Shown here: piece by piece, positions 1-64,000 of the stretch
Position numbering within the stretch: the first letter of the stretch is position 1
How the letters are laid out: each line of letters begins with the position of its first letter
Assembly (NCBI RefSeq): GCF_000172795.2
Contig: NZ_CP020948.1
Location: 1-64,000, forward strand
From: Rhizobium sp. CIAT894
GTDB taxonomy: Bacteria > Pseudomonadota > Alphaproteobacteria > Rhizobiales > Rhizobiaceae
Direction of reading: 5' to 3'
Length of the DNA stretch: 64,000 bases
Translations under genes and position numbers: made by a program
Notes under the pieces: generated by a model
The model's input: the letters and a program-made list of their open reading frames with translations, nothing else
What the model was told of the DNA's origin: nothing
The model's database searches: none

Positions 1-452
1 AGGTTCGCGTCGGGCCTGCGGGTAACTGTTATGGTTAACGAAATGTGACGGAAATAAAGGCGGATATAACTTCTGATTGGGGGCTTCTCGCTTTAAGATC
101 ACGGAGTTAAAGGGCTGCGCGGATCTGCGAAGCGACGGAGGAAAGGCAACCGGAGCCGTCACTGAAATAGCGGGAGTGCAACATTCCTCGATGGCGTATG
201 GCCGGGCTCCTCAGGCTCGCAGGGCCGAGGTTGGGGTCGTTCCTCTTCCGAGCGACGTACAGAATCGACCGTGAAATTGGATAGGCAAAAGGCTCGGCAT
301 TGAAATCGCTAGTGAAAAATTGGACCTTTTGCGGAGGCTAAATCTAAGCAGCATATTACTTTTTTACGTTTGAAATCTGGAGGTAAGAGCGCCCAGATTC
401 GATTGCTTTTCTTACGTATTCGCCGTCGTCGCCTTGACGCTATCGGCGTCAT
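1..452. other. Leading region without a recognisable gene
   Basis: I see no coding region with a recognisable family or a good ribosome binding site here. A short open stretch near 77-274 gives an arginine-rich protein with no family resemblance. The segment probably holds the promoter of the shikimate kinase gene that follows, but I could not pick a convincing -35/-10 pair. Confidence 0.4.
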
Positions 453-488
453 TTGATGATAGTTTTTAAAGACATTGTGAATGGGCCG

Positions 489-1082
489 ATGAGTGAAAAA
501 GTCCTGACTTCTGCCGAAAGTCTCAAAGACCAGGCCCGCGTTGCGCTGGGTCAGCGCAATCTTGTGCTTGTCGGACTGATGGGGGTCGGGAAGTCCTCGA
601 TTGGCTGGCCTCTTGCACAGCAGCTCGGCATTCCCTTTGTCGATACCGATGTCGAGATCGAGCGCGTTTCCCGCATGACGATCACCGAACTCTTTGCCGC
701 CTATGGTGAGCTGGAGTTCCGGGCGCTGGAAACGCGTGTCCTCAGGCGTCTCCTCGAGGGTGGACCACGCGTGATCTCGACGGGGGGCGGCGCCTTCATC
801 AACGAGAGCACGCGCCAGCACGTCAAGCGCGACAGCCTTTCCGTCTGGCTGAAGGCCGATCTCGACGTGTTGTGGGATCGCGTCAACAAACATGACGAAA
901 GGCCGCTGCTCAAGACAGAGAATCCGAAGCAAACCCTCGAGAACCTGATGAACGCGCGTTATCCGATCTATGAGGAAGCCGATGTCACGGTTCTCTCCCG
1001 CAACGTGGGCAAGGACATCATGGTCAAGGAAATCCTGGCTGCCATCGTCGAGGGGAAGGCAGCAGAAGGCAAAATGTCATGA
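489..1082 (+). CDS. aroK: Shikimate kinase family protein (orphan aroK copy)
   Basis: This is a 197-residue protein of the shikimate kinase family, which phosphorylates shikimate at the 3-OH in the chorismate pathway. The P-loop GLMGVGKS is at residues 29-36, the shikimate-contacting VDTD with D54 follows, then R78 in EFRALE, the GGG at 99-101, lid R138 in ERPLL and R157 in ARYPIY. All key residues are therefore present. The usual Arg after the P-loop Gly (IGR) is Trp here (IGW). I chose the ATG at 489, which gives the rhizobial-looking start MSEK..SLKD; an in-frame ATG at 453 would add 12 residues. The usual partner aroB does not follow; a polysaccharide gene does. It could be a second copy rather than the main aroK. 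Confidence 0.8.
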   Translation: MSEKVLTSAESLKDQARVALGQRNLVLVGLMGVGKSSIGWPLAQQLGIPFVDTDVEIERVSRMTITELFAAYGELEFRALETRVLRRLLEGGPRVISTGGGAFINESTRQHVKRDSLSVWLKADLDVLWDRVNKHDERPLLKTENPKQTLENLMNARYPIYEEADVTVLSRNVGKDIMVKEILAAIVEGKAAEGKMS

Positions 1083-1267
1083 GTGCATGTCGGCGCGATC
1101 GGCGGTGACGGACGTGAAGACTACGATCATGGGCACAAATGTTGCGCCGACGGTTGTCGGCCCTCGACACGATGTCCTGCAGTTGACGCGAAATGGTTTT
1201 TGACGATACGGCAGGGCGATAGCTTAATTGGCGGGAACCGCCGTGGGGCAGGGGGAGCTGCGGAAGC

Positions 1268-1834
1268 ATGGGTTTGAAACGGGCGGTGGATTTTTTCCTG
1301 GCTTTGATGGCGTCGGTGGTCCTGCTCGTTCCGATCCTTATCGTCGCTCTTTGCGTTCGCCTTACCTCGCCCGGACCGATCCTCTATTGGTCGAAACGCG
1401 TCGGCCGTTTCAATCAGATCTTCCTGATGCCGAAATTCCGCAGCATGCGCGTCGACACACCGACGGTTGCTACGCATTTGCTCGAAAATCCGGATCGGTT
1501 TTTAACCCCCATCGGCTCGTTCCTGCGCAAATCCAGCCTCGACGAACTGCCGCAACTGTGGTGCATCCTTGAGGGAAAAATGAGTTTCGTCGGCCCCCGG
1601 CCAGCGCTCTACAATCAGGACGACCTGATAGAGCTGCGGACGGCCCATGGCGTCGACAAGCTCCTGCCGGGATTGACCGGGTGGGCGCAGATCAACGGCC
1701 GCGACGAGTTGCCGATTCCGGAGAAGGTGAAATTCGACGTCGAATATCTCGCGCGGCGTTCATTCGGCTTCGACATGCGCATCCTGTTTCTGACCGCAGA
1801 CAAGGTCATACGCCGTAAGGGAATCAGGCATTAA
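1268..1834 (+). CDS. Undecaprenyl-phosphate sugar-1-phosphate transferase
   Basis: A 188-residue bacterial sugar transferase of the small monotopic (PglC-like) class. It moves a sugar-1-phosphate from a UDP-sugar to undecaprenyl phosphate at the inner membrane and so starts a surface polysaccharide. Visible features are an N-terminal hydrophobic re-entrant helix (residues 5-30), the basic KRVGRFNQIFLMPKFRSM segment, SSLDELPQLW with the catalytic Asp-Glu region, SFVGPRPA and the C-terminal GLTGWAQINGR. All are family hallmarks. A purine-rich AGGGGGAG precedes the ATG. The nucleotide-sugar dehydratase downstream suggests the pair makes and loads an amino-deoxy sugar, as the WreV/WreU type pair does for the R. 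etli O-antigen. That functional link is inference. Confidence 0.85.
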   Translation: MGLKRAVDFFLALMASVVLLVPILIVALCVRLTSPGPILYWSKRVGRFNQIFLMPKFRSMRVDTPTVATHLLENPDRFLTPIGSFLRKSSLDELPQLWCILEGKMSFVGPRPALYNQDDLIELRTAHGVDKLLPGLTGWAQINGRDELPIPEKVKFDVEYLARRSFGFDMRILFLTADKVIRRKGIRH

Positions 1835-1956
1835 CCTACCTACTTCTGATAGATAAGCGGGACGGAGGGCCTTGATTTCCGATTATTTCAGTTGCGCTCA
1901 TTGCAGAAAGCGACAAGAAGGTGGTTGTCTGTTGATCTGCGAGACGCTGGTAAGCA

Positions 1957-3951
1957 ATGTCCGAACATTCTCCTTCTGAGACACCGCGCTCAAGATGGTT
2001 CTTAGTGCCGATGCAAGCGCTCGTCGCCCCCTTGCTGGCGATGCCGCGGGTTGCCAAACGCGCGCTGGCTTTGCTGGTGGATTCCAGCTTTTGTGTTCTG
2101 ACGATCTGGCTGGCCTATTGCTTCCGGCTGAACGAATGGACGGTGCTGACCGGCGTGCAGTGGCTGCCAGTCTTCGTCTCTCTGTGCATGGCCCTGCCGA
2201 TCTTCATCGTCATGGGCATGTATCGGGCGATCTTCCGTTATGCCAATCTGGCTGCTTTCATTACTGTTCTGAAGGCGATTGCGATCTACGGCTTCGCCTT
2301 CATGACGATATTTACGGCGCTCAGCGTCCCGGGTGTTCCGAGAACCGTCGGTATTCTCCAGCCCTTCCTGTTGCTGATCGGGATCGGTCTGTCGAGATTG
2401 GGTATCCGCTATTGGCTGGGCGATGCCTACCAGCGGATCCTTCACAAGAATATGCTCGCGAAGGTGCTGATCTATGGGGCAGGCAAGGCCGGCCGGCAAC
2501 TGGCCGCCGCCTTGACGAACAGTGCCGAACTCAATGTTGTCGGCTATCTGGATGATGATCCGCGCCTCAAGGGCGGCGTCATGGGCGGCTTGCCGATCTA
2601 CGACCCCTCGGATCTTCCGGTGCTTGCCGAAGCGCTTGGCGTGCACAATGTGCTTCTTGCTCTCCCATCGGCATCGCGGCAGCGGCGCAACGAAATCCTG
2701 GAGCATATCCGCAAGGCCAGGGTGAATGTGCGCACATTGCCGGACCTCACGGCGCTCGCTCAGGGACGGGTCGCCGTCTCCGACATTCGTGAGCTGGAGA
2801 TCGAAGATCTGCTGGGGAGAGAAGCGGTCGCGCCACGCCAGGAGCTGCTCGACAAGGCAATGCGCAACAAGGTGGTGATGGTCACGGGCGCCGGCGGCTC
2901 GATCGGCGGCGAGTTATGCCGCCAGATTCTGCGCAACAAGCCTTCCAGTCTGATCCTTCTCGATCAGAACGAGTTTGCGCTTTATAACATCCATGCCGAA
3001 TTGCTGAAGCTGGCCGAACTGTACGAACATGAAAATCTGCAGATCGTACCGATCCTCTGTTCCGTCCGCGATCAGGATCGCATGGAGCATATCATGCAGA
3101 GCTGGCGACCTCAGACGCTTTACCATGCTGCCGCCTACAAGCATGTACCGCTTGTCGAACACAATGCCGTGGAAGGCATCAAGAACAACGTCATGGGCAC
3201 ACTGGTCACCGCGCGCGCGGCGCATAAATGCGGCGTCTCGAATTTCGTGCTGATCAGCACGGATAAGGCCGTGCGGCCGACCAATGTGATGGGCGCCAGC
3301 AAGAGGCTGGCGGAGATGGTTCTGCAGGCGCTCGCAGCAGAACTGACGACCGACAGAATGCGAACGAATTTTTCCATGGTCCGCTTCGGAAACGTCCTCG
3401 GCTCCTCCGGATCCGTCGTGCCGCTTTTCAGGCAGCAGATCAAGGATGGCGGCCCCGTTACGCTGACACATCCCAAAATAACCCGCTATTTCATGACGAT
3501 TTCGGAAGCCTCGCAGCTCGTCATCCAGGCCGGCGCGATGGCCGACGGCGGCGATGTGTTCCTGCTCGATATGGGAGAGCCCGTTCGCATTGCAGATCTT
3601 GCCCGCAAGATGGTGGAGCTTTCCGGGTTGACGGTCCGCGACGAGAACAATCCCGAAGGGGATATCGCGCTTTCCGTTACCGGTCTCAGGCCCGGCGAGA
3701 AGCTCTATGAAGAGCTGCTGATCGGGGACAATCCGGAAACGACCGAACATCCGCGGATCATGAAAGCGCGTGAGGATTTCCTGTTCTGGCCGGAGCTTTT
3801 GAAAAAGCTCAACGGCCTCAATGCGGCATTGGATCGCAACGATATGATCGCCGCACGCGCGACCTTGGCGGAGCTTGTTTCGGGCTATTCGTCAACGGGC
3901 GAGGTTTCAGACCTGGCGTTCACCGGCACTGAAGCCACTACGGCTGCCTGA
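1957..3951 (+). CDS. Membrane nucleotide-sugar 4,6-dehydratase, CapD/FlaA1/PglF type
   Basis: A 664-residue polysaccharide biosynthesis protein. About four membrane helices (residues 25-160) lead into a CoA-binding-like Rossmann segment with GAGKAGRQL near 173. A second, long SDR dehydratase domain follows with TGAGGSIGGE near 309-318. The catalytic region has STDKA near 434 and MGASKR in place of the usual YxxxK, as in PglF-type UDP-GlcNAc 4,6-dehydratases. The length matches the family. It likely supplies a 4-keto-6-deoxy amino sugar to the transferase encoded just upstream, 122 bp away. The spacing allows a shared or a separate promoter. The product sugar is not readable from sequence. Confidence 0.87.
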   Translation: MSEHSPSETPRSRWFLVPMQALVAPLLAMPRVAKRALALLVDSSFCVLTIWLAYCFRLNEWTVLTGVQWLPVFVSLCMALPIFIVMGMYRAIFRYANLAAFITVLKAIAIYGFAFMTIFTALSVPGVPRTVGILQPFLLLIGIGLSRLGIRYWLGDAYQRILHKNMLAKVLIYGAGKAGRQLAAALTNSAELNVVGYLDDDPRLKGGVMGGLPIYDPSDLPVLAEALGVHNVLLALPSASRQRRNEILEHIRKARVNVRTLPDLTALAQGRVAVSDIRELEIEDLLGREAVAPRQELLDKAMRNKVVMVTGAGGSIGGELCRQILRNKPSSLILLDQNEFALYNIHAELLKLAELYEHENLQIVPILCSVRDQDRMEHIMQSWRPQTLYHAAAYKHVPLVEHNAVEGIKNNVMGTLVTARAAHKCGVSNFVLISTDKAVRPTNVMGASKRLAEMVLQALAAELTTDRMRTNFSMVRFGNVLGSSGSVVPLFRQQIKDGGPVTLTHPKITRYFMTISEASQLVIQAGAMADGGDVFLLDMGEPVRIADLARKMVELSGLTVRDENNPEGDIALSVTGLRPGEKLYEELLIGDNPETTEHPRIMKAREDFLFWPELLKKLNGLNAALDRNDMIAARATLAELVSGYSSTGEVSDLAFTGTEATTAA

Positions 3952-3979
3952 GAATCGAGCATCATACTCCTCCCTAGCG

Positions 3980-5254
3980 TCAGTCGCGAACGACGGGCGC
4001 AAAACCTGTGCTGCCGCGATCCGCGCAAATCAGGGCGACCAGATAGGCAAAGATCGGATCCAAGGCCTTCTGATTGAACATGATGCCAAAGCTGCCGGTT
4101 ATGACGTAACTGCTGACGAGCAGAAGAGCGATCGCGATGGCCAAGTCCCGGCCCGGCCCGGCTTCCTTTCGCCACGCGCCGATCACAGGTGTCGCGAGCA
4201 TCAGCGAAAGCGCTGCAATGCCGAAAATGCCGGCGTCGATCCCCGCGGTGAGAAAACCATTATGGACATGCGAATAGGTCAGTTGCGGCCTTATGCTCTC
4301 GGGCAGCTCTGCCAGCACCGAAGCCATCCGGTTTTGCGGGCCATAACCGGTCAACGGATCCTTGCTGATTGCTGACACCGCACCCTTGTACAGAGCGAAC
4401 CGTGCACTCAGCGACGTGACTTCGCCGTCACTGCGTTCGAGCGATGCCATATTGTCCTGCAGCGCCTCGATGCGATGGAGGATCTGGCCGCTGCCGAGGG
4501 CAATCAGTCCCGCAAACAGCAAAGAGCCGGTGATGGCGAGGCTGCGTAAACTCAGATGGAAGCTGTGTTTGCGAAAATACCAGAGAAAGATGACGATATG
4601 GACGGGGATGACCAGCCAGGCCGAGCGCGTTCCGGAAAGCAGGACGCAGCCCAGACCGGCGGCATATCCCAGTATGGCGATTCTTTGCTCGACACTCTTG
4701 GGGGATTGAACGTTCAGAAGCGAAATACCGCCGAAAAGAACGCCTATCACGCCCAGCAGTGCGGCGTTCGAAGTCCCGGCCTCTGCCCTCTCCATCAGAA
4801 ACATGATCTGCAGCAGACTGAAGAGAAAGGTGACGATCATGCCGATACCGGCGCTGAGGATAAACAGCGGCATCAGGCGGCCATCGGGAGACTGGCGCAT
4901 TCGGGGCAATATCAGCCAGACCGAAAAGAAAGGCAGCAGCCGGAATATCCAGTTCAGTTCTTCGGAGTAGGGCGGATTGATGAATATGCTTGCGATCATC
5001 ACCAGCGGGTAGACCGACATGCCAATGGCAACCAGCCGGTCGGATCTCGACAGGTTCAAGGCCAGCCGGCCCGTCGCCAGACAGTAGATGCCCCACACCA
5101 TCGACGCCAGAAGGATGAATGAGTTAAAGTTCGGCGAAAGTCCGGGCAGGATTGCAAAGAGGAAGACCGCGATGCGGTTGTTTCGATCGAGCGCGCTTCC
5201 CGCCCCATTGTCGGGATAGAGCACTGCTATCTTCAGTTGTTTCAGATATTTCAC
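3980..5254 (-). CDS. O-antigen ligase/polymerase family membrane protein (WaaL/Wzy-like)
   Basis: A 424-residue polytopic membrane protein with roughly ten hydrophobic segments. It carries the family signature SGTRSAWL near residues 215-222 and a large loop with SARFALYKGAV..DPLTGYGPQNR and SHVHNGFL. The His and Arg residues of that loop are typical of PF04932 O-antigen ligases and polymerases. It would act at the periplasmic face, either joining undecaprenyl-linked glycan to lipid A-core or polymerising repeat units; the sequence does not decide which. It is convergent with the dehydratase gene (28 bp apart), which supports a role in the same surface polysaccharide. Confidence 0.8.
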   Translation of the reverse strand: MKYLKQLKIAVLYPDNGAGSALDRNNRIAVFLFAILPGLSPNFNSFILLASMVWGIYCLATGRLALNLSRSDRLVAIGMSVYPLVMIASIFINPPYSEELNWIFRLLPFFSVWLILPRMRQSPDGRLMPLFILSAGIGMIVTFLFSLLQIMFLMERAEAGTSNAALLGVIGVLFGGISLLNVQSPKSVEQRIAILGYAAGLGCVLLSGTRSAWLVIPVHIVIFLWYFRKHSFHLSLRSLAITGSLLFAGLIALGSGQILHRIEALQDNMASLERSDGEVTSLSARFALYKGAVSAISKDPLTGYGPQNRMASVLAELPESIRPQLTYSHVHNGFLTAGIDAGIFGIAALSLMLATPVIGAWRKEAGPGRDLAIAIALLLVSSYVITGSFGIMFNQKALDPIFAYLVALICADRGSTGFAPVVRD

Positions 5255-5293
5255 GTGCCGATCCTGACCATGCCGATGCCGTCTGGCTAAGGA

Positions 5294-5305
5294 TCGTGAT
5301 CACGA
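5294..5305. promoter_or_regulatory. 12-bp perfect palindrome
   Basis: TCGTGATCACGA is a perfect palindrome in the spacer between the ligase-like gene and the GntR gene, upstream of both. It could be an operator, but no protein can be assigned. The rest of 5255-5546 shows nothing coding. Confidence 0.3.
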
Positions 5306-5546
5306 CTGTCAAGCGACCGGGGATTGGATGCAATCTATGGCTTTATTCGTCGTGGTATTCCGGCAACAGTTGCTTGAGGAGATGACGATAAAAGTTGAAC
5401 GCATTTCCCACGTGGCTTGGCCGGACGATCGGCATGCGGGAATTCTGACGCGCGATTGTCGGGCTCTTGTTTTCGATCTGCGGCGCTTGCGGCCACCGGA
5501 GGGCTTTCCGTCACTCTCGGCCGCCCGTATTGGCAAAGCGACATAA

Positions 5547-5566
5547 CTGGTATACTAGTATGCCAG
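5547..5566. promoter_or_regulatory. Putative UxuR-type GntR operator
   Basis: CTGGTATACTAGTATGCCAG is an 18/20 inverted repeat. Its TGGTAtactAGTAtgCCA core resembles operators of UxuR/KdgR-like FCD GntR regulators (TGGTATACCA class). It covers the ATG at 5560 of the downstream regulator gene, so binding would block its own transcription or initiation. The function is inferred from the symmetry and from the neighbouring GntR and uxuA genes. Confidence 0.6.
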
Positions 5567-5589
5567 AAATTTCCTCACCCTGGTATCTC

Positions 5590-6309
5590 ATGCGACACGC
5601 ATCAGAAAGCGAAGTTTTGGTCGGGCCGGCGTCGCAGCAGACCGGCAGGCTGCGTCGCGTCACCACGGCCGGCGCCATCTATGAACGCCTGCATGCCAAT
5701 ATCGTGTCGCTGCGAATGCCGCCCGGCATGTTGCTGCAGGAAAAGCGCATCGCCGACGATTTCGGTGTCAGCCGCACGCCGGTGCGCGAGGCGCTGCTCC
5801 GGCTTTCCGAAGGCGGGCTGGTCGATATTTACCCGCAATCGGGTACCGTCGTGTCGCGCGTGCCGGTTTCTGCGATTCCCGAGGCGGTCGTGGTGCGCAA
5901 GGCGCTCGAAGGCACGACCGTCGAGACTGCGGCTCTGATCGCCACCGCTGCGGACATCGCCCGTCTCGATACCATCATCGCCCGCCAGCAGTCGCATGTT
6001 GCGGCCGGCAATACTTCAAGTTTCCATGACGAAGACGAGGCCTTTCACGAGGCGATCGCACAAATATCGGGATATCCCGGAATCTGGACGATTCTGAAAA
6101 CGGTCAAGGTGCAGATCGACCGGGCGAGGCGGCTGACGCTGCCGGTGCTGGCGCGGATGGACAATGTGGTGCACGAACACATGATCATCCGCGATGCGCT
6201 CGCCGCCCATGATGCGACGGCTGCGCGCAACGCGATGACCCATCATTTGAGCGCCGTCATTCCCGATGTCGACGAGCTGCGCTTGCGTTATCCCGATTAT
6301 TTCTGCTGA
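5590..6309 (+). CDS. GntR (FCD) regulator, UxuR-like
   Basis: A 239-residue FadR-subfamily transcription factor. The N-terminal winged helix (TAGAIYERLHANIVSLRMPPG..RIADDFGVSRTPVREALLRLSEGGLV) is followed by an all-helical FCD ligand domain containing DEDEAFHEAI, and by H residues near HEHMIIRDAL and MTHHLSAV that usually bind metal or carboxylate effectors. I place the start at the ATG at 5590, because the in-frame ATG at 5560 lies inside the palindromic operator; neither has a strong Shine-Dalgarno. It sits 44 bp upstream of uxuA, so the effector is probably a hexuronate-derived acid such as mannonate, fructuronate or glucuronate. The effector is inference. Confidence 0.85.
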   Translation: MRHASESEVLVGPASQQTGRLRRVTTAGAIYERLHANIVSLRMPPGMLLQEKRIADDFGVSRTPVREALLRLSEGGLVDIYPQSGTVVSRVPVSAIPEAVVVRKALEGTTVETAALIATAADIARLDTIIARQQSHVAAGNTSSFHDEDEAFHEAIAQISGYPGIWTILKTVKVQIDRARRLTLPVLARMDNVVHEHMIIRDALAAHDATAARNAMTHHLSAVIPDVDELRLRYPDYFC

Positions 6310-6353
6310 CGGCAGGACCGAATACGAAACGAAAAGCGAGAGAAGGAAGAAGA

Positions 6354-7541
6354 ATGCGGCAAGGTTGGAGATGGTTCGGGCCGGAAGCGCCGGTAACGCT
6401 GGATGATGTCCGTCAGACGGGCGCGACCAATATCGTCTCTTCGCTGCACCAGGTGCCGATCGGCAGGGCCTGGACGGAGAAAGAAGTGCGCGACCGCCAG
6501 TCGCTGATCGAGACGACGCCCGGCGATCGTTCGCCGCTCGTCTGGTCGGTGGTCGAGAGCATCCCGATCCCCGATGCCGTCAAGCGCAAGGGCGGGGAGG
6601 CGAGGGCCGAAATCGAGGCGTGGATTGCCAGCCTCGAAGCGGTCGCCGCCTGCGGCATCCCGATCGTCTGCTATAATTTCATGCCTGTCGTGGACTGGAC
6701 CCGCACCGAACTCGATTTCGTGACGCCGACGGGTGCGACCGCCATGCGCTTCGATCACGAGCGTTTCGCAGCCTTCGACCTCTTCATTCTGGAGCGGCCG
6801 GATGCGGCACAGCACTATTCCGCGGAAGACCGCGAACGGGCGCGTATCGTCTTCGAAGCCATGTCGGACGACGAGATCGCCGACATCACTCGGATCATCA
6901 CCTCGGCTCTGCCCGGCTCGACCACCGAACCTCTGACCATTCCGGCCTTCCGGGAAAAGCTGGTCGCCTATAGCGGTATCGATGCCGCAAGGCTGCGCCG
7001 CCATCTGATCGAATTCCTGGAAGCGGTGACGCCGGCTGCCGAAGCGCGCGGCGTCAAGCTGACGCTGCATCCCGATGATCCGCCGCGGTCGCTGTTTGGC
7101 CTGCCGCGCATCGCCTCGTCGGCCGAGGATTATGCCGCTCTGTTCGATGCGGTGCCGTCGGCGGCGAACGGCATGTGTTATTGCACCGGCAGCCTCGGCG
7201 TGCGTGCCGAGAACGACCTGCCGGCGATCGCCCGGCGCTTCGCCTCGCGCATCCACTTCGCCCATCTGCGCGCCACGACACGCGAGGGGGACGGCCGGAC
7301 GTTCCATGAAAGCGCGCATCTGGAAGGCGACGTCGACATGGTCGCGGTTCTCCGGGAACTGGTGGCGGAAGACCGCCGCCGCGGCCCTGACGACACGATC
7401 GTCTTCCGCTCGGACCACGGCCATCGCATGCTCGACGATCTCGACAAAACAGTCACGCCCGGTTACCCCGCCATCGGCCGCATGCGCGGCCTTGCCGAAC
7501 TGCGCGGCATCCTGCACGCGCTGGGCGCCCCGCCGAACTGA
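6354..7541 (+). CDS. uxuA: Mannonate dehydratase
   Basis: A 395-residue UxuA-family enzyme (EC 4.2.1.8) that dehydrates D-mannonate to 2-keto-3-deoxygluconate in hexuronate catabolism. The start MRQGWRWFGP, the VSSLHQVPIGRAW segment, CYNFMPVVDWTRT, HPDDPPRSLFGLPRI, GMCYCTGSLG, HFAHLRAT and the C-terminal DHGHRMLDD are all characteristic and hold the metal-binding His and Cys residues. GAAGGAAG precedes the ATG. It probably forms an operon with the GntR gene. No uxaC, uxuB or kdgK lies in the window, so the rest of the pathway must be elsewhere. Confidence 0.95.
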   Translation: MRQGWRWFGPEAPVTLDDVRQTGATNIVSSLHQVPIGRAWTEKEVRDRQSLIETTPGDRSPLVWSVVESIPIPDAVKRKGGEARAEIEAWIASLEAVAACGIPIVCYNFMPVVDWTRTELDFVTPTGATAMRFDHERFAAFDLFILERPDAAQHYSAEDRERARIVFEAMSDDEIADITRIITSALPGSTTEPLTIPAFREKLVAYSGIDAARLRRHLIEFLEAVTPAAEARGVKLTLHPDDPPRSLFGLPRIASSAEDYAALFDAVPSAANGMCYCTGSLGVRAENDLPAIARRFASRIHFAHLRATTREGDGRTFHESAHLEGDVDMVAVLRELVAEDRRRGPDDTIVFRSDHGHRMLDDLDKTVTPGYPAIGRMRGLAELRGILHALGAPPN

Positions 7542-7585
7542 GGGCGTTCCCAGGCGTAGTCGCTCTCTGGAGCTCAGGCAGCCCT

Positions 7586-8233
7586 TCAGAGTGCGCAACC
7601 CTTCAAAAACAGATCGGCGCACATCTTCGCCCGCGCCGCGATTGCGTCGATCTTCGGCGGCGGCTCCTGGCGCAGCATCGCGGCGCGCTGGGGCTCCATG
7701 ATCATCATGCCGCGCAGCATGCCGCAGGCCGCATGCGGATCGTCGAGCGCAATCAGCCCATGGTCGATCTGCCGGCGCAGCCAATCTTCCATCAGCGTGT
7801 TGGTTCTGACGATCGCCTTTTCATAAAAGCTGTTGGCGATCTCCGGAAAGCGGTCGGACTCGCTGATGACGAGCCGGGTGACGGTGATCGTATCCAGTGA
7901 CAGCGTCAGCATGCCATAGGCCGTCAGCATACGTTCCAGCCCCTGTCTGAGATCCGCCGCGGCGAGCGTGCCGGGGTCAAGCGCCATCAGAAAGCGCCCG
8001 GTCCGCTCCGTGACCATCTCGGAAAAGAGGTCCGCCTTCGTCGGAAACAGGCGGTAGAGCGTCTTGGTCGAGACACCCGCCTCCTGAGCGATGGCGGCGA
8101 TGCTTGCCGCCGCATAGCCGTTCTCGTGAAATTGCCGGTTGGCCGCCTCGATAATCACGCTTCTCGTATCGTCATCGCAACGGACCTGCGGCCGGCCCCG
8201 CGGCCTTTTCTCGATTTCGTGATTTTGGACCAT
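7586..8233 (-). CDS. TetR family repressor of the adjacent Emr-type exporter
   Basis: A 215-residue TetR/AcrR regulator. Its DNA-binding helix-turn-helix is near residues 20-65 (VIIEAANRQFHENGYAAASIAAIAQEAG, then VSTKTLYRLFPTKADLF). The C-terminal part is a helical ligand domain of the type found with EmrAB-like pumps. The start ATG at 8233 gives MVQNHEIEKRPRGRPQ; the frame stays open further upstream, but that stretch crosses the divergent exporter gene. It is transcribed away from emrA across a 135-bp spacer with a TATTTTCCAAA dyad, which fits local repression relieved by a drug or plant aromatic. The inducer is unknown. Confidence 0.88.
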   Translation of the reverse strand: MVQNHEIEKRPRGRPQVRCDDDTRSVIIEAANRQFHENGYAAASIAAIAQEAGVSTKTLYRLFPTKADLFSEMVTERTGRFLMALDPGTLAAADLRQGLERMLTAYGMLTLSLDTITVTRLVISESDRFPEIANSFYEKAIVRTNTLMEDWLRRQIDHGLIALDDPHAACGMLRGMMIMEPQRAAMLRQEPPPKIDAIAARAKMCADLFLKGCAL

Positions 8234-8236
8234 GAT

Positions 8237-8289
8237 TATTTTCCAAATTCTGGTTGACATCCATTTTCTAATACATATTTTGGAAAATA
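8237..8289. promoter_or_regulatory. emrA promoter overlapped by TetR-type dyad
   Basis: A -35 TTGACA at 8254-8259 and a -10 TATTTT at 8276-8281, separated by 16 bp, point toward emrA. Two arms of an inverted repeat, TATTTTCCAAA (8237-8247) and TTTGGAAAATA (8279-8289), flank this promoter; the right arm overlaps the -10. This is the expected layout for TetR repression. Whether the arms are two half-sites or two separate sites cannot be told. Confidence 0.55.
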
Positions 8290-8368
8290 TCAAGTTTCCT
8301 AAAGTGCATTCCACCGAATTCAAAGGCCGCGGCCGATAGCGACAGCGACCACTCCCAGGAGAGAGACA

Positions 8369-9556
8369 ATGTCCATCAGAACGCTGCAGGCTCTGAACAA
8401 CAACGCGCCTGCCTCGGAAACCACGGCGGAAGCCGCACCGGCAACCCTTGACGCCGGCAACACGCCGCGCCTCACTGAGGCTGCCGTCGTATCGGAGACC
8501 CTCGTTCGCAAGCGCCGCGGCCGCGGATTGCTGCTGGGCGCAACGGCGATCATCGTGATCGCTGCAGGCGCCTATTTCGGCCACGACTACTGGACGGTCG
8601 GCCGCTTCCACATCTCGACCGACGATGCCTATGTGAAGGCTGACAACACGACCGTCGCACCGAAGGTTTCGGGCTATCTCGCCGAAGTGCTCGTCAGCGA
8701 TAACCAGGTGGTCAAGGCTGGTCAGCCGCTTGCTCGCATCGACGACCGCGACTTCAAGGCTGCTCTCGACCAGGCCAGGGCCGATGTCGCCGCGGCGGAA
8801 GCGACGCTCAACGCCAAGCAGGCTTCGCTCGATATCCAGCAATCGACGATCGCCGCTGCCCGCGCGACGGTCGACGTCGACCGCGCGAACGAGACTTTCG
8901 CCGAGCAGAACAACAAGCGCTATTCGAACCTCGCCACCAGCGGCTATGCCCCGGTCCAGACGGCACAGCAGGCGGCCTCGCAGATCGCGGCCGCCCAAGC
9001 CACGATTGTACGCGACAGCGCTTCGCTCGACGCCGCCGTCAAGCAGGTCGATCTCCTGAACGCCGAGCTTGCCCAGGCGAAGGCGGCGCTTGCCCGCAGC
9101 CAGGCCGTTCAGCATCAGGCTGAGCTGAACCTCTCCTATGCGACGATCGCCGCACCCGTCGATGGCACCATCGGCAACCGGACGCTGCGTGTCGGGCAGT
9201 ACGTCCAGGCCGGCACTCAGCTGATGTCGGTCGTGCCGACGAGCGCGGTCTATGTGATTGCCAATTATAAGGAAACGCAGCTCACCAACGTCCGCGCCGG
9301 CCAACTGGTGGAGATCGAGGTTGATACCTTCCCGGGCCGTATCTATCACGGCCGTGTCGACAGCCTCGCTCCGGCAAGCGGCCAGGAATTTGCTCTGCTG
9401 CCGCCTGACAACGCCACCGGCAACTTCACCAAGGTCGTCCAGCGCATCCCGGTCAAGATCGTGCTCGATGGCGACGCCGCCGTGAGCGGCGACCTGCGCC
9501 CCGGCATGTCCGTCCAGCCGAGCATCGACACCAAGGCCGATGCCGACCGCAAATAG
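8369..9556 (+). CDS. emrA: Membrane fusion protein of an EmrAB-type efflux pump
   Basis: A 395-residue HlyD-family periplasmic adaptor. It has a short cytoplasmic N-terminus, one membrane helix (near residues 50-68, LLLGATAIIVIAAGAYFG), a lipoyl half-motif (DAYVKADNTTVAPKVSGYLAEVLVSDNQ), a long alpha-helical hairpin rich in Ala, Gln and Asp (residues 125-245), then the second lipoyl half and a beta-barrel (LSYATIAAPVDGTIGNRTLRVGQYVQ). An AGGAGAG Shine-Dalgarno precedes the ATG. It is followed 23 bp later by the emrB-type permease. It joins the inner-membrane pump to an outer-membrane TolC-like channel, which is not encoded here. Rhizobial homologues (RmrAB) export plant phenolics; the substrate here is unproved. 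Confidence 0.9.
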   Translation: MSIRTLQALNNNAPASETTAEAAPATLDAGNTPRLTEAAVVSETLVRKRRGRGLLLGATAIIVIAAGAYFGHDYWTVGRFHISTDDAYVKADNTTVAPKVSGYLAEVLVSDNQVVKAGQPLARIDDRDFKAALDQARADVAAAEATLNAKQASLDIQQSTIAAARATVDVDRANETFAEQNNKRYSNLATSGYAPVQTAQQAASQIAAAQATIVRDSASLDAAVKQVDLLNAELAQAKAALARSQAVQHQAELNLSYATIAAPVDGTIGNRTLRVGQYVQAGTQLMSVVPTSAVYVIANYKETQLTNVRAGQLVEIEVDTFPGRIYHGRVDSLAPASGQEFALLPPDNATGNFTKVVQRIPVKIVLDGDAAVSGDLRPGMSVQPSIDTKADADRK

Positions 9557-9579
9557 GCGCCGGGCCAGGAGATCGTGTC

Positions 9580-11175
9580 ATGTCCACCATTGCAGCAACA
9601 GCCTCAGCCACATCGCAGCCGCGCGCCGGCACCAAGGCGAGCACCAGGGAATGGATCGCCGTTCTCGCCGGCATGATCGGCGCCTTCATGGCGATCCTCA
9701 ACATCCAGATCACCAATGCCTCGCTCCTTGAGATCGAGGGCGGCATTGGAACGGGCGTCGACAACGGCGCTTGGATTTCGACCTCCTACCTCATCGGCGA
9801 GATCATCGTCATTCCGCTGACGGCTTATTTCAGCAACGTCTTCTCGTTTCGCCGCTATATCCTGGTCAACTCCATCCTTTTTCCGCTGTTCTCGATCGCC
9901 TGTGCCTTCGCTCACGATCTCGGCACGATGATCGTGCTGCGCGGCCTGCAGGGCTTTGCCGGCGGGGTGCTGATCCCGATGGCCTTCACCATGGTTCTGA
10001 CCAAGCTGCCCAAATCGCAGCAGCCGCTCGGCCTCGCTATCTTCGCGCTTTCGGTGACTTTCGCACCGGCGATCGGTCCGACCATTGGCGGTTATCTCAC
10101 CGAGAATTATGGCTGGCAGACGATCTTCTTCATCAACGCCGTCCCGAGTGCGATCATGGTAGCGGCGCTTGCCTTGACGCTCGACAAGCAGCCGATGCAG
10201 CTCGGTCTGCTGAGGCAAGGCGACTGGGCCGGTATCTTCACCATGGCGATCGGTCTTTCGGCGCTGCAGACGGTGCTTGAAGAAGGCAACAAGGAGGACT
10301 GGTTCTCCTCGCCCTTCATCGTCAAGCTGAGTATCGTCGCCTTCGTCTTCCTCGCCGCCTTCATCTGGATCGAGCTGACGGTGAAGAAACCGCTGGTCAA
10401 GCTCAGCCTGCTGACGCAGCGCAATTTCGGCATCGGTGTTGCGGTCAACGTGCTGGTCGGCGTCGCTCTCTTCGGCAGCGTCTATATCCTGCCGCAATAT
10501 CTCGGCCAGGTGCAGCGCTACAATGCCGAGCAGATCGGCAATGTGCTGGCCTGGACCGGCCTGCCGCAGCTGCTGCTCATCCCGCTCGTGCCGATGATGA
10601 TGAGGCGCTTCGATGCTCGCTACATCGGTTTCCTGGGCATCTCGATCTTCGCCATCAGCTGCTTCATGAACATCATGCTTTCGGCCGATACCGCCGGCGA
10701 TCAGTTCTGGATCCCCAACATCGTCCGCGCCATCGGCCAGGCGCTGGTGCTGACGCCGATCACCGCCATCACCACAGCAGGCATCGCGCCCGCCGATGCC
10801 GCCGCCGCCTCGGGCCTGACCAATATGCTGCGCAATCTCGGCGGCGCGGTCGGCACGGCAACGCTCGGCACGGTGCTGACCAAACGCGAGCAGTTCCACT
10901 CCAACGTCATCGGCCAGTCGGTGACGCTCGGCCGCGACGAAGTCCGCAACCGTCTCGACCAGGTGACCGGCTACTTCATGTCGCACGGGGTCTCCGACCA
11001 TGCGGTTGCAACGCAGAAAGCGGTCGTGGCGCTTGGGCAGATCGTCAAACGCCAGGCTCTGATCATGGGCTTCAGCGATACCTTCGCCGTTATCGGGACC
11101 GTGCTTGCCATTGCTGCGATCGCCCTGCTCTTTGCCCAGAAGCCACGCGCAGGCGGGGGCGCCGGCGCCCACTGA
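9580..11175 (+). CDS. emrB: MFS drug exporter, DHA2/EmrB family
   Basis: A 531-residue major facilitator with about 14 membrane helices, the length and topology of the DHA2 drug:H+ antiporter family. Recognisable motifs are WISTSYLIGEIIVIPLTAYFSN in helices 1-2, LRGLQGFAGGVLIPMAF in helix 4 and the antiporter motif C region TFAPAIGPTIGGYLTENYGWQ. AGGAG lies 9-10 bp before the ATG. It forms an operon with emrA and is under the divergent TetR. It pumps amphiphilic compounds out across both membranes together with EmrA. Confidence 0.92.
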   Translation: MSTIAATASATSQPRAGTKASTREWIAVLAGMIGAFMAILNIQITNASLLEIEGGIGTGVDNGAWISTSYLIGEIIVIPLTAYFSNVFSFRRYILVNSILFPLFSIACAFAHDLGTMIVLRGLQGFAGGVLIPMAFTMVLTKLPKSQQPLGLAIFALSVTFAPAIGPTIGGYLTENYGWQTIFFINAVPSAIMVAALALTLDKQPMQLGLLRQGDWAGIFTMAIGLSALQTVLEEGNKEDWFSSPFIVKLSIVAFVFLAAFIWIELTVKKPLVKLSLLTQRNFGIGVAVNVLVGVALFGSVYILPQYLGQVQRYNAEQIGNVLAWTGLPQLLLIPLVPMMMRRFDARYIGFLGISIFAISCFMNIMLSADTAGDQFWIPNIVRAIGQALVLTPITAITTAGIAPADAAAASGLTNMLRNLGGAVGTATLGTVLTKREQFHSNVIGQSVTLGRDEVRNRLDQVTGYFMSHGVSDHAVATQKAVVALGQIVKRQALIMGFSDTFAVIGTVLAIAAIALLFAQKPRAGGGAGAH

Positions 11176-11234
11176 CGCCTCCCTTTTCCAGAGAAAGCCC
11201 TTCTTCGCGCAAAGGAGAGCTTTTTTGCACAAGC

Positions 11235-12104
11235 CTATTGCGGAATCTCGACCGTAATGGCGAAGCTTGCCACGGCACTCGGCGCCAGAATCGTCGTGGA
11301 GGGACGTTTCGACAGTTCGCTCGAACTCCCAGCTTCCGCAGCCGTTCCATGCCAAGGCTCGATGCAGATGAAGGGGGCGCCCGGTTTGGTCCACAAAGCG
11401 AGATTGGGCAGGTTCTTGAAGCCAAAGCGCAAGCTCGGCCCGCCTTCGGCGCCGTAACGCAGCCCTTCGCCTGCGCCTTGCGGGAAGATCATCGCGTCCT
11501 GCTCGAACATTGCGTGATCCAGCACCAGCCGACCGGCCTTGAACGGCGAGGGCAGCGCCGCAGGATTGATGAGACCACCCTCCAGCCGCACGAGCCCTGG
11601 CTCGCCCGCATTCTCGAGCGTAATCGTGTGGGCCTGCCCGCCAGCACCGGGCAGCGGCCAGGCGAAGGCCGGATGAAAACCGAGCCCGAACGGCATCGCC
11701 TTTTGATCGCGATTGGTCACCTCGGCCGTCACCGTCAAAGCGCGGCCTTCAACCGCATGCTCCAAGGCCAGCTGAAAATCGAATGGATAGACCGCTCTTG
11801 AGGCTTCCGAGGCGACCAACTCGTGCCGGCACATCGTTGCTGTGGATGCTGCAAGCGTAAACTCGCTTCGGCGGGCAAAACCATGCTGGGCCATCGGGTA
11901 GACCGTGCCGTCGATCGCGATCTTGTCATCCGGAGCCTTGCCGACGATCGGAAACAGGATCGGCGACCGCCCGGTCCAGAAGGCTGCATCGCCCGTCCAC
12001 AACCAGGAGCGTCCGTCGCTTGAGGTGAGCGCCTGCATCTCGGCGCCGAGAGGAGAGATGTCGACGGTGAGGTCCTGATTACCGATCCGGATCAAGGTTG
12101 GCAT
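11235..12104 (-). CDS. Aldose 1-epimerase family protein (LacX-like)
   Basis: A 289-residue galactose-mutarotase-like protein. The beta-sandwich family motifs are AQHGFARRSEF with a first conserved His, GLGFHPAFAWPL with the second, and CIEPWHG with the catalytic Glu. The family interconverts alpha and beta anomers of sugars or sugar phosphates. I chose the ATG at 12104 (MPTLIRIGNQ) because AAAGGGAA sits just upstream; the frame stays open 22 codons further. The gene is alone on this strand and convergent with the exporter, so the context gives no specific substrate. Confidence 0.82.
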   Translation of the reverse strand: MPTLIRIGNQDLTVDISPLGAEMQALTSSDGRSWLWTGDAAFWTGRSPILFPIVGKAPDDKIAIDGTVYPMAQHGFARRSEFTLAASTATMCRHELVASEASRAVYPFDFQLALEHAVEGRALTVTAEVTNRDQKAMPFGLGFHPAFAWPLPGAGGQAHTITLENAGEPGLVRLEGGLINPAALPSPFKAGRLVLDHAMFEQDAMIFPQGAGEGLRYGAEGGPSLRFGFKNLPNLALWTKPGAPFICIEPWHGTAAEAGSSSELSKRPSTTILAPSAVASFAITVEIPQ

Positions 12105-12200
12105 CGCAATTCCCTTTCGCACTGGTTCGGTACCAAGCCATACCTTTCCGCGGCGGGGATTTCCAGCCAATAGGTGGAAGGGCCGGGTACCGGCGACAGG

Positions 12201-12530
12201 CTATTTCCGCACCGCGCCCAATCGTGCGATCACTTCGTTCGGGATGCCGTAGCGCTGAACGGCGTCGCGATTGTTGCGCAGCCCGCACATCTCGCGCTGG
12301 ATGAAGAATGCCCAGACGGCGTCGGACGCTTCATTCAGAAGCTTCTCGCGTTCCTCGGCGCTCTGGCGCTCGGGAGTCCAGGCCTTCAGGCCGGCGAGCG
12401 CCGCCTCCACCTTCAGCCCGTGACGCCCGAGTGCATCGGCCCGTTCCGACATCAGCTCGTATTCGAGGACGTTGAAGCCGTTTCTATCCTGCTGGGATTG
12501 TCTGAAGGACTGCGGCGGACGAACGCTCAT
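12201..12530 (-). CDS. Conserved hypothetical protein, about 109 aa
   Basis: A small soluble, charged, mainly helical protein (SFRQSQQDRNGFNVLEYELMSERADALG ... AFFIQREMCGLRNNRDAVQRYGIPNEVIARLG). It has no signal peptide or membrane segment. I believe it belongs to a rhizobial DUF family (DUF6665-like), but I cannot confirm this. The ATG at 12530 is preferred over an in-frame GTG two codons upstream because GGGAA is better spaced from it. It lies upstream of, and reads toward, the epimerase gene (96 bp apart), but a shared transcript is not evident. Function unknown. Confidence 0.65.
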   Translation of the reverse strand: MSVRPPQSFRQSQQDRNGFNVLEYELMSERADALGRHGLKVEAALAGLKAWTPERQSAEEREKLLNEASDAVWAFFIQREMCGLRNNRDAVQRYGIPNEVIARLGAVRK

Positions 12531-12674
12531 TGGCACGAATTCCCTTCGGCGAAGGCTTTAATCTTAGCCAATCCGGCTCGACGGATCGAGAGGGTTCGAA
12601 ACGGGCCTATCCCGGCATTTCCATGCGTGCCATAAGGGCGCCGAAAAAACTTTCCCCTGGGCCCAGCGCACATC

Positions 12675-14297
12675 ATGATTCGTATCGAGAATATCAGCAA
12701 GCAGCTCAGCCACCGGATCCTCTTCATCGAGGCATCGGCGGCTCTGAACAGAGGCGAGAAGATCGGTCTCGTCGGCCCGAACGGCGCCGGCAAGACGACG
12801 ATCTTCCGGATGATCAACGGGGAAGAGCTGCCCGATGAAGGCCAGGTCTCCTGCGAGAAGGGCGTCACTATCGGCTACTTCAACCAGGATGTCGGCGAGA
12901 TGGCGGGGCACAGCGCCGTTGCCGAGGTGATGAATGGCGCCGGTCCGGTCAGCATCGTTGCCGGCGAGTTGCGCGAGCTCGAAGCCGCCATGGCCGACCC
13001 CGAAAGGGCCGACGACATGGAGGAGATCATCGAGCGCTACGGCGAGGTGCAGGCGCGCTACGAGGAGCTGGACGGCTATGCGCTCGAAGGCCGTGCCCGC
13101 GAAGTGCTTGCGGGCTTAAGCTTCAGCCAGGAGATGATGGACGGCGATGTCGGTGCGCTGTCGGGCGGCTGGAAGATGCGTGTGGCGCTTGCCCGCATTC
13201 TGCTGGCGCGGCCCGATGTCATGTTGCTCGACGAACCGAGCAACCATCTGGATCTCGAAAGCCTGATCTGGCTGGAGGAATTCCTGAAGGGGTATGAAGG
13301 TGCGCTGCTGATGACCTCGCACGACCGCGAGTTCATGAATCGCATCGTTACCAAGATCATCGAGATCGACGCCGGCACGCTGACGGCCTATTCCGGCGAC
13401 TATGAATTTTACGAGCAGCAGCGGGCGCAGAACGAAAAGCAGCAGCAGGCCCAGTTCGAACGCCAGCAGGCGATGCTCGCCAAGGAAATCAAGTTCATCG
13501 AGCGGTTCAAGGCGCGCGCCTCGCATGCCTCGCAGGTGCAGAGCCGGGTGAAGAAACTGGAGAAGATCGATCGGGTGGAGCCGCCCAAGCGCCGGCAGTC
13601 GGTCGCCTTCGAATTCCAGCCGGCCCCGCGCTCCGGTGAGGATGTGGTCAGCCTGAAGAATGTGCACAAGAAATACGGCAGCCGAAGCATCTATGAAGGG
13701 CTCGATTTCATGGTGCGGCGGCGGGAGCGCTGGTGCATCATGGGCATCAACGGCGCCGGCAAATCGACGCTGCTGAAGCTGGTGACCGGCACCGCCGAGC
13801 CTGACGAAGGCAGTGTCGCGCTTGGTGCCAGTGTCAAGATGGGTTATTTCGCCCAGCACGCCATGGATATTCTCGACGGTGAGCACACCGTCTTCCAATC
13901 GCTGGAAGATCGGTTTCCCCAGGCAGGGCAGGGCCCCTTGCGGGCGCTCGCCGGATGTTTCGGCTTTTCCGGCGACGATGTGGAGAAGCGGTGCCGTGTG
14001 CTTTCGGGCGGCGAGAAGGCCCGGCTGGTCATGGCGATGATGCTCTTCGACCCGCCGAACCTGCTGGTCCTCGACGAGCCGACGAACCATCTCGACCTCG
14101 ACACCAAGGAAATGCTGATCAAGGCGCTCTCGCAATATGAGGGCACCATGCTGTTCGTCTCGCACGATCGGCATTTCCTGGCGGCACTTTCCAATCGCGT
14201 GCTGGAACTGACGCCCGAAGGCGTTCACCAATATGGCGGCGGTTATACCGAATATGTGGCGCGCACCGGCCAGGAAGCGCCGGGTCTGCGGAGCTGA
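12675..14297 (+). CDS. ABC-F family ATPase (translation-associated, YbiT/Uup type)
   Basis: A 540-residue protein with two ABC ATPase domains in tandem and no membrane segment, the ABC-F arrangement. NBD1 has GPNGAGKTT near residues 34-42, LSGGWKMRVALAR and LLDEPSNHLD. A charged Gln/Lys/Arg-rich linker (residues about 245-310) is the P-site tRNA-interaction motif region. NBD2 has GINGAGKST, LSGGEKARL and VLDEPTNHLD. Both Walker B Glu residues are present, so it should be an active ATPase. The family works on stalled ribosomes. It is monocistronic in appearance, with no drug-resistance genes around it. Confidence 0.9.
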   Translation: MIRIENISKQLSHRILFIEASAALNRGEKIGLVGPNGAGKTTIFRMINGEELPDEGQVSCEKGVTIGYFNQDVGEMAGHSAVAEVMNGAGPVSIVAGELRELEAAMADPERADDMEEIIERYGEVQARYEELDGYALEGRAREVLAGLSFSQEMMDGDVGALSGGWKMRVALARILLARPDVMLLDEPSNHLDLESLIWLEEFLKGYEGALLMTSHDREFMNRIVTKIIEIDAGTLTAYSGDYEFYEQQRAQNEKQQQAQFERQQAMLAKEIKFIERFKARASHASQVQSRVKKLEKIDRVEPPKRRQSVAFEFQPAPRSGEDVVSLKNVHKKYGSRSIYEGLDFMVRRRERWCIMGINGAGKSTLLKLVTGTAEPDEGSVALGASVKMGYFAQHAMDILDGEHTVFQSLEDRFPQAGQGPLRALAGCFGFSGDDVEKRCRVLSGGEKARLVMAMMLFDPPNLLVLDEPTNHLDLDTKEMLIKALSQYEGTMLFVSHDRHFLAALSNRVLELTPEGVHQYGGGYTEYVARTGQEAPGLRS

Positions 14298-14439
14298 CCG
14301 ATATTTTTGGACGGCATGTCGAAGCCGTCAGGCGGCTTCGACGGTCCAAAGCACGGATTCGGCGCTCGTCGCCACGATGATGACCAAATTCCGTGGTGTT
14401 CGGAGCCCTCTTCATGCAATCGGGGACGCGCATATCGGC

Positions 14440-14964
14440 ATGGACTGGATCAATCGCTATATCGATCAGCCGCTGCTGCACGGCGCGGCGGGCTTGTTGC
14501 GGGGCTGGCACATCCGCACGCGGCAGCCGCCGGAGCTGCTGGAGCCGACATGGAATCTCGTTGTTCTCTCCGTTCTCCTGATCGCAAGCGGGCAGGTCAT
14601 GGCCGGCAGACCTTTTGCGCTGAGTGTTGCGGCGCTGATCATGCTGGCGCTGCCATCGGCGCGAAAACTGCTTTCAGCGATGAAGGCAACGGGCAATTAT
14701 GGCGCCCGGGAATATAAGTCGCTGAGAGCGCGCGCCATCGCCAAACGTGAGGCGGAGTGGTCGGTGCGGATCATCGTCCTGTTTTCCTCTGCCTGTCTTC
14801 CCTTCATCGCGCGCATCGACGATCCGGTGGGAGCCTGTTTCATGCTGGGAGCAAGCGTCTGGTTCGTATTGACCGGGCCGCTCAAGGCCTATCTCGATGC
14901 TGCCGAGCCTCCCGAGCCGAATGAAGGCGACCGAACCTATAGCGGCGCCTTTTATTTCGGCTGA
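14440..14964 (+). CDS. Hypothetical membrane protein, about 174 aa
   Basis: A protein with three or four hydrophobic segments (NLVVLSVLLIASGQVM, FALSVAALIMLALPSA, WSVRIIVLFSSACLPF, ACFMLGASVWFVLTG) and an acidic C-terminus ending GDRTYSGAFYFG. I chose ATG 14440 (MDWINRYIDQP), which has GGGGA about 14 bp upstream. In-frame ATGs near 14377 would add about 21 residues. No functional motif is seen. It follows the ABC-F gene at 142 bp on the same strand. Confidence 0.6.
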   Translation: MDWINRYIDQPLLHGAAGLLRGWHIRTRQPPELLEPTWNLVVLSVLLIASGQVMAGRPFALSVAALIMLALPSARKLLSAMKATGNYGAREYKSLRARAIAKREAEWSVRIIVLFSSACLPFIARIDDPVGACFMLGASVWFVLTGPLKAYLDAAEPPEPNEGDRTYSGAFYFG

Positions 14965-15059
14965 GCCGATGCGACGTCGCATGTGCCGGCCGTGAGATCG
15001 GCAGGGAACCAAATCGGGCGGCTTCCGTTATCTCCGCAGCAACGTAAAAGGAGATTGCG

Positions 15060-15224
15060 ATGCTTTATTACGCTCTGGTGTTTCTCGTTGTGGCCTTGAT
15101 TGCCGGCGTCCTCGGATTTGGCGGTATAGCAGGGGCTTCAGCTTCCATCGCCCAGGTTCTGTTCTTTATTTTCCTGGTGCTCTTCGTGGTATCGATCGTC
15201 ATGCGCCTGATGCGAAGAGTATAG
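15060..15224 (+). CDS. DUF1328 small membrane protein (YtjA family)
   Basis: A 54-residue protein starting [19 protein letters not shown], with two hydrophobic helices around a [14 protein letters not shown] turn and a basic tail RLMRRV. This is the standard DUF1328 pattern. A strong AAAAGGAG (15046-15053) sits 6 bp before the ATG. These proteins are common in alphaproteobacterial stress regulons, but their function is not established. Confidence 0.9.
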
Positions 15225-15324
15225 TGCGCAGAGATCAAGTTTAAATCCGGCGACATCGGACCGGTCTCCGAAAGTTGGACGTCAATTTTCGGGGACGGTT
15301 CAAGATATCGCCGGGTTTTCTCCA

Positions 15325-15681
15325 TCACTGAAGATTTCCGTTGCGGTCGTGGTCGGCGGTCGCGAAATCCGCCATCACGCGCTGCATGAATTCACTGCGG
15401 CTGATGCGGCCGTTGTGGTCGGCGTCGGTCAACGTGAATTGCTCGACGGTCAGGATCTGAACCGTCTCGTCGGACTGGAGGCTGCCGTCCTTGTTCTTGT
15501 CGAGACTCCCGAAGGCCGTGCCCATGAAGGTTTCGTATTCGGAGCGATCGACCGTCTTGCTGCCATTGCCGTCGAGCCGGTCCATCTGGCCCTGATACAT
15601 CGATCCGGGCTGCTGTTCTTGCGCCGCTGCCCCAAAACATTGGCACAGGATGAGTGTCGTCGCTAAAGCCAAGATTTTCAT
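15325..15681 (-). CDS. Secreted EF-hand domain protein
   Basis: A 118-residue protein with a cleavable signal peptide (MKILALATTLILCQCFGAAAQ) followed by EF-hand-like calcium loops: DKNKDGSLQSDE and DADHNGRISRSE are canonical, DGNGSKTVDRSE is imperfect, and DHDRNGN at the C-terminus is cut short. It is probably a periplasmic calcium-binding protein. I start it at ATG 15681, with GGAGG upstream. An in-frame GTG at 15699 would include the Shine-Dalgarno and is unlikely. It lies 18 bp after the lipoprotein gene, so the two are probably one operon. Confidence 0.85.
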   Translation of the reverse strand: MKILALATTLILCQCFGAAAQEQQPGSMYQGQMDRLDGNGSKTVDRSEYETFMGTAFGSLDKNKDGSLQSDETVQILTVEQFTLTDADHNGRISRSEFMQRVMADFATADHDRNGNLQ

Positions 15682-15699
15682 CGCTCGATATCCCTCCAC

Positions 15700-15948
15700 T
15701 TATCGACAAGCCAGGCGATTGCCCACGAAACCGCCGCCGCCGATGCCGGCGGCGACAGCAAGCACTTGCCCGGTTCCAGCCCCGATCGTGCTGCCGATCA
15801 GGCCGCCGACAATCGCGCCGCCGACGGTTCCCGCAATGCAGCCGAATTCGGAATTGTGATCCGAGACGCTCTGGGGTGTCGGCCCGGACTGGCAAGCGGA
15901 GACGGCAAGGCATGCCGCCAGTGTGATGTTTGTCGTGCGTAAGCGCAT
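15700..15948 (-). CDS. Glycine-zipper outer-membrane lipoprotein
   Basis: An 82-residue lipoprotein. The signal peptide ends in the lipobox VSAC, so Cys is the lipidated residue. The mature part has a Gly-rich zipper (GTVGGAIVGGLIGSTIGAGTG, then AAGIGGGGFVGN) like 17-kDa surface-antigen proteins. GGGAGGA precedes the ATG at 15948. It is the first gene of a two-gene operon with the EF-hand protein. A role in envelope integrity is likely but not shown. Confidence 0.83.
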   Translation of the reverse strand: MRLRTTNITLAACLAVSACQSGPTPQSVSDHNSEFGCIAGTVGGAIVGGLIGSTIGAGTGQVLAVAAGIGGGGFVGNRLACR

Positions 15949-16523
15949 TTTTTCCTCCCGATAATGGCCCGCCATCTCCAATAGAGATCGGTAGGCGTAC
16001 GATTGCTCGGCCCCTGCGAAAATATCGCCTGATTATATTTCTCGAGTTCAGACTTTATTTCTGTTCGAACAGAAGGAGAATTCCGGAAAACGCCCGTAAA
16101 TTCTGTGGCAATGCAAAGCAGTCATGCCGTTTCCCCCTCCGTTACAGTTTTGCGAGGGGAATTATTGCCAAATAATACAGCTATAGGGACAGCATGGCAA
16201 CCTGCACGGTCATCATCGCATATGCAGCAAGGCGCCGGCGTTTGTCCGGAAAGACGACGGCAATCGCGACCGTGCCTTTCTGGCAACCATTCCTGACAAG
16301 ATCGTGAAATAACCGGATGACGTGAATTAGTGCCTTCGAAATGTCCCAATGGGGCTGAACCGTAGGCATGTTTGTCGCTTGTGCCCTCCCATGCGCTTCG
16401 ACAGGCGATGCGAAAAGGATGCCGGTTCGGGATTGTTTTGCGGTTCCATCCGTTATCTGTAGCCGAATCTGGTGGCGAGTAGCCGGGTATTTGCTCCCGT
16501 CACGATTTGAGAAGGAGACACTT
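15949..16523. other. 575-bp intergenic region
   Basis: Divergent promoters are expected here for the lipoprotein (minus) and DUF992 (plus) genes. It contains a perfect 16-bp palindrome TTCTGTTCGAACAGAA (16059-16074). A possible 38-codon frame from the ATG at 16194 has no family resemblance, so I do not call it. Nothing else is recognisable. Confidence 0.4.
16059..16074. promoter_or_regulatory. 16-bp perfect palindrome, possible operator
   Basis: TTCTGTTCGAACAGAA is fully symmetric and lies in an AT-richer part of the divergent spacer. The distance between the nearest GTTC elements (13 bp) does not fit the alphaproteobacterial LexA box GTTC-N7-GTTC. The regulator is unknown. Confidence 0.35.
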
Positions 16524-17045
16524 ATGAAAAAGACTTTTGCGACGGCGTTTGCCGCGGTATCGTTGAGCCTTATCGGCGCGGGGGCGGTCAATGCCGCCGA
16601 CCCGGTCACCAGGACCTATGAAGAGCCGGACCTGCGCAACGGCGTGAAGATCGGTTATCTCACCTGCGATATCGGCGGCGGCACGGGTTATGTGCTCGGT
16701 TCATCCAAGGAAGCCGATTGCATCTTCCAGTCGACGGTCGGCAATGAGCTGTCGGATCGCTATATCGGCGAAGTGAGAAAGCTCGGCATCGACCTCGGCT
16801 TCACCACGCGCAGCCGACTGATCTGGGCCGTGTTCGCGCCGACGGCGGGTTATCATCGCGGGTCGCTCGCCGGCCTGTATGTCGGCGCCACCGCCGAAGC
16901 GACACTGGGTGCCGGCGTCGGCGCCAATCTCCTCGTCGGCGGGACCTCGGGCTCGATCCATTTGCAGACGGTCAGCCTGACCGGCCAGCTCGGCCTCAAC
17001 GTTGCCGCCGGCAGCGCATCGATGACACTGACGGCAGACAATTGA
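16524..17045 (+). CDS. DUF992 exported protein
   Basis: A 173-residue protein with a Sec signal peptide (MKKTFATAFAAVSLSLIGAG ... AVNA) and the DUF992 body: VKIGYLTCDIGGGTGYVLGSSKEADCIF, FTTRSRLIWAVFAPT and a Gly/Ala-rich C-terminus. Two Cys residues could form a disulphide in the periplasm. GAAGGAGA is 5 bp upstream of the ATG. The family is typical of Rhizobiales and its function is unknown. A GC-rich hairpin follows the gene. Confidence 0.9.
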   Translation: MKKTFATAFAAVSLSLIGAGAVNAADPVTRTYEEPDLRNGVKIGYLTCDIGGGTGYVLGSSKEADCIFQSTVGNELSDRYIGEVRKLGIDLGFTTRSRLIWAVFAPTAGYHRGSLAGLYVGATAEATLGAGVGANLLVGGTSGSIHLQTVSLTGQLGLNVAAGSASMTLTADN

Positions 17046-17053
17046 TGTGCCGT

Positions 17054-17105
17054 TGGCGCCCCCCGCCGCGACGCGGCAGGGGCGCCACCCATCCGAAGGG
17101 TTTTT
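17054..17105 (+). terminator. GC-rich hairpin with T tract after the DUF992 gene
   Basis: TGGCGCCCC (17054-17062) pairs perfectly with GGGGCGCCA (17079-17087), with CCGC/GCGG continuing the stem inside. A small ACCC/GGGT stem and TTTTT (17101-17105) follow. This is a likely intrinsic terminator. Confidence 0.6.
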
Positions 17106-17155
17106 CACGCCGCAACATGCCCCGGCCGGTCACGAAATGATGAATATTTGAATGA

Positions 17156-17461
17156 GCAATACCCGGCGAGGACGATATCCTGGAGCGGCGTCTGACCTCG
17201 TTCCTTGCGGGCGGTGAAATCGCCGTTTCCGGAGGTCATCCGGGAAGAGCAGCGGCTGCACGGTACATCTGGTCCGTCTATGTCGAGGCCTTCCGCCGGC
17301 GCGGCCTCGCATCGGCTCTGACCCGCAAGGCCGTCGACTATCTGAAATCGATCGGCTGCACGACCGCCGTCATCCACGCTTCGGATGCCGGCGAGCCGGC
17401 CTACCGGGCCGCTGGTTTCGAGCTGGCCAAGGAAATGCGCCTGCAGTTTCCGGCGCAGTAA
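17156..17461 (+). pseudogene. Decayed GNAT acetyltransferase (copy 1)
   Basis: From 17156 the frame reads PGEDDILERRLTSFLAGGE, then a short unrelated join, then RYIWSVYVEAFRRRGLASAL and DYLKSIGCTTAVIHASDAGEP ending in RLQFPAQ and a stop at 17459-17461. The Arg-rich RRRGLASAL is the acetyl-CoA pyrophosphate loop of GNAT enzymes. The N-terminus is cut by an in-frame TGA at 17153, and the central strand region appears deleted. A second, differently damaged copy of the same part is at 24069-24178. Confidence 0.75.
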
Positions 17462-17500
17462 CGAAGGGCGATGGCCGAAGCGTCGACGCGGCGTCTTCCG

Positions 17501-17554
17501 CTTACGTTTTCGCCCGGCCGGGCGCGGTAAAGGCGGCGATCGTCGCCTCGTCAT
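17501..17554 (-). pseudogene. 3' remnant of a LysR gene (copy of 24207-24260)
   Basis: This 54-bp stretch matches 24207-24260 at 51 of 54 positions. On the minus strand it reads EATIAAFTAPGRAKT and stop, the last 15 residues of the intact LysR gene at 24208-25137 (KATIAAFIAPGRAKT). Nothing upstream of it matches LysR, so only the gene end is present. With the GNAT remnant next to it, it marks the left edge of an inserted block. Confidence 0.75.
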
Positions 17555-17586
17555 ATTTTTAGCGCAGTAAGTCGATAATTTCGCAT

Positions 17587-18264
17587 TCAAATATCTCCCG
17601 GCGATCGAGACAATATCCTCTCGCGCGCGACGCGCGATGCAACAAGACGCTGCTTGGTATCCTCCAACACTTTCGGTGATGCTTCCTTTGGTGTGCCGGA
17701 AGAAAATGGCGGTGCAGGAGCATATTCCAGTGCGAGCTGGATTATTTCGGCTTCTGTTCGTCCGAAAAGCGCAGCAATCACGGACAATCCGAAATCGATG
17801 CCCGAGGTTACACCGCCTGCGGTGATCAGATTGCCATCCTGAACGACACGATCCTCGACAGGCGTGGCGCCAAAGCGAGGCAGGAAATCGAGCGCATTCC
17901 AGTGGGTCGTCGCGCGTTTGCCCTTGAGCAACCCCGCCGCTCCCAGCACCAGCGCACCAGTGCAGACGGATGTGACGTAGCGCGCCTTCGCCGCGCGCTG
18001 CCGAACAAAAGCGAGCACCATTTCGTCGAGCAACAGCGCGTTTATACCGCTTCCGCCCGGAATGCAGAGAACGTCGAGCGGCGGGCATTCGGCAAAGGTC
18101 GTGGTCGGCGTCAAAGACAGCCGGGTAGAGGCCAGAACGGGCTGCAAATCCTTCCAGATCAGATGAACCTCTGTTCCTTCAGCCGAGGCGAAGACCTCGT
18201 AAGGGCCTGTGAGATCGAGTTGTTGGACATCGGGGAAGACGAGGATTCCGCAAGAAAGCCGCAT
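17587..18264 (-). CDS. inhA: Isocyanide hydratase, DJ-1/PfpI superfamily
   Basis: A 225-residue DJ-1/PfpI protein closely resembling Pseudomonas isocyanide hydratase (EC 4.2.1.103), which hydrates R-NC to an N-substituted formamide. Shared segments include PDVQQLDLTGP with D17, CPPLDVLCIPGGSG, ARYVTSVCTGALVLGAAGLL with the nucleophile C101 and T102, GKRATTHW, GGVTSGIDF and LEYAPAPPF. C101 sits at the same residue number as in the Pseudomonas enzyme. The ATG at 18264 has AGGAG upstream. It is divergent from a DJ-1/AraC regulator (73 bp). It may detoxify microbial isonitriles; the true substrate is untested. Confidence 0.85.
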   Translation of the reverse strand: MRLSCGILVFPDVQQLDLTGPYEVFASAEGTEVHLIWKDLQPVLASTRLSLTPTTTFAECPPLDVLCIPGGSGINALLLDEMVLAFVRQRAAKARYVTSVCTGALVLGAAGLLKGKRATTHWNALDFLPRFGATPVEDRVVQDGNLITAGGVTSGIDFGLSVIAALFGRTEAEIIQLALEYAPAPPFSSGTPKEASPKVLEDTKQRLVASRVARERILSRSPGDI

Positions 18265-18306
18265 GGGGGAACTCCTGATTGACTTTCCCAATCTAGTGGA
18301 ACTATG

Positions 18307-18324
18307 ATTGGCGTGTTTGCCAAT
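18307..18324. promoter_or_regulatory. Dyad in the inhA / regulator spacer
   Basis: ATTGGC (18307-18312) and GCCAAT (18319-18324) form a perfect 6-bp inverted repeat around a 6-bp centre, between the two divergent genes. It is a candidate operator for the AraC-type regulator. Confidence 0.4.
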
Positions 18325-18337
18325 AATCCCTCGGTTC

Positions 18338-19303
18338 ATGCCAAATAACCCTCGCCGTATCGAAATCCTGACCTTCCCTGACAGCCAGCTTCTTGATGTG
18401 GCCGGCCCCTTGCAGGTCTTTGCAACGGCCAACGATCTGGCTACGCTCGGTGGCAAAGCGCGACCCTATGAGGCTGTCGTGGTGGCGCAATGCGCTCAGG
18501 TGAGAACGTCGTCGGGTCTCGCCCTGGGAGCCTCCCCGCTGCCGTCGCCAGATGCGCCGTTGGACACGCTCGTCGTGGCGGGAGGCTGGGGCGTCAATGC
18601 GGCTTGTGAAAACCGCGATCTGGTAGAATGGGTGGCATGCCGCTCAAAGGCGGCTCGGCGCACCGCTTCCGTCTGCAGCGGTGCATTTCTGCTCGCTACA
18701 GCAGGATTGCTCGACGGACGGCGTGTCGTCACGCATTGGCAGCGTTGTGCTGAATTCAGAAAACACTTTCCGTTGGTGCACCTCGATCCCGACCCCATTT
18801 TTATCCGTGATGGCGACATGTGGACATCGGCCGGCGTGACAGCGGGAATCGACCTTGCCTTGGCGCTCATCGAGATCGACCTAGGCCGGAAGGCGGCGCT
18901 CGCTGTTGGAAGGCAGTTGGTAGTTTTTCTGAAGCGGCCAGGCGGCCAGTCGCAATTCAGCACGACCCTCTCACTGCAGGAAAATAACGGGCGTTTCGAC
19001 CAACTGCATGTATGGATCATGGAAAACCTAAGCGGCCCATTGCCGTTGGCGGCTCTTGCCGAGCAGGTCAATATGAGCTCGCGCAGCTTTTCGCGGCATT
19101 ATCGGCAGGTAACAGGGGTGACGCCAGCCCGTGCGATCGAAGACATACGGATCGAAACCGCCCGACGCCTGCTGGATGAAGGCCTGTCTGTTGCCAGGGT
19201 CTTCAAGCGTTGTGGTTTCGGATCGGAGGAAACCATGAGGAGAGCCTTCTTGCGCCACTTCGGCACTAGTCCGCAAGCCTACCGTGAGCGTTTTGCGGGC
19301 TAG
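18338..19303 (+). CDS. GlxA-family AraC regulator with DJ-1-like sensor domain
   Basis: A 321-residue transcription factor. Residues 1-190 form a DJ-1/PfpI fold (SQLLDVAGPLQVFA with D20, VVAGGWGVNA, RTASVCSGAFLLATAGLLDG with C113, RRVVTHW). Residues about 215-321 form an AraC DNA-binding pair of helix-turn-helices (LPLAALAEQVNMSSRSFSRHY and ARVFKRCGFGSEETMRRAFL). The sensor keeps the nucleophile-elbow Cys and the following Ser found in active relatives. It is divergent from isocyanide hydratase, so it probably controls that gene. The ATG at 18338 is chosen over one 10 codons upstream that lies in the dyad. Confidence 0.87.
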   Translation: MPNNPRRIEILTFPDSQLLDVAGPLQVFATANDLATLGGKARPYEAVVVAQCAQVRTSSGLALGASPLPSPDAPLDTLVVAGGWGVNAACENRDLVEWVACRSKAARRTASVCSGAFLLATAGLLDGRRVVTHWQRCAEFRKHFPLVHLDPDPIFIRDGDMWTSAGVTAGIDLALALIEIDLGRKAALAVGRQLVVFLKRPGGQSQFSTTLSLQENNGRFDQLHVWIMENLSGPLPLAALAEQVNMSSRSFSRHYRQVTGVTPARAIEDIRIETARRLLDEGLSVARVFKRCGFGSEETMRRAFLRHFGTSPQAYRERFAG

Positions 19304-19490
19304 ACGAATGTCCAGTCGTTTGCGTATCGCTTTGTTCCCGTCGATAGAGGCCTCCTTCACAACAAACCCCGGTTTGATGTGACGCTGCGAAGCTATCGTA
19401 AAGATTCCGGAGAAACCGTCAAATTTCATAAATACTCGTGCAGAAACCTATACTCGGCCCCCATTTCGGGCCGGTGTCCGGCCCAATCGC

Positions 19491-20363
19491 CTACCCGGCG
19501 ACGACAGCAGGCTTTCGATCCGACGCGAGGTACCAGAAGACGGCGGCCAGAACGACCGCGCCTCCAACAAGGACCGGCAGCGAAATCTGTTCACCATAGA
19601 AGAGCCAGACCCACACCGGCCCAAGCACGACGTCGAGCATGGAGAGCAATCCCGCCTCTCCGGAACCGATACGACGAGACCCGAGGAGCAGAAGGATATA
19701 ACCTATGCCCGTCGTGAAAACCCCGTAGAGCGCGCAGGCAAGAAGCTGCTGCGGGGCGGGGATCCCGAAGTGCATCAGCGGCAACGAGATGCACAGGCAC
19801 GCAAGAGCCGCAAAGGCTGTCATCATCGTCGTGTCCATGTCGGGAAAGCGCCTCGCGATAACGATTTGGGTGGCACACCCTGCCGTCAGAGCAAAGGCAC
19901 ACAGGATACCGAGCGCATCCCGAGCCGACACGGCCGCGCCGACCGAGATGGCCGTGCCGACGAACGCCGCAAAGCCGGCGGTGACGAAACGATAGCTTAC
20001 ACGGTCCCGGAGCCAGAAGAAGGCGATGCCTGTCGCAACGAAAGGCAAGGTGGCGTAGACCGTCATCACATTGGCGACCGTCGTCCACTGAAGGGATGCT
20101 ATATAGGTGATAGCAGCGAACGCGGAGACAGCGGAGGCGGCGACACCCGGCAACCCGAAGCCACCGAACTGCGACCGCCTGCCCACCCCTCCCCGGACCA
20201 CCAGGAAAGCTCCAAGCGTCACGAAGGAGAAGGCCGACCGCCAAGCGACTATCGACCAGACATCCATGTCGGCCATGCGCACGAACAAACCTGCGGTACT
20301 CCACAAGAGCGCCGACGCGATGACCATATATATCCCTGTACGCCGTTCCTGTGATAAACTCAT
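19491..20363 (-). CDS. EamA/DMT family permease
   Basis: A 290-residue inner-membrane transporter with ten hydrophobic helices in two EamA repeats (ASALLWSTAGLFVR..WRSAFSFVTLGAFL and ALTAGCATQIVIAR..GSGEAGLLSMLDVVLGPVWVW). The family exports amino acids, nucleobases or other small metabolites. It is divergent from a TetR gene across 58 bp that contains a TAGAC..GTCTA palindrome, so it is probably repressed by that TetR. Substrate unknown. Confidence 0.85.
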   Translation of the reverse strand: MSLSQERRTGIYMVIASALLWSTAGLFVRMADMDVWSIVAWRSAFSFVTLGAFLVVRGGVGRRSQFGGFGLPGVAASAVSAFAAITYIASLQWTTVANVMTVYATLPFVATGIAFFWLRDRVSYRFVTAGFAAFVGTAISVGAAVSARDALGILCAFALTAGCATQIVIARRFPDMDTTMMTAFAALACLCISLPLMHFGIPAPQQLLACALYGVFTTGIGYILLLLGSRRIGSGEAGLLSMLDVVLGPVWVWLFYGEQISLPVLVGGAVVLAAVFWYLASDRKPAVVAG

Positions 20364-20403
20364 GGTGAATGCTCCACGCAGGTATCGTGTATTTTCAACC
20401 TCG

Positions 20404-20418
20404 TAGACGATCGGTCTA
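20404..20418. promoter_or_regulatory. TetR-type palindromic operator
   Basis: TAGACGATCGGTCTA has arms TAGAC and GTCTA around GATCG. It closely resembles the TAGACC..GGTCTA operators of NemR/AcuR-like TetR proteins and ends 3 bp before the TetR start codon. It can serve both divergent promoters. Confidence 0.6.
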
Positions 20419-20421
20419 GTT

Positions 20422-21027
20422 ATGGATATTCAATCCGCGACGCGTACGCGTCTCATTTCCGAAGGCTTGCGACAGTTGCTCGCGCATGGATACGAAGGCG
20501 TCGGGATCGGACCGATCTTGAAGGCTGTCGATGTCCCGAAGGGATCGTTCTACTACTTCTTCCGGAGCAAAGACGATTTCGTGGTCGCGATCATCGAGGC
20601 ATATGAGGCCAAGTACAGCAGGATCAGGAAGGCGCTGTTCTCGGACACGTCGCGCCGCCCGCTGGCCCGTCTTGACGCTTATTTTGAAATGCTCGAACAG
20701 GAGTTGGTAAAAGAAGCACCCTATGCAGGGTGCCTCTATGGGGTGCTCGCTCAAACGGCGGCAGGACGCAGCGCCTTCGTATTTGATGCGCTGGCCACCT
20801 CATTCGATCGCTGGGAACGGAGCATCGTAGAACTACTGTCCATTGCCCAACAGGAAGGCGACCTCGCGAAGGGGGAGGACATAGCCGATCTCGCCGCATG
20901 CATCGTCGAGGCCTACGAAGGAGCGCTTATCCGAGTGAAGGCGACGGACGACATGTCAGCGTTTACCCGCTTCCGGAACAAAGGCCTCAAGAGGCTAACC
21001 CTGCGGGCGGCGTCGAGTGCCTGCTAG
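20422..21027 (+). CDS. TetR family regulator (NemR/AcuR-like)
   Basis: A 201-residue TetR protein. The HTH is at residues 8-52 (TRLISEGLRQLLAHGYEGVGIGPILKAVDVPKGSFYYFFRSKDDF). The C-terminal domain has APYAGCLYGVLAQT, where the Cys is typical of this subgroup and can be a redox or electrophile sensor in NemR. It is divergent from the EamA permease and the palindromic operator lies over its own start, so it is probably autoregulated. The signal is not known. Confidence 0.87.
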   Translation: MDIQSATRTRLISEGLRQLLAHGYEGVGIGPILKAVDVPKGSFYYFFRSKDDFVVAIIEAYEAKYSRIRKALFSDTSRRPLARLDAYFEMLEQELVKEAPYAGCLYGVLAQTAAGRSAFVFDALATSFDRWERSIVELLSIAQQEGDLAKGEDIADLAACIVEAYEGALIRVKATDDMSAFTRFRNKGLKRLTLRAASSAC

Positions 21028-21415
21028 CGCGCTTCCTTCCCCAACCAGTCTCGGCTCCCGGATTCAGACCAGGATATACCACCCCATCCCCGGCGATCAG
21101 CAGGTGGGCGGGCAGGGGCATTGATAAGCTGTGTTCGCTGACGGACGAACAGGCCCTGCGTCCGGAAAACCCCGAAGCAGGCCTGCCGGCGTTCAGTCTT
21201 CGGAACAACGAACCGCATCGACGGACGAGTGGCGGCTTCGAGATCAAACGAACTTCATGGCCGAGATTCCCGATCTCACCTACCCAGCAATGCGCGGTGG
21301 CACAGCGCAGAGAGCAGCGCGGCGAGGATGGTTTCGCGGGGGCCTTTTCTTGGGTTCAACCTGTTGGAAGACGATCACGCTGTGGGAGTGCGCCGGGATA
21401 AACCGTGAGCGGTCG
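21028..21415. other. 388-bp region without a recognised gene
   Basis: This lies between the TetR gene and the LysR gene (both end facing it). Open frames exist on both strands, but none resembles a known family or has a ribosome binding site. It may be debris from the assembly of the accessory block. Confidence 0.4.
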
Positions 21416-22327
21416 TCAGATGCCCTTGGCCTCAGTTGCGATCCACCCGATAAAGGCCTCAACCTCGCCCCTTTCGATTGCGCTGCGCGTCGTCACCGCG
21501 TCATAGCCGACGTCGGTGCGAAGGCTTTGCGGCACTGCACGGACAAGCAGCCCCACCGAAACAAGATCAGCAAGAACCGGTCCACTTCCAAGTACGACCC
21601 CCTGACCGGCGATCGCAGCCTGGACCGCCAGATTGTAATCGCTGAATCGCAAGCCGCTGGAAGGCTTGACGCCTGATGCTCCGATCTGCTCCAGCCATCG
21701 TGTCCAGTCCATCCAAGTCCGCGTGGCGGTCGCCCAGCCGAGGGCAGAGGTCTCCCAATGGATGAACCGGCAACGCGCAAGATCGGTGGGCCCGTCCAGC
21801 CCTTCCGCGATCTGAGGACTGCAGAACGCGCACAATTCCTCATCGAATAGCCGGTGGGTGACAACCGTGTCATCCGGCCTTGCTCCAAAGCGGATGGCGA
21901 TATCCGCATCGCCCCGAGCCAGATCGACCAGGTGGGCCGAGGAGTCGATCAGCACATCCACGTCGGGCTCGCGAAGGCGGAACCGCTCCAGCCGCGGCAC
22001 CAGCCAGGCGGTGGCAAAGGACGGCTCGACCGAAACGACAAGCCGCCGGCGCCCTCCCTCGGCGCGCATGCGCCGGACAGCCCCGACCAGATGATCGAAG
22101 CCGGTTGTCAGTTCGTCTCGGCCCGCCGCTCCGGCGGTCGTCAGCCGCAGCCCGCGCCCGGCGCGTTCGATCAGGGACAGACCGAGTGTCTCCTCCAGCT
22201 TGCGCACCAGCTGCTTCACGGCTGCTGGAGTGACGTGCAGCTCCACTGCCGCCCGAGCAAAACTCAGATGTCGGGCAGTCGCCTCGAAGGCGCGCAGGGC
22301 ATTCATTGACGGCAACCAATCAGACAT
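21416..22327 (-). CDS. LysR family regulator, GcvA-like
   Basis: A 303-residue LysR protein. The N-terminal winged helix is MNALRAFEATARHLSFARAAVELHVTPAAVKQLVRKLEETLG, followed by a two-lobed effector domain (VSVEPSFATAWLVPRL..DADIAIRFGARPDD..). WLPSMNALRAFEATARHLSF is the typical beginning of GcvA-type members. It is divergent from a broken GcvT-like gene, a common arrangement for this class, so its original target may be lost. The effector is unknown. Confidence 0.87.
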   Translation of the reverse strand: MSDWLPSMNALRAFEATARHLSFARAAVELHVTPAAVKQLVRKLEETLGLSLIERAGRGLRLTTAGAAGRDELTTGFDHLVGAVRRMRAEGGRRRLVVSVEPSFATAWLVPRLERFRLREPDVDVLIDSSAHLVDLARGDADIAIRFGARPDDTVVTHRLFDEELCAFCSPQIAEGLDGPTDLARCRFIHWETSALGWATATRTWMDWTRWLEQIGASGVKPSSGLRFSDYNLAVQAAIAGQGVVLGSGPVLADLVSVGLLVRAVPQSLRTDVGYDAVTTRSAIERGEVEAFIGWIATEAKGI

Positions 22328-22431
22328 GAAGTCAGATTATCTAACCTTTTTCGACGAATCAAATGCTTTGCATAAAGCCGGTAGATCCACAATCCTACAG
22401 GAAATCTTATGTCTGACCTGAAGGCATCCTG

Positions 22432-22599
22432 ATGAGTGACTCCGTCCGTTTTGATCCAAACGACACCGTTCGCGTTGGCGCACGCCGATTTGAACCGTCG
22501 CCCTTCCGACACCTGTGGGAGACACCCGAAACCCTCATGGGCGTCTATGCCGGACGGTTCTATGCCAAGCATATCGGCGAAAATGTCGAGTCCTGCTGA
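22432..22599 (+). pseudogene. 5' fragment of a GcvT-like aminomethyltransferase gene
   Basis: The frame begins MSDSVRFDPNDTVRVGARRF then EPSPFRHLWETPETLMGVYA and GRFYAKHIGE, which matches the N-terminus of GcvT/DmdA-like folate-dependent proteins of about 370 residues. It stops after 55 codons. Shifting frame just before the stop gives LLKRRGM, the next expected block, so a small indel near 22590 broke the frame. The rest of the gene is missing and the MFS gene begins at 22711. Confidence 0.7.
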
Positions 22600-22710
22600 A
22601 GCGACGCGGGATGGTCACCTCATTCTCGACGGTGTCGAAATCGTCGCGTCCGCCGACCTGTATCGCGGACGAAGTGTACCAACGTCCGTAAGATCCTCGA
22701 CGAGTTCCCA

Positions 22711-23889
22711 ATGACCTTTGTAGCCTCCGACCGCGCCGCCGCAACCCACATTTATCACCGCTCCCGCGGTCCCGAACAGTGGGGGACCCGAGCCATGTAC
22801 CTGGCGGTAGGCCTCGCGATGGCGGCCTGGGCGCCGCTCGTACCGTTCGCGAAGGCGCGAACTGCCATCAACGACGGAACCCTAGGCCTCGTCCTTCTCT
22901 GCCTCGGGCTCGGCTCCCTCGTCGTGATGCCGCTCACCGGACTTCTGGCGAACCGCTTCGGATGTCGGGCAGTACTCTTCGCATCCTCGCTCGCCGTCGC
23001 GCTCATCCTACCAATGCTAGCACTTTCGAACGACGCGGTGACGCTGGCGATCTCGCTGGCGATCTTCGGCGCGAGCCTCGGCACTCTCGACGTTGCGACC
23101 AATATCCAGGCGGTGATGGTCGAGAAGGACAGCGGCCGCAACATGATGTCAGGCTTCTACGGGATCTTCAGCCTTGGCGGTATCCTCGGGGCGGGCGGTG
23201 TCAGCCTTCTCATGCATTCGGGCTTCGAACCACTGCATGCGACCCTTGTCGTCAGCGGGGCTGTGGTTGTCCTCGCGCTCGCGTCGCGCCGGGTTCTCCT
23301 CTCTTACGGCAATCGTGAAGCGGAGGGCGCGCCGCTCTTCGTTGCGCCTAATGGGATCGTCATCGTTATCGGTCTCTTGTGCTTCATTTTGTTCCTCGCC
23401 GAAGGCGCAATCCTAGATTGGAGTGCGCTCTTCATGATCGAGGCACATGGCCTCGATCCCGCCGTCGCCGGCTTCGGATATGCGACTTTCGCAATCGCGA
23501 TGACCGTAGGCCGTTTGACTGGCGACGGGATCGTGAAGGCCTTTGGGGGTACCTGGATTCTCGTGGTCGGTAGTCTCGTCAGCGCTGCGGGGTTCGTCCT
23601 TGCCGTCTTCGCGCCGATGCGGCTCCTCGCCTTGGCCGGCTTCCTCCTTGTCGGCCTCGGCGCATCCAACATCGTGCCAGTCCTCTACACCGCTGCGGGA
23701 GCTCAGAGCCGCATGCCAGCAAGCCTTGCGATCGCAAGTGTCACGACCATTGGCTATACCGGCATTCTCATGGGCCCGGCCGCGATCGGCGGCGTTGCGC
23801 AGATCTCCAACCTCGGCACGGCGCTGCTCCTGATCGCTGCGGCACTCGCCTTCGTCGCGGTAGCCGGGCCTCGAACGTTGCGTCGGTGA
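22711..23889 (+). CDS. MFS transporter
   Basis: A 392-residue, 12-helix major facilitator. The family loop motif is present as GLLANRFGCRAVL (G-x-L-a-D/N-R-x-G). It resembles the YbjJ-like sugar/drug group (SGFYGIFSLGGILGAGGVSLLM; SNIVPVLYTAAGAQSRMPASLAIASVTTIGYTG). The start ATG at 22711 (MTFVASDRAAATH) has no strong Shine-Dalgarno, and the N-terminus is joined to debris of the broken GcvT-like gene, so the true start may differ. Substrate unknown. Confidence 0.82.
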   Translation: MTFVASDRAAATHIYHRSRGPEQWGTRAMYLAVGLAMAAWAPLVPFAKARTAINDGTLGLVLLCLGLGSLVVMPLTGLLANRFGCRAVLFASSLAVALILPMLALSNDAVTLAISLAIFGASLGTLDVATNIQAVMVEKDSGRNMMSGFYGIFSLGGILGAGGVSLLMHSGFEPLHATLVVSGAVVVLALASRRVLLSYGNREAEGAPLFVAPNGIVIVIGLLCFILFLAEGAILDWSALFMIEAHGLDPAVAGFGYATFAIAMTVGRLTGDGIVKAFGGTWILVVGSLVSAAGFVLAVFAPMRLLALAGFLLVGLGASNIVPVLYTAAGAQSRMPASLAIASVTTIGYTGILMGPAAIGGVAQISNLGTALLLIAAALAFVAVAGPRTLRR

Positions 23890-24059
23890 GCGCGCGGGTG
23901 TGAAACGCCAGCTTCATTCGTGAGGTGCTTGAAAACCGACGGTGCGATTTCCATCCCATTCGAGCCGGAAGAGCTTTAAAGGGAATGGCGAAGACGTAGT
24001 TACAAGCCCGATGCGGCGGCCCGGATCTTGTCTTTCATCAGAACCGGGCGCGAGGAGCG

Positions 24060-24199
24060 GCGTCCGGCTACATCTGGTCCGTCTATGTCGCCGACGCCTT
24101 CCGCCGGCGCGGCCTCGCATCGGCGCTGACCAGCACGGCTGTCGACTATCTTAAATCAATCGGCTGCACGGCTGCCGTTTCCGGCGGAGTAACGAAGGG
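24060..24199 (+). pseudogene. Decayed GNAT acetyltransferase (copy 2)
   Basis: 24069-24178 reads GYIWSVYVADAFRRRGLASA, then DYLKSIGCTAAV, the same GNAT segment as at 17264-17370. It then jumps straight to the sequence TTTCCGGCGGAGTAACGAAGGG (24178-24199), which in copy 1 lies after the end of the gene. About 75 bp of C-terminal coding sequence are missing, and no GNAT N-terminus precedes it. It is a remnant that ends against the LysR gene. Confidence 0.7.
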
Positions 24200-24207
24200 T
24201 TTTCTGC

Positions 24208-25137
24208 TTACGTTTTCGCCCGGCCGGGTGCGATAAAGGCGGCGATCGTCGCCTTGTCATGGCCGGCCTCGTGCAGGAAGCGGCTGGCAAATTCGATGGC
24301 AGGACTTCTGAGCGCGTCGTCCGGCCGGATCAGGTGAAAGGCCACGTGATAGTCGAGCGTCCGCTCAGACACGGCGACGACGCGCCCGGCGGCCAGTGCG
24401 GCATCCGAGAGCGGTGGGCGGGCAAGCGCAATGCCGAGCCCTTGCGCACAGGCATCGATCACCAGATTGTAGTCCTCGAAGCGGCGATCGTGGCCGCGCG
24501 GCGTGTAGTCGACGCCTTCACGGGCAAGCCAGCGGCGCCAGCCTTCGATATTGGAATCGTGCAGGATCGGCAGGTCGAGCAGTGAAAGAGCGTCGGAGCG
24601 CTGGCCGAGCCGGTCTGCCAGCGCCGGGGCGGCGATCGGAAAGGATTTCTCCTGCCACAGCGGCAGGGCGCGCACGCCGGCCCACGGCCCTTTGCCGCAG
24701 CGGATGGCAAGATCGGTACCTTCGCCGAAATCTGCCAGCCGGTGTTCGAGCGTCAGTTCGACATGCAACTCGTTTCCTTCGAGCTTCGGCAGACGCTGAA
24801 ACAGCCATAACGAGGCGACGGAGGGCGTCACCGACAGGCGCACCACCGCCTTGTTGCGGCGAGGCAGCCAGCGCTCGCCGCTATTGCCGAGCAGCGAAAG
24901 CGCTTCCTCCGCCCGTGCGAAAAACCGCATGCCCTCCGGCGTCAGGCGCACGCCTCTGGCTTCGCGGGCAAACAGGCGCACCCCCATCCAGCGCTCGAGC
25001 CGCGAGACCTGACGCGACACCGCGCCATGGGTAATGCCGCTTTCCTCGGCCGCAGCGGAAAACGAGCCGAGCCGGGCGGCGCGAGCAAAGGTCTCGAGAG
25101 TATCGAGTGGCGGCAGAACCGGCGAGCTGTGAACCAT
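24208..25137 (-). CDS. LysR family regulator
   Basis: A 309-residue LysR protein. The winged helix is LDTLETFARAARLGSFSAAAEESGITHGAVSRQVSRLERWMG, and the effector-binding domain contains RFEDYNLVIDACAQGLGIALARPP. I chose ATG 25137; a GTG two codons earlier is also in frame. It is divergent from an EamA permease across an 84-bp spacer holding a CGATGC-N11-GCATCG dyad, so it most likely controls that exporter. Its last 54 bp are duplicated at 17501-17554. Confidence 0.88.
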   Translation of the reverse strand: MVHSSPVLPPLDTLETFARAARLGSFSAAAEESGITHGAVSRQVSRLERWMGVRLFAREARGVRLTPEGMRFFARAEEALSLLGNSGERWLPRRNKAVVRLSVTPSVASLWLFQRLPKLEGNELHVELTLEHRLADFGEGTDLAIRCGKGPWAGVRALPLWQEKSFPIAAPALADRLGQRSDALSLLDLPILHDSNIEGWRRWLAREGVDYTPRGHDRRFEDYNLVIDACAQGLGIALARPPLSDAALAAGRVVAVSERTLDYHVAFHLIRPDDALRSPAIEFASRFLHEAGHDKATIAAFIAPGRAKT

Positions 25138-25159
25138 AGGCACATTTGATCATCGATTG

Positions 25160-25182
25160 CGATGCTTTTCAAGCACGCATCG
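25160..25182. promoter_or_regulatory. LysR-type dyad between divergent genes
   Basis: CGATGC (25160-25165) and GCATCG (25177-25182) form a perfect inverted repeat with an 11-bp centre, the size expected for a LysR recognition site in a divergent promoter. Confidence 0.5.
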
Positions 25183-25221
25183 TCGGCTTAATCCTTGGTC
25201 AAAGCACAAATGGAGGTGACA

Positions 25222-26127
25222 ATGAGTATGGCGGCAAGCGCATCGGTTTCGGCGAAGGAACAGGGCAGGTTCGATCTGGTCGCCTTTGCGGCGATCGTCG
25301 TCACCATTCTCTTCTGGGCGTCTTCCTTCGTGGTAATCCGCATCTGTCTCGGGCCGCTGACACCGATCGAGCTGGCGACGGCGCGTTATGTGGCAGCCGG
25401 CGCCATCGCCCTGGTCTACCTCGTCATCTACCGGCCGATGCCGGAAAAGCGTGATGTCTTCCGCCTCTCCGTCGCCGCCGTGCTGTTCATTGCCGCCTAT
25501 GCGGTGCTGTTGAACACCGGCGAGCAGACTGTCTCGGCAGGACCGGCGAGCTTCATCATCAACACCATGCCGGTCTTTACCGCCCTCATCGCCACCTTCG
25601 CGCTCGGCGAGCGCTTCGGCCGCTGGGGCTGGGTGGGAACTGCGGTTTCCTTCGGTGGCGTGGCGCTGATTGCGGTCGCCTCCGACGACGGCTTCAAGCT
25701 CGATCCGAATGCCGTCATGATCCTTGGTGCGGCGCTCTGCTCGGCGATCGCCAGCGTGCTGCAGAAGCCGCTGCTCGGGCGGCTGCCCGCGCTTGCCGTC
25801 ACCGCCTGGATCCTGCTGATCGGTTCCGTGCCGCTGTTTCCGGCCGTTCCGGCGACAATCCATGCGCTGGCGGCCGCACCGGCCGACGTGAATTGGGGCG
25901 TTGCCTATCTCGTTATCTTCCCCACGGCGATCGGCTATCTCACCTGGGCGATCGCGCTGAAGCGGCTGTCAGCTGCGCGCGCTTCGAATTTTCTCTATGG
26001 CGTTCCGCCGGTCGCCACGCTGATCGGGTTCGTCTGGCTCGGCGAGACGCCGACAGTACTGGGCGCGGTCGGCGGCGTCATGGCAATCCTCGGCGTGCTC
26101 GTCGTCAATGTGATGCGGAAGCGATAG
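25222..26127 (+). CDS. EamA/DMT family permease
   Basis: A 301-residue ten-helix exporter with two EamA repeats (ILFWASSFVVIRICLGPLTPIELATARYV and GVAYLVIFPTAIGYLTWAIALKRLSAARASNFLYGVPP). GGAGG at 25212-25216 decides the start at 25222 over an in-frame ATG nine codons upstream. It is paired with the divergent LysR regulator, a common arrangement for amino-acid or metabolite exporters. The substrate cannot be read from the sequence. Confidence 0.87.
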   Translation: MSMAASASVSAKEQGRFDLVAFAAIVVTILFWASSFVVIRICLGPLTPIELATARYVAAGAIALVYLVIYRPMPEKRDVFRLSVAAVLFIAAYAVLLNTGEQTVSAGPASFIINTMPVFTALIATFALGERFGRWGWVGTAVSFGGVALIAVASDDGFKLDPNAVMILGAALCSAIASVLQKPLLGRLPALAVTAWILLIGSVPLFPAVPATIHALAAAPADVNWGVAYLVIFPTAIGYLTWAIALKRLSAARASNFLYGVPPVATLIGFVWLGETPTVLGAVGGVMAILGVLVVNVMRKR

Positions 26128-26146
26128 ACGCAATTCTTCTGGACCT

Positions 26147-26182
26147 AGAGCATGATGCCGAAAAGCGTGAGCGGTTTTCGGG
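26147..26182. repeat. RIME-like palindrome, truncated
   Basis: AGAGCATGATGCCGAAAA begins a sequence typical of Rhizobium intergenic mosaic elements. CCGAAAA (26158-26164) pairs with TTTTCGG (26175-26181). The right half (expected to mirror CATGATGCTC) is missing, so this is a partial copy downstream of the EamA gene. Confidence 0.65.
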
Positions 26183-26192
26183 CGTGTCTTTG

Positions 26193-26226
26193 ATGAGGTC
26201 ACGGCGTTTATGAGGTCACGGCGTTT
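26193..26226. repeat. Two perfect 17-bp tandem repeats
   Basis: ATGAGGTCACGGCGTTT occurs at 26193-26209 and again at 26210-26226 without mismatch. It lies between the RIME-like element and the cyclase gene. Confidence 0.85.
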
Positions 26227-26337
26227 ATATGTCGACCTCCTCGACCCCCGCCAAAACGAACAGCTCCTGCGTCACAGCGTGGTACGATGCCGGCGTTCGT
26301 GGTATTTTTCGAGCACGGTGGAGCGGGATCAACGTCG

Positions 26338-29300
26338 ATGCAGACGATTGAGGATTGGCTAGGTCAACTCGGACTCGGCAAGTACGCCGACGCCTTCGCC
26401 GAGAATGACGTCGATCTGAGAGCGCTCCCTCATCTTGCCGAATCCGATCTCCAGGAGCTCGGTGTCTCGCTGGGGCACCGGAAGATTCTTCTCGCTGCTA
26501 TAAACCGGCTTGCGCATCAGGATCCGGACGAACAGCCTCCTGGTTCGGCTGGTACCGAGGCTGGATCGGAAGCCGGGGCTGACCGGCGGCTGCTCAGCGT
26601 GCTCTTCTGCGACCTGGTCGGGTCGACAGCGCTGTCCGCGCAGCTCGACCCGGAAGACATGCACGAGTTGACACGCCATTATCAGGATAGCGTCGCCGGC
26701 GCAGTCACGCGCTTCGGAGGCTATGTCGCCAAATATCTCGGAGATGGCGTGCTGGCCTATTTCGGATGGCCGATGGCCTATGAGGACCATGCCGAGCGTT
26801 CAATCCGGGCCGGCCTTGAGGCGATGGCCGCCGTCGACGCCCTGCAGTCGCCCGATGCACAGCGATTGAAGGCTCGCATCGGCATTGCATCCGGACGCGT
26901 GGTCGTTGGCAACGCCGATGGCAGCGCCAAGGAGCGTGCGTCGATCGCGGGCGACACTCCCAATCTGGCCGCACGCCTGCAGGCCGCGGCCGCCCCAGGT
27001 CAGATCGTGATCTCCGACAGCACCCGCCGCCTCGCCGGGCAGTCGTTCGAAATCGAGAGCCTTGGCGCGCAGGAGCTCAAAGGCTTCACCTCGCCCATTG
27101 CGTTGTTCGAAGTCCGCGGTGAGCGAGAAGTGGATAGTCGTTTCGAAGCTGCGCATGCGAGCGGACTTTCGAAATTTGTCGGCCGTGTTAGCGAGATCGG
27201 CCTGCTGCTCGACCGGTGGGAGTTGGCCAAGGCCGGGCAAGGCCAGGCGGTCTTCCTGTCGGGGGAGGCTGGCATCGGAAAATCGCGCCTTATCGAGGCT
27301 TTCGAAGAACATCTGCAAGAGTCACAGCATGAACTCATCCGATTGCAGTGTTCACCCTATCACCTTACATCGGCCTTTTACCCGATCGTCGAGCGACTGA
27401 GCCGGGTCGCGTCGTTTGCGCCGGCAGACGACCGGAACACGCGCGTCGAAAAGTTTCGCGCCCTTGTTCGCCGCTACGGCGAAAATCCCTCCGAAGTTGG
27501 TGCCATCTATGCCGAACTGCTTTCGCTCGACGTCGGCGACGAGTTCAGGCCGCCGGATCTCTCCGCCCACCAGCGCAAGGAGCTTCTCGTCCGTACATTG
27601 GTGAACCGTTTGCTGCTGGCGGCCAGAATCGCACCGGTGCTCATGGTTTTCGAAGACGCGCACTGGATGGACCCGTCCACCAGCGAAGTGCTGAGAGAAC
27701 TCGTCAGCCGCCTTCACGGCGCTGCCGCCCTTGTCGTTGTGACCCACCGCCCGGAATGGAGCGCGAACTGGGCAAGCGGACTGGCGCAGGCGACGACACT
27801 CTCCGTTGGGCGCCTGACCAGGCCGCAGATGCGCGAGCTGATCGAATCCATGGCTTCCGACATTCCCGAACAGCTCGCCGAAAGAATTGCAGAGCGAACA
27901 GACGGAGTGCCGCTGTTTGCCGAGGAGTTGACCCGCTCGGTCGTGGAAAGCGGCAAACCATCTGGCCTCGACGCAGAAATCCCGGACAGTCTGCAGGGCT
28001 CCCTGATGACACGTCTTGATCGTTTAGCGACGACGGCCAAGGAGGTTGCGCAAATTGCCGCGGTCATAGGCAGGGAATTCGATCGCGGCCTTCTTTCGAA
28101 GATCGCAGGCCTCGACGATCAAGCGCTCGAGAAAGCGCTGCACCAGCTCGAGTCCAGCCAGATCGTCGTCGAAGGCGGCGTCTTGCACGATGCTCTCGTT
28201 TTTCGACACGCGCTCATCCAGGATGCGGCCTATCAATCGCTCCTCAACCGGCGCCGGCGCCATTTCCACGAGAGGATCGCCAGGGCTCTCGTCGAACAGT
28301 ATGACGATGTCGCCGCCACGCAGCCCGAGCTCATCGCCCAGCACTACGAGAAAGCGCAACGGATTGAGTTCGCTCTTCCCTACTGGGTGAAGGCCGGAGA
28401 ACGCGCCCTGGCACGATCAGCCAACTACGAGGCGGTCGACCATTTCCAGAACGCATTGGCAATCGCAGAGCAGTTGCCTGAAGGACCTGAGCGGCAAAGT
28501 GAGTTGCTCACCGCGATCCTAAAACTCGGCGACGCCCTGTTCGCCGCGGGTCGCATGACGGATTCGCTGGCGAAATACAGACTGGCCGCCCCATTGGCGC
28601 GCAAAGCGGCCGACACGCAAGCCTTTGTTCGCGCGGTGATCGGTCTTGACGGCTCCAAATTCGTTTCCTCGAATTCGCTCATCGAAACGGTGCCGCTTCT
28701 CGAAGAAGCCCTCGAGATGGTTGAACCAGCGGACCAGAGTTCACGGTGCCAGCTTCTCAGCCGCCTTGCGCGGGCATATACCTACCTGAGCGACAGCAAG
28801 AACGCCGCAAAATGCCATGACGAAGGTATCGAGCTGGCCCGACGGGTCGGCGATAAGACTGCGCTTGTGGAGCTCTCCGCACTGCCATTCCTGACGCCGG
28901 CACCGGTCAAGTCCGTTATGGAGAGAAACGACCGGATCGCTCGCCTGGATGAAATACGACGCCTCGCAGGTGAGATCGATGACGACGATGTGCAAAGCCG
29001 AGCACTTTCAGTTGAAGCCTATGTCTCCACGGAGCTCGGCGATCGCGCCCGTGCCGATCGGGCGGTTGACGCGTTGGATGAAATTGGTACCAAGCGGCAG
29101 CATCTCCATGTCCAGTTCTACGCCCGCATCGCAAGAGCGATGATGGCCATCCTCGATGGAAGGTTCGCCGCCGCGGAGGAGCTTGCTGAAGACGCGCTGA
29201 AGCTGGGCATGCGGACCCTTGGCGCTGCGCCTGAGGGCGTTTACGGCATGCAGATGTTCGCGATCCGACGGGAGCAGAGCCGCCTTTCGGAGGTCGCGCC

Positions 29301-29865
29301 GGTCATGAAACTGTTGATTGAGGAAAACCCGGAGGAAACCACCTGGCTGCCGGGTTTCGCGTTGGTTGCCTTTGACTTGGGCTATCGGGATGCGGCCCAA
29401 CGAAGGTTGAGCGAACTTGCCCACGCCCGCTTCGCCCTTCCGCTTGACGGAAAACGGAGCGCGTCCCTCTCGTTTCTGACGGAAGTCGCCGCCGGTCTCG
29501 GCGACGCGGATGCTGCCCAAATCCTCTATAAGCTTATGCTGGACTACAAGGAGATGACCGTCACGATAGGGATGGCGACCGTTTGCTTCGGCGCGGCAAG
29601 CCGCTATCTGGGAGTGTTGGCAGCGGCTTTGGGTGAATTTGACAGAGCGTCGGAGCACTTTGAGCACGCGCTCGAGTTGAACGCGGCGATCGGCTCGCGG
29701 CCGTGGCTCGCGCACACGCAGGCAGAGTATGCGGACTTGCTAATGAAAAAAGGTAGCCCGGCCGCGATAAAGAGAGCAATGTTGCTATCCGAGAATGCCC
29801 GGACAACCGCGGCCGAACTGGGAATGGTCCGGCTGCAACAGCGACTGAAATCGACGATTCATTAG
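26338..29865 (+). CDS. SAM domain - class III adenylate cyclase - AAA ATPase - TPR protein
   Basis: A 1175-residue cytoplasmic signalling protein. Residues 1-60 are a SAM domain (IEDWLGQLGLGKYADAFAEN). Residues 82-260 are a class III nucleotidyl cyclase with metal Asp residues D92 (FCDLVGSTA) and D136 (LGDGVLAYF), substrate-side K132 and D206 (GDTPN), and the transition-state pair N209/R213 (NLAARLQ). All catalytic residues are present, and the Lys/Asp pair favours ATP. An AAA/STAND ATPase follows with Walker A GEAGIGKS near 309-316 and VLMVFEDAHWMD as Walker B, then TPR-like helices to the end. ATG 26338 fits the domain start; an in-frame ATG at 26287 adds 17 residues. The DUF4242 gene follows 40 bp later. 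Confidence 0.9.
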   Translation: MQTIEDWLGQLGLGKYADAFAENDVDLRALPHLAESDLQELGVSLGHRKILLAAINRLAHQDPDEQPPGSAGTEAGSEAGADRRLLSVLFCDLVGSTALSAQLDPEDMHELTRHYQDSVAGAVTRFGGYVAKYLGDGVLAYFGWPMAYEDHAERSIRAGLEAMAAVDALQSPDAQRLKARIGIASGRVVVGNADGSAKERASIAGDTPNLAARLQAAAAPGQIVISDSTRRLAGQSFEIESLGAQELKGFTSPIALFEVRGEREVDSRFEAAHASGLSKFVGRVSEIGLLLDRWELAKAGQGQAVFLSGEAGIGKSRLIEAFEEHLQESQHELIRLQCSPYHLTSAFYPIVERLSRVASFAPADDRNTRVEKFRALVRRYGENPSEVGAIYAELLSLDVGDEFRPPDLSAHQRKELLVRTLVNRLLLAARIAPVLMVFEDAHWMDPSTSEVLRELVSRLHGAAALVVVTHRPEWSANWASGLAQATTLSVGRLTRPQMRELIESMASDIPEQLAERIAERTDGVPLFAEELTRSVVESGKPSGLDAEIPDSLQGSLMTRLDRLATTAKEVAQIAAVIGREFDRGLLSKIAGLDDQALEKALHQLESSQIVVEGGVLHDALVFRHALIQDAAYQSLLNRRRRHFHERIARALVEQYDDVAATQPELIAQHYEKAQRIEFALPYWVKAGERALARSANYEAVDHFQNALAIAEQLPEGPERQSELLTAILKLGDALFAAGRMTDSLAKYRLAAPLARKAADTQAFVRAVIGLDGSKFVSSNSLIETVPLLEEALEMVEPADQSSRCQLLSRLARAYTYLSDSKNAAKCHDEGIELARRVGDKTALVELSALPFLTPAPVKSVMERNDRIARLDEIRRLAGEIDDDDVQSRALSVEAYVSTELGDRARADRAVDALDEIGTKRQHLHVQFYARIARAMMAILDGRFAAAEELAEDALKLGMRTLGAAPEGVYGMQMFAIRREQSRLSEVAPVMKLLIEENPEETTWLPGFALVAFDLGYRDAAQRRLSELAHARFALPLDGKRSASLSFLTEVAAGLGDADAAQILYKLMLDYKEMTVTIGMATVCFGAASRYLGVLAAALGEFDRASEHFEHALELNAAIGSRPWLAHTQAEYADLLMKKGSPAAIKRAMLLSENARTTAAELGMVRLQQRLKSTIH

Positions 29866-29905
29866 AACCAACAATTCGCTGCTTTGGTGGGAAGAAGGTC
29901 TCCTC

Positions 29906-30166
29906 ATGCCACGCTACATCATCGAAAGAAACTTTGCAGAACAACTCGATCTATCGAAAGAGGGGGTCGAGCAGATCAACCTGATCAACGACCAGGAAGG
30001 AGTGAAGTGGATTTTTTCGTTCCTCAGCGCGGACAGAAAAAAGACTTACTGCCTTTACGAGGCGCCGAGTACGGAAGCCATTCTCGCCGCGGCCCGAAGG
30101 AACAATGTCCCCGCGGATGTGATCATCGAGGTCAGCGAGGAAATCGGTCCCAATATGTTTGCTTAG
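29906..30166 (+). CDS. DUF4242 protein (SCO4226-like fold)
   Basis: An 86-residue protein beginning MPRYIIERNF and containing VKWIFSFLSADRKKTYCLYEAPS and IIEVSEEIGPNMF, the DUF4242 pattern. The structurally known relative SCO4226 is a ferredoxin-like-fold nickel-binding protein. GAAGG precedes the ATG. It is 40 bp downstream of the cyclase gene and probably cotranscribed. A regulatory partnership with the cyclase is a guess from gene order only. Confidence 0.83.
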   Translation: MPRYIIERNFAEQLDLSKEGVEQINLINDQEGVKWIFSFLSADRKKTYCLYEAPSTEAILAAARRNNVPADVIIEVSEEIGPNMFA

Positions 30167-30353
30167 CGCTCCTCCGCCAAGCATCGGCGTAGGCGCTGCC
30201 GCGAAGGCTGCCGGAACGAACTGTTCGCCGGTCGACATCCGACTTGTCTCCTTTCAGAGGCTGCAGGTTTAGAATTTCGGATGGTCAGTCTGAAATTAGA
30301 CGGAAGGCGAGATCAGATAACAGATAGGCATTGCGCAGGCGTTCGCTTTCTTT

Positions 30354-30373
30354 AAAACGAAAGCAGATCGAAA
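30354..30373. promoter_or_regulatory. GlpR half-sites upstream of glpR
   Basis: On the minus strand TTTCGTTTT (30354-30362) and TTTCGATC (30366-30373) repeat the half-site found upstream of glpD. Their CG centres are 11 bp apart. They lie just before the glpR start and suggest autoregulation. Confidence 0.5.
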
Positions 30374-30384
30374 GGTGCGTGCGC

Positions 30385-31158
30385 ATGTTCTTGACCGACC
30401 GGCAAACTGAAATCGTGGCGATAGCGAAATCGAGCGGCAGGGTCCTGGTCGAAGAACTCGCTTCCCGCTTTTCGGTGACGCCGCAGACGATCCGTAAGGA
30501 CTTGAACGATCTCTGCGATGCGCAGGTGCTGACGCGCATCCATGGCGGCGCCACATTCCCGAGCGGCACCGAGAACGTCAAATATGAGGCACGCCGCCAG
30601 ATCGCTGCTTCGGAGAAACAGGCGATCGGCATGGCTGCGGTCGAGCTGATCCCCAGCGGGGCCTCGCTCTTCATCAATATCGGAACGACGACCGAGGCGG
30701 TGGGCGAAGCACTGGCCAACCATCACGAATTGATGGTGATCACCAATAATATCAACGTCGCCAACCGGTTGCGGCTATTTCCGGCAATCGAGGTGGTGAT
30801 CGCCGGCGGAGTCGTGCGCGGTTCAGACGGCGGCATCGTCGGCGAAGCGGCGGTCGATTTCATCCGTCAATTCAAGGTCGATTATGCCGTTATCGGCGCT
30901 TCGGCGATTGATATCGATGGCGCGCTTCTCGACTATGACTTTCGCGAGGTGAAGGTCGCACAGGCGATCATCGCCAATGCCCGCCACGTCATTCTCGTTG
31001 CCGATTCCACGAAGTTCGAACGCACCGCGCCGGTCCGGATCGGTCAGCTCTCCCAGGTTCACACCTTCATCACCGACCACTGTCCGGTGCCGTCGATCCG
31101 CAATCTCTGCCTGGAAAACAATGTGAAGCTGATCGAAACAAACAGCAGATCGCGATAA
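30385..31158 (+). CDS. glpR: Glycerol operon repressor, DeoR family
   Basis: A 257-residue DeoR-type regulator. The N-terminal HTH is RQTEIVAIAKSSGRVLVEELASRFSVTPQTIRKDLNDL. The sugar-phosphate sensor domain has the motifs FINIGTTTEAVGEAL, VITNNINVANRL, GGVVRGSDGGIVGEAAV and DYAVIGASAIDIDGALLDYDFREV. In this family glycerol-3-phosphate releases the repressor. The ATG at 30385 (MFLTDRQTE) is the conserved start. It heads the glp gene set and is separated from glpD by an array of TTCG half-sites, so it likely represses glpD and the transporter genes. Confidence 0.93.
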   Translation: MFLTDRQTEIVAIAKSSGRVLVEELASRFSVTPQTIRKDLNDLCDAQVLTRIHGGATFPSGTENVKYEARRQIAASEKQAIGMAAVELIPSGASLFINIGTTTEAVGEALANHHELMVITNNINVANRLRLFPAIEVVIAGGVVRGSDGGIVGEAAVDFIRQFKVDYAVIGASAIDIDGALLDYDFREVKVAQAIIANARHVILVADSTKFERTAPVRIGQLSQVHTFITDHCPVPSIRNLCLENNVKLIETNSRSR

Positions 31159-31167
31159 CGCGTCAAC

Positions 31168-31216
31168 ATTCGTTTGACATTCGTATTCCTTTCGTTTTAA
31201 CTGATGTCACTTTCGC
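31168..31216. promoter_or_regulatory. Phased GlpR operator array upstream of glpD
   Basis: Four TTCG half-sites (ATTCGTTTG, ATTCGTATT, TTTCGTTTT, TTTCGCAA) have their CG at 31171, 31182, 31193 and 31214. The spacings are 11, 11 and 21 bp, so all lie on one face of the helix. This suits cooperative binding of a DeoR-family repressor. Confidence 0.65.
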
Positions 31217-31268
31217 AATCGCGCAAATTTTGTGCGATGCGAAATCAGCAGCAGGCTCGGAGGGGCAA

Positions 31269-32783
31269 TTGGGCCGGGAGATATACGACATTTTCGTCAT
31301 TGGCGGCGGCATCAACGGCTGCGGCATCGCGCGTGATGCTGTCGGGCGCGGCTATTCCGTCGCGCTGGCGGAGATGAACGATTTCGCCTCCGGCACCTCG
31401 TCGGGCGCCACCAAGCTGATCCATGGCGGCCTGCGTTATCTCGAGCATTACGAGTTCCGCCTGGTGCGTGAATCGCTGATGGAGCGCGAGATCCTCTGGG
31501 CGATGGCGCCGCACATCATCTGGCCGCTGCGTTTCGTGCTGCCCTATCACAAGGGCGGTATCCGCCCGGCCTGGCTGATCCGGCTCGGCCTCTTCCTCTA
31601 CGACCATCTCGGCGGCCGCAAGCTGCTGCCGGCGACATCAGTGCTCGACATGCGCCGGGATCCGGCCGGCAAGCCGCTGAAGGCGTTGTTTGCCAAGGCC
31701 TTCGAATATTCCGACGGCTGGGTCGACGACGCCCGCATGGTGGTACTGAATGCCCGCGACGCCGCCGACAAGGGAGCGACCATCATGCCGCGCACCAAAG
31801 TGGTGTCGGCAAGGCGCCAGAATGGCCTGTGGCATATCGAGACGACCGATACGGTCACTGGCCGCAATGACAGCCATCAGGCCCGCATGCTGGTCAATGC
31901 CGCCGGCCCCTGGGTCGACCACGTCATCCGCGCTGCTTTCGGCCAGAACGAGGCTCGCCATGTGCGCCTCGTTCAAGGTAGCCATATCGTCGTCAGGAAG
32001 AAGTTCGACGATCCCAGGGCCTATTTCTTCCAAAATCCCGACAACCGCATCATCTTCGCCATCCCCTATGAGGGTGAATTCACCCTGATCGGCACCACCG
32101 ATCGCGATTATACGGCCGATCCCAAGGATGTCCGGATCTCCGAGGAGGAGACCGTCTATCTCTGCAATGCGGCGTCGGAATATTTCAAGGAGCCGGTGAG
32201 GCCCGAGGATATCGTCTGGACCTATTCGGCGGTCCGGCCGCTTTTTGACGACGGCGCCTCGAAGGCGCAGGAGGCAACGCGTGATTACGTGCTGAAACTG
32301 GAAGGCGAAGGTGAGGCGGCGCCGCTGCTCAATGTCTTCGGCGGCAAGCTCACCACCTATCGCCGGCTTTCCGAACATGCGCTGGAAAAGATCGGCGCTG
32401 CGATCGGCGTCAAGGGCGCGCCGTGGACAGCAAAGAGCCATCTGCCGGGCGGCGATTTTCCGGTCAAGGGTTATGAGGCCGAGGTCGCCAAGCTGAAACG
32501 GCGCTATTCGTTCCTGGCAGATCCGCATGCCCGTAGGCTGGTGCGCCGCTATGGCACGAAGGCCGAGGTGCTGCTTGGCGACGCCCGCGGGATCGACGAT
32601 CTTGGACGGCTGTTCGGCGGCGATCTTTACGAGGCGGAAGTCAAATATCTCGTCGAACATGAATGGGCCCGGCACGGCGAAGACGTGCTGTGGAGGAGAA
32701 CAAAGGATGGTCTGCGCCTTTCCAAGGAGCAGGCTCAGTCACTGGAGGAGTACATGGCTGCCAGACCGGCAATGGCCGGATAG
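31269..32783 (+). CDS. glpD: Glycerol-3-phosphate dehydrogenase (FAD, aerobic)
   Basis: A 504-residue membrane-associated flavoenzyme that oxidises sn-glycerol-3-phosphate to dihydroxyacetone phosphate and passes electrons to quinone. The FAD-binding DIFVIGGGINGCGIARDA is at the N-terminus, followed by SGTSSGATKLIHGGLRYLEHYEFRLVRESL and the GTTDRDYTADP and FGGKLTTYRRLSEHAL motifs. I choose the TTG at 31269 as start because CGGAGGGG (31258-31265) is ideally placed. An in-frame TTG at 31230 would add 13 residues unlike the family. It is the first catabolic gene after the GlpR operator array. Confidence 0.94.
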   Translation: MGREIYDIFVIGGGINGCGIARDAVGRGYSVALAEMNDFASGTSSGATKLIHGGLRYLEHYEFRLVRESLMEREILWAMAPHIIWPLRFVLPYHKGGIRPAWLIRLGLFLYDHLGGRKLLPATSVLDMRRDPAGKPLKALFAKAFEYSDGWVDDARMVVLNARDAADKGATIMPRTKVVSARRQNGLWHIETTDTVTGRNDSHQARMLVNAAGPWVDHVIRAAFGQNEARHVRLVQGSHIVVRKKFDDPRAYFFQNPDNRIIFAIPYEGEFTLIGTTDRDYTADPKDVRISEEETVYLCNAASEYFKEPVRPEDIVWTYSAVRPLFDDGASKAQEATRDYVLKLEGEGEAAPLLNVFGGKLTTYRRLSEHALEKIGAAIGVKGAPWTAKSHLPGGDFPVKGYEAEVAKLKRRYSFLADPHARRLVRRYGTKAEVLLGDARGIDDLGRLFGGDLYEAEVKYLVEHEWARHGEDVLWRRTKDGLRLSKEQAQSLEEYMAARPAMAG

Positions 32784-32826
32784 AGGCGGCGTGTGGTCCC
32801 CGCTGCGTGGAGGCAGGGGAATCGGA

Positions 32827-33903
32827 ATGCTGGAACTGCGAAACGCCGCCAAGATGGTGGGCGCGGACTATCATATCTATCCGACCGATCTGGTCCTCGA
32901 GCGCGGCACGCTGAACGTCCTGCTCGGGCCGACACTGTCTGGCAAAACATCGCTGATGCGGCTGATGGCCGGGCTCGACCGTCCCACCGGCGGCTCCGTT
33001 CATTTCAACGGCGTCGATGTCACCGGCATGCCGGTGCAGAAGCGCAACGTCGCCATGGTCTATCAGCAGTTCATCAACTATCCGGCGCTGACCGTCTACG
33101 AAAACATCGCCTCGCCGATGCGCATCTCGGGCAAGGATGCCGCGACGATCGACCGCGAGGTGCGCAAGGCTGCCGAGCTTCTGAAGCTCACGCCCTATCT
33201 CGACCGCACGCCGCTCAATCTGTCCGGCGGCCAGCAGCAGCGTACGGCACTTGCCCGCGCCCTCGTCAAGAATGCGAGCCTGGTGCTGATGGACGAGCCG
33301 CTCGCCAATCTCGATTACAAGCTGCGTGAGGAACTGCGGCAGGAATTGCCGCGCATCTTCGCTCAGTCCGGCGCGATCTTCGTCTATGCCACGACGGAAC
33401 CCTCCGAAGCCTTGTTGCTGGGTGGCAATACGGCAGCGCTCAACGAGGGCCGGGTCACGCAGTTCGGCCCGACGATCGAGGTCTATCGCAATCCTCTCGA
33501 TCTGACGACGGCGAAAACCTTTGCCGACCCGCCGCTGAATTTTATTGATCTGGTCAAATCGGCAGGCAATTTCCTGCGCGATGGCGCTGTGATTTTTGCC
33601 GTGCCGCCGCATCTTCAGAACGTGCCGGATGGGCCGGCAACGATCGCGTTTCACCCGCATCACCTTGCACCAACCGCCCAGACGGCTGATTCGGCGCGGC
33701 TGACAGCACGGACACAGATTTCGGAGATCACCGGGTCGGAGAGTTTCGTGCACCTGCAATTTGCCGACACCCGCTGGGTGATGCTCGCGCACGGCATCCA
33801 CAATATCGAGCCGGACACGGACCTCTCCGTTTTCATCGATACGCGCCACCTGATGGCGTTCGGCGCGGACGGCCGGGCGATCACCGCCGGGCAGAGGGGC
33901 TAG
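32827..33903 (+). CDS. glpS: Glycerol ABC transporter ATPase 1
   Basis: A 358-residue MalK/UgpC-type ATPase. Walker A is GPTLSGKT (34-41), the signature LSGGQ is at 132-136, Walker B LVLMDEP starts at 152, and a C-terminal TOBE-like regulatory domain follows. The H-loop position, normally VTHDQ, reads ATTEP, so the switch His is Thr190. With GlpT this gives one intact and one degenerate ATP site. GGGGA lies 7 bp before the ATG at 32827. Gene order identifies it as GlpS of the glycerol importer described in R. leguminosarum. Confidence 0.9.
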   Translation: MLELRNAAKMVGADYHIYPTDLVLERGTLNVLLGPTLSGKTSLMRLMAGLDRPTGGSVHFNGVDVTGMPVQKRNVAMVYQQFINYPALTVYENIASPMRISGKDAATIDREVRKAAELLKLTPYLDRTPLNLSGGQQQRTALARALVKNASLVLMDEPLANLDYKLREELRQELPRIFAQSGAIFVYATTEPSEALLLGGNTAALNEGRVTQFGPTIEVYRNPLDLTTAKTFADPPLNFIDLVKSAGNFLRDGAVIFAVPPHLQNVPDGPATIAFHPHHLAPTAQTADSARLTARTQISEITGSESFVHLQFADTRWVMLAHGIHNIEPDTDLSVFIDTRHLMAFGADGRAITAGQRG

Positions 33904-33912
33904 GAGAAGATC

Positions 33913-34983
33913 ATGGCACGCATCACCCTCGATCATATTCGCCATGCCTATGGGCCGAACCCGAAGAGCGAGAAGGACTACGCTCTCAAGGAAGTGCACC
34001 ACGAGTGGAACGATGGCGGCGCCTATGCGCTGCTCGGACCTTCAGGCTGCGGAAAGACCTCGTTGCTCAATATCATTTCCGGCCTTATCCAGCCGTCCGA
34101 AGGGCGAATTCTTTTCGACGGGCAGGATGTGACGAACCTGCCGACGCAGCAGCGGAATATCGCGCAGGTCTTCCAGTTTCCGGTCATCTACGACACGATG
34201 ACCGTCTATGACAATCTGGCTTTCCCGTTGCGCAACCGCGGAGTGGCGGAGCCAGATGTTGATCGTCGCGTCCGCGAAATATTGGAGATGATCGACCTTG
34301 CAGACTGGGCCAAGCGTCGCGCGCGCGGGTTGACGGCAGACCAAAAGCAGAAGATTTCGCTCGGTCGCGGCCTCGTGCGCTCGGATGTGAACGCGATTCT
34401 CTTCGACGAGCCGCTCACTGTTATCGATCCGCATATGAAATGGGTGCTGCGATCGCAGCTGAAGCGACTGCATAAGCAGTTTGGTTTTACGATGGTCTAT
34501 GTCACGCATGACCAGACGGAGGCGCTGACCTTCGCCGACAAGGTCGTGGTGATGTACGATGGCGAGATCGTGCAGATCGGCACGCCGGCCGAACTTTTCG
34601 AGCGTCCAAGCCATACTTTCGTCGGCTACTTCATCGGTTCTCCGGGCATGAACTTCATGCCGGCCAAGGTGGAAGGCCGCACGGTTCGGGTCGGCGAGCA
34701 CGCGCTGACGCTCGACTATGCGCCAAAGACTTCGGCAGCGGCCAAGGTAGAGCTTGGAATCCGGCCCGAGTTTATCCGGGTCGGCCGCGAGGGCATGCCT
34801 GTGACGGTCAGCAAGGTGGAAGATATCGGCCGGCAGAAGATCGTCCGCGCGCAATTTGCCGGCCAGCCGATCGCGATCGTCGTCCCTGAGGACGGGGACA
34901 TTCCGGCTGACCCCCGGGTGACCTTCGAGTCGTCGGGTATCAGTATCTATGCCGACTCTTGGCGCGCCGGACCGGAGGCTTGA
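33913..34983 (+). CDS. glpT: Glycerol ABC transporter ATPase 2
   Basis: A 356-residue MalK-type ATPase. Walker A is GPSGCGKT (42-49), Walker B AILFDEP starts at 161 and the switch His is present in VTHDQ (H199). The ABC signature is not LSGGQ but LTADQ (140-144). It pairs with GlpS, which has the opposite defect. It starts 10 bp after glpS and is followed at 3 bp by the first permease gene, so translation is tightly coupled. It powers glycerol import at the cytoplasmic face. This GlpT is an ATPase and is not the E. coli glycerol-3-phosphate antiporter of the same name. Confidence 0.9.
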   Translation: MARITLDHIRHAYGPNPKSEKDYALKEVHHEWNDGGAYALLGPSGCGKTSLLNIISGLIQPSEGRILFDGQDVTNLPTQQRNIAQVFQFPVIYDTMTVYDNLAFPLRNRGVAEPDVDRRVREILEMIDLADWAKRRARGLTADQKQKISLGRGLVRSDVNAILFDEPLTVIDPHMKWVLRSQLKRLHKQFGFTMVYVTHDQTEALTFADKVVVMYDGEIVQIGTPAELFERPSHTFVGYFIGSPGMNFMPAKVEGRTVRVGEHALTLDYAPKTSAAAKVELGIRPEFIRVGREGMPVTVSKVEDIGRQKIVRAQFAGQPIAIVVPEDGDIPADPRVTFESSGISIYADSWRAGPEA

Positions 34984-34985
34984 TC

Positions 34986-35852
34986 ATGGAAAAAACCTGG
35001 AACAACAAAGCGTGGTTTCTGGTCCTGCCGGTCCTCGTGCTGGTGGCGTTCTCGGCCGTCATTCCCTTGATGACGGTTGTGAACTATTCCGTTCAGGACA
35101 CTTTCGGAAACAACCAGTTCTTCTGGAACGGAACGGACTGGTTTACCCAAGTCCTGCATTCCGACCGTTTCTGGGCCGCCCTGCAGCGAAACCTGATTTT
35201 TTCGTTGATCATTCTCGCTCTTGAGATCCCGCTCGGTATCTTCATTGCGCTCAACATGCCGAAATCGGGCATCGGCGTGCCGGTGTGCCTGGTTCTGATG
35301 GCGCTGCCGCTGCTCGTCCCGTGGAACGTTGTCGGCACGATCTGGCAGGTGTTCGGCCGCAACGACATCGGTTTGTTCGGCTATTACATCAATGCCATCG
35401 GTATCGATTACAACTATGTGCAGGATCCGCTCGACGCCTGGGTGACGATCATCATCATGGATGTCTGGCACTGGACGAGCCTGGTCGTCCTGCTCTGCTA
35501 TGCCGGCCTCGTTTCCATTCCGGATGCTTTCTATCAGGCGGCCAAGATCGACGGTGCCTCCCGTTGGGCCGTATTCCGCTATATCCAACTGCCAAAGATG
35601 AAGCGCGTTCTTCTGATCGCCGTGCTGCTGCGTTTCATGGATAGTTTCATGATCTACACCGAGCCGTTCGTCGTCACGGGTGGCGGCCCGGGCAACTCGA
35701 CCACGTTCCTGTCGATCGATCTGGTCAAGACCGCGCTCGGACAGTTTGACCTCGGTCCGGCCGCCGCCATGTCGCTGATCTATTTCCTCATCATCCTGCT
35801 GCTTTCGTGGGTGTTCTACACCGTCATGACAAGCCACGACGCGGAGAATTGA
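34986..35852 (+). CDS. glpP: Glycerol ABC transporter permease 1
   Basis: A 288-residue inner-membrane permease with six helices (MalF type). The EAA loop that docks the ATPase is YAGLVSIPDAFYQAAKIDGASRWAVFRYIQLPKMK. ATG 34986 begins MEKTWNNKAW; an in-frame ATG nine codons upstream overlaps glpT and is unlikely. It forms the channel with GlpQ. Confidence 0.9.
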   Translation: MEKTWNNKAWFLVLPVLVLVAFSAVIPLMTVVNYSVQDTFGNNQFFWNGTDWFTQVLHSDRFWAALQRNLIFSLIILALEIPLGIFIALNMPKSGIGVPVCLVLMALPLLVPWNVVGTIWQVFGRNDIGLFGYYINAIGIDYNYVQDPLDAWVTIIIMDVWHWTSLVVLLCYAGLVSIPDAFYQAAKIDGASRWAVFRYIQLPKMKRVLLIAVLLRFMDSFMIYTEPFVVTGGGPGNSTTFLSIDLVKTALGQFDLGPAAAMSLIYFLIILLLSWVFYTVMTSHDAEN

Positions 35853-35853
35853 A

Positions 35854-36765
35854 ATGAGCGTCTCCAACGAAACGACAGCGAGCCGAAAGATTTCAGGCGC
35901 TACCAGTGTCGCAAGCGGTCTCTCCTCCGACGAAGTCAGCCGTCTGATGCGCCGGCGCGGCGAGGAATCGCGCTGGTGGTGGCTGGTTCCGACGATCTAT
36001 ATCATCGTGCTGCTGCTGCCGATCTATTGGCTCGTCAACATGAGCTTCAAGACCAATGCGGAAATCGTCAATTCTCTGACGCTTTATCCTCATAACCCGA
36101 CGATCGCCAATTACGTGACGATCTTCACGGAGAAGGCGTGGTATTCCGGCTACATCAATTCGATCACCTATGTCGTGATCAACATGGTGATCTCGGTGGC
36201 AGCCGCACTGCCGGCCGCCTATGCCTTCTCCCGTTATCGGTTCCTGGGCGACAAGCACCTTTTCTTCTGGCTGCTGACGAACCGGATGGCGCCGCCGGCC
36301 GTTTTTGCCCTGCCGTTCTTCCAGCTCTACTCGGCCTTCGGACTGATCGATACGCACATTGCCGTGGCATTGGCGCATTGCCTCTTCAACGTGCCGCTGG
36401 CGGTCTGGATCCTTGAAGGCTTCATGTCGGGCGTGCCGAAGGAAATCGACGAAACGGCCTATATCGACGGTTACTCGTTTCCGCGGTTTTTCCTGAAGAT
36501 CTTCACGCCGCTGATTGCGAGCGGCATAGGTGTCGCCTGCTTCTTCTGCTTCATGTTCTCCTGGGTCGAGTTGCTGATCGCGCGAACCCTGACGACGACC
36601 GACGCGAAGCCGATCGCTGCCACCATGACCCGCACCGTCTCTGCATCCGGCATGGATTGGGGATTGCTGGCCGCCGCGGGTGTTCTGACCCTGATTCCGG
36701 GGGCGTTGGTGATCTGGTTTGTGCGCAATTACATCGCCAAGGGCTTCGCCCTGGGGAGGGTTTGA
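35854..36765 (+). CDS. glpQ: Glycerol ABC transporter permease 2
   Basis: A 303-residue MalG-type permease. It has a soluble N-terminal extension of about 45 residues, then six helices, with the EAA loop GFMSGVPKEIDETAYIDGYSFPRFFLKIFTPL. It lies 1 bp after glpP and its TGA overlaps the ATG of glpU (TGATG), so the genes are translationally coupled. It is not related to the glycerophosphodiesterase called GlpQ in E. coli. Confidence 0.9.
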   Translation: MSVSNETTASRKISGATSVASGLSSDEVSRLMRRRGEESRWWWLVPTIYIIVLLLPIYWLVNMSFKTNAEIVNSLTLYPHNPTIANYVTIFTEKAWYSGYINSITYVVINMVISVAAALPAAYAFSRYRFLGDKHLFFWLLTNRMAPPAVFALPFFQLYSAFGLIDTHIAVALAHCLFNVPLAVWILEGFMSGVPKEIDETAYIDGYSFPRFFLKIFTPLIASGIGVACFFCFMFSWVELLIARTLTTTDAKPIAATMTRTVSASGMDWGLLAAAGVLTLIPGALVIWFVRNYIAKGFALGRV

Positions 36766-37061
36766 TGAGCTTTTCGCTTCCCGATTTTTCATGGATGGCA
36801 TGGACCTGGCCGACCGCCGCTTTCTTCATCGTCATCATATTGCTGCTGATCGGCATGGGGGTCTGGGAGTATGCCGCCCCGGGCGGTAACCCGCGGATTG
36901 GAATCCTGCGCTTCGAGACGACGCGCGGTGACCGGCTTTTCCTTTCGCTGCTCGGCAGCGCCTTTATCCATCTTGCCTGGCTTGGTCTCGCGGGATCAAG
37001 CCTCTGGTGGGCTCTCGCCCTCTCCGTTGTCTACGCCGTCGGCGTATTTCGTTACGTGTGA
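36765..37061 (+). CDS. glpU: DUF2160 small membrane protein of the glycerol transporter operon
   Basis: A 98-residue protein with three hydrophobic helices (AAFFIVIILLLIGMGVWEY, LFLSLLGSAFIHLAWLGLAG, WWALALSVVYAVGVFRYV) and the central GGNPRIGILRFETTRGDRLF of DUF2160. It overlaps the end of glpQ. It sits at the GlpU position of the R. leguminosarum operon. It may be an accessory subunit of the permease; its role is not established. Confidence 0.88.
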   Translation: MSFSLPDFSWMAWTWPTAAFFIVIILLLIGMGVWEYAAPGGNPRIGILRFETTRGDRLFLSLLGSAFIHLAWLGLAGSSLWWALALSVVYAVGVFRYV

Positions 37062-37142
37062 GGCAAACTGATGCAGATGGCCGGGGGTATTTCTGGCCGC
37101 CTGAGACATGAAGACTGCAATCGCAAACCCTGGGAGGATATT

Positions 37143-38867
37143 ATGCGAAGGCATTTATTGACGACGACAGCAGCGGTACTGCTGGCCATGACCGGGTCGG
37201 CCTATGCCGGCATGGACGAGGCAAAGACTTTCCTGGATAAAGAGATCGGCGACGTGTCGACGCTCTCTCGCGCCGACCAGGAAAAGGAGATGCAATGGTT
37301 CGTCGATGCTGCGAAGCCCTTCGCCGGCATGGAGATCAAGGTTGTTTCGGAAACCTTGACCACCCACAAGTATGAGTCCGAGGTTCTGGCTCCGGCCTTC
37401 ACTGCGATCACCGGCATCAAGGTCACGCACGACGTCATTCAGGAAGGTGACGTTGTCGAGAAGATCCAGACACAGATGCAGACCGGGCAGAACCTGTATG
37501 ACGGCTGGGTCAACGACTCCGACCTGATCGGTACCCACTGGCGCTATCAGCAGGTGCGCAACCTGACCGACTGGATGGCTGGCGAAGGCAAGGACGTTAC
37601 CAACCCCGGCCTCGATATCGACGACTTCATCGGCACCAAGTTCACGACGGCGCCGGACAAGAAGCTCTACCAGCTTCCCGACCAGCAGTTCGCCAACCTC
37701 TACTGGTTCCGCTACGACTGGTTCAACGACGAGAAGAACAAGGCCGATTTCAAGGCGAAATACGGCTACGATCTCGGCGTTCCGGTCAACTGGTCGGCCT
37801 ATGAGGACATTGCCGAATTCTTCACCGGCCGTGACGTCAACGGCAAGAAGGTCTTCGGCCATATGGACTACGGCAAGAAGGACCCGTCGCTCGGCTGGCG
37901 CTTCACCGACGCCTGGCTGTCGATGGCCGGCAACGGCGACAAGGGTCTGCCGAACGGTCTTCCGGTCGACGAATGGGGCATCAAGGTCGACGAGAAGTCG
38001 CGTCCGGTCGGTTCGTGCGTCGCGCGCGGCGGTGACACCAACGGCCCGGCATCGGTCTATTCGATCCAGAAGTACCTCGATTGGTTGAAGGCTTACGCGC
38101 CGCCGGAAGCTCAGGGCATGACCTTCTCGGAATCCGGTCCGGTTCCGGCACAGGGTAACGTCGCGCAGCAGATCTTCTGGTACACGGCGTTTACCGCAGA
38201 CATGGTCAAGCCTGGCCTGCCTGTCATGAACGAGGACGGCACGCCGAAATGGCGTATGGCGCCGAGCCCGCATGGCGTTTACTGGAAAGACGGCATGAAG
38301 CTCGGTTATCAGGACGTCGGTTCCTGGACGCTGATGAAATCGACCCCGACGGACCGTGCGAAAGCCGCGTGGCTCTATGCACAGTTCGTGACCTCCAAGA
38401 CGGTCGACGTGAAGAAGAGCCAGCTCGGTCTCACCTTCATCCGCGAATCCACCATTCGCGACAAGAGCTTTACGGAGCGTGCTCCGAAGCTCGGCGGTCT
38501 GATCGAGTTCTATCGTTCGCCGGCCCGCGTTCAGTGGTCGCCGACCGGCACCAACGTTCCCGACTATCCGAAGCTGGCTCAGCTTTGGTGGCAGGCTATC
38601 GGTGACGCCGCTGCCGGCGCCAAGACGCCGCAGGAAGCCATGGATTCTCTTTGCGGCGAGCAGGAGAAGGTCATGGGCCGTATCGAGAAATCGGGCGTTC
38701 AGGGCGATATCGGCCCGAAACTGGCCGAAGAGCATGATCTCGCCTATTGGAACGCGGATGCGGTGAAGAAGGGCAACCTTGCGCCGCAGCTGAAGATCGA
38801 GAACGAGAAGGAAAAGCCGGTCACCATCAACTACGACGAACTCGTCAAGAGCTGGCAGTCGAAGTAA
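37143..38867 (+). CDS. glpV: Glycerol ABC transporter substrate-binding protein
   Basis: A 574-residue extracellular solute-binding protein of the family-1 (MalE/UgpB) type, unusually large. The signal peptide is MRRHLLTTTAAVLLAMTGSA..YA, with cleavage before GMDEAKT. The mature protein has aromatic-rich stretches suited to polyol binding (FANLYWFRYDWFNDE, AQLWWQAIGDA). GGGAGGA precedes the ATG at 37143. It is separated from glpU by 81 bp and from glpK by 150 bp of hairpin-forming sequence, which fits higher expression of the binding protein than of the membrane parts. Confidence 0.9.
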   Translation: MRRHLLTTTAAVLLAMTGSAYAGMDEAKTFLDKEIGDVSTLSRADQEKEMQWFVDAAKPFAGMEIKVVSETLTTHKYESEVLAPAFTAITGIKVTHDVIQEGDVVEKIQTQMQTGQNLYDGWVNDSDLIGTHWRYQQVRNLTDWMAGEGKDVTNPGLDIDDFIGTKFTTAPDKKLYQLPDQQFANLYWFRYDWFNDEKNKADFKAKYGYDLGVPVNWSAYEDIAEFFTGRDVNGKKVFGHMDYGKKDPSLGWRFTDAWLSMAGNGDKGLPNGLPVDEWGIKVDEKSRPVGSCVARGGDTNGPASVYSIQKYLDWLKAYAPPEAQGMTFSESGPVPAQGNVAQQIFWYTAFTADMVKPGLPVMNEDGTPKWRMAPSPHGVYWKDGMKLGYQDVGSWTLMKSTPTDRAKAAWLYAQFVTSKTVDVKKSQLGLTFIRESTIRDKSFTERAPKLGGLIEFYRSPARVQWSPTGTNVPDYPKLAQLWWQAIGDAAAGAKTPQEAMDSLCGEQEKVMGRIEKSGVQGDIGPKLAEEHDLAYWNADAVKKGNLAPQLKIENEKEKPVTINYDELVKSWQSK

Positions 38868-38877
38868 GGCGGACCTC

Positions 38878-38988
38878 GGCCGGAGGCGACGAGGCTTCCG
38901 GCCATCACATCTAGCCACCGGCAGCAAGCCGGTGGCACCCACAATCTTTATCTCCTGAAACATCGGCGCCTGCCCTTCCCGGCAGGCG
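38878..38988 (+). other. Three consecutive RNA hairpins between glpV and glpK
   Basis: GGCCGGA/TCCGGCC (38878-38884 with 38897-38903), GCCACCGGC/GCCGGTGGC with a 5-base loop (38914-38922 with 38928-38936) and CGCCTGCC/GGCAGGCG with a 6-base loop (38967-38974 with 38981-38988) are perfect stems. None is followed by a U tract, so they more likely stabilise the glpV message or attenuate glpK than act as a simple terminator. Confidence 0.6.
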
Positions 38989-39017
38989 GAGCGGTTTCGT
39001 GCGAGCCGGAGACGGAT

Positions 39018-40520
39018 ATGAGCGGCTATATTCTTTCGATCGACCAGGGCACGACGTCTTCGCGCGCAATCATCTTCGATGGCGGCATGAAAATGGCCGG
39101 TTCGGCGCAGGCGGAGATCACCCAATATTATCCGCAGCCCGGATGGGTGGAGCACGACGCGGCCGAAATCTGGCGATCCGTGGTCGACACCGCGCGCAAG
39201 GCGATCGCCGATGCCGGTCTTGATGCTGCCGCCATCACCGCGATCGGCATCACCAACCAGCGCGAGACGGCGGTCGTCTGGGATCGTCGGTCCGGGACGC
39301 CGCTATACCGGGCGATCGTCTGGCAGGACAGGCGCACGGCCGAAATGTGCGAAAGCCTGAAGGCCGACGGATATGAGAAACTGTTCAGCGCCAAAACAGG
39401 CCTGCTACTCGATCCCTATTTCTCCGGAACCAAGCTGCGCTGGCTGCTCGACAATGTCGCCGGGCTGCGGGAGAAGGCAGAGGCGGGCGAGGTCTGCTTC
39501 GGCACGATCGACAGCTGGCTGATCTACAAGCTGACGGGCGGCCGCGTACACGCCACCGATGCGACCAATGCCTCGCGAACGCTGCTCTATAATATCGATG
39601 ACGGCGCCTGGGACGAAGAGCTTCTCGGCATTCTCGGCATCCCGGCCGCGCTGCTGCCCGAAGTGAAGGAATGCGCCGATGATTTCGGCCGCGCCGACAA
39701 GGCGCTGTTCGGTACCGAGCTTCCGATCCTCGGGGTCGCCGGCGATCAGCAGGCGGCCGCCATGGGCAATGCCTGCTTCGAGCCCGGCATGATGAAGTCA
39801 ACCTACGGCACCGGCTGCTTTGCTTTGTTGAACACCGGCAGGGACCGGGTGTCCTCCTCCAACCGGATGCTGACAACCATCGCCTGCCGCCTCGATGGCG
39901 AGACGACCTATGCGCTCGAAGGCTCGATCTTCATCGCCGGCGCGGCCGTGCAATGGCTGCGCGACGGACTCGGCATCATCGATCAGGCATCGGAGGCGGG
40001 CGTGCTCGCGGCCAAGGCCGATCCCGGACAGCAAGTCTATATCGTCCCGGCCTTCACCGGCCTCGGCGCCCCCTATTGGGATCCGGCCGCGCGCGGCGCG
40101 ATCTTCGGCCTGACGCGCAACAGCGGGCCGGCGGAATTCGCCCGCGCCGTGCTCGAATCCGTCGCCTATCAGACGCTCGATCTGCTGGTGGCGATGAAGA
40201 AGGACTGGGGTGTCAACCAGCTGGAAACCGTGCTGCGCGTCGATGGCGGCATGGCGGCTTCGGACTGGACGATGCAGTGCCTGGCCGACATGACGGGAAA
40301 TCCGGTCGACCGCTCGGCGATCCGTGAGACGACGGCGTTGGGGGCCGCCTGGCTTGCCGGCTCCAAAGCCGGCATCTGGCCCGGCAAGCGGGAGTTTGCG
40401 CAGGCCTGGGCCTGCGACCGCCGCTTCAGCCCGTCGATGGAGGAGACCGAGCGGCAGGCCAAAATCATCGGCTGGAAGAATGCCGTCTCGCGGATGATTT
40501 CGGACGCCTCAATAGGTTGA
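39018..40520 (+). CDS. glpK: Glycerol kinase
   Basis: A 500-residue FGGY-family kinase that phosphorylates glycerol to glycerol-3-phosphate. The N-terminal ATP and substrate region [18 protein letters not shown], then [63 protein letters not shown] and [17 protein letters not shown] are all conserved. GGAGA is upstream of the ATG. It is the last gene of the glp operon and traps imported glycerol for GlpD. It converges with the sugar ABC operon. Confidence 0.95.
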
Positions 40521-40542
40521 TCCGTCCGGAGACGGTGTCCCT

Positions 40543-41544
40543 TTATGTAGCCCCGGCGGTCTTCCTGTTGATGAAGCTCAGCGCCAGCACGGCGAAGATC
40601 AGCGTTCCCGTACCCACCTGCTGCCAATAGAAGTTCAGATCGGTCAGCAGCAGCCCGTTGGCGACGATGCTGAGCAGCAGTGCGCCGAGAACGGTCCCGC
40701 CGACATTCGGCCGCCCAAGCGGGCTGAGCGTCGTGCCGATGAAGGTCGCGCCGATGGCGTTCAGCAGGAAGGCATTGCCTGAGGAGGGGATGTAGGTGGT
40801 GACTGTGGCGGTCAGGATCAGGCCGGCGATCGCCGCGATCAACCCGACCAGGATGAAGGTCACCGCGACATGGGCAGGTGCTGCGATGCCGGAATAGCGC
40901 ACGACGCCCGGCTGGATGCCGATCGACAGGATGACGCGGCCGAAACGCGTGCGGGCAAAGACAACGGCAGCGGCCGCGATGACGACGATGGCAACGGCTA
41001 GCGGCGCCGGAAAGCCGGCGATCGTACCGTGGCCGAGGAAACGGAAGGCTTCCGGCACGCCGTTCGGCGGCAGATAGACCGGATTGCCGCCATTGGTCAG
41101 CAGTTGCTGAACGCTGCGGCCGATGAACAGGGTGCCGAGCGTGGCGAGGAACGGCGACACGCCGATCCCTGAGATCAGCAGCGCGTTGAAGGCGCCGACG
41201 AACGCGCCGGCCGCCAATCCCGCAAATGCGGCGATTGCCACCGGCTGTCCGGCGAGAACGAGCGAGACGAAGGCGAAGCTGGCGAAATCCATCGCCGTTC
41301 CGACGGACAGATCGATGCCGCCCGACGCCACGGCGAAGGTCATGGCGATCGAGACGATGGCGAGCAGCGTGAAATTGTTGACCAGGATGCTCTGCAGGTT
41401 GGCAAGCGTCAGGAATGTCGGCGTTATCAAGGAAAAGGCGGCGAATACCGCAATCAGGGCGAGGATCAGCCCATAGCGCACCAGACCGCCGGCGATGAGG
41501 CGCGGCAAGTCGGTGGCGGGGGAAGGGGAGGTTTGCAGCGACAT
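40543..41544 (-). CDS. CUT2 sugar ABC transporter permease (RbsC family)
   Basis: A 333-residue permease of the ribose/xylose type with 8-10 helices. Family segments are NNFTLLAIVSIAMTFAVASGGIDLSVG, GAFNALLISGIGVSPFLATLGT and NAIGATFIGTTLSPLGRPNVGGTVLGALLL. It is the fourth gene of the minus-strand operon binding protein, ATPase, permease, permease. The two permeases differ, so the channel is a heterodimer. Confidence 0.9.
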   Translation of the reverse strand: MSLQTSPSPATDLPRLIAGGLVRYGLILALIAVFAAFSLITPTFLTLANLQSILVNNFTLLAIVSIAMTFAVASGGIDLSVGTAMDFASFAFVSLVLAGQPVAIAAFAGLAAGAFVGAFNALLISGIGVSPFLATLGTLFIGRSVQQLLTNGGNPVYLPPNGVPEAFRFLGHGTIAGFPAPLAVAIVVIAAAAVVFARTRFGRVILSIGIQPGVVRYSGIAAPAHVAVTFILVGLIAAIAGLILTATVTTYIPSSGNAFLLNAIGATFIGTTLSPLGRPNVGGTVLGALLLSIVANGLLLTDLNFYWQQVGTGTLIFAVLALSFINRKTAGAT

Positions 41545-41546
41545 GA

Positions 41547-42566
41547 TTAGGCCTCCTGCCGGCGCAGCAGCGTGGTGGCGGAAACGACGATGAGGATGAG
41601 CACGCCCTGGACGCCGCTCACCAGCGTACTCGAAATATTCAGCAACTGGAAACCGTTGGTGAGGAAGCCGACCAGCAGAGCTGACAGCAGCGTCCCGGTG
41701 ACCGTCGGAATCAGCCGGCGCGAAAAGACCGAGCCGAGCAAAGCCGTCACGACGACGGGCAACAGCAGCTCGCCGGAGCCGGTCGTGCTGCCGCTCAGAT
41801 AGGAAACCGACAAGATGCCGGCGATGCCGCCGGAGACGCCGCTGGCGACGAAGGCGCCGGCGAGCAGGCGGCGGAGCGGCAGGCCGGCGGCGCGCGCCGC
41901 ATCCGGAAACTCGCCGACGGCGTAGAGCCGCAGGCCGAGCGGGGTATATTGCACGATCGCCGTGGCGATTGCCGTGAAGCCGAGCAGCACGTAGGCAAGA
42001 ACAGGGATGCCGAAAGCGTCAGAGGCTGAAAGCGCCGACAGGAAAGGCGTCGAAGCCGGCAGGACAGTATTGCCGGTCAGCACCAGTTCCAGGCCGGCGA
42101 CGACGTTCATCACGGCAAGCGTGGCGAGCAGCGGTACGATGCCGGCATAGACGACGGCGATGGCATTGACCGTGCCGATCAGCGCACCGGTCGAGATCGC
42201 TGCCGCAATCGCAGCCGTGTCGCCATAACCGAGTTGCGTCAGGCTCGCATAGATGGCGGCGCTGAGGCCCATATTGGCCGCCAGAGACAGGTCGATGCCG
42301 CCGGTGACGACATTGGAACCGCCAGCGATCAGCACGATCGTCAGTCCGATGGCAAGCACGCCTGAGATCGCCGATTGGCCAAGCACATTGCCGATATTGC
42401 CGATGCTGAGGAAATAGGGAGCGGTCAGCGAAAAGACGATCAGGATGGCGGCAAATGCGATCAATGATCCGAAGCGCAATACAGCGGCCCCACCGTTGCC
42501 GGCCGGTCGGGGAGCGGTTTCCGCTGCGGAAAAACGGGAAGGCGCGAACTCCACTTCAGCCGACAT
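41547..42566 (-). CDS. CUT2 sugar ABC transporter permease (RbsC family)
   Basis: A 339-residue permease with family segments SAISGVLAIGLTIVLIAGGSNVVTGGIDLSL, GTVNAIAVVYAGIVPLLATLAVM and VVVTALLGSVFSRRLIPTVTGTLLSALLV. The ATG at 42566 overlaps the end of the ATPase gene by 11 bp, and the stop is 2 bp before the next permease gene, so all are translationally coupled. Confidence 0.9.
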   Translation of the reverse strand: MSAEVEFAPSRFSAAETAPRPAGNGGAAVLRFGSLIAFAAILIVFSLTAPYFLSIGNIGNVLGQSAISGVLAIGLTIVLIAGGSNVVTGGIDLSLAANMGLSAAIYASLTQLGYGDTAAIAAAISTGALIGTVNAIAVVYAGIVPLLATLAVMNVVAGLELVLTGNTVLPASTPFLSALSASDAFGIPVLAYVLLGFTAIATAIVQYTPLGLRLYAVGEFPDAARAAGLPLRRLLAGAFVASGVSGGIAGILSVSYLSGSTTGSGELLLPVVVTALLGSVFSRRLIPTVTGTLLSALLVGFLTNGFQLLNISSTLVSGVQGVLILIVVSATTLLRRQEA

Positions 42567-44106
42567 GGCGATGTCCCTCGGATGATCCGGTCGATTGCGC
42601 CAGCACGGCATCTGCCGTGGTCTCCGACGAAATGAATTCCCGCACCACGCGGCCGCGGAAGAGCACAAGGATGCGATCGGTGATGCCGACGAGTTCGGGC
42701 AGATCGGAAGACAGCACGATGACGCCGGCGCCCCGCGCCGCAAGCTCGCCGATCAGCGTGTAGATCTCGACCTTAGAGCCGATATCGACGCCGACCGTCG
42801 GTTCGTCGAGGAGATAGACCTCTGAGTGACGGCTCAGCCATTTGGCGATGGCGATCTTCTGCTGGTTGCCGCCCGAAAGGGTGCGCAGCAAGGCATCGCG
42901 TCCATTGGTTTTCACCTGCAGCCGCGTGATCAGAGCATCGACCTCACGCTGTTCGCGTTTGCGATCGAGAAAGCCGAAACGCGTGAAGCGGCCAAGGCTC
43001 GACAGGCCGATATTTTCCTTAACACTGAGGTCGAGCGCGACGCCATGGCGGCGCCGATCTTCCGGCACCAGCGCGATTTCGCGGCCGGCCGCCTGCGTCG
43101 GATTGGCGAAACGGGCGCTCTTGCCGCTGATCTCGATACGACCGGAAGCCGGGGTCTCGAGCCCGAAGAGGGTGCGCACCAGCTCCTTGGCGCCGGAGCC
43201 GAGCAAGCCGGTCAGGCCGAGCACCTCGCCGCGGCGAAGCGTGAAGCTGACGTCGCTATATTTTCCCGGCGCCGATAGTTGCTCGACCTTGAGGATCTCG
43301 TTGCCCGGCGTCACCTGAGGCTTCGGAAACATCTCCTTGATGTCGCGCTCGACCATCAGCCGGGCAATCGCCGTGGCCGAAGTCTCGCCGATCGGCACGG
43401 AGGCAACGTCCTGTCCGTTGCGCAGCACGGTGACGTGGTCGCAGAGCTCTTCGATTTCATTCAGATAGTGAGAGATATAGATGATTGTAACGCCTTCGTC
43501 GCGCAGACGCCGGATCAGCCGGAAGAGGATATCGGCCTCACGGCGCACCAATGCGGCCGTCGGCTCGTCGAAGACGAGCACTTTCGGCTGATTGAGGAGG
43601 GCGCGGGTAATTTGCACGATCTGCTTTTCGGCGGTCGACAGCTCGCCAATCAGAGCCGCGTTCGGCAACCGGATGCCGAAATAGTCATTGAGAATATCGG
43701 TCGCGCGGCGCTGCATCAGGCGCCGGTCGAGGAAAGGCGTGCCCGCAATGCGCGGTTCCCGGCCGAGAAACAGGGCTTCGCCGACGGTGAAGGTCGGCAC
43801 CAGCAGCCGATCCTGGTGAATGAAATGGATGCCGAGTTCTTCGGCAAGATGCGGCGTCAGCCTGTCGAATCTCTGCCCCTCGATCTCGATCCGGCCGCCA
43901 TCCGGCTGGTGAAGACCGGCCAGCAGCTTGATCAGCGTCGACTTGCCGGCGCCGTTCTGGCCGACGAGACCGTGGATGGTGCCGCGCCTGACGAGCAGCG
44001 ATGCGCCGGCCAGCGCTTGCGCGCCGCCGAAGTGCTTGACGATCCCTTCGAAGCGGATGATGTCGTCGCGCGCCGTCACCGGCTGCTTCAAGGAAATGGC
44101 CGTCAT
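42556..44106 (-). CDS. CUT2 sugar ABC transporter ATPase (RbsA family)
   Basis: A 516-residue protein with two fused ABC domains. NBD1 has Walker A GQNGAGKST, signature-like LSTAEKQ and Walker B VLVFDEPTAAL. NBD2 has a degenerate P-loop GLLGSGAKEL but a good LSGGNQQK and LLDEPTVGVD. This asymmetry is normal for RbsA/XylG proteins. ATG 44106 begins MTAISLKQPV. It energises import of a monosaccharide with the two permeases. Confidence 0.92.
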   Translation of the reverse strand: MTAISLKQPVTARDDIIRFEGIVKHFGGAQALAGASLLVRRGTIHGLVGQNGAGKSTLIKLLAGLHQPDGGRIEIEGQRFDRLTPHLAEELGIHFIHQDRLLVPTFTVGEALFLGREPRIAGTPFLDRRLMQRRATDILNDYFGIRLPNAALIGELSTAEKQIVQITRALLNQPKVLVFDEPTAALVRREADILFRLIRRLRDEGVTIIYISHYLNEIEELCDHVTVLRNGQDVASVPIGETSATAIARLMVERDIKEMFPKPQVTPGNEILKVEQLSAPGKYSDVSFTLRRGEVLGLTGLLGSGAKELVRTLFGLETPASGRIEISGKSARFANPTQAAGREIALVPEDRRRHGVALDLSVKENIGLSSLGRFTRFGFLDRKREQREVDALITRLQVKTNGRDALLRTLSGGNQQKIAIAKWLSRHSEVYLLDEPTVGVDIGSKVEIYTLIGELAARGAGVIVLSSDLPELVGITDRILVLFRGRVVREFISSETTADAVLAQSTGSSEGHRHVG

Positions 44107-44167
44107 GTCGATCTCTCCGGGCAAATTCCGAGCGATCCGGTCACGGCCGGATCGCTCGGGAGCCTTG

Positions 44168-45181
44168 TCAGCCGATGCCGAGCTTCTTGGTGACATCGCC
44201 GACATTGGTCTTGTTGGCGAGCAGTGCCGGAACATAGGTTTCGCGCGGCAGCGTTTGGCCGGCGAGCAGCTTGGCGACGTTACGGATGGCGGTGCGGCCG
44301 ATTTCCGCCGGCTGCTGCGCGACGTCGGCGCCGGCCGGTGAATTCGGATTGGCAACCAGTTGCAGCACCTCAGGGCTGCCATCGACGCCGTAGGTGCGGA
44401 TCTCGGTCCGTCCGGCGGCTGCCAGAGCCTGGGTTGCGCCCAGCTGCGGAATATCCCAGGCCGACCAGATTGCCTTGATCGAACCCTTTTCCGGATACTT
44501 GTTGAGGATTGCCGTGATCTGCGTGAAGGCGTCCTGCACGGTGTTCGGGATGACGTCGCGCAGCTCCGGCTGGAGGATTTTCACCTTCGGAAAATATTTG
44601 ACGACATTGACCAGCTGGTCGTAGCGGATCGCGCAGGGCGTGACGCCGTAGAAGCCGTTGAAGACGACGATATTGCCTTCGCCGCCGATATCGGAGACGA
44701 GCTGCAGCGCCAGGTCCTTGCCGATGCCCCAGTTGTCCGACGTGGTGTTGTTGATCGAATTGGTCGAACCGACGTCGACGGTCAGGACCGGGATACCGGC
44801 GTCACGTGCCTTCTTCAGCCAGGGATCGATAACGCTGAGCGTGCCGAGGATCTGAACGATCGCATCCGGCTTCTGGGCAATCAGCGTCTGCAATTGCGAG
44901 ACGAGCTTGCCGTCATTGCGTCCGGCATCGACGGCGATCGGCTCGCCGCCGAGGCGCTTCACCTCTTCGATCTGGGCATTATAGGCCTGCAGGTCGAAGA
45001 AGTGATCGGTGCCGGTGGCGCTGATGGCGATGCGCTTACCTTTCAGCGACAGTTCTTCGCCGGCCGCAAAAACCGGCTTCTGTCCGACCAGCGAAGCACC
45101 GGCGAAGGCGACCCCCGCCGCTGCGGACAGTTTCAACAGGTCTCGTCTTCCAAAGACGCTCCCGGACTTTTCGATGCTCAT
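44168..45181 (-). CDS. CUT2 sugar-binding protein with Tat signal
   Basis: A 337-residue periplasmic-binding protein of the RbsB type. The N-terminus SVFGRRDLLKLSAAAGVAFAG carries a twin-arginine motif, so it is probably exported folded by Tat. The mature part reads KRIAISATGTDHFFDLQAYNAQIEEVKRLGG, with DAIVQILGTLSVIDPWLKKARDAGIPVLTVDVG as the sugar-binding core. GGAGAG before ATG 45181 is well spaced; an in-frame ATG two codons earlier is too close. It is the first gene of the operon. No catabolic enzyme or regulator accompanies it, so the sugar is unknown. Confidence 0.9.
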   Translation of the reverse strand: MSIEKSGSVFGRRDLLKLSAAAGVAFAGASLVGQKPVFAAGEELSLKGKRIAISATGTDHFFDLQAYNAQIEEVKRLGGEPIAVDAGRNDGKLVSQLQTLIAQKPDAIVQILGTLSVIDPWLKKARDAGIPVLTVDVGSTNSINNTTSDNWGIGKDLALQLVSDIGGEGNIVVFNGFYGVTPCAIRYDQLVNVVKYFPKVKILQPELRDVIPNTVQDAFTQITAILNKYPEKGSIKAIWSAWDIPQLGATQALAAAGRTEIRTYGVDGSPEVLQLVANPNSPAGADVAQQPAEIGRTAIRNVAKLLAGQTLPRETYVPALLANKTNVGDVTKKLGIG

Positions 45182-45748
45182 TGCCATTCTCTCCAATTAA
45201 TTATGTCTATAGATTAAATGGATTAATGGGGATGGATAGGAAGGAATTTCCAAAAGAACGAACTTCGGGGAAAAGAGTGGAGGGAGCAAAAGCGCATCCA
45301 TGGCAGCGGATAGCTGTCGTCAGCAAGACCTTCGGCGAACGCTGGTGCCAGGGGAAGCGCTGCGTCATCCTGATGGTCCCAAGTGTCGGCGCCGCGTCGA
45401 TAACAATATATTGATCATCCCCGCCCATCCGGATTTCGCATCGATCGCGGTCAGTCTTCGCCAACCCGTCTTCTGGGATCGTCGTCTGTTCGGGGTGTGA
45501 TGGGGGAGAGGCTTTCGCCACCTGCCTCCACTAAATATCCCGGTTATCCTGTCGTCCGCAGATGTTCTTAAGAGGTTGTCCATCGACTTACGGCTGTGCC
45601 CGGCGAAGCGGGCAAGGTCTGAACCTCGTCATTTACCTTAAAAAATAACGTCAATTTGGTGCGTAGCTATGACGCACGGTGGTCTAATTGACTCCCCACA
45701 CTTGGCATGTAATTGCTGAGCCGATTTTAAAAAATTCAAGTAGAATAT
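45182..45748. other. 567-bp intergenic region, promoter side of two divergent units
   Basis: It holds the promoter of the sugar ABC operon (minus) and of the pyruvyl transferase gene (plus). The ends are AT-rich; the middle has open frames without family resemblance or ribosome binding sites. I find no strong dyad near either start. It may include remnants of a lost gene. Confidence 0.4.
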
Positions 45749-46834
45749 ATGTATCATCTCGGCGAAGTTGTAATACGACGACAGCAAGAAAAGTTGATTA
45801 AATCGGTAAGGAAATTTGTTGGTAAAGGGCATCCTTACGTTATAATGGATTTTCCGTCCGCCAAAGATCCCGGTCATTACGCAAGTTGGTTGGGATTGAT
45901 TAGGGTGTTGCATGAAGTAACAGGTCGGTATCCAGTGCTTTCTGGTGGCTCTGCTGAAAGTATTGACGAGATAAAAAATACTCCCGGCGACGCTCCAATA
46001 TTCATTTGCGGCTGGTCCGATTTCGGAGGTGGCCAGATCGGCAGGGACGATATTCGCTTTCGTCTGGCCTGCAGATATCCGGATCGAACCATTATTCAGA
46101 TGCCTCAAACCATCGATTTCGCCAACGAAGCACTTCTGGAATACGCCAAGCGTACGATTGGCAGGCATCGCAAATTTTTCTTTATGACGCGCGACGAGCA
46201 GAGTTTCGGGCTGGCAAAAGCGAATTTCGATTGCGATGTCGAGGCTGGCCCGGACACGGCATTCGGTATTGAGCTGCTCAAGCCGTTCGAAGCCGATCCT
46301 CTCAGGCTACTATACGTCATGCAGTCTTTTGGAGAAGACGATGTCGATATAGCCGAAGCGCGAGCAATTGCTGACGGCCCCCTTACCAATTGGATCAACG
46401 GTCCGGATAGTTTGTCGCGCATGCGCAAGTCGAGTGTCGTCAAGGCGGCGATGCGGCTTGGCTTTAGCCGCTCCCAGATGATGGCCCAGCATCGCGAGGA
46501 TGTCGCTGCTCGATATGTCGATTATGGCGTGAAGATGCTGTCCGGCGCGCAGCGGATCATCACCAACCGTTTACATGGTCATATTCTCTGTCTTTTGCTC
46601 AATAAGCCGCATGTCGCGGTTGCGAGAAACGGAAGTAGGCTGCACGACGCCATCAGTAGCTGGGCTAGCGACAGCCCTCTGGTGGAGAAAGCGACAAATG
46701 CCGGTGAGCTTTTAGCGGCGATGTCCCGCCTTCCGTATGAGATGAACGGAACCTGGTACAAGGCAGGCAGACCCATGGATCTAAGCTCCAGCCTTCCTGC
46801 CCGAGATCTAGTCCCTCATCCTTCGATCGTTTGA
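45749..46834 (+). CDS. Polysaccharide pyruvyl transferase family protein
   Basis: A 361-residue protein of the ExoV/CsaB group (PF04230), which adds ketal pyruvate to a sugar of a surface polysaccharide. Recognisable parts are HPYVIMDFPSAKDPGHYASWLG near residues 28-49, FQMPQTIDF-like IIQMPQTIDF, FFMTRDEQSFGLAK and the C-terminal GAQRIITNRLHGHILCLLL. The usual GNVGDSAIW motif reads DPGHYASW, so the conserved Asp is changed. The first 250 bp are lower in GC than the neighbours. No good ribosome binding site precedes the ATG at 45749, so the start is uncertain. A flippase gene follows at 20 bp. Confidence 0.82.
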   Translation: MYHLGEVVIRRQQEKLIKSVRKFVGKGHPYVIMDFPSAKDPGHYASWLGLIRVLHEVTGRYPVLSGGSAESIDEIKNTPGDAPIFICGWSDFGGGQIGRDDIRFRLACRYPDRTIIQMPQTIDFANEALLEYAKRTIGRHRKFFFMTRDEQSFGLAKANFDCDVEAGPDTAFGIELLKPFEADPLRLLYVMQSFGEDDVDIAEARAIADGPLTNWINGPDSLSRMRKSSVVKAAMRLGFSRSQMMAQHREDVAARYVDYGVKMLSGAQRIITNRLHGHILCLLLNKPHVAVARNGSRLHDAISSWASDSPLVEKATNAGELLAAMSRLPYEMNGTWYKAGRPMDLSSSLPARDLVPHPSIV

Positions 46835-46854
46835 TTCCCAGTAGGAGCTCAGTT

Positions 46855-48381
46855 TTGTCGGTTGTACGAGACGATGATATTCTATTCAGCCATGTCAATA
46901 AGAACCGATCCTCGGCGGCCGTAACGGGTGCCTTCTGGTCGGCGATGAGCACGCTCATTCCGACAGTCCTCACCTTCGCAGTTTTCGTGGTGACGTCTCG
47001 AGTCCTCCAGCCTCAGGATTTCGGTCTTGTTGCGCTGGCATTCAGCATCGTGTCGTTTGCCGGCAGTTTTGGACCGACCGCATTTGGCGAAGCAATCATA
47101 CAGCGATCCGAAATAAGGCGAAGCCACCTCGATACGATATTTATGCTTTCGCTTGCCTTTTCATTCTTGGTCTATGGCGTTTTGTGTGTCGCCGCTTCGC
47201 CCATCGCGGCCTACGTGGGACATAAAGAAATCACGTCCCTTATCTACATCATGGGACTGAAGGTGTTCTTCGACTTCACGGCCGTCGTTCCGAATGCGAT
47301 CGTCAACAGGAAGATGTCATTCCACCTCGTCGCCGTCCGGACTGTTATCGCCACAATTACTTCTGGTTGTATTTGCCTTGTGTTGGTTCTCGCGGGTTTC
47401 GGCTTGTGGGCGCTTGCGATTGCCCAGATCGCAGCCACAGCGGCATCATGCGGCGCTGCTTTCTGGGGCGCAGGGTGGTCGCCCGGGCTTCACGTGAAGA
47501 GAGAAAGTCTGAACGACCTGCTGCATTACGGGTTTTTTGCATCCGGCACTCGGTTCTTGCAAACGATGAGCTTGGACAATTTGATCATCGGCGTGCTCCT
47601 GAGCCCGTCAGCGCTCGGTATCTATAATTTCTCGAAGCGTTTGTTCGATATGATCAACAACGTCATCGCCGGGGGCTTAACATCGGTCACCCACGTCTTG
47701 CTGTCCTCGTTGCGGACCGATCCGAAGAAAGTTCGAGAAGCATTTTTGATGGCGACGTTTGGCTGCGCCCTGGTTTCCTACCCCGTCTTCATCGGCCTTG
47801 CCGCAGTTGCCGGTGATGCGATCACGACAATTTTCGGTGCGCATTGGATCGAGGCCGTTTGGCCGGTTCGGTTCTACTGCGTTATCGGGTTGATGGCTGG
47901 GATCGGCTACGTGCAGGCATCCTTGATCAAGAGCCAGGGGGAGATGGATTGGTGGTTCTACTACCAGTTGGCACGAAATCTCCTCACGCTCGTGACGATC
48001 GCAGTTCTTTATCCTTTCGGCGTCACAATAGTTGTTTTCGCGATTATGATCGAAGTTCTGTTGTTTTGGCCGATCACCAGCTGGAAGGTTTCGCGCCATA
48101 TAGAGCTGAGTGTCGGGGCCTATCTGATGCAGTTTCTTCGGCCCAGCATGGCTTGTGCAGGAATGGTCGCTGTGGTTTTGCTCCTGCATGAATCGCTCAT
48201 TCATTGGTCCCCCTATCCACGTCTGGCCGTGGAAATCGTTGCCGGCGGAATTGCATATTGCTGCCTGATCTTTGTTCTGTGCAGATCTCATCTCAATGTC
48301 TTGATCGGCAGCATAAAGCAGGTACGACAGCGCAAAACCAACAGGGACGAGCTTGTCGACCCTGTGGCACATCAATCGTGA
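46855..48381 (+). CDS. Polysaccharide flippase, Wzx/MOP family
   Basis: A 508-residue membrane protein with about 12-14 helices that moves lipid-linked oligosaccharide across the inner membrane (ExoT/WzxC-like). Family segments are AVTGAFWSAMSTLIPTVLTFAVFVVTSRVLQPQDFGLVALA, GPTAFGEAIIQR, FDFTAVVPNAIVNRKM and DNLIIGVLLSPSALGIYNFSKRL. The best start is the TTG at 46855, with AGGAG 7 bp upstream; an in-frame TTG at 46831 lacks one. It is cotranscribed with the pyruvyl transferase. A strong hairpin follows. Confidence 0.86.
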   Translation: MSVVRDDDILFSHVNKNRSSAAVTGAFWSAMSTLIPTVLTFAVFVVTSRVLQPQDFGLVALAFSIVSFAGSFGPTAFGEAIIQRSEIRRSHLDTIFMLSLAFSFLVYGVLCVAASPIAAYVGHKEITSLIYIMGLKVFFDFTAVVPNAIVNRKMSFHLVAVRTVIATITSGCICLVLVLAGFGLWALAIAQIAATAASCGAAFWGAGWSPGLHVKRESLNDLLHYGFFASGTRFLQTMSLDNLIIGVLLSPSALGIYNFSKRLFDMINNVIAGGLTSVTHVLLSSLRTDPKKVREAFLMATFGCALVSYPVFIGLAAVAGDAITTIFGAHWIEAVWPVRFYCVIGLMAGIGYVQASLIKSQGEMDWWFYYQLARNLLTLVTIAVLYPFGVTIVVFAIMIEVLLFWPITSWKVSRHIELSVGAYLMQFLRPSMACAGMVAVVLLLHESLIHWSPYPRLAVEIVAGGIAYCCLIFVLCRSHLNVLIGSIKQVRQRKTNRDELVDPVAHQS

Positions 48382-48387
48382 TATCGG

Positions 48388-48420
48388 GGCACCTCCGCAG
48401 ACCAGCCTTGCGGAGGTGCC
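48388..48420 (+). terminator. Strong hairpin after the flippase gene
   Basis: GGCACCTCCGCA (48388-48399) and TGCGGAGGTGCC (48409-48420) pair over 12 bp with a 9-base loop, starting 7 bp after the flippase stop. No T tract follows, so it may be a Rho-linked or processing hairpin rather than a classical terminator. Confidence 0.55.
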
Positions 48421-48510
48421 ACTGATGCGCAAAGTGGTCGGCACGGATGTCAGTTTCAATCCACCGCATCTGACCGCCGCTCAGGCACAAGCGAATAGGA
48501 TATCGATCAG

Positions 48511-49602
48511 ATGACCAGTCTCGACCGCGGTTATTCGCCATCGACGATTGACGCCGCGGAAGTCTGGATTCCCGACCGCAGCCGTTACTATTCCCTGGAT
48601 GCAATGCGCGGCTTTGCCGCGATCTGTGTCGTCGCCACACATTTCCAGGAACGATATGCCCCGTCGGCCTATCTGGCGGTCGACTTTTTCTTCGTACTCA
48701 GCGGGTTTATTATCGCCGAGATTTATGGAAAACGGCTTGCACGTGGCCTGCCGTTCCCGGCGTTCATGGCGGCTCGAATCAAGCGCCTTTATCCGCTTTA
48801 TTTGATCGGAATTTTGGTCGGTCTCGTACAGATCATATTGTTAACAGGCTGGGGCCTGAGACATCAGAGCGTCATTGACCTGTTGGCGTCGACCGTTGCC
48901 AACGGGATTTTTCTGCCCAGCCCGATGTATTTCCTTCAAACCAACCCAATGCAGGGTATGTTTCCAATCAATGGCCCGGCATGGTCGATGTTCTGGGAAC
49001 TGTTGGTAAACATAGTCTTCGCGCTATGGCTCTTCCGGCTCTCTGTCCGTGCCCTTTGCCTCGTCGCTTTGGTTTCAGCTGCGCTTTTGGCCTTTGCGGG
49101 TCTTAAGTACGGTATGTTGAATATCGGCTGGGAATGGCCTTCCGCAATAGGTGGTCTCCCAAGGGTCATGTTTTCATTTACTGCAGGGGTCGTGATCAGC
49201 CGTCTATTCGGTGGCATGCCGGCCTGGAGGAAGGGTTGGACGGCGATCCTGCCGTGCCTTCTTCTGATGATTTTCATGGCCGCGCCGGTTCCTTCCCTCC
49301 TGCGGCCCTACTACGATCTGATGTTTGCGATGGCCCTGGCGCCGCTCATCGTGATGCTTGGCCTCTTTCTGGAGATGCCTGCAAAAGCCGAGAGGTTGGC
49401 GACGTGGGTGGGATATATCTCCTACCCCGTCTACATTCTGCACCGCGGTGTGATCGGTGTTTTCAAGCCAGTCGCCGGGTCGATCGGATTGAGCGGCCCT
49501 CTCGCTTTTTTCGTGCTTCTCAGCGCGGTCGTGTGTTTCGCTTACGGAACGGCTCGTCTCGTAGACAAAACAATGACCATGCGGGCTCGGCCAGCTCGAT
49601 AA
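48511..49602 (+). CDS. Acyltransferase 3 family membrane protein (OafA/ExoH/ExoZ-like)
   Basis: A 363-residue integral membrane acyltransferase with about ten helices. The N-terminal motif LDAMRGFAAICVVATHF carries the catalytic-type His and Arg, and AVDFFFVLSGFIIAEIYGKR is the second hallmark. The C-terminal segment YISYPVYILHRGVI also fits. The family adds acetyl or succinyl groups to surface sugars. It is 129 bp after the flippase on the same strand and most likely decorates the same polysaccharide. It converges with pdxA2 (22 bp). Confidence 0.87.
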   Translation: MTSLDRGYSPSTIDAAEVWIPDRSRYYSLDAMRGFAAICVVATHFQERYAPSAYLAVDFFFVLSGFIIAEIYGKRLARGLPFPAFMAARIKRLYPLYLIGILVGLVQIILLTGWGLRHQSVIDLLASTVANGIFLPSPMYFLQTNPMQGMFPINGPAWSMFWELLVNIVFALWLFRLSVRALCLVALVSAALLAFAGLKYGMLNIGWEWPSAIGGLPRVMFSFTAGVVISRLFGGMPAWRKGWTAILPCLLLMIFMAAPVPSLLRPYYDLMFAMALAPLIVMLGLFLEMPAKAERLATWVGYISYPVYILHRGVIGVFKPVAGSIGLSGPLAFFVLLSAVVCFAYGTARLVDKTMTMRARPAR

Positions 49603-49624
49603 GCCGTCAACGGATCTCGTCTGA

Positions 49625-50614
49625 TTATGCGCTCTGCCGCGGCGAGCGGGCCATCAGCCGGGCATAGGCGATGGCCGACAGCATGTTGACGTGGTTGGCT
49701 TTGCCGGTGCCGGCAATGTCGAAGGCGGTGCCGTGATCGACCGAGACGCGGTCGATCGGCAGGCCGAGCGAGACGTTGACCGCCGTCTCGAAGGCGACGA
49801 GCTTGATCGGGATGTGGCCCTGATCGTGATACTGAGCGATGACGAGATCGAAGGCGCCGTTATAGGCGCGGGCGAAGACCGTATCGGCCGAAATCGGTCC
49901 GACGACGTCGATGCCGCTGGCCTGCGCCTGTTCGACGGCGGGTGCCAGGAATTCCATGTCCTCGGTGCCGAACAGGCCGTTTTCGCCGCAATGCGGATTG
50001 AGGCCGGCAACGGCGATGCGCGCCTTCTTGCCGAGCCGCAGGAAGTGCCGGTGGCCGGCCTCGATGGTGGCGAGAACCCGCTCCGTCCTCGCGCGCTCGA
50101 TCGCCCCCTTCAGCGAGATATGGGTGGAAACATGGATGGTGTTCAGCCGCTCGGAGGCAAGCAGCATGAAGGAACTCTTCGAGCCGGTGAGATGGGCGAG
50201 AAGCCCGGTATGGCCGTCATGGTGATGGCCGGCAAGGTTCATCGCTTCCTTGTTGATCGGCGCAGTGACGATGACATCGGCTTGCCCTGACATGGCGAGG
50301 TCGACGGCGCGGGTGATATAGCGCACCGAGGCATCGCCGGCGACCGGGCTGACCTTGCCGATTTCGGGCAGGGCCGCACTGAGTGCGACTTCATCTACGG
50401 CGATCCTGTCATCGCCGGCGGCATCGGCAGGCCCGAATTTCAGCCCGGCGCCGGTGGCGCGCTCGGCGCGCTCCAGCGCTTCGACATTGCCGACGATGAC
50501 GAAGTCGCGGCGCTCTTCGCTCGGAAGAGCCGCCAGGGCCTTGACGATTACCTCGGGGCCGACGCCGGCGGGATCACCGAGCGTGACGGCGACTTTCGCA
50601 TTCCTGTCCATCAT
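49625..50614 (-). CDS. pdxA2: PdxA-family 4-phospho-acid dehydrogenase (PdxA2 type)
   Basis: A 329-residue PdxA-family enzyme. Motifs are [68 protein letters not shown] and [15 protein letters not shown], which hold the three metal-binding His residues. In vitamin B6 synthesis PdxA oxidises 4-phosphohydroxy-threonine. In acid-sugar catabolism PdxA2 oxidises and decarboxylates 4-phospho-threonate or -erythronate to dihydroxyacetone phosphate. The second role is favoured because a DUF1537 kinase is in the same locus. The ATG at 50614 follows AAGGGA. It is 27 bp after the alcohol dehydrogenase gene, in one operon. Confidence 0.85.
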
Positions 50615-50641
50615 CAAAGTCCCTTCTGAAAACTATGCCGC

Positions 50642-51775
50642 CTAGAAGGCGGCTGCGTAAATCGAGCGAATGTCGGCGCGTGTGAGGTCGCGCGGATTGT
50701 TGTCGAGCAGGCGGCGGATGGCAAAAGCATCGTCGGCCATGGCGTCGAGATCGCTTTCCGGCACGCCGAGCCCTGACAGTTTCATCTCGATGCCGAGTTC
50801 GGCGCAGAAAGCATAGGCCGCATCGAAGACGGAGGCCGTGTCTTCCGAGGTTCGACGCCCAAGCGCTTCCATCACCGCTTTCGTCTTCTCAGGCGCAGAC
50901 GGGGTGTTGAAGGCGAGAACATGCGGGAAGATCAGCGCATTCGCAGCGCCATGCGCCACATGCCAGCGCGTGCCGAGCGGATAGGCGAGCGCATGGCCGC
51001 CGGCAGTGTTGACCGGACCGAGGCAGAAGCCGCCGTAGAGCGAGGCGAGCGACAGGCCGGCGCGCGCTTCGGCATCGTTGCCATCCTTGACGGCGCGGGC
51101 GAGATATTTGCCGACCAGCCGCGTTCCCTCGATCGCGTAGATATCGACCATCGGATGGGCCTTGCGGTTGGTGAAGGCCTCGACGCAATGGGCCATCGCG
51201 TCGACGCCGGTGGCGGCGGTGGTGCGTGCCGGCACGGTGAAGGTCAGGGCCGGATCGATGACGGCGATGTCGGCCAGCATGTGCAGGCTTTCGACCGCGA
51301 GCTTGGCCATCGTCCTGGGATCGGTGACGAGGGCGCGGATGCCGGCTTCGCTGCCGGTGCCCGATGTCGTCGGCACCTGGGCGAGTGCTGCCTTGCGCGG
51401 CCCATGCACCTTGTTCGGGCCGACGACGTCTTGCAGCGTCTGCGCGGAGCCGGCAAGAACGGCGGCGAGCTTTGCCAGGTCCATAGCGCTGCCGCCGCCG
51501 AAGCCGACGATCAGCTCGGCGTCGGCGCCGTTGGCCGCCGAGAGCACCTTTTCGAGGTTTGCCGTATCCGGCTCCGGCGTCACTTCGGCAAAGACCGTCA
51601 CCTCGCCCCTCAATTCCAACGTGTCGACGCGCGAGGCGTTGAAAGCATCGGAGATGACAAGCGTGCGCCTATAGCCCTTTTCGGCAGCCCATTTGCCGAG
51701 CTTTGCCGCCGTGCCGATGCCGAATTCGATCAGATGCGGCCGAACGATCGTGATTGGCGAATCCAAGCTGGCCAT
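50642..51775 (-). CDS. Iron-containing alcohol dehydrogenase (maleylacetate-reductase-like)
   Basis: A 377-residue group III metal-dependent dehydrogenase. NAD binding: GFGGGSAMDLAK (residues 91-102) and VPTTSGTGSEA. Metal ligands are in GVDAMAHCVEAF and in GHALAYPLGTRWHVAHGAANALIFPH. These give the Asp and three His of the family. ATG 51775 has GCAGGAGGA upstream. A promoter-like TTGACA-N15-TACAAT lies 48-74 bp upstream. It probably oxidises or reduces a hydroxy-acid intermediate in this locus; the substrate is unknown. Confidence 0.86.
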   Translation of the reverse strand: MASLDSPITIVRPHLIEFGIGTAAKLGKWAAEKGYRRTLVISDAFNASRVDTLELRGEVTVFAEVTPEPDTANLEKVLSAANGADAELIVGFGGGSAMDLAKLAAVLAGSAQTLQDVVGPNKVHGPRKAALAQVPTTSGTGSEAGIRALVTDPRTMAKLAVESLHMLADIAVIDPALTFTVPARTTAATGVDAMAHCVEAFTNRKAHPMVDIYAIEGTRLVGKYLARAVKDGNDAEARAGLSLASLYGGFCLGPVNTAGGHALAYPLGTRWHVAHGAANALIFPHVLAFNTPSAPEKTKAVMEALGRRTSEDTASVFDAAYAFCAELGIEMKLSGLGVPESDLDAMADDAFAIRRLLDNNPRDLTRADIRSIYAAAF

Positions 51776-51822
51776 GAACCAGTCCTCCTGCAAGATCTTG
51801 CGGCGATAGTGTCACTCCATTT

Positions 51823-51849
51823 ATTGTAAAGTTGTAAGATCAATGTCAA
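51823..51849 (-). promoter_or_regulatory. Candidate promoter for the dehydrogenase-pdxA2 unit
   Basis: On the minus strand TTGACA (51849-51844) and TACAAT (51828-51823) are 15 bp apart. The TTTACAATAA around the -10 also occurs in the promoter of the divergent peptide-type ABC operon at 54439-54448. Confidence 0.45.
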
Positions 51850-52061
51850 GCTGACAATCCAGGTCGGCGGGAATTTTATCGCCGAGCATGCCGCAGAACA
51901 GGCCTCAGGCGCTTGCTGTGTACCAATATATTATTTAAAATCAAGTGCTTATAATATGTATGGATGAAGCGGTCAGTTAAAAGGTCAGCCGCCATCATGT
52001 CGGCGGCGGGGAGGCCAAACCTGTTGTCAAATCCTCGGCGTGACCGGCCGATCTGCCTGTG

Positions 52062-52083
52062 TCCCGCATCGTCTCATGCGGGA
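52062..52083 (-). terminator. Hairpin downstream of the sialidase-fold gene
   Basis: TCCCGCAT (52062-52069) pairs with ATGCGGGA (52076-52083) with a 6-base loop, 39 bp past the stop of the gene at 52122-53309. It probably ends that transcript. The remaining 51850-52061 shows nothing coding and is partly AT-rich. Confidence 0.5.
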
Positions 52084-52121
52084 TCGGAAAGCAGATTTAC
52101 AATTCCAGGCCGGCATCTTGC

Positions 52122-53309
52122 TTACGGCAGCGCTTGCGGGGCGAGTCGCACATATTTGATGGCGCGCCGGTAATAGGTGTAGGCGACATGGAGCGTGCCG
52201 TCGCTGCCCTGGATGACCGAGGGATAGGAGAATTCACGGTTCAGCGAATCCTTGGAATTGTTGCTGAGACAGAAGCCGTCGCCTGTATCGAGATCCATGC
52301 GATGCGGAAAGGTCCTGCCGCCATCCCTCGAAATCGCCAGGCTGAGCGGCGCACGCGGCACACCCCAGACCGCCTTGCGGCCGGTATCGGCAACAACAAC
52401 AGTGGACTCTCCAGCCTCGTCACCCTCGATTTCGTCGTAGAGAGACTGACGCCGCGCATCCGACATATCAGCATTCGAATGGTTGTAAACCATTGCGATT
52501 GCTGCATCATTTAACATGGTGGCCTGGATCGAGGAATTGTTGTTCGGCAGTTCGGTCGGCTTGGGCGGGCTCCACGTCTCGCCGCCGTCGGACGATCGGC
52601 TGAAAAGAATGTTTTCGGCGAAGCGGTTGCGGTAGAAGGCGATCATCTCGCCGCCGCCGAGCGGCAGGATATTCATGTGGACGGCGCCGATGCTGTCGGG
52701 AATATCGTGCATCTGCCAGCTCGCGCCGCGATCGCGCGAGATCAGCACCGCTGCCGTATCGGCATTACCGCTCCAGCGCTGACCGTCGAGGCCGACGCAA
52801 CGGAAGATCGGAAGCAGCCAGTCGCCCCTGCCGTTGACGACGATCTGCTGACGAACGAAAGTGCCGGGGCTGTCGCAGAGGACCCGGACCGGGCCGAATG
52901 TCTTGCCGCCGTCATCCGATATCCGGCATTTGACAATCGAGCCATCCTGGTTGCCTGAGGTCTGCGATGTGTAGAGCAGCCATGTCTTTCTGTCCGGGGC
53001 GTTGAATATCAACGGGTTCTGCTCGGATTTCTTCGGATCGTCGCTCATCTTTTCCGGTTCCGACCAGCGCTCGGCGCCCGGCGCCAGCCGCGACATGTAA
53101 ATCGAAATGTCGCCCATGCCCTCCATCGTGCCGCCGAACCAGACGCAGCTCAGCGTGCCGTCGGGCAGAAAGGCGAGATTGGCTGCATGGTTCTGGATGC
53201 AGGGTGAGGGCAGGTAGGCATCGGCGCGGCCTGCGACAGAGGGGTGAGGGGTGACGCTCCCGGTCATCAAAGCGGAGACGGCTTCGGGAGCCAGGCCGGT
53301 AAATGTCAT
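52122..53309 (-). CDS. Sialidase-fold (BNR/Asp-box) protein, cytoplasmic
   Basis: A 395-residue six-bladed beta-propeller protein of the BNR_2/exo-sialidase group. Four Asp boxes of the form SxDxGxTW/F are visible: SDDGGKTF, SRDRGASW, SSDGGETW and SRDGGRTF. Near the N-terminus IQNHAANLAFLPDGTLSCVWFGGTMEG and near the C-terminus NREFSYPSVIQGSDGTLHVAYTYYRRAIKYVRL are typical of the group. There is no signal peptide, so it would act on an imported compound. GGAG precedes ATG 53309. It lies 11 bp after the aldolase gene in one operon. True sialidase activity is not implied; many relatives are uncharacterised glycosidases or lyases. Confidence 0.82.
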   Translation of the reverse strand: MTFTGLAPEAVSALMTGSVTPHPSVAGRADAYLPSPCIQNHAANLAFLPDGTLSCVWFGGTMEGMGDISIYMSRLAPGAERWSEPEKMSDDPKKSEQNPLIFNAPDRKTWLLYTSQTSGNQDGSIVKCRISDDGGKTFGPVRVLCDSPGTFVRQQIVVNGRGDWLLPIFRCVGLDGQRWSGNADTAAVLISRDRGASWQMHDIPDSIGAVHMNILPLGGGEMIAFYRNRFAENILFSRSSDGGETWSPPKPTELPNNNSSIQATMLNDAAIAMVYNHSNADMSDARRQSLYDEIEGDEAGESTVVVADTGRKAVWGVPRAPLSLAISRDGGRTFPHRMDLDTGDGFCLSNNSKDSLNREFSYPSVIQGSDGTLHVAYTYYRRAIKYVRLAPQALP

Positions 53310-53320
53310 GGCGGATCTCC

Positions 53321-54223
53321 TCAAGGCAGTTTGGCGTAGCTATCGGCGAGCGCGGCAGAGTCGACCTCGCTCAGCGGCATCAGCGGCGCGCGGGTGCGCT
53401 TCCAGGCGGGATTGCCTGTCTTCAGCCCGATCATTGCCTTGATGGTCGGGATCTGGACGTAGGAATTGGAAAGAGTGCGATAGGCATTGATGCGTGCCTG
53501 CGCCGTCTCGACATCGGCGCTGCGCGCCTCGTCATGAACATGGTCGTAAATGGTCCGCAGCGAATCCGCCACGAGATTGGAAGTGGCCGTGATGCAGCCG
53601 GCGCCGCCGGCCTTCATGAGCGGCAGCAGCAGCGGATCGGCGCCCGCCAGCACCGAAAAGCCGGGATGGGCGGCGATGATGGCCTGCATGTTATTGAAAT
53701 CGCCGGCAGATTCCTTGATTCCAACGACGGTTTCCGGGAAGGCCGCAATCAGCCGGCCGATCAGCGGAATGGAGAGCGGCACGCCCGAGACCTGCGGAAT
53801 GTGATAGAGGATGACCTGCAGGCGGGTGTCGGCGACCTTTTCCAGAACCTGCGAATAGGCGGCAAACAGGCCGTCGTCGGAGACGCCCTTGTAATAGAAA
53901 GGCGGCAGCATCACCACCTTGGTGACGCCGAGCGATAGGGCGTGCCGCGTCAGTTCCACGGTCTCCGGAATGGCGACGACGCCAGTGCCCGGCAAAAGCT
54001 TGTCGGCCGGAATGCCGGCCTTCACCGCCGCCTCCAATATGGCGCGGCGCTCGGCTCCGGAGAAGGAATTGGCTTCTCCGGTCGTGCCGAGCAGGGCCAC
54101 GCCATGACAGCCCTCGGCCAGCAGTCGCCGGCAGTGGTCGGTGAAAAGGGTGAGGTCGGGCGTATTGTCTGCCGTCAGCGGCGTTGCGGCCGCGCTGAAA
54201 ACGCCTGTAATCCTGTGGCTCAT
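53321..54223 (-). CDS. Dihydrodipicolinate synthase family aldolase
   Basis: A 300-residue (beta/alpha)8 lyase of the DapA/NanA superfamily. The GTTGE loop is at 46-50, catalytic Y140 in LYHIP and Schiff-base K170 in GIKESAGD. The family includes dihydrodipicolinate synthase, N-acetylneuraminate lyase and 2-keto-3-deoxy-acid aldolases; all cleave or form a bond next to a 2-keto acid such as pyruvate. ATG 54223 (MSHRITGVF) is the conserved start. It is the first gene of the minus arm, next to a sialidase-fold gene, so a catabolic aldolase is more likely than lysine synthesis. Confidence 0.87.
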   Translation of the reverse strand: MSHRITGVFSAAATPLTADNTPDLTLFTDHCRRLLAEGCHGVALLGTTGEANSFSGAERRAILEAAVKAGIPADKLLPGTGVVAIPETVELTRHALSLGVTKVVMLPPFYYKGVSDDGLFAAYSQVLEKVADTRLQVILYHIPQVSGVPLSIPLIGRLIAAFPETVVGIKESAGDFNNMQAIIAAHPGFSVLAGADPLLLPLMKAGGAGCITATSNLVADSLRTIYDHVHDEARSADVETAQARINAYRTLSNSYVQIPTIKAMIGLKTGNPAWKRTRAPLMPLSEVDSAALADSYAKLP

Positions 54224-54319
54224 TCCGCCCTCCTCGGTGCGTCCCGTCTTTTCCGGCTGCACGGGCAATTGTCATTCGTCTGTCGCGATGGATTGCGAAA
54301 AACTTTTCCATTGCAGTTC

Positions 54320-54338
54320 TTTTGTCAAGAAGACAAAA
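54320..54338. promoter_or_regulatory. Palindromic operator, candidate GntR site
   Basis: TTTTGTC (54320-54326) and GACAAAA (54332-54338) form a perfect 7-bp inverted repeat around AAGAA, between the divergent aldolase and ABC operons. The TTGTC..GACAA core fits FCD-type GntR operators, and a GntR gene ends the plus arm. Confidence 0.6.
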
Positions 54339-54400
54339 TGCGTTCATTCCTGATGGAAAAATTATCTAATTGTTATTGCTGTGATATTTTTCGTTATAAA

Positions 54401-54446
54401 TTTTGTTGCGACAAAAATTGCGATTTTTTGTTGACATATTTACAAT
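54401..54446 (+). promoter_or_regulatory. Promoter of the peptide-type ABC operon with second palindrome
   Basis: TTTTGT-TGCG-ACAAAA (54401-54416) is a second dyad related to the one at 54320. It is followed directly by TTGCGA (54418-54423) and TACAAT (54441-54446), 17 bp apart, a plausible -35/-10 pair for the binding-protein gene at 54529. Confidence 0.5.
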
Positions 54447-54528
54447 AACGAGAGAACGATAGGCGACGGATTGTGCTGCGCCTGGCAGTGCAGGGAGAGC
54501 GCTGCCGATTTCACCTGGGAGGAATGCC

Positions 54529-56166
54529 ATGTCTCTTGATCAATCTGACAAAACCAATTTATCGCGTCGCAATGCATTGAAGCTCGGCCTCGCCGCCGGT
54601 GTCGGCCTTACCGTGTTCGGGATGAATGCCCGCATCGTGATGGCCGATGACGGCCAGGTCCTGAAGGTCGCCCATCCGGCCTTCGACCAGGACTGGTCGC
54701 CGCTGCGCGGCGGCGGCAGAACGTTCCGCTGGAATTCGATCTGGTGGGCGTCGCCGATGTATTTCGACAGCCAGGGCAATATCAAGCCCTACGTCTTCGC
54801 AAGCTGGGAATCGGCCGACAACACGGTGTGGACTTTCAAGATCGATCCCAAGGCCGTCTTCTCGGACGGCAGCAAGATCACCTCGGCCGATGTCAAGGGA
54901 TCGTGGGAAGTTGCCTCGATGCCGAACACCAAGAGCCAGCGCGCCGACCAGGTGCTGAGCAAGGTCAAGGGCTATGCCGAAATCGCCGCCGGCTCCGGCA
55001 ACGAGCTGACGGGTGTGGCGACTCCTGATGAGGGGACAGTCGTGGTGACGCTCGCCGCTGCCGATCCGATCTTCTTCATGCGCCTGGCAAACCACATCGC
55101 GCCGATCACCAAAGCGTCGCAATCGCGCGGCAGCGACGGCGAGGAAATCATCGACTGGTATAAGCCCGAAAACAAGCCGGTCTTCTCCGGCCCCTTCAAG
55201 CTGACGAGCATCGATATCGATGCCGGCAAGATCACCTTCGAGCCGAATGAAAACTTCTTTGGGCAGAAGCCGAAGCTTGCCCGCATCGACATCACCTCGA
55301 TCGAGGACAATGTCACCGCGACGTCGCTGATCAAATCCGGCGAGTTCAACGCCCATACCGAGCTCGTCACCTCGACGATCATCCAGGATCTCGGCCCGGA
55401 ATTCTCGGCCGGCCCGCTGATCCCGACCAGCCAGCACTTCTGGTTCAACATCTCCCGTGCGCCGATGGACGATCCGAAGGTCCGCCAGGCGCTGATCATG
55501 GCGGTCGATCGCGACGGCCTGTTCAAGGCCTCCTATCCCGATGGGCCGCACAAGAAGGCCGATCAGATCCTCAATTCGGTTCCCGGCGCCGACAATTCCG
55601 GCTTCGAGCCCTTTCCCTATGATCCGGCAGCCGCCAAGAAGCTGCTTGCCGAATCGAGCTATGGCGGGCCCGAGCGCCTGCCGAAAATCCTGTTCGTCGG
55701 CATTTCGGCGCCGGCCATCCAGGCCGCCGCCCAGTTCATCGCCGAGCAGTGGCGCCAGAATCTCGGCATCACGGCCGTCGACATGAAACCGCAGCAGGAC
55801 GCCTATGCCGGTCCGGATCAGAACTCGGTCCAGATCTTCCGCGACGACGTCGGCACCCGTGTTCCCGACGCCGTTTCCTATCTGGCGGGCAGCATCGCCT
55901 CGACCTCGTCGAACGCGCAGAACAAGCTCGGCGGATACAAGAACGACAAGGTCGACAGCGCCCTTGCCGAAGCGGCGACCAAGGCTGCGGACGATCCGCA
56001 GCGCATCTCCCTCGCCCAGGCAGCCCAGAAGGCGTTCCGCGAGGATTGGGCCTTCATCCCATGGTATTCTCAGGCGATGTCGCGCTGGGCCACCAAGGAG
56101 GTCAAGGGCATGGAGAAGAACCTCGACTGGCAGATCGCCGAACCCTGGAACATTTCCATCGGCTGA
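54529..56166 (+). CDS. Peptide-type ABC transporter binding protein (SBP family 5), Tat-exported
   Basis: A 545-residue DppA/OppA-like periplasmic protein. LSRRNALKLGLAAGVGLTVFG is a twin-arginine signal with cleavage near VMA-DDG. The mature protein has WESADNTVWTFKIDPKAVFSDGSKITSADVKGSW, the family-5 signature, and DDPKVRQALIMAVDRDGLF. Family 5 proteins bind peptides, but also glycosides and opines. It heads an operon with two permeases, two ATPases, a kinase and a GntR regulator. The context points to a sugar-acid conjugate rather than a peptide. Confidence 0.9.
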   Translation: MSLDQSDKTNLSRRNALKLGLAAGVGLTVFGMNARIVMADDGQVLKVAHPAFDQDWSPLRGGGRTFRWNSIWWASPMYFDSQGNIKPYVFASWESADNTVWTFKIDPKAVFSDGSKITSADVKGSWEVASMPNTKSQRADQVLSKVKGYAEIAAGSGNELTGVATPDEGTVVVTLAAADPIFFMRLANHIAPITKASQSRGSDGEEIIDWYKPENKPVFSGPFKLTSIDIDAGKITFEPNENFFGQKPKLARIDITSIEDNVTATSLIKSGEFNAHTELVTSTIIQDLGPEFSAGPLIPTSQHFWFNISRAPMDDPKVRQALIMAVDRDGLFKASYPDGPHKKADQILNSVPGADNSGFEPFPYDPAAAKKLLAESSYGGPERLPKILFVGISAPAIQAAAQFIAEQWRQNLGITAVDMKPQQDAYAGPDQNSVQIFRDDVGTRVPDAVSYLAGSIASTSSNAQNKLGGYKNDKVDSALAEAATKAADDPQRISLAQAAQKAFREDWAFIPWYSQAMSRWATKEVKGMEKNLDWQIAEPWNISIG

Positions 56167-56296
56167 TTGGGCCTATCGTTTCTGGCAATGAGCGCGCGAG
56201 GGCCGCAAGGCCTTCGCGCAAGTTTCAAGAAGAGATGCGATCCGCCGGGCTTCTGCAAAGGGCGGGAACGCATCGAACAACAGGTGGGAGGTGGCC

Positions 56297-57253
56297 TTGC
56301 TGCGCTACGTGCTAACCCGGTTCGCCATCTGGATTCCATCCGTTCTGGTGGTGATGCTGGCGGTCTACGCGCTGGCCTTTTATGGCGCCGGCGATCCGAT
56401 CAAGCTGATCTTCCTGCGCGCGCCAGGCGATGTCGCCTATAATCCGCAGCGCATCGAAGCCATCCGCGAAAGCGCCGGCCTCAACAGGCCCTTCATCGAG
56501 CAGTTCGGCCTTTACATCTGGAACCTGCTGCACGGCCAGTTCGGCAATTCGTTGACCTCCGGCCGCGCCGTCTGGGCGATGGTCTCGGCTGCCGCCCCGG
56601 TCTCCTTCCAGCTTGCCCTCTGTGCCATCATCCTGACGGCCCTCGTCGCAATCCCCCTCGGCATGATCGCTGCGCTGAACCAGAATTCGCGCCTCGACTA
56701 CGCCATTCTGGGCTCGGCGCTTTTCCTCTGGGCGATCCCGGCCTATGTCGCAGGTCCCTTGCTGATGGTCGGCCTGATCGTGCTCTTGCCGGGCGCAAGC
56801 GTGCCCTATGGCTGGGGCGGTGTCTTCGATGTCCGCATCCTGCTGCCGCTGCTCGTGCTTTCCTTCCAGCCGATCGCGCTGATCGTGCGCCAGACCCGCG
56901 CCGCCGTCATCGAGGTGCTGTCGGAGGATTTCGTCCGCACCGCCCGCGCCAAGGGCGTGCCCGAGATTATCGTGGCGCTGCGCCATATCCTGCGGCCGGT
57001 GCTGACGCCTGTGGTGACCCAGCTCGGCCTGATCATGATCACCATCGTCAACGGCGCGATCTTCGTCGAGCTCGTCTTCGGCCTGCCGGGTCTCGGCCGG
57101 CTGACGGTGCAGGCGCTGATCAATTCCGATTATCCCGTCATCCTGGCAATCACGCTGATCGGATCGTTCCTGGTGATGGTGTCGAACCTCCTGGTGGACG
57201 TGCTCTATCCGCTGCTCGATCCGCGCGCCAACGATTCAAGAAGGAGCCGCTGA
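56297..57253 (+). CDS. ABC transporter permease, DppB/OppB family
   Basis: A 318-residue permease with six helices and the DppB N-terminus LRYVLTRFAIWIPSVLVVM. A large periplasmic loop follows (APGDVAYNPQRIEAIRESAGLNRPFIEQFG), then the ATPase-docking RTARAKGVPEIIVALRHILRPVLTPVV. GGGAGG at 56286-56291 best fits the TTG at 56297 as start; a GTG at 56291 overlaps it. Substrate channel with the next gene. Confidence 0.88.
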   Translation: MLRYVLTRFAIWIPSVLVVMLAVYALAFYGAGDPIKLIFLRAPGDVAYNPQRIEAIRESAGLNRPFIEQFGLYIWNLLHGQFGNSLTSGRAVWAMVSAAAPVSFQLALCAIILTALVAIPLGMIAALNQNSRLDYAILGSALFLWAIPAYVAGPLLMVGLIVLLPGASVPYGWGGVFDVRILLPLLVLSFQPIALIVRQTRAAVIEVLSEDFVRTARAKGVPEIIVALRHILRPVLTPVVTQLGLIMITIVNGAIFVELVFGLPGLGRLTVQALINSDYPVILAITLIGSFLVMVSNLLVDVLYPLLDPRANDSRRSR

Positions 57254-57255
57254 CC

Positions 57256-58215
57256 ATGTCCGCAATCCCTCTTTCTACCACCGAGACCATCGAGGAGCCG
57301 CCGGTCAGCCTGTGGCGCGACGCCTGGCACCGGCTGAAACGCAACAAGCTCGCCGTCTTCGGCCTCATCGTCGTCCTGATCCTCGCCTTCACGGCGATCT
57401 TCGGGCCTTACCTCACGCCCTATGATTATCTCAGCCAGGATCTCAACGCCCGCAACGCACTGCCGTCGATGAGCCATCTCTTCGGAACCGACGACCTCGG
57501 CCGCGATGTCTTCAGCCGCGTCGTCTTCGGCACGCGGACCGCCTTCCTCGTCGCCGTCATCGTCACCTTCTTCGCCGTGTTGATCGGCCTCACGCTCGGC
57601 GCGGTCGCCGGTTTCTTCGGCAATCCCTTCGACCGCGCCATCATGTGGCTGACCGACGTGACGATGTCGGTTCCCAACCTGCTGCTCGTCGTCGTCATCA
57701 ACGCTTCGCTGAAATCGCCGATCACCCGCTGGATGGAGGCGCGCTACCTCGAGACCCTCAATCCCTTCTACCGCCAGACGATATGGGTGGATTTCATCCT
57801 CGTCTTCGGGTCGATGGCGCTGATCTCCTGGCCGCCCTATGCCCGTCTCGTGCGCGCCCAGGTTCTGTCGATCCGCAGCCGGCCCTATATCACCGCCGCC
57901 CAAGCGCTCGGGCTGTCGAACTGGGTCATCATCAAGCGGTATGTCGTGCCGAATGCGCTCGGGCCGCTCATCGTTTCGGTCAGCGCCGGTCTCGGCACGG
58001 CGATGGTGCTGGAAAGCGCCTTCAGCTTCCTCGGGGTCGGGGTCAATCCGCCGACGCCGAGCTGGGGCAACATGATCTCGGACGGCCTTCGCGTCTGGCA
58101 GCATTATCCGCATCTTCTCGCCGCTCCGGCGGCCGTGCTCGGCCTTGCCTCGGTTGCCTTCAGCTTCCTCGGCGACGGCCTCAACGACGCGCTCAATCCG
58201 CGGGGCAACAAATGA
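57256..58215 (+). CDS. ABC transporter permease, DppC/OppC family
   Basis: A 319-residue permease. The N-terminal OppC domain is [39 protein letters not shown], followed by [27 protein letters not shown] and [22 protein letters not shown]. An insert near residues 155-180 ([22 protein letters not shown]) lengthens a loop compared with E. coli DppC. Its TGA overlaps the ATG of the ATPase gene. Confidence 0.9.
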
Positions 58216-59219
58216 TGGACACGAAAAGCACAGAACGCCTGCTCGATGTCAGGGGCCTTACCGTCGAGATCGATGGCCGCAACGGCCCGGCCGTCGTCGT
58301 CGACGGCATCGATCTCCATGTCGACAAGGGCGAGACGCTGGGTGTTGTCGGTGAATCCGGCTGCGGCAAGAGCCTCACCATGCTGAGCCTGATGCGGCTC
58401 TTGCCGAACAAGATCAAGGTCGCCAAGGGAACGGCCACCTTCGCCGGCCGCGACCTGCAGACGATGTCGAATGCCGAACTGCGCAAGGTGCGCGGCGGCG
58501 ATATCGGCTTCGTCTTCCAGGATCCGATGACCTCGCTCAATCCGGTCATGCGCGTCGGCGACCAGATCTGCGAGCCGCTGATCTATCATCGAAAAATGAA
58601 AAAGGCCGAGGCCCGCATCCGGGCCGTCGAGCTTCTGCGGCTCGTCGGCATTCCCGGCCCGGAAGAGCGGTTGCAAGCCTTTCCACACGAGCTCTCAGGC
58701 GGCATGCGCCAGCGCGTCATGATCGCCATCGGCCTTGCCTGTAACCCGAAGCTCCTGATCGCCGACGAGCCGACCACGGCGCTCGACGTCACCATCCAGG
58801 CCCAGATCGTCGATCTGGTGAAGGATCTGCGCGCCAAGCTCGGCATGTCAGTCGTCTGGATCACCCATGATCTGGCGCTGATCGCCGGCCTGGTCGACCG
58901 CGTCGCCGTGCTCTATGCCGGCACGGTCGTCGAGGATGCGCCGGTCGACGAGCTTTATGCCCGCCCGAGCCATCCCTATACGCGCGGCCTGCTTTCCTCG
59001 ATCCCGAAACTTTCCGATCCGCCGGCAAGCCGGCTCTCTTCGATCGGCGGCACGCCGCCGGAGCCCGGCCGCCGGCCGAAGGGCTGCCCGTTTGCGCCGC
59101 GCTGCCCGCTCGTTGAGGCGATCTGTCACGAGAAGGTGCCGCGGCTCGAATCCTTGAGCGGCAGCAGCAATCACCGCGCCGCCTGTTTCGTCGTCCAGAG
59201 AATGCAGGAGGCCGCGTGA
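58212..59219 (+). CDS. ABC transporter ATPase, DppD/OppD family
   Basis: A 335-residue ATPase. Walker [10 protein letters not shown]-loop [12 protein letters not shown], signature LSGGMRQR, Walker [13 protein letters not shown], switch His in WITHDL. The C-terminal extension holds the Cys-rich [20 protein letters not shown], which in this family binds an iron-sulphur cluster. The ATG at 58212 overlaps the previous stop. Confidence 0.92.
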
Positions 59220-60211
59220 TGGCTGCGCAACCGCTGCTCAAGGTCGAAAACCTGGTCAAGCATTTCCACGTCAAGCTCGGGGCTTTCGGCGAACGCTCGG
59301 CGACCGTCTATGCCCTCGACAATGTCGATCTCGACATCATGGAAGGCGAGACGCTGAGCCTCGTCGGTGAATCCGGCTGCGGCAAATCGACGACCGGCTT
59401 CACCATCCTCAATCTCTACAAGGCGACCAGTGGCAGGGTCGTTTACAAGGGACAGGACCTCGCTACACTCGACGAGAAGCAGATGCGGCCCTTCCGCCGC
59501 GACCTGCAGATCGTCTTCCAGGATCCCTATTCGACGCTCAATCCGCGTATGACGGTAGGCGAGGCGATCGGCGAGCCGATCCTCTTTCACAAGCTTTGCA
59601 CCAAGGCCGAGCTGAAAGACAAGGTCGCGGCGTTGTTGACCGATGTCGGCCTGCCCACCCGGTTTGCCCAGCGCTACCCGCACGAACTCTCAGGCGGCCA
59701 GCGCCAGCGCGTCGTCATCGCCCGGGCGCTCGCCTGCCAGCCGAAATTCATCGTCTGCGACGAGGCGATCTCGGCGCTCGACGTGTCGATCCAGGCGCAG
59801 ATCATCAACCTGCTGCTCGATCTGCAGGAGAAATACGGGCTGACCTATCTGTTCATCGCCCATGACCTCGCGGTGGTGCGCCATATCAGCACCCGCGTCG
59901 GTGTGATGTATCTCGGGCGCCTCGCCGAGCTTGCGACCCGCGAGGAGCTCTTCGACAATCCGCTGCATCCCTATACGAGAGCGCTGCTCTCGGCTGTTCC
60001 GGAGACGGATCCGGAGCACGAGCGCACCCGCCAGCGCCAGATCCTGCAGGGTGACGTGCCGAGCCCGCTGAACCCGCCGTCGGGCTGCCGTTTCCACACG
60101 CGCTGCCCGATCGCGATGGACGTCTGCAGCAAGGTTATTCCCGCCTGGAAGGAAGCGAGACCCGGCCATCTCGTCGCCTGCCACGCTGTCAATACAGAGC
60201 AGATCGCATGA
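59219..60211 (+). CDS. ABC transporter ATPase, DppF/OppF family
   Basis: A 330-residue partner ATPase. Walker [54 protein letters not shown] (Ala replaces the usual Pro of DEP, as is common in this family), switch His [12 protein letters not shown] and the C-terminal [20 protein letters not shown]ys cluster. The start ATG shares a base with the TGA of the previous gene, and its own TGA overlaps the kinase ATG. Confidence 0.92.
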
Positions 60212-61269
60212 CATTGAAGGCCGCCATTATCGCCGACGATCTGACGGGCGCACTCGATACCGGTACGCCCTTCATTGCGGCTGGCCTTTCGGTTGCGGTC
60301 GCCGTCGACGTCGGGGCGGCGCAGGATGCGATCGCAACCGGCTGCGATGTCGTCGTCGTCAACACCGCTTCGCGCGCGCTTGGCAAACGCGAAGCCGTCG
60401 AAACGGTCCGTGCGGCGACGGAAGTGCTTCGCGGCGAGAAGCCGTTGGTGGTGATGAAGAAGATCGATTCCCGGCTGAAGGGCAATGTCGCGGCGGAAAG
60501 CCTGGCGCTCGCCGAGGCGCTCGGCCTGAAAACCATCCTGGTGGCGCCCGCCATTCCCGATCAGGAACGCGTGACCTACCGGGGCTGCGTCGTCGGGCGC
60601 GGGGTTCCCAAGCCATTGCCGATCGCCGACCTATTCGGGCGCGGTGGCGATAATGTTGTCGTTGCCGATGCGGAAAACGATCTTGACCTCGACCAGATCA
60701 TCGACGGTCATGACTGGACGAGGACCCTTGCGGTCGGTGCGCGTGGCCTCGGCGCGGCAATTGCCCGCCGGCTTGGCGAAGCGGGGCAGCCGGCGATGGA
60801 GTTCGCGGCAAGCCCGCGGACGCTGTTTGCCTTCGGCTCTCGCGACCCGATCACCGTCGTCCAGATGAACCGGCTCGAAGCCTCGGGTGCCCTGCGCATG
60901 GTGGTGGATGCTCCGATCGGCGAGATCGGATGCGGGGAGGGGCTGGCACTGCCGGTCTTGCTGCGCTGCACCGGCGACATGACGGCTGACGCGGGCCTCG
61001 TCGCCCACCGCTTCGCGGCAGGCGTCAAAGCGGTCATCGATGATACGAGGCCCGATATGCTGATGGTCGGCGGCGGCGATACCGCCCTTGCCGTGTTTCA
61101 GGCGCTTGGCGTCAGGGTACTGGTGCCGAAGGGCGAGATCGAGGCCGGTATTCCATGGTTCGATGTCATGGCCGGCGACGGGCGGCAATTTCGGTGTGCT
61201 GTCAAGTCGGGGGGCTTCGGCCATCCCGATAGTTTGCTAAGACTGGTTTCTCGGAATCAGGCGGCATAG
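60208..61269 (+). CDS. DUF1537 four-carbon acid sugar kinase family protein
   Basis: A 353-residue kinase of the OtnK/DtnK family. The acid-sugar site ADDLTGA is at residues 9-15, MKKIDSRLKGN is the conserved KxDSxxxGN element, and VGGGDTA near the C-terminus contributes to ATP binding. Known members phosphorylate D- or L-threonate, D-erythronate or 3-oxo-tetronate at C4. At 353 residues it is shorter than the usual 410-430, mainly in the middle. It overlaps the last ABC ATPase gene. Its product would be the substrate of the PdxA-type enzyme in the minus arm. Confidence 0.87.
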   Translation: MTLKAAIIADDLTGALDTGTPFIAAGLSVAVAVDVGAAQDAIATGCDVVVVNTASRALGKREAVETVRAATEVLRGEKPLVVMKKIDSRLKGNVAAESLALAEALGLKTILVAPAIPDQERVTYRGCVVGRGVPKPLPIADLFGRGGDNVVVADAENDLDLDQIIDGHDWTRTLAVGARGLGAAIARRLGEAGQPAMEFAASPRTLFAFGSRDPITVVQMNRLEASGALRMVVDAPIGEIGCGEGLALPVLLRCTGDMTADAGLVAHRFAAGVKAVIDDTRPDMLMVGGGDTALAVFQALGVRVLVPKGEIEAGIPWFDVMAGDGRQFRCAVKSGGFGHPDSLLRLVSRNQAA

Positions 61270-61293
61270 TACAATACCGTCGGGGAGAATGAC

Positions 61294-62058
61294 GTGGTTG
61301 AAGTGAATGGCGAATCTTTGAACGCGGAAGCCGGCCCGGCGGGCAAGCCCGAACGCGGCAAGGCCGTCAAGCTGGTCGATCGCGTCTTCGACCAACTGCT
61401 CGAGCGGATTCGCGGCGGAAATTATCCGCCGGATTCACGCCTTCCCGGCGAACATGAACTTGCCTCGATGCTGGGTGTTTCCCGGCCGATCGTCCGCGAT
61501 GCGCTGGCCCGCCTGCGCGATCAGGGCATGGTCTATGCACGGCAGGGCGCCGGCACCTTCGTCAGCGCGCATGGGTCGCCGACGACGCAGCTTGCCTATT
61601 CGCCGGTCAAGACGATTGCCGACATTCAGCGCTGCTACGAATTCCGCCTGACCATCGAGCCGGCCGCCGCCTATTTTGCCGCCAAACGCCGCAATGAGCA
61701 GGCGATCCAGAAGATCGCCAGCGCCCTTGCCGATCTGCGTGAAGCGACCAGCCATCAGCTTCACCGCACCGATGCCGATTTCATCTTCCACCGGGCGGTG
61801 ACGGAGGCTGCCAACAATCATTATTACACGGCCTCGATCGATGCGCTGAAAGCCCATATCGCCGTCGGCATGCATCTTCACGGCCTCTCCCTGCTCGGCC
61901 CGCGCCAGGGGCTTGAACAGGTTTATGAAGAGCATAACGCCATCTATAAAGCGATCGCCGATGGCCGGGCCGACGATGCGCAAAGGCTGATGAAGGCGCA
62001 TCTGGAAGGCTCACGCGACCGTCTGTTCGAGGGCAGGGTGCTCGACCTGTCCTTCTGA
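61294..62058 (+). CDS. GntR (FCD) regulator of the acid-sugar locus
   Basis: A 254-residue FadR-type regulator. After a 25-residue tail the winged helix reads VFDQLLERIRGGNYPPDSRL, then ELASMLGVSRPIVRDALARLRDQG; the FCD domain has DADFIFHRAVTEAANN and HNAIYKAI with the metal-type His/Asp residues. The start is a GTG with GGGGAG 6 bp upstream. It closes the plus arm and probably binds the TTTTGTC-N5-GACAAAA site between the two arms. The effector is unknown. Confidence 0.88.
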   Translation: MVEVNGESLNAEAGPAGKPERGKAVKLVDRVFDQLLERIRGGNYPPDSRLPGEHELASMLGVSRPIVRDALARLRDQGMVYARQGAGTFVSAHGSPTTQLAYSPVKTIADIQRCYEFRLTIEPAAAYFAAKRRNEQAIQKIASALADLREATSHQLHRTDADFIFHRAVTEAANNHYYTASIDALKAHIAVGMHLHGLSLLGPRQGLEQVYEEHNAIYKAIADGRADDAQRLMKAHLEGSRDRLFEGRVLDLSF

Positions 62059-62079
62059 GGCGGATCGACGCGCTTTCCC

Positions 62080-62379
62080 TCAGGCGGCCCGGATTGTCGG
62101 GATACCCGAGACATCCACTTCCCGTTCGGCATCATAGGCAGCTTGCATGCGCAGCCATATCGCCGGCCCGTCACCGAACAGTTTCCCAAGCCGGGCAGCG
62201 ACATTGGGCGATACGGGCTTCTTCTCGTTCAGAATATCGTAGAGTTGCTGGCGCGAGATACCCAGCAGATTGGCGATTTCCACCTTGGTCTTTCCCGTTG
62301 CCGGGATGATGTCTGCGAGCAATGCCCCAGGGTGGGAAGGGCAGCGCGTCATGGGCCTCGTCGTTTCATACACGGGCAT
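62080..62379 (-). CDS. higA: HigA-type antitoxin
   Basis: A 99-residue protein of the HigA/VapI group. MTRCPSHPGALLADII is the family start motif, followed by the HTH VEIANLLGISRQQLYDILNEKKPVSPNVAARLGKLFG and the closing GPAIWLRMQAAYDAERE. It would neutralise the HigB RNase and repress the operon. ATG 62379 has GGGGA upstream; ATG 62352 (MTRCPSHPG) is an alternative. The toxin gene directly upstream is frameshifted, so the antitoxin is probably an orphan. Confidence 0.87.
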   Translation of the reverse strand: MPVYETTRPMTRCPSHPGALLADIIPATGKTKVEIANLLGISRQQLYDILNEKKPVSPNVAARLGKLFGDGPAIWLRMQAAYDAEREVDVSGIPTIRAA

Positions 62380-62405
62380 TAAATCATTCCCCAGTCCGAG
62401 CCGCC

Positions 62406-62685
62406 TTAATGATATTGCTCGAAATCGACGCGAGCGGCATCGTTGCCGTCGAATTCGAATGTGATGCACCAGTGGCCGTTGACGTGAACGGTATACCGAA
62501 TGGGATTATGGCCCTTGAGGGCATGGAAGTCGAACCCGGGAAGGTTCATGTCGTCCGGCTTTTCGGCCTGTTCCAAAGCGGTCAAGTCTGATCAGAATTC
62601 GTTTTTGCAGCTTGGCATCGATTTTCGCGGTTTTGCCCGTCTCGAAAAGATCTGTCAGAGCCTCGTTTCTAAACGACTTGATCAT
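62406..62685 (-). pseudogene. higB: HigB/RelE toxin gene broken by a 1-bp insertion
   Basis: From ATG 62685 the frame reads MIKSFRNEALTDLFETGKTA then KIDAKLQKRILIRLD, the HigB start. It then needs a shift of one base to continue as ALEQAEKPDDMNLPGFDFHA, NPIRYTVHVNGHWCITFEFD and DAARVDFEQYH-stop. The region is 280 bp, one more than 93 codons, and the extra base is one of the two G at 62580-62581 (plus strand). The active-site region is in the shifted half. It is a pseudogene unless the base is a sequencing error. Confidence 0.85.
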
Positions 62686-62754
62686 GAATGGTTTGTAAGT
62701 TTTTAGCTTACATATATCAACCTTTACTGACGCAGGCCGAGACTTCCCCGATCG

Positions 62755-63207
62755 TCAACCGGGTTTCTGCTTCTTGATGATGCTGATGTTGCCGCTCACT
62801 TCGAGGATGGCAAATTTGATCTCCGTGACACTCTCGATGCCTTCCTGGCTACGAGCCGCTTCCATGACGTCTTCCTTCTGCAGGCGAGCGCCTTTGAGCG
62901 CGCCTTCGTCATAGACCCCGTCCGCGACGAGAACGGTTGGAACGCCATCGATGATATGTGCTGCGCGAGGCCACCACCTCTTCACGTAGGAGAGGCCGAT
63001 GTCTGTCGTAAACAGCGTCAGGATCAGAATGATGGCATTGGTGATCGAGAAGTCGTCCCCGAGCATTGCCTGCTGCGTGGTTTCGGAGATGACCAGCACG
63101 ATGACCAGGTCGAACGGCGTCATCTGGGCGAGCGTCCGTCTTCCTGAGAGGCGGATGATCAGGAGCAGTGTGAAATAGATCGCCAGTCCGCGTAAAACTG
63201 CATCCAA
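62755..63207 (-). CDS. DUF421 (YetF/YcaP-like) membrane protein
   Basis: A 150-residue protein. Two or three N-terminal helices (AVLRGLAIYFTLLLIIRLSGRRTLAQMTPFDLVIVLVISETTQQAML) are followed by the soluble DUF421 domain with GVPTVLVADGVYDEGALKGARLQKEDVMEAARSQ. The RTLAQMTPFDLVIV block is the family signature. Function is unknown. It follows the membrane protein gene at 63218 on the same strand by 10 bp. Confidence 0.9.
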   Translation of the reverse strand: MDAVLRGLAIYFTLLLIIRLSGRRTLAQMTPFDLVIVLVISETTQQAMLGDDFSITNAIILILTLFTTDIGLSYVKRWWPRAAHIIDGVPTVLVADGVYDEGALKGARLQKEDVMEAARSQEGIESVTEIKFAILEVSGNISIIKKQKPG

Positions 63208-63217
63208 GGCGCCGCCC

Positions 63218-63718
63218 TCATGGAAAAATGAAAGTGGAGTGCGCGCGTGTCTGCGCGCCGATGCCGATGGTGCTGCGGCAAGGGCCGGGGAGTTGTGTCT
63301 GCAGACGGAACACGATCTGCGTCGGTCCTGCCGGATCGCTTGGGAATACGTAGCCGATCCGGCCTTGGCGCACCAAGGTCGCCTTCTCAGGCGGGTCGAC
63401 GCCCTCTATCGAAAAGCTCTGAAGAAAGGCGGCATCGATCGTGAAGACCCGGTCTTCGGATGACGGCGCGAAGTTCACCGTCATAGTCTCCGGGGCGTTC
63501 CAGCGGGAGAGGACGGGAAAATCCACAGCCCCTCCAGGAAACGCGATGGTTTGCCGTGAAAACGGACCGCCTCTTCCAAGCAAGCCCAGCAGACAGGCCA
63601 CGAGAAGAAGCGTGAAGATGATCCAGGCAATGCGTTGAATTGCCCAGAACCGCCGCTGGAATTCGGTATGATCGAGCACGCCTTCGGGCAGCGCAGGCAA
63701 GTCTTGTATCTTTTCCAT
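63218..63718 (-). CDS. Single-pass membrane protein, function unknown
   Basis: A 166-residue protein with a soluble N-terminus (MEKIQDLPALPEGVLDHTEF), one hydrophobic helix (AWIIFTLLLVACLLGLLG) and an extracytoplasmic beta-rich part (ETMTVNFAPSSEDRVFTIDAAFLQSFSIEGV..QIVFRLQTQLPG). GGGAGAGG directly before ATG 63718 supports a separate gene. However, the frame is open without a stop into the upstream PCMT sequence, so it could be the tail of one longer fusion protein. It is transcribed with the DUF421 gene. Confidence 0.6.
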   Translation of the reverse strand: MEKIQDLPALPEGVLDHTEFQRRFWAIQRIAWIIFTLLLVACLLGLLGRGGPFSRQTIAFPGGAVDFPVLSRWNAPETMTVNFAPSSEDRVFTIDAAFLQSFSIEGVDPPEKATLVRQGRIGYVFPSDPAGPTQIVFRLQTQLPGPCRSTIGIGAQTRAHSTFIFP

Positions 63719-64000
63719 GCCCTCTCCCTCTGCGTTTCGCGGAGAACCTGGGCCGGACGCAAAAGTTCCCGGCGATGGCGGGGCCGTCGCCGTGTACATT
63801 GGATGTGCAGCAGTCCAGGCGTCTTCACCGATCAGGGGAACGAAGAGAACCCCGCCGAGATCTTCCTCCTCGAACGTAGCGGCGCCGGTGCGCGTGACGC
63901 GTTTCAGCCGCTGCTCGCTGCGGCCGACCGGGATGACGAGCCGCCCTCCGAGGTCCAATTGCGCCTTCAAGGCGGACGGCACCGCGGGTGCGCTTGCAGA
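63719..64000 (-). CDS. C-terminal part of a protein-L-isoaspartate O-methyltransferase family protein (partial)
   Basis: The minus frame from the window end reads SALKAQLDLGGRLVIPVG, then QRLKRVTRTG..FEEEDLGGVLFVPLIGEDAW, the last strands of PCMT-type methyltransferases. The rest lies outside the window. After DAW a 30-residue Pro/Ala/Gly-rich stretch follows with no stop before the start codon at 63718. Either the true stop has been lost and the protein is fused to the membrane domain, or the frame is open by chance. Confidence 0.65.

What the first reader, a model, noticed from the sequence alone, without database searches (positions are those of the whole stretch)
49625..62058. Two-armed locus that may be a new catabolic pathway for a C4-acid-sugar conjugate
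Sequence shows a divergent locus. The minus arm is DHDPS-family aldolase, cytoplasmic sialidase-fold protein, Fe-alcohol dehydrogenase and PdxA family. The plus arm is a Tat-exported family-5 binding protein, DppBCDF-like importer, DUF1537 kinase and GntR. Established: DUF1537 kinase plus PdxA2 convert threonate or erythronate to dihydroxyacetone phosphate. Inference: the extra Asp-box protein, aldolase and dehydrogenase process a larger imported compound that releases a C4 acid sugar, and the peptide-type importer brings it in. I know of no described pathway with this exact set.
Basis: partly seen in the sequence, partly recalled or inferred. Interest (0 to 1): 0.75.

Follow-up and report, generated by a model that had tools for sequence, protein, structure and literature searches.

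The report
Plant sugar-acid eating operon in rhizobia
Root-nodule bacteria and many relatives share a conserved gene cluster that most likely breaks down an unusual seven-carbon sugar acid, perhaps one from plant cell walls, by a pathway that we did not find described.

Summary
In detail: 11 intact genes form two divergent arms (49625-62058). All 11 occur together in 72 of 126 fetched BNR loci. The roles recur in other gene orders in Azospirillum, Neoroseomonas and an enteric-like family, where aldolase, kinase, PdxA and importer come from other subfamilies: roles kept, genes swapped.

Two results sharpen the reading. (1) In the enteric-like operon, kinase (8 of 8 tested) and PdxA (9 of 9 tested) pass NCBIfam's D-threonate cut-offs, and a YhcH-family (neuraminate-anomerase-like) gene joins. 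The window's own genes do not pass. (2) Fifteen loci with Fe-ADH and aldolase but no BNR carry a D-2-hydroxyacid dehydrogenase (12) or a FAD oxidase (3). So the sialidase-fold protein and a 2-hydroxyacid oxidase look like alternative entries to one 2-keto-3-deoxy acid. The aldolase would split it into pyruvate and a C4 aldehyde, reduced to a C4 sugar acid for kinase and PdxA.

[quoted passage not shown] its cleavage and reduction would give D-threonate. This identity is inference.

The parts
49625..50617 (-). PdxA family, predicted 4-phospho-C4-sugar-acid dehydrogenase (last step, to DHAP + CO2)
   Evidence: PF04166 E 7e-96; passes TIGR00557 pdxA cut-off (342 vs 290) but not D-threonate 4-phosphate dehydrogenase (305 vs 583)
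50642..51793 (-). Iron-containing alcohol dehydrogenase, predicted reductase of the C4 aldehyde from the aldolase
   Evidence: PF00465/PF25137; no equivalog cut-off met; not found and an SDR present instead in L008, L011, L015
52122..53324 (-). Cytoplasmic BNR_2 protein with sialidase fold, predicted to act on an ulosonic-acid-like substrate (entry step)
53321..54268 (-). DHDPS-family class I aldolase, predicted to cut a 2-keto-3-deoxy acid into pyruvate and an aldehyde
   Evidence: PF00701 E 1e-45; Lys185 and Tyr155 in conserved motifs (roles recalled); no dapA or nanA cut-off met
54320..54338 (.). Inverted repeat TTTTGTCAAGAAGACAAAA in the divergent intergenic region, possible GntR operator
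   Evidence: a repeat of this type in 42 of 74 intergenic regions (window included) against 62 of 1480 mononucleotide shuffles
54431..54444 (+). Conserved TTGACATATTTACA element, promoter/operator-like, before the binding-protein gene
   Evidence: 10-mer GACATATTTA in 63 of 74 intergenic regions
54529..56166 (+). Family-5 solute-binding protein with twin-arginine signal motif
   Evidence: PF00496 E 2e-60; no peptide or nickel equivalog cut-off met
56291..57253 (+). ABC importer permease (DppB/OppB-like)
   Evidence: PF00528
57256..58215 (+). ABC importer permease (DppC/OppC-like)
   Evidence: PF00528, PF12911
58209..59219 (+). ABC importer ATPase (DppD/OppD-like)
   Evidence: PF00005, PF08352
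59216..60211 (+). ABC importer ATPase (DppF/OppF-like)
   Evidence: best NCBIfam OppF, below its cut-off
60208..61269 (+). Short DUF1537 kinase (353 aa), predicted C4-sugar-acid kinase
   Evidence: PF07005 and PF17042; best NCBIfam D-threonate kinase 134.9 bits, below cut-off 450; AlphaFold pLDDT 90.1, the eight Foldseek matches with E <= 0.001 are DUF1537-family chains
61294..62058 (+). GntR/FCD regulator of the locus (predicted)
   Evidence: PF00392, PF07729; travels with the locus

Best explanation
The locus is a catabolic operon pair for a C7 2-keto-3-deoxy sugar acid, or a simple derivative of it. The Dpp-type importer brings the compound in. The cytoplasmic sialidase-fold protein frees or opens the ulosonic acid. 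The DHDPS-family aldolase splits it into pyruvate and a C4 aldehyde acid. The Fe-ADH (elsewhere an SDR) reduces that to a C4 aldonate, most likely D-threonate. The DUF1537 kinase and PdxA turn it into dihydroxyacetone phosphate and CO2. GntR controls both arms. Shown here: genes, conservation, role-preserving swaps, alternative entry modules, sialidase fold. [quoted passage not shown] Separate odds: aldolase, then reductase, then C4 kinase, then PdxA about 0.65; C7 diacid about 0.45; Dha about 0.3.
For: (1) All four roles (aldolase, Fe-ADH or SDR, kinase, PdxA) lie within 10.5 kb of BNR in 15 of 31 order-sample loci, 75 of 80 named-genome loci and 14 of 15 phylum/enteric-like loci. (2) Swaps, identity to the window protein: aldolase 54-97% in one class against 25-30% in the other, PdxA 59-98% against 43-47%, Fe-ADH 54-97% against 30-40%, short against about 420-aa kinase, Fe-ADH against SDR, several importer types. 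(3) Enteric-like kinases pass the D-threonate kinase cut-off (450) in 8 of 8 BNR loci tested (493-615 bits) and PdxA passes the D-threonate 4-phosphate dehydrogenase cut-off (583) in 9 of 9 (666-682); so do both in the one BNR-less locus tested, L137. YhcH (PF04074) lies between BNR and SDR there. YhcH opens cyclic Neu5Ac and also stimulates cleavage of KDN, a 2-keto-3-deoxy acid (PMC8141875, passages). (4) Entry swap: 15 loci with Fe-ADH and aldolase but no BNR carry 2HADH (12) or a FAD oxidase (3). (5) 10 of 12 class II or related aldolase rows keep an Arg where three DapA-type chains have one; in DapA it is recalled to bind the carboxylate of a C4 aldehyde acid. (6) Worked by hand: retro-aldol of D-lyxo-heptulosarate gives D-threuronate, and its reduction gives D-threonate, matching (3).
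Against: The window's own kinase and PdxA miss the D-threonate cut-offs by far (134.9 of 450; 305 of 583); so do the kinase of Azospirillum L104 (111) and both enzymes of L118 (181; 339). The window's class I aldolase lacks the Arg (0 of 11 class I rows), and so does its closest solved relative 3b4u. No natural source of the 2-hydroxy acid implied by the 2HADH branch is known to me. A FAH-family hydratase beside BNR in several loci has no place in this scheme. In the loci that I read I noticed no rhamnogalacturonan-II glycosidase, but I did not scan for them. BNR resembles GH143, the known Dha hydrolase, only over a short stretch (5mqr, E 0.009). Six genomes carry both a BNR locus and a separate Fe-ADH of this type; in the four fetched (L144-L147) that second locus has its own 2HADH entry, so BNR there may serve something else. 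BNR was the search key for most loci, so its own constancy there is by construction.
Confidence: 0.5

Rival explanations
1. One reading: BNR hydrolyses an imported glycoside or conjugate, the C4 acid is one of the released parts, and aldolase and dehydrogenase deal with the other part.
Against: Symporter, TRAP, TctC and NMT1-type importers in other BNR loci; loci without BNR keep the same aldolase and reductase (15 of 15) and kinase plus PdxA (12 of 15) with a 2-hydroxyacid oxidase.
Confidence: 0.2
2. BNR is not a hydrolase but an anomerase, lactonase or hydratase acting on the free ulosonic acid (NanM-like role), and all genomes import the free acid.
For: Small-acid importers; YhcH anomerase family next to BNR; invariant His216, and no Arg seen near the start where sialidases are recalled to have catalytic Glu and Arg (sialidase residues recalled).
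Against: Enteric-like loci have YhcH as well as BNR, so BNR is not simply the anomerase; Tyr367 is invariant and by the end-point offset falls near the nucleophilic Tyr370 of the Micromonospora enzyme.
Confidence: 0.2
3. Catabolism of sialic acid or another nonulosonic acid.
For: Sialidase fold, NanA-superfamily aldolase, YhcH in the enteric-like loci, regulator nearest NanR among NCBIfam models.
Against: nanA and NanR cut-offs not met by the window genes, anomerase cut-off not met by the two YhcH tested; does not explain DUF1537 kinase and PdxA. ManNAc kinase and epimerase were not searched for.
Confidence: 0.04
4. A plain D-threonate/D-erythronate or oligopeptide locus, with aldolase, BNR and Fe-ADH as chance neighbours, or a vitamin B6 repair locus (DUF1537 acting on 4-hydroxythreonine, as the review PMC10971088 reports for STM0162).
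For: The kinase plus PdxA pair alone is enough for threonate (recalled); the window PdxA passes the generic pdxA cut-off.
Against: Co-occurrence of BNR and Fe-ADH (28 of 297 genomes against 32 and 36 alone) and role-preserving swaps.
Confidence: 0.06

Closest known systems
DUF1537 kinase/PdxA2 pathways for D-threonate and D-erythronate (Zhang et al. 2016; seen only as cited in PMC10971088)
   Same: DUF1537 kinase and PdxA as the last two steps; enteric-like counterparts pass the D-threonate cut-offs
   Different: Aldolase, aldehyde reductase, sialidase-fold protein and Dpp-type importer upstream; window kinase is 353 aa and below the cut-off
Sialic acid (nan) catabolism
   Same: Logic of importer, sialidase-like or anomerase protein, and a NanA-superfamily aldolase giving pyruvate
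   Different: Exit through a C4 acid kinase and PdxA; NanA cut-offs not met
GH143 Dha hydrolase BT1020 of Bacteroides thetaiotaomicron (one passage in PMC6811678; gene name recalled)
   Different: Two-module enzyme, Dha site on a five-fold fold; ours is about 400 aa with a sialidase fold, no signal peptide seen, and only a short weak sequence match
Dpp/Opp family ABC importers
   Same: All five component families
   Different: No peptide-specific cut-off met; other importer classes in relatives

Membership tests
DUF1537 four-carbon acid sugar kinase | SBD_N and NBD_C domains | tested here: met
   PF07005 107.7 bits (cut-off 25), PF17042 52.8 bits (cut-off 28.3)
DUF1537 four-carbon acid sugar kinase | D-threonate kinase equivalog score (window gene) | tested here: not met
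   134.9 against 450
DUF1537 four-carbon acid sugar kinase | D-threonate kinase equivalog score (enteric-like counterparts) | tested here: met
   8 of 8 BNR loci tested plus L137; Azospirillum L104 and L118 not met; L119-L121 and L128 not tested
PdxA2 D-threonate-4-phosphate dehydrogenase | Equivalog score (window gene) | tested here: not met
   305 against 583; enteric-like counterparts met in 9 of 9 BNR loci tested plus L137, L118 not met
GH33 sialidase | Sialidase propeller fold | tested here: met
GH33 sialidase | Catalytic Tyr, Glu, Asp and three Arg | tested here: inconclusive
   Invariant Tyr367, Asp72, Arg232, Arg324 fit; His216 where Glu is expected; first Arg not seen. From, end offsets, and recalled sialidase residues; no residue-level structural alignment was available
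GH143 Dha hydrolase | Sequence or structural match to BT1020 | tested here: inconclusive
   Only 5mqr 282-328, E 0.009; not among the 50 rows shown, which does not exclude it
Sialic acid (nan) pathway | NanA equivalog score of the aldolase | tested here: not met
   107 against 281 (PRK04147) and 91 against 382 (TIGR00683)
Dipeptide/oligopeptide importer | DppA/OppA equivalog score of the binding protein | tested here: not met
   49.6 against 1005 and 106.9 against 947
Dha catabolic pathway | Enzyme activity on Dha | not testable with these tools
   -

The most novel reading that the evidence does not exclude
The locus is a bacterial catabolic pathway for Dha, the seven-carbon ulosaric acid that in plants is reported only from rhamnogalacturonan II. 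Dha is treated as a plant sialic acid (cytoplasmic sialidase-fold enzyme and, in enteric-like bacteria, a YhcH anomerase). A NanA-superfamily aldolase cuts it to pyruvate and D-threuronate, which is reduced to D-threonate and burned through DHAP. The same core serves a second, 2-hydroxy-acid precursor in other bacteria.
Probability: 0.3. Interest if true: 0.78.

Novelty: new variant of a known kind. Interest (0 to 1): 0.62.

Why it matters
It proposes roles and an order for a gene set found across rhizobia, Azospirillum and enteric-like bacteria, now labelled sialidase, dihydrodipicolinate synthase and PdxA. If the substrate is Dha, it would describe how microbes use one of the rarest plant cell-wall sugars, for which I found no catabolic route in the listings searched, and would supply enzymes for assaying Dha, for which a 2025 review notes missing standards (PMC12168206, passages). 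It also shows the C4-acid-sugar kinase/PdxA pair as a shared exit for several entry routes.

Tried and rejected
Considered and set aside: Neu5Ac catabolism (NanA cut-offs missed); plain threonate or peptide locus (conservation of the rest); ascorbate, isoapionate, Kdo and hexuronate routes (recalled pathways do not need this set; Kdo would give a C5 sugar); DHDPS as a dehydratase (would not explain kinase and PdxA). A classical GntR site TNGTNNNACNA was absent from the window's intergenic region and found in 1 of the 70 ortholog rows printed; a longer inverted repeat was found instead. Literature: searches gave no paper; one search gave one genome paper, not opened; searches gave no Dha catabolic pathway in the titles and abstract starts listed (25, 40 and 3 papers listed); one of the ten paper searches was not used. 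Papers opened, passages only: PMC8141875, PMC12168206, PMC6811678, PMC10971088, PMC10580937 (86, not used further). Zhang et al. 2016 is not held, so the established threonate route rests on citations in PMC10971088 and recall. ORFs in fetched loci were called by a simple codon-usage script that missed some genes, so role counts use tblastn.

Limits: the counts come from loci fetched with BNR, so BNR's constancy there is circular. The reciprocal search with Fe-ADH removes this: 8 of 36 Fe-ADH genomes in the order and 7 of 18 in the enteric-like family lack a BNR match. Rows L034-L103 were shortened to 'rhizobial type' in the print; their content is. Own genome G000 was left out of the 31 order-sample loci. 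L001 and L002 were not used. Only L118, L131 and L137 (2HADH) and L135 (FAD oxidase) were checked by Pfam; the other entry genes were assigned by tblastn. Importer classes were checked by Pfam or NCBIfam in one or two members each.


Full report
WHAT IS THERE. The window lies in a 6.66-Mb, six-contig genome, by its proteins a Rhizobium (BNR up to 92% to R. phaseoli plasmids; kinase 97% to R. chutanense). Between 49625 and 62058 there are 11 intact genes in two divergent arms: PdxA, Fe-ADH, BNR and DHDPS on the minus strand; binding protein, two permeases, two ATPases, short DUF1537 kinase and GntR on the plus strand. In R. etli CFN 42 the corresponding 11 genes are on plasmid p42b (RHE_RS22140-RS22190), annotated as exo-alpha-sialidase, dihydrodipicolinate synthase family protein, four-carbon acid sugar kinase and so on.

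CONSERVATION. A BNR search of 297 genomes of the order found 32 with a match. In 72 of 126 loci all 11 window genes are present at 45% identity or more, among them Rhizobium, Sinorhizobium/Ensifer, Neorhizobium, Pararhizobium, Aminobacter and Mesorhizobium. Those missing genes include contig ends and truly different arrangements.

ROLES KEPT, GENES SWAPPED. In other lineages the same roles are filled by different subfamilies. Azospirillum: kinase, PdxA, Fe-ADH, another DHDPS class, SSS symporter, BNR, FAH-family protein, SDR in one direction, with GntR in three of four loci. Enteric-like loci: DeoR, PdxA and a 411-448-aa kinase divergent from Fe-ADH, DHDPS class II, SSS, BNR, YhcH, SDR (YhcH in 13 of the 15 loci L114-L128; kinase lengths). 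L008, L011 and L015 have an SDR and no Fe-ADH match. L013/L014 have TctC and Liv-type binding proteins, L009/L012 an NMT1-type protein, L010 a TRAP binding protein plus SSS (families). L118 holds both entry modules. G112 holds SSS+BNR+SDR at one place (L017) and DHDPS, kinase, PdxA and Fe-ADH at another (L148). Bacillus glycinifermentans L107 and Pantoea piersonii L113 show only SSS, BNR, SDR (and YhcH in L113) in the stretch held. L025-L028, L030 and L031 hold importer, BNR, kinase and DHDPS, while the Fe-ADH lies elsewhere in the genome; in the four second loci fetched (L144-L147) it sits with TctC, DHDPS, 2HADH and PdxA. So there seem to be two modules: a core (aldolase, reductase, kinase, PdxA) and an entry module (BNR with importer, with or without SDR, YhcH, FAH).

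RECIPROCAL TEST. Searching with the window Fe-ADH found 36 of 297 genomes, 28 of them also with BNR; 4 genomes have BNR without this Fe-ADH and 8 the reverse. With the enteric-like Fe-ADH, 18 of 149 genomes matched; 11 of the 12 BNR genomes are among them. The 15 Fe-ADH loci without BNR (L129-L143) all have an aldolase, 12 have kinase and PdxA in the stretch (not L132, cut by a contig end, L142, L143), and all carry a D-2-hydroxyacid dehydrogenase (12) or a GlcD-like FAD oxidase (3), with TctC-type (8) or MFS galactonate-type (7) importers and no BNR match (families checked). Within genus g38, two sampled species have the FAD-oxidase version (L130, L133) and one the BNR version (L017, L148). 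Against strict exclusion: weaker 2HADH matches (38-41%) lie in 16 rhizobial BNR loci, a stronger one (59%) in L019, and L118 has both.

MECHANISM. An oxidase of 2-hydroxy acids that can stand in for BNR, feeding a pyruvate-Schiff-base aldolase, implies a 2-keto acid as the aldolase substrate. Kinase and PdxA imply a C4 aldonate: in the enteric-like operon the kinase passes the D-threonate cut-off in 8 of 8 BNR loci tested and PdxA in 9 of 9, and both pass in L137 with the 2HADH entry; L118 and the Azospirillum L104 kinase do not pass. Pyruvate plus C4 makes C7, and the Fe-ADH (or SDR) is the natural reductase of the C4 aldehyde. If the aldehyde already bears a carboxylate, no aldehyde oxidase is needed; I saw none inside the operons that I read but did not scan for one, and a frame that looks like an aldehyde dehydrogenase lies outside the operon in L127 and L140 (recognised by eye). 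Ten of 12 class II or related aldolases keep an Arg where three of the four synthase-labelled chains aligned have one, fitting a carboxylated aldehyde; the window's class I has V/I/M there (0 of 11 with Arg) and His instead of Asn after the catalytic Tyr in 10 of 11 rows. Of natural compounds known to me, Dha fits. Its D-lyxo centres (C4 left, C5 left, C6 right) give, after cleavage of C3-C4, an aldehyde with threo C5/C6, and reduction gives an acid that reads as D-threonate from the carboxyl end. This was worked by hand, not computed. Dha is described as structurally related to sialic acid and in plants found exclusively in rhamnogalacturonan II (PMC12168206, passages).

THE SHORT KINASE. The window kinase (353 aa) keeps the ADDLTGALDTG, KKIDSRLKGN, GSRDPIT, GGGDTA and KSGGFG stretches and folds like DUF1537 proteins (pLDDT 90.1; 5dmh TMq 0.77). 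It looks like a compact form, not a fragment.

REGULATION. The divergent intergenic region has an inverted repeat at 54320-54338, a similar one at 54401-54416 and a conserved promoter-like element at 54431-54444. A repeat of this type is in 42 of 74 intergenic regions, window included (shuffles 62 of 1480), and the 10-mer GACATATTTA in 63 of 74. Assignment to GntR is inference.

WHAT IS NOT SHOWN. No substrate was tested. Nothing in the genome data alone names Dha; a C7 acid not known to me would fit equally. The FAH protein and the source of the 2-hydroxy acid are unexplained. The distances of the window's own kinase, PdxA and aldolase from the enteric-like ones leave room for a different stereoisomer (for example D-erythronate) in rhizobia.

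VERDICT. Observation confirmed; interpretation partly supported and made sharper. A new variant of known C4-acid-sugar catabolism with a sialic-acid-like entry; interest 0.62.

Noticed in passing
45749-49602: Left flank carries what read as exopolysaccharide genes (by eye, no family search): a pyruvyl-transferase-like protein, a flippase-like membrane protein and an acyltransferase-like membrane protein.
   Followed up: no
L001 (G000:C6:477367-478041): A second DUF1537 kinase in the same genome, with a nearly full N-terminal domain match, 1-228 of 230.
   Followed up: no
L149:16823-25200: In R. etli CFN 42 p42b a glycerol gene set (glpK, glpD, sugar ABC importer) lies beside the locus; glycerol also enters through dihydroxyacetone phosphate.
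   Followed up: no
L005:5427-6392 and 15 other rhizobial loci: A 2-hydroxyacid dehydrogenase homologue (38-41% to the alpha-type entry gene) in BNR loci, next to PdxA in L005.
   Followed up: partly
L138:3235-4281, L142:15650-16696: Cyclase-family gene (PF04199 in L138; L142 by tblastn) and a second MFS-like transporter join the 2-hydroxyacid version of the enteric-like operon.
   Followed up: no
L104:11282-12067, L033:12343-13146: FAH-family protein resembling 2-keto-4-pentenoate hydratase beside BNR in Azospirillum and other loci; role unexplained.
   Followed up: partly
L128: The enteric-like operon looks decayed (short broken frames) in this genome.
   Followed up: no
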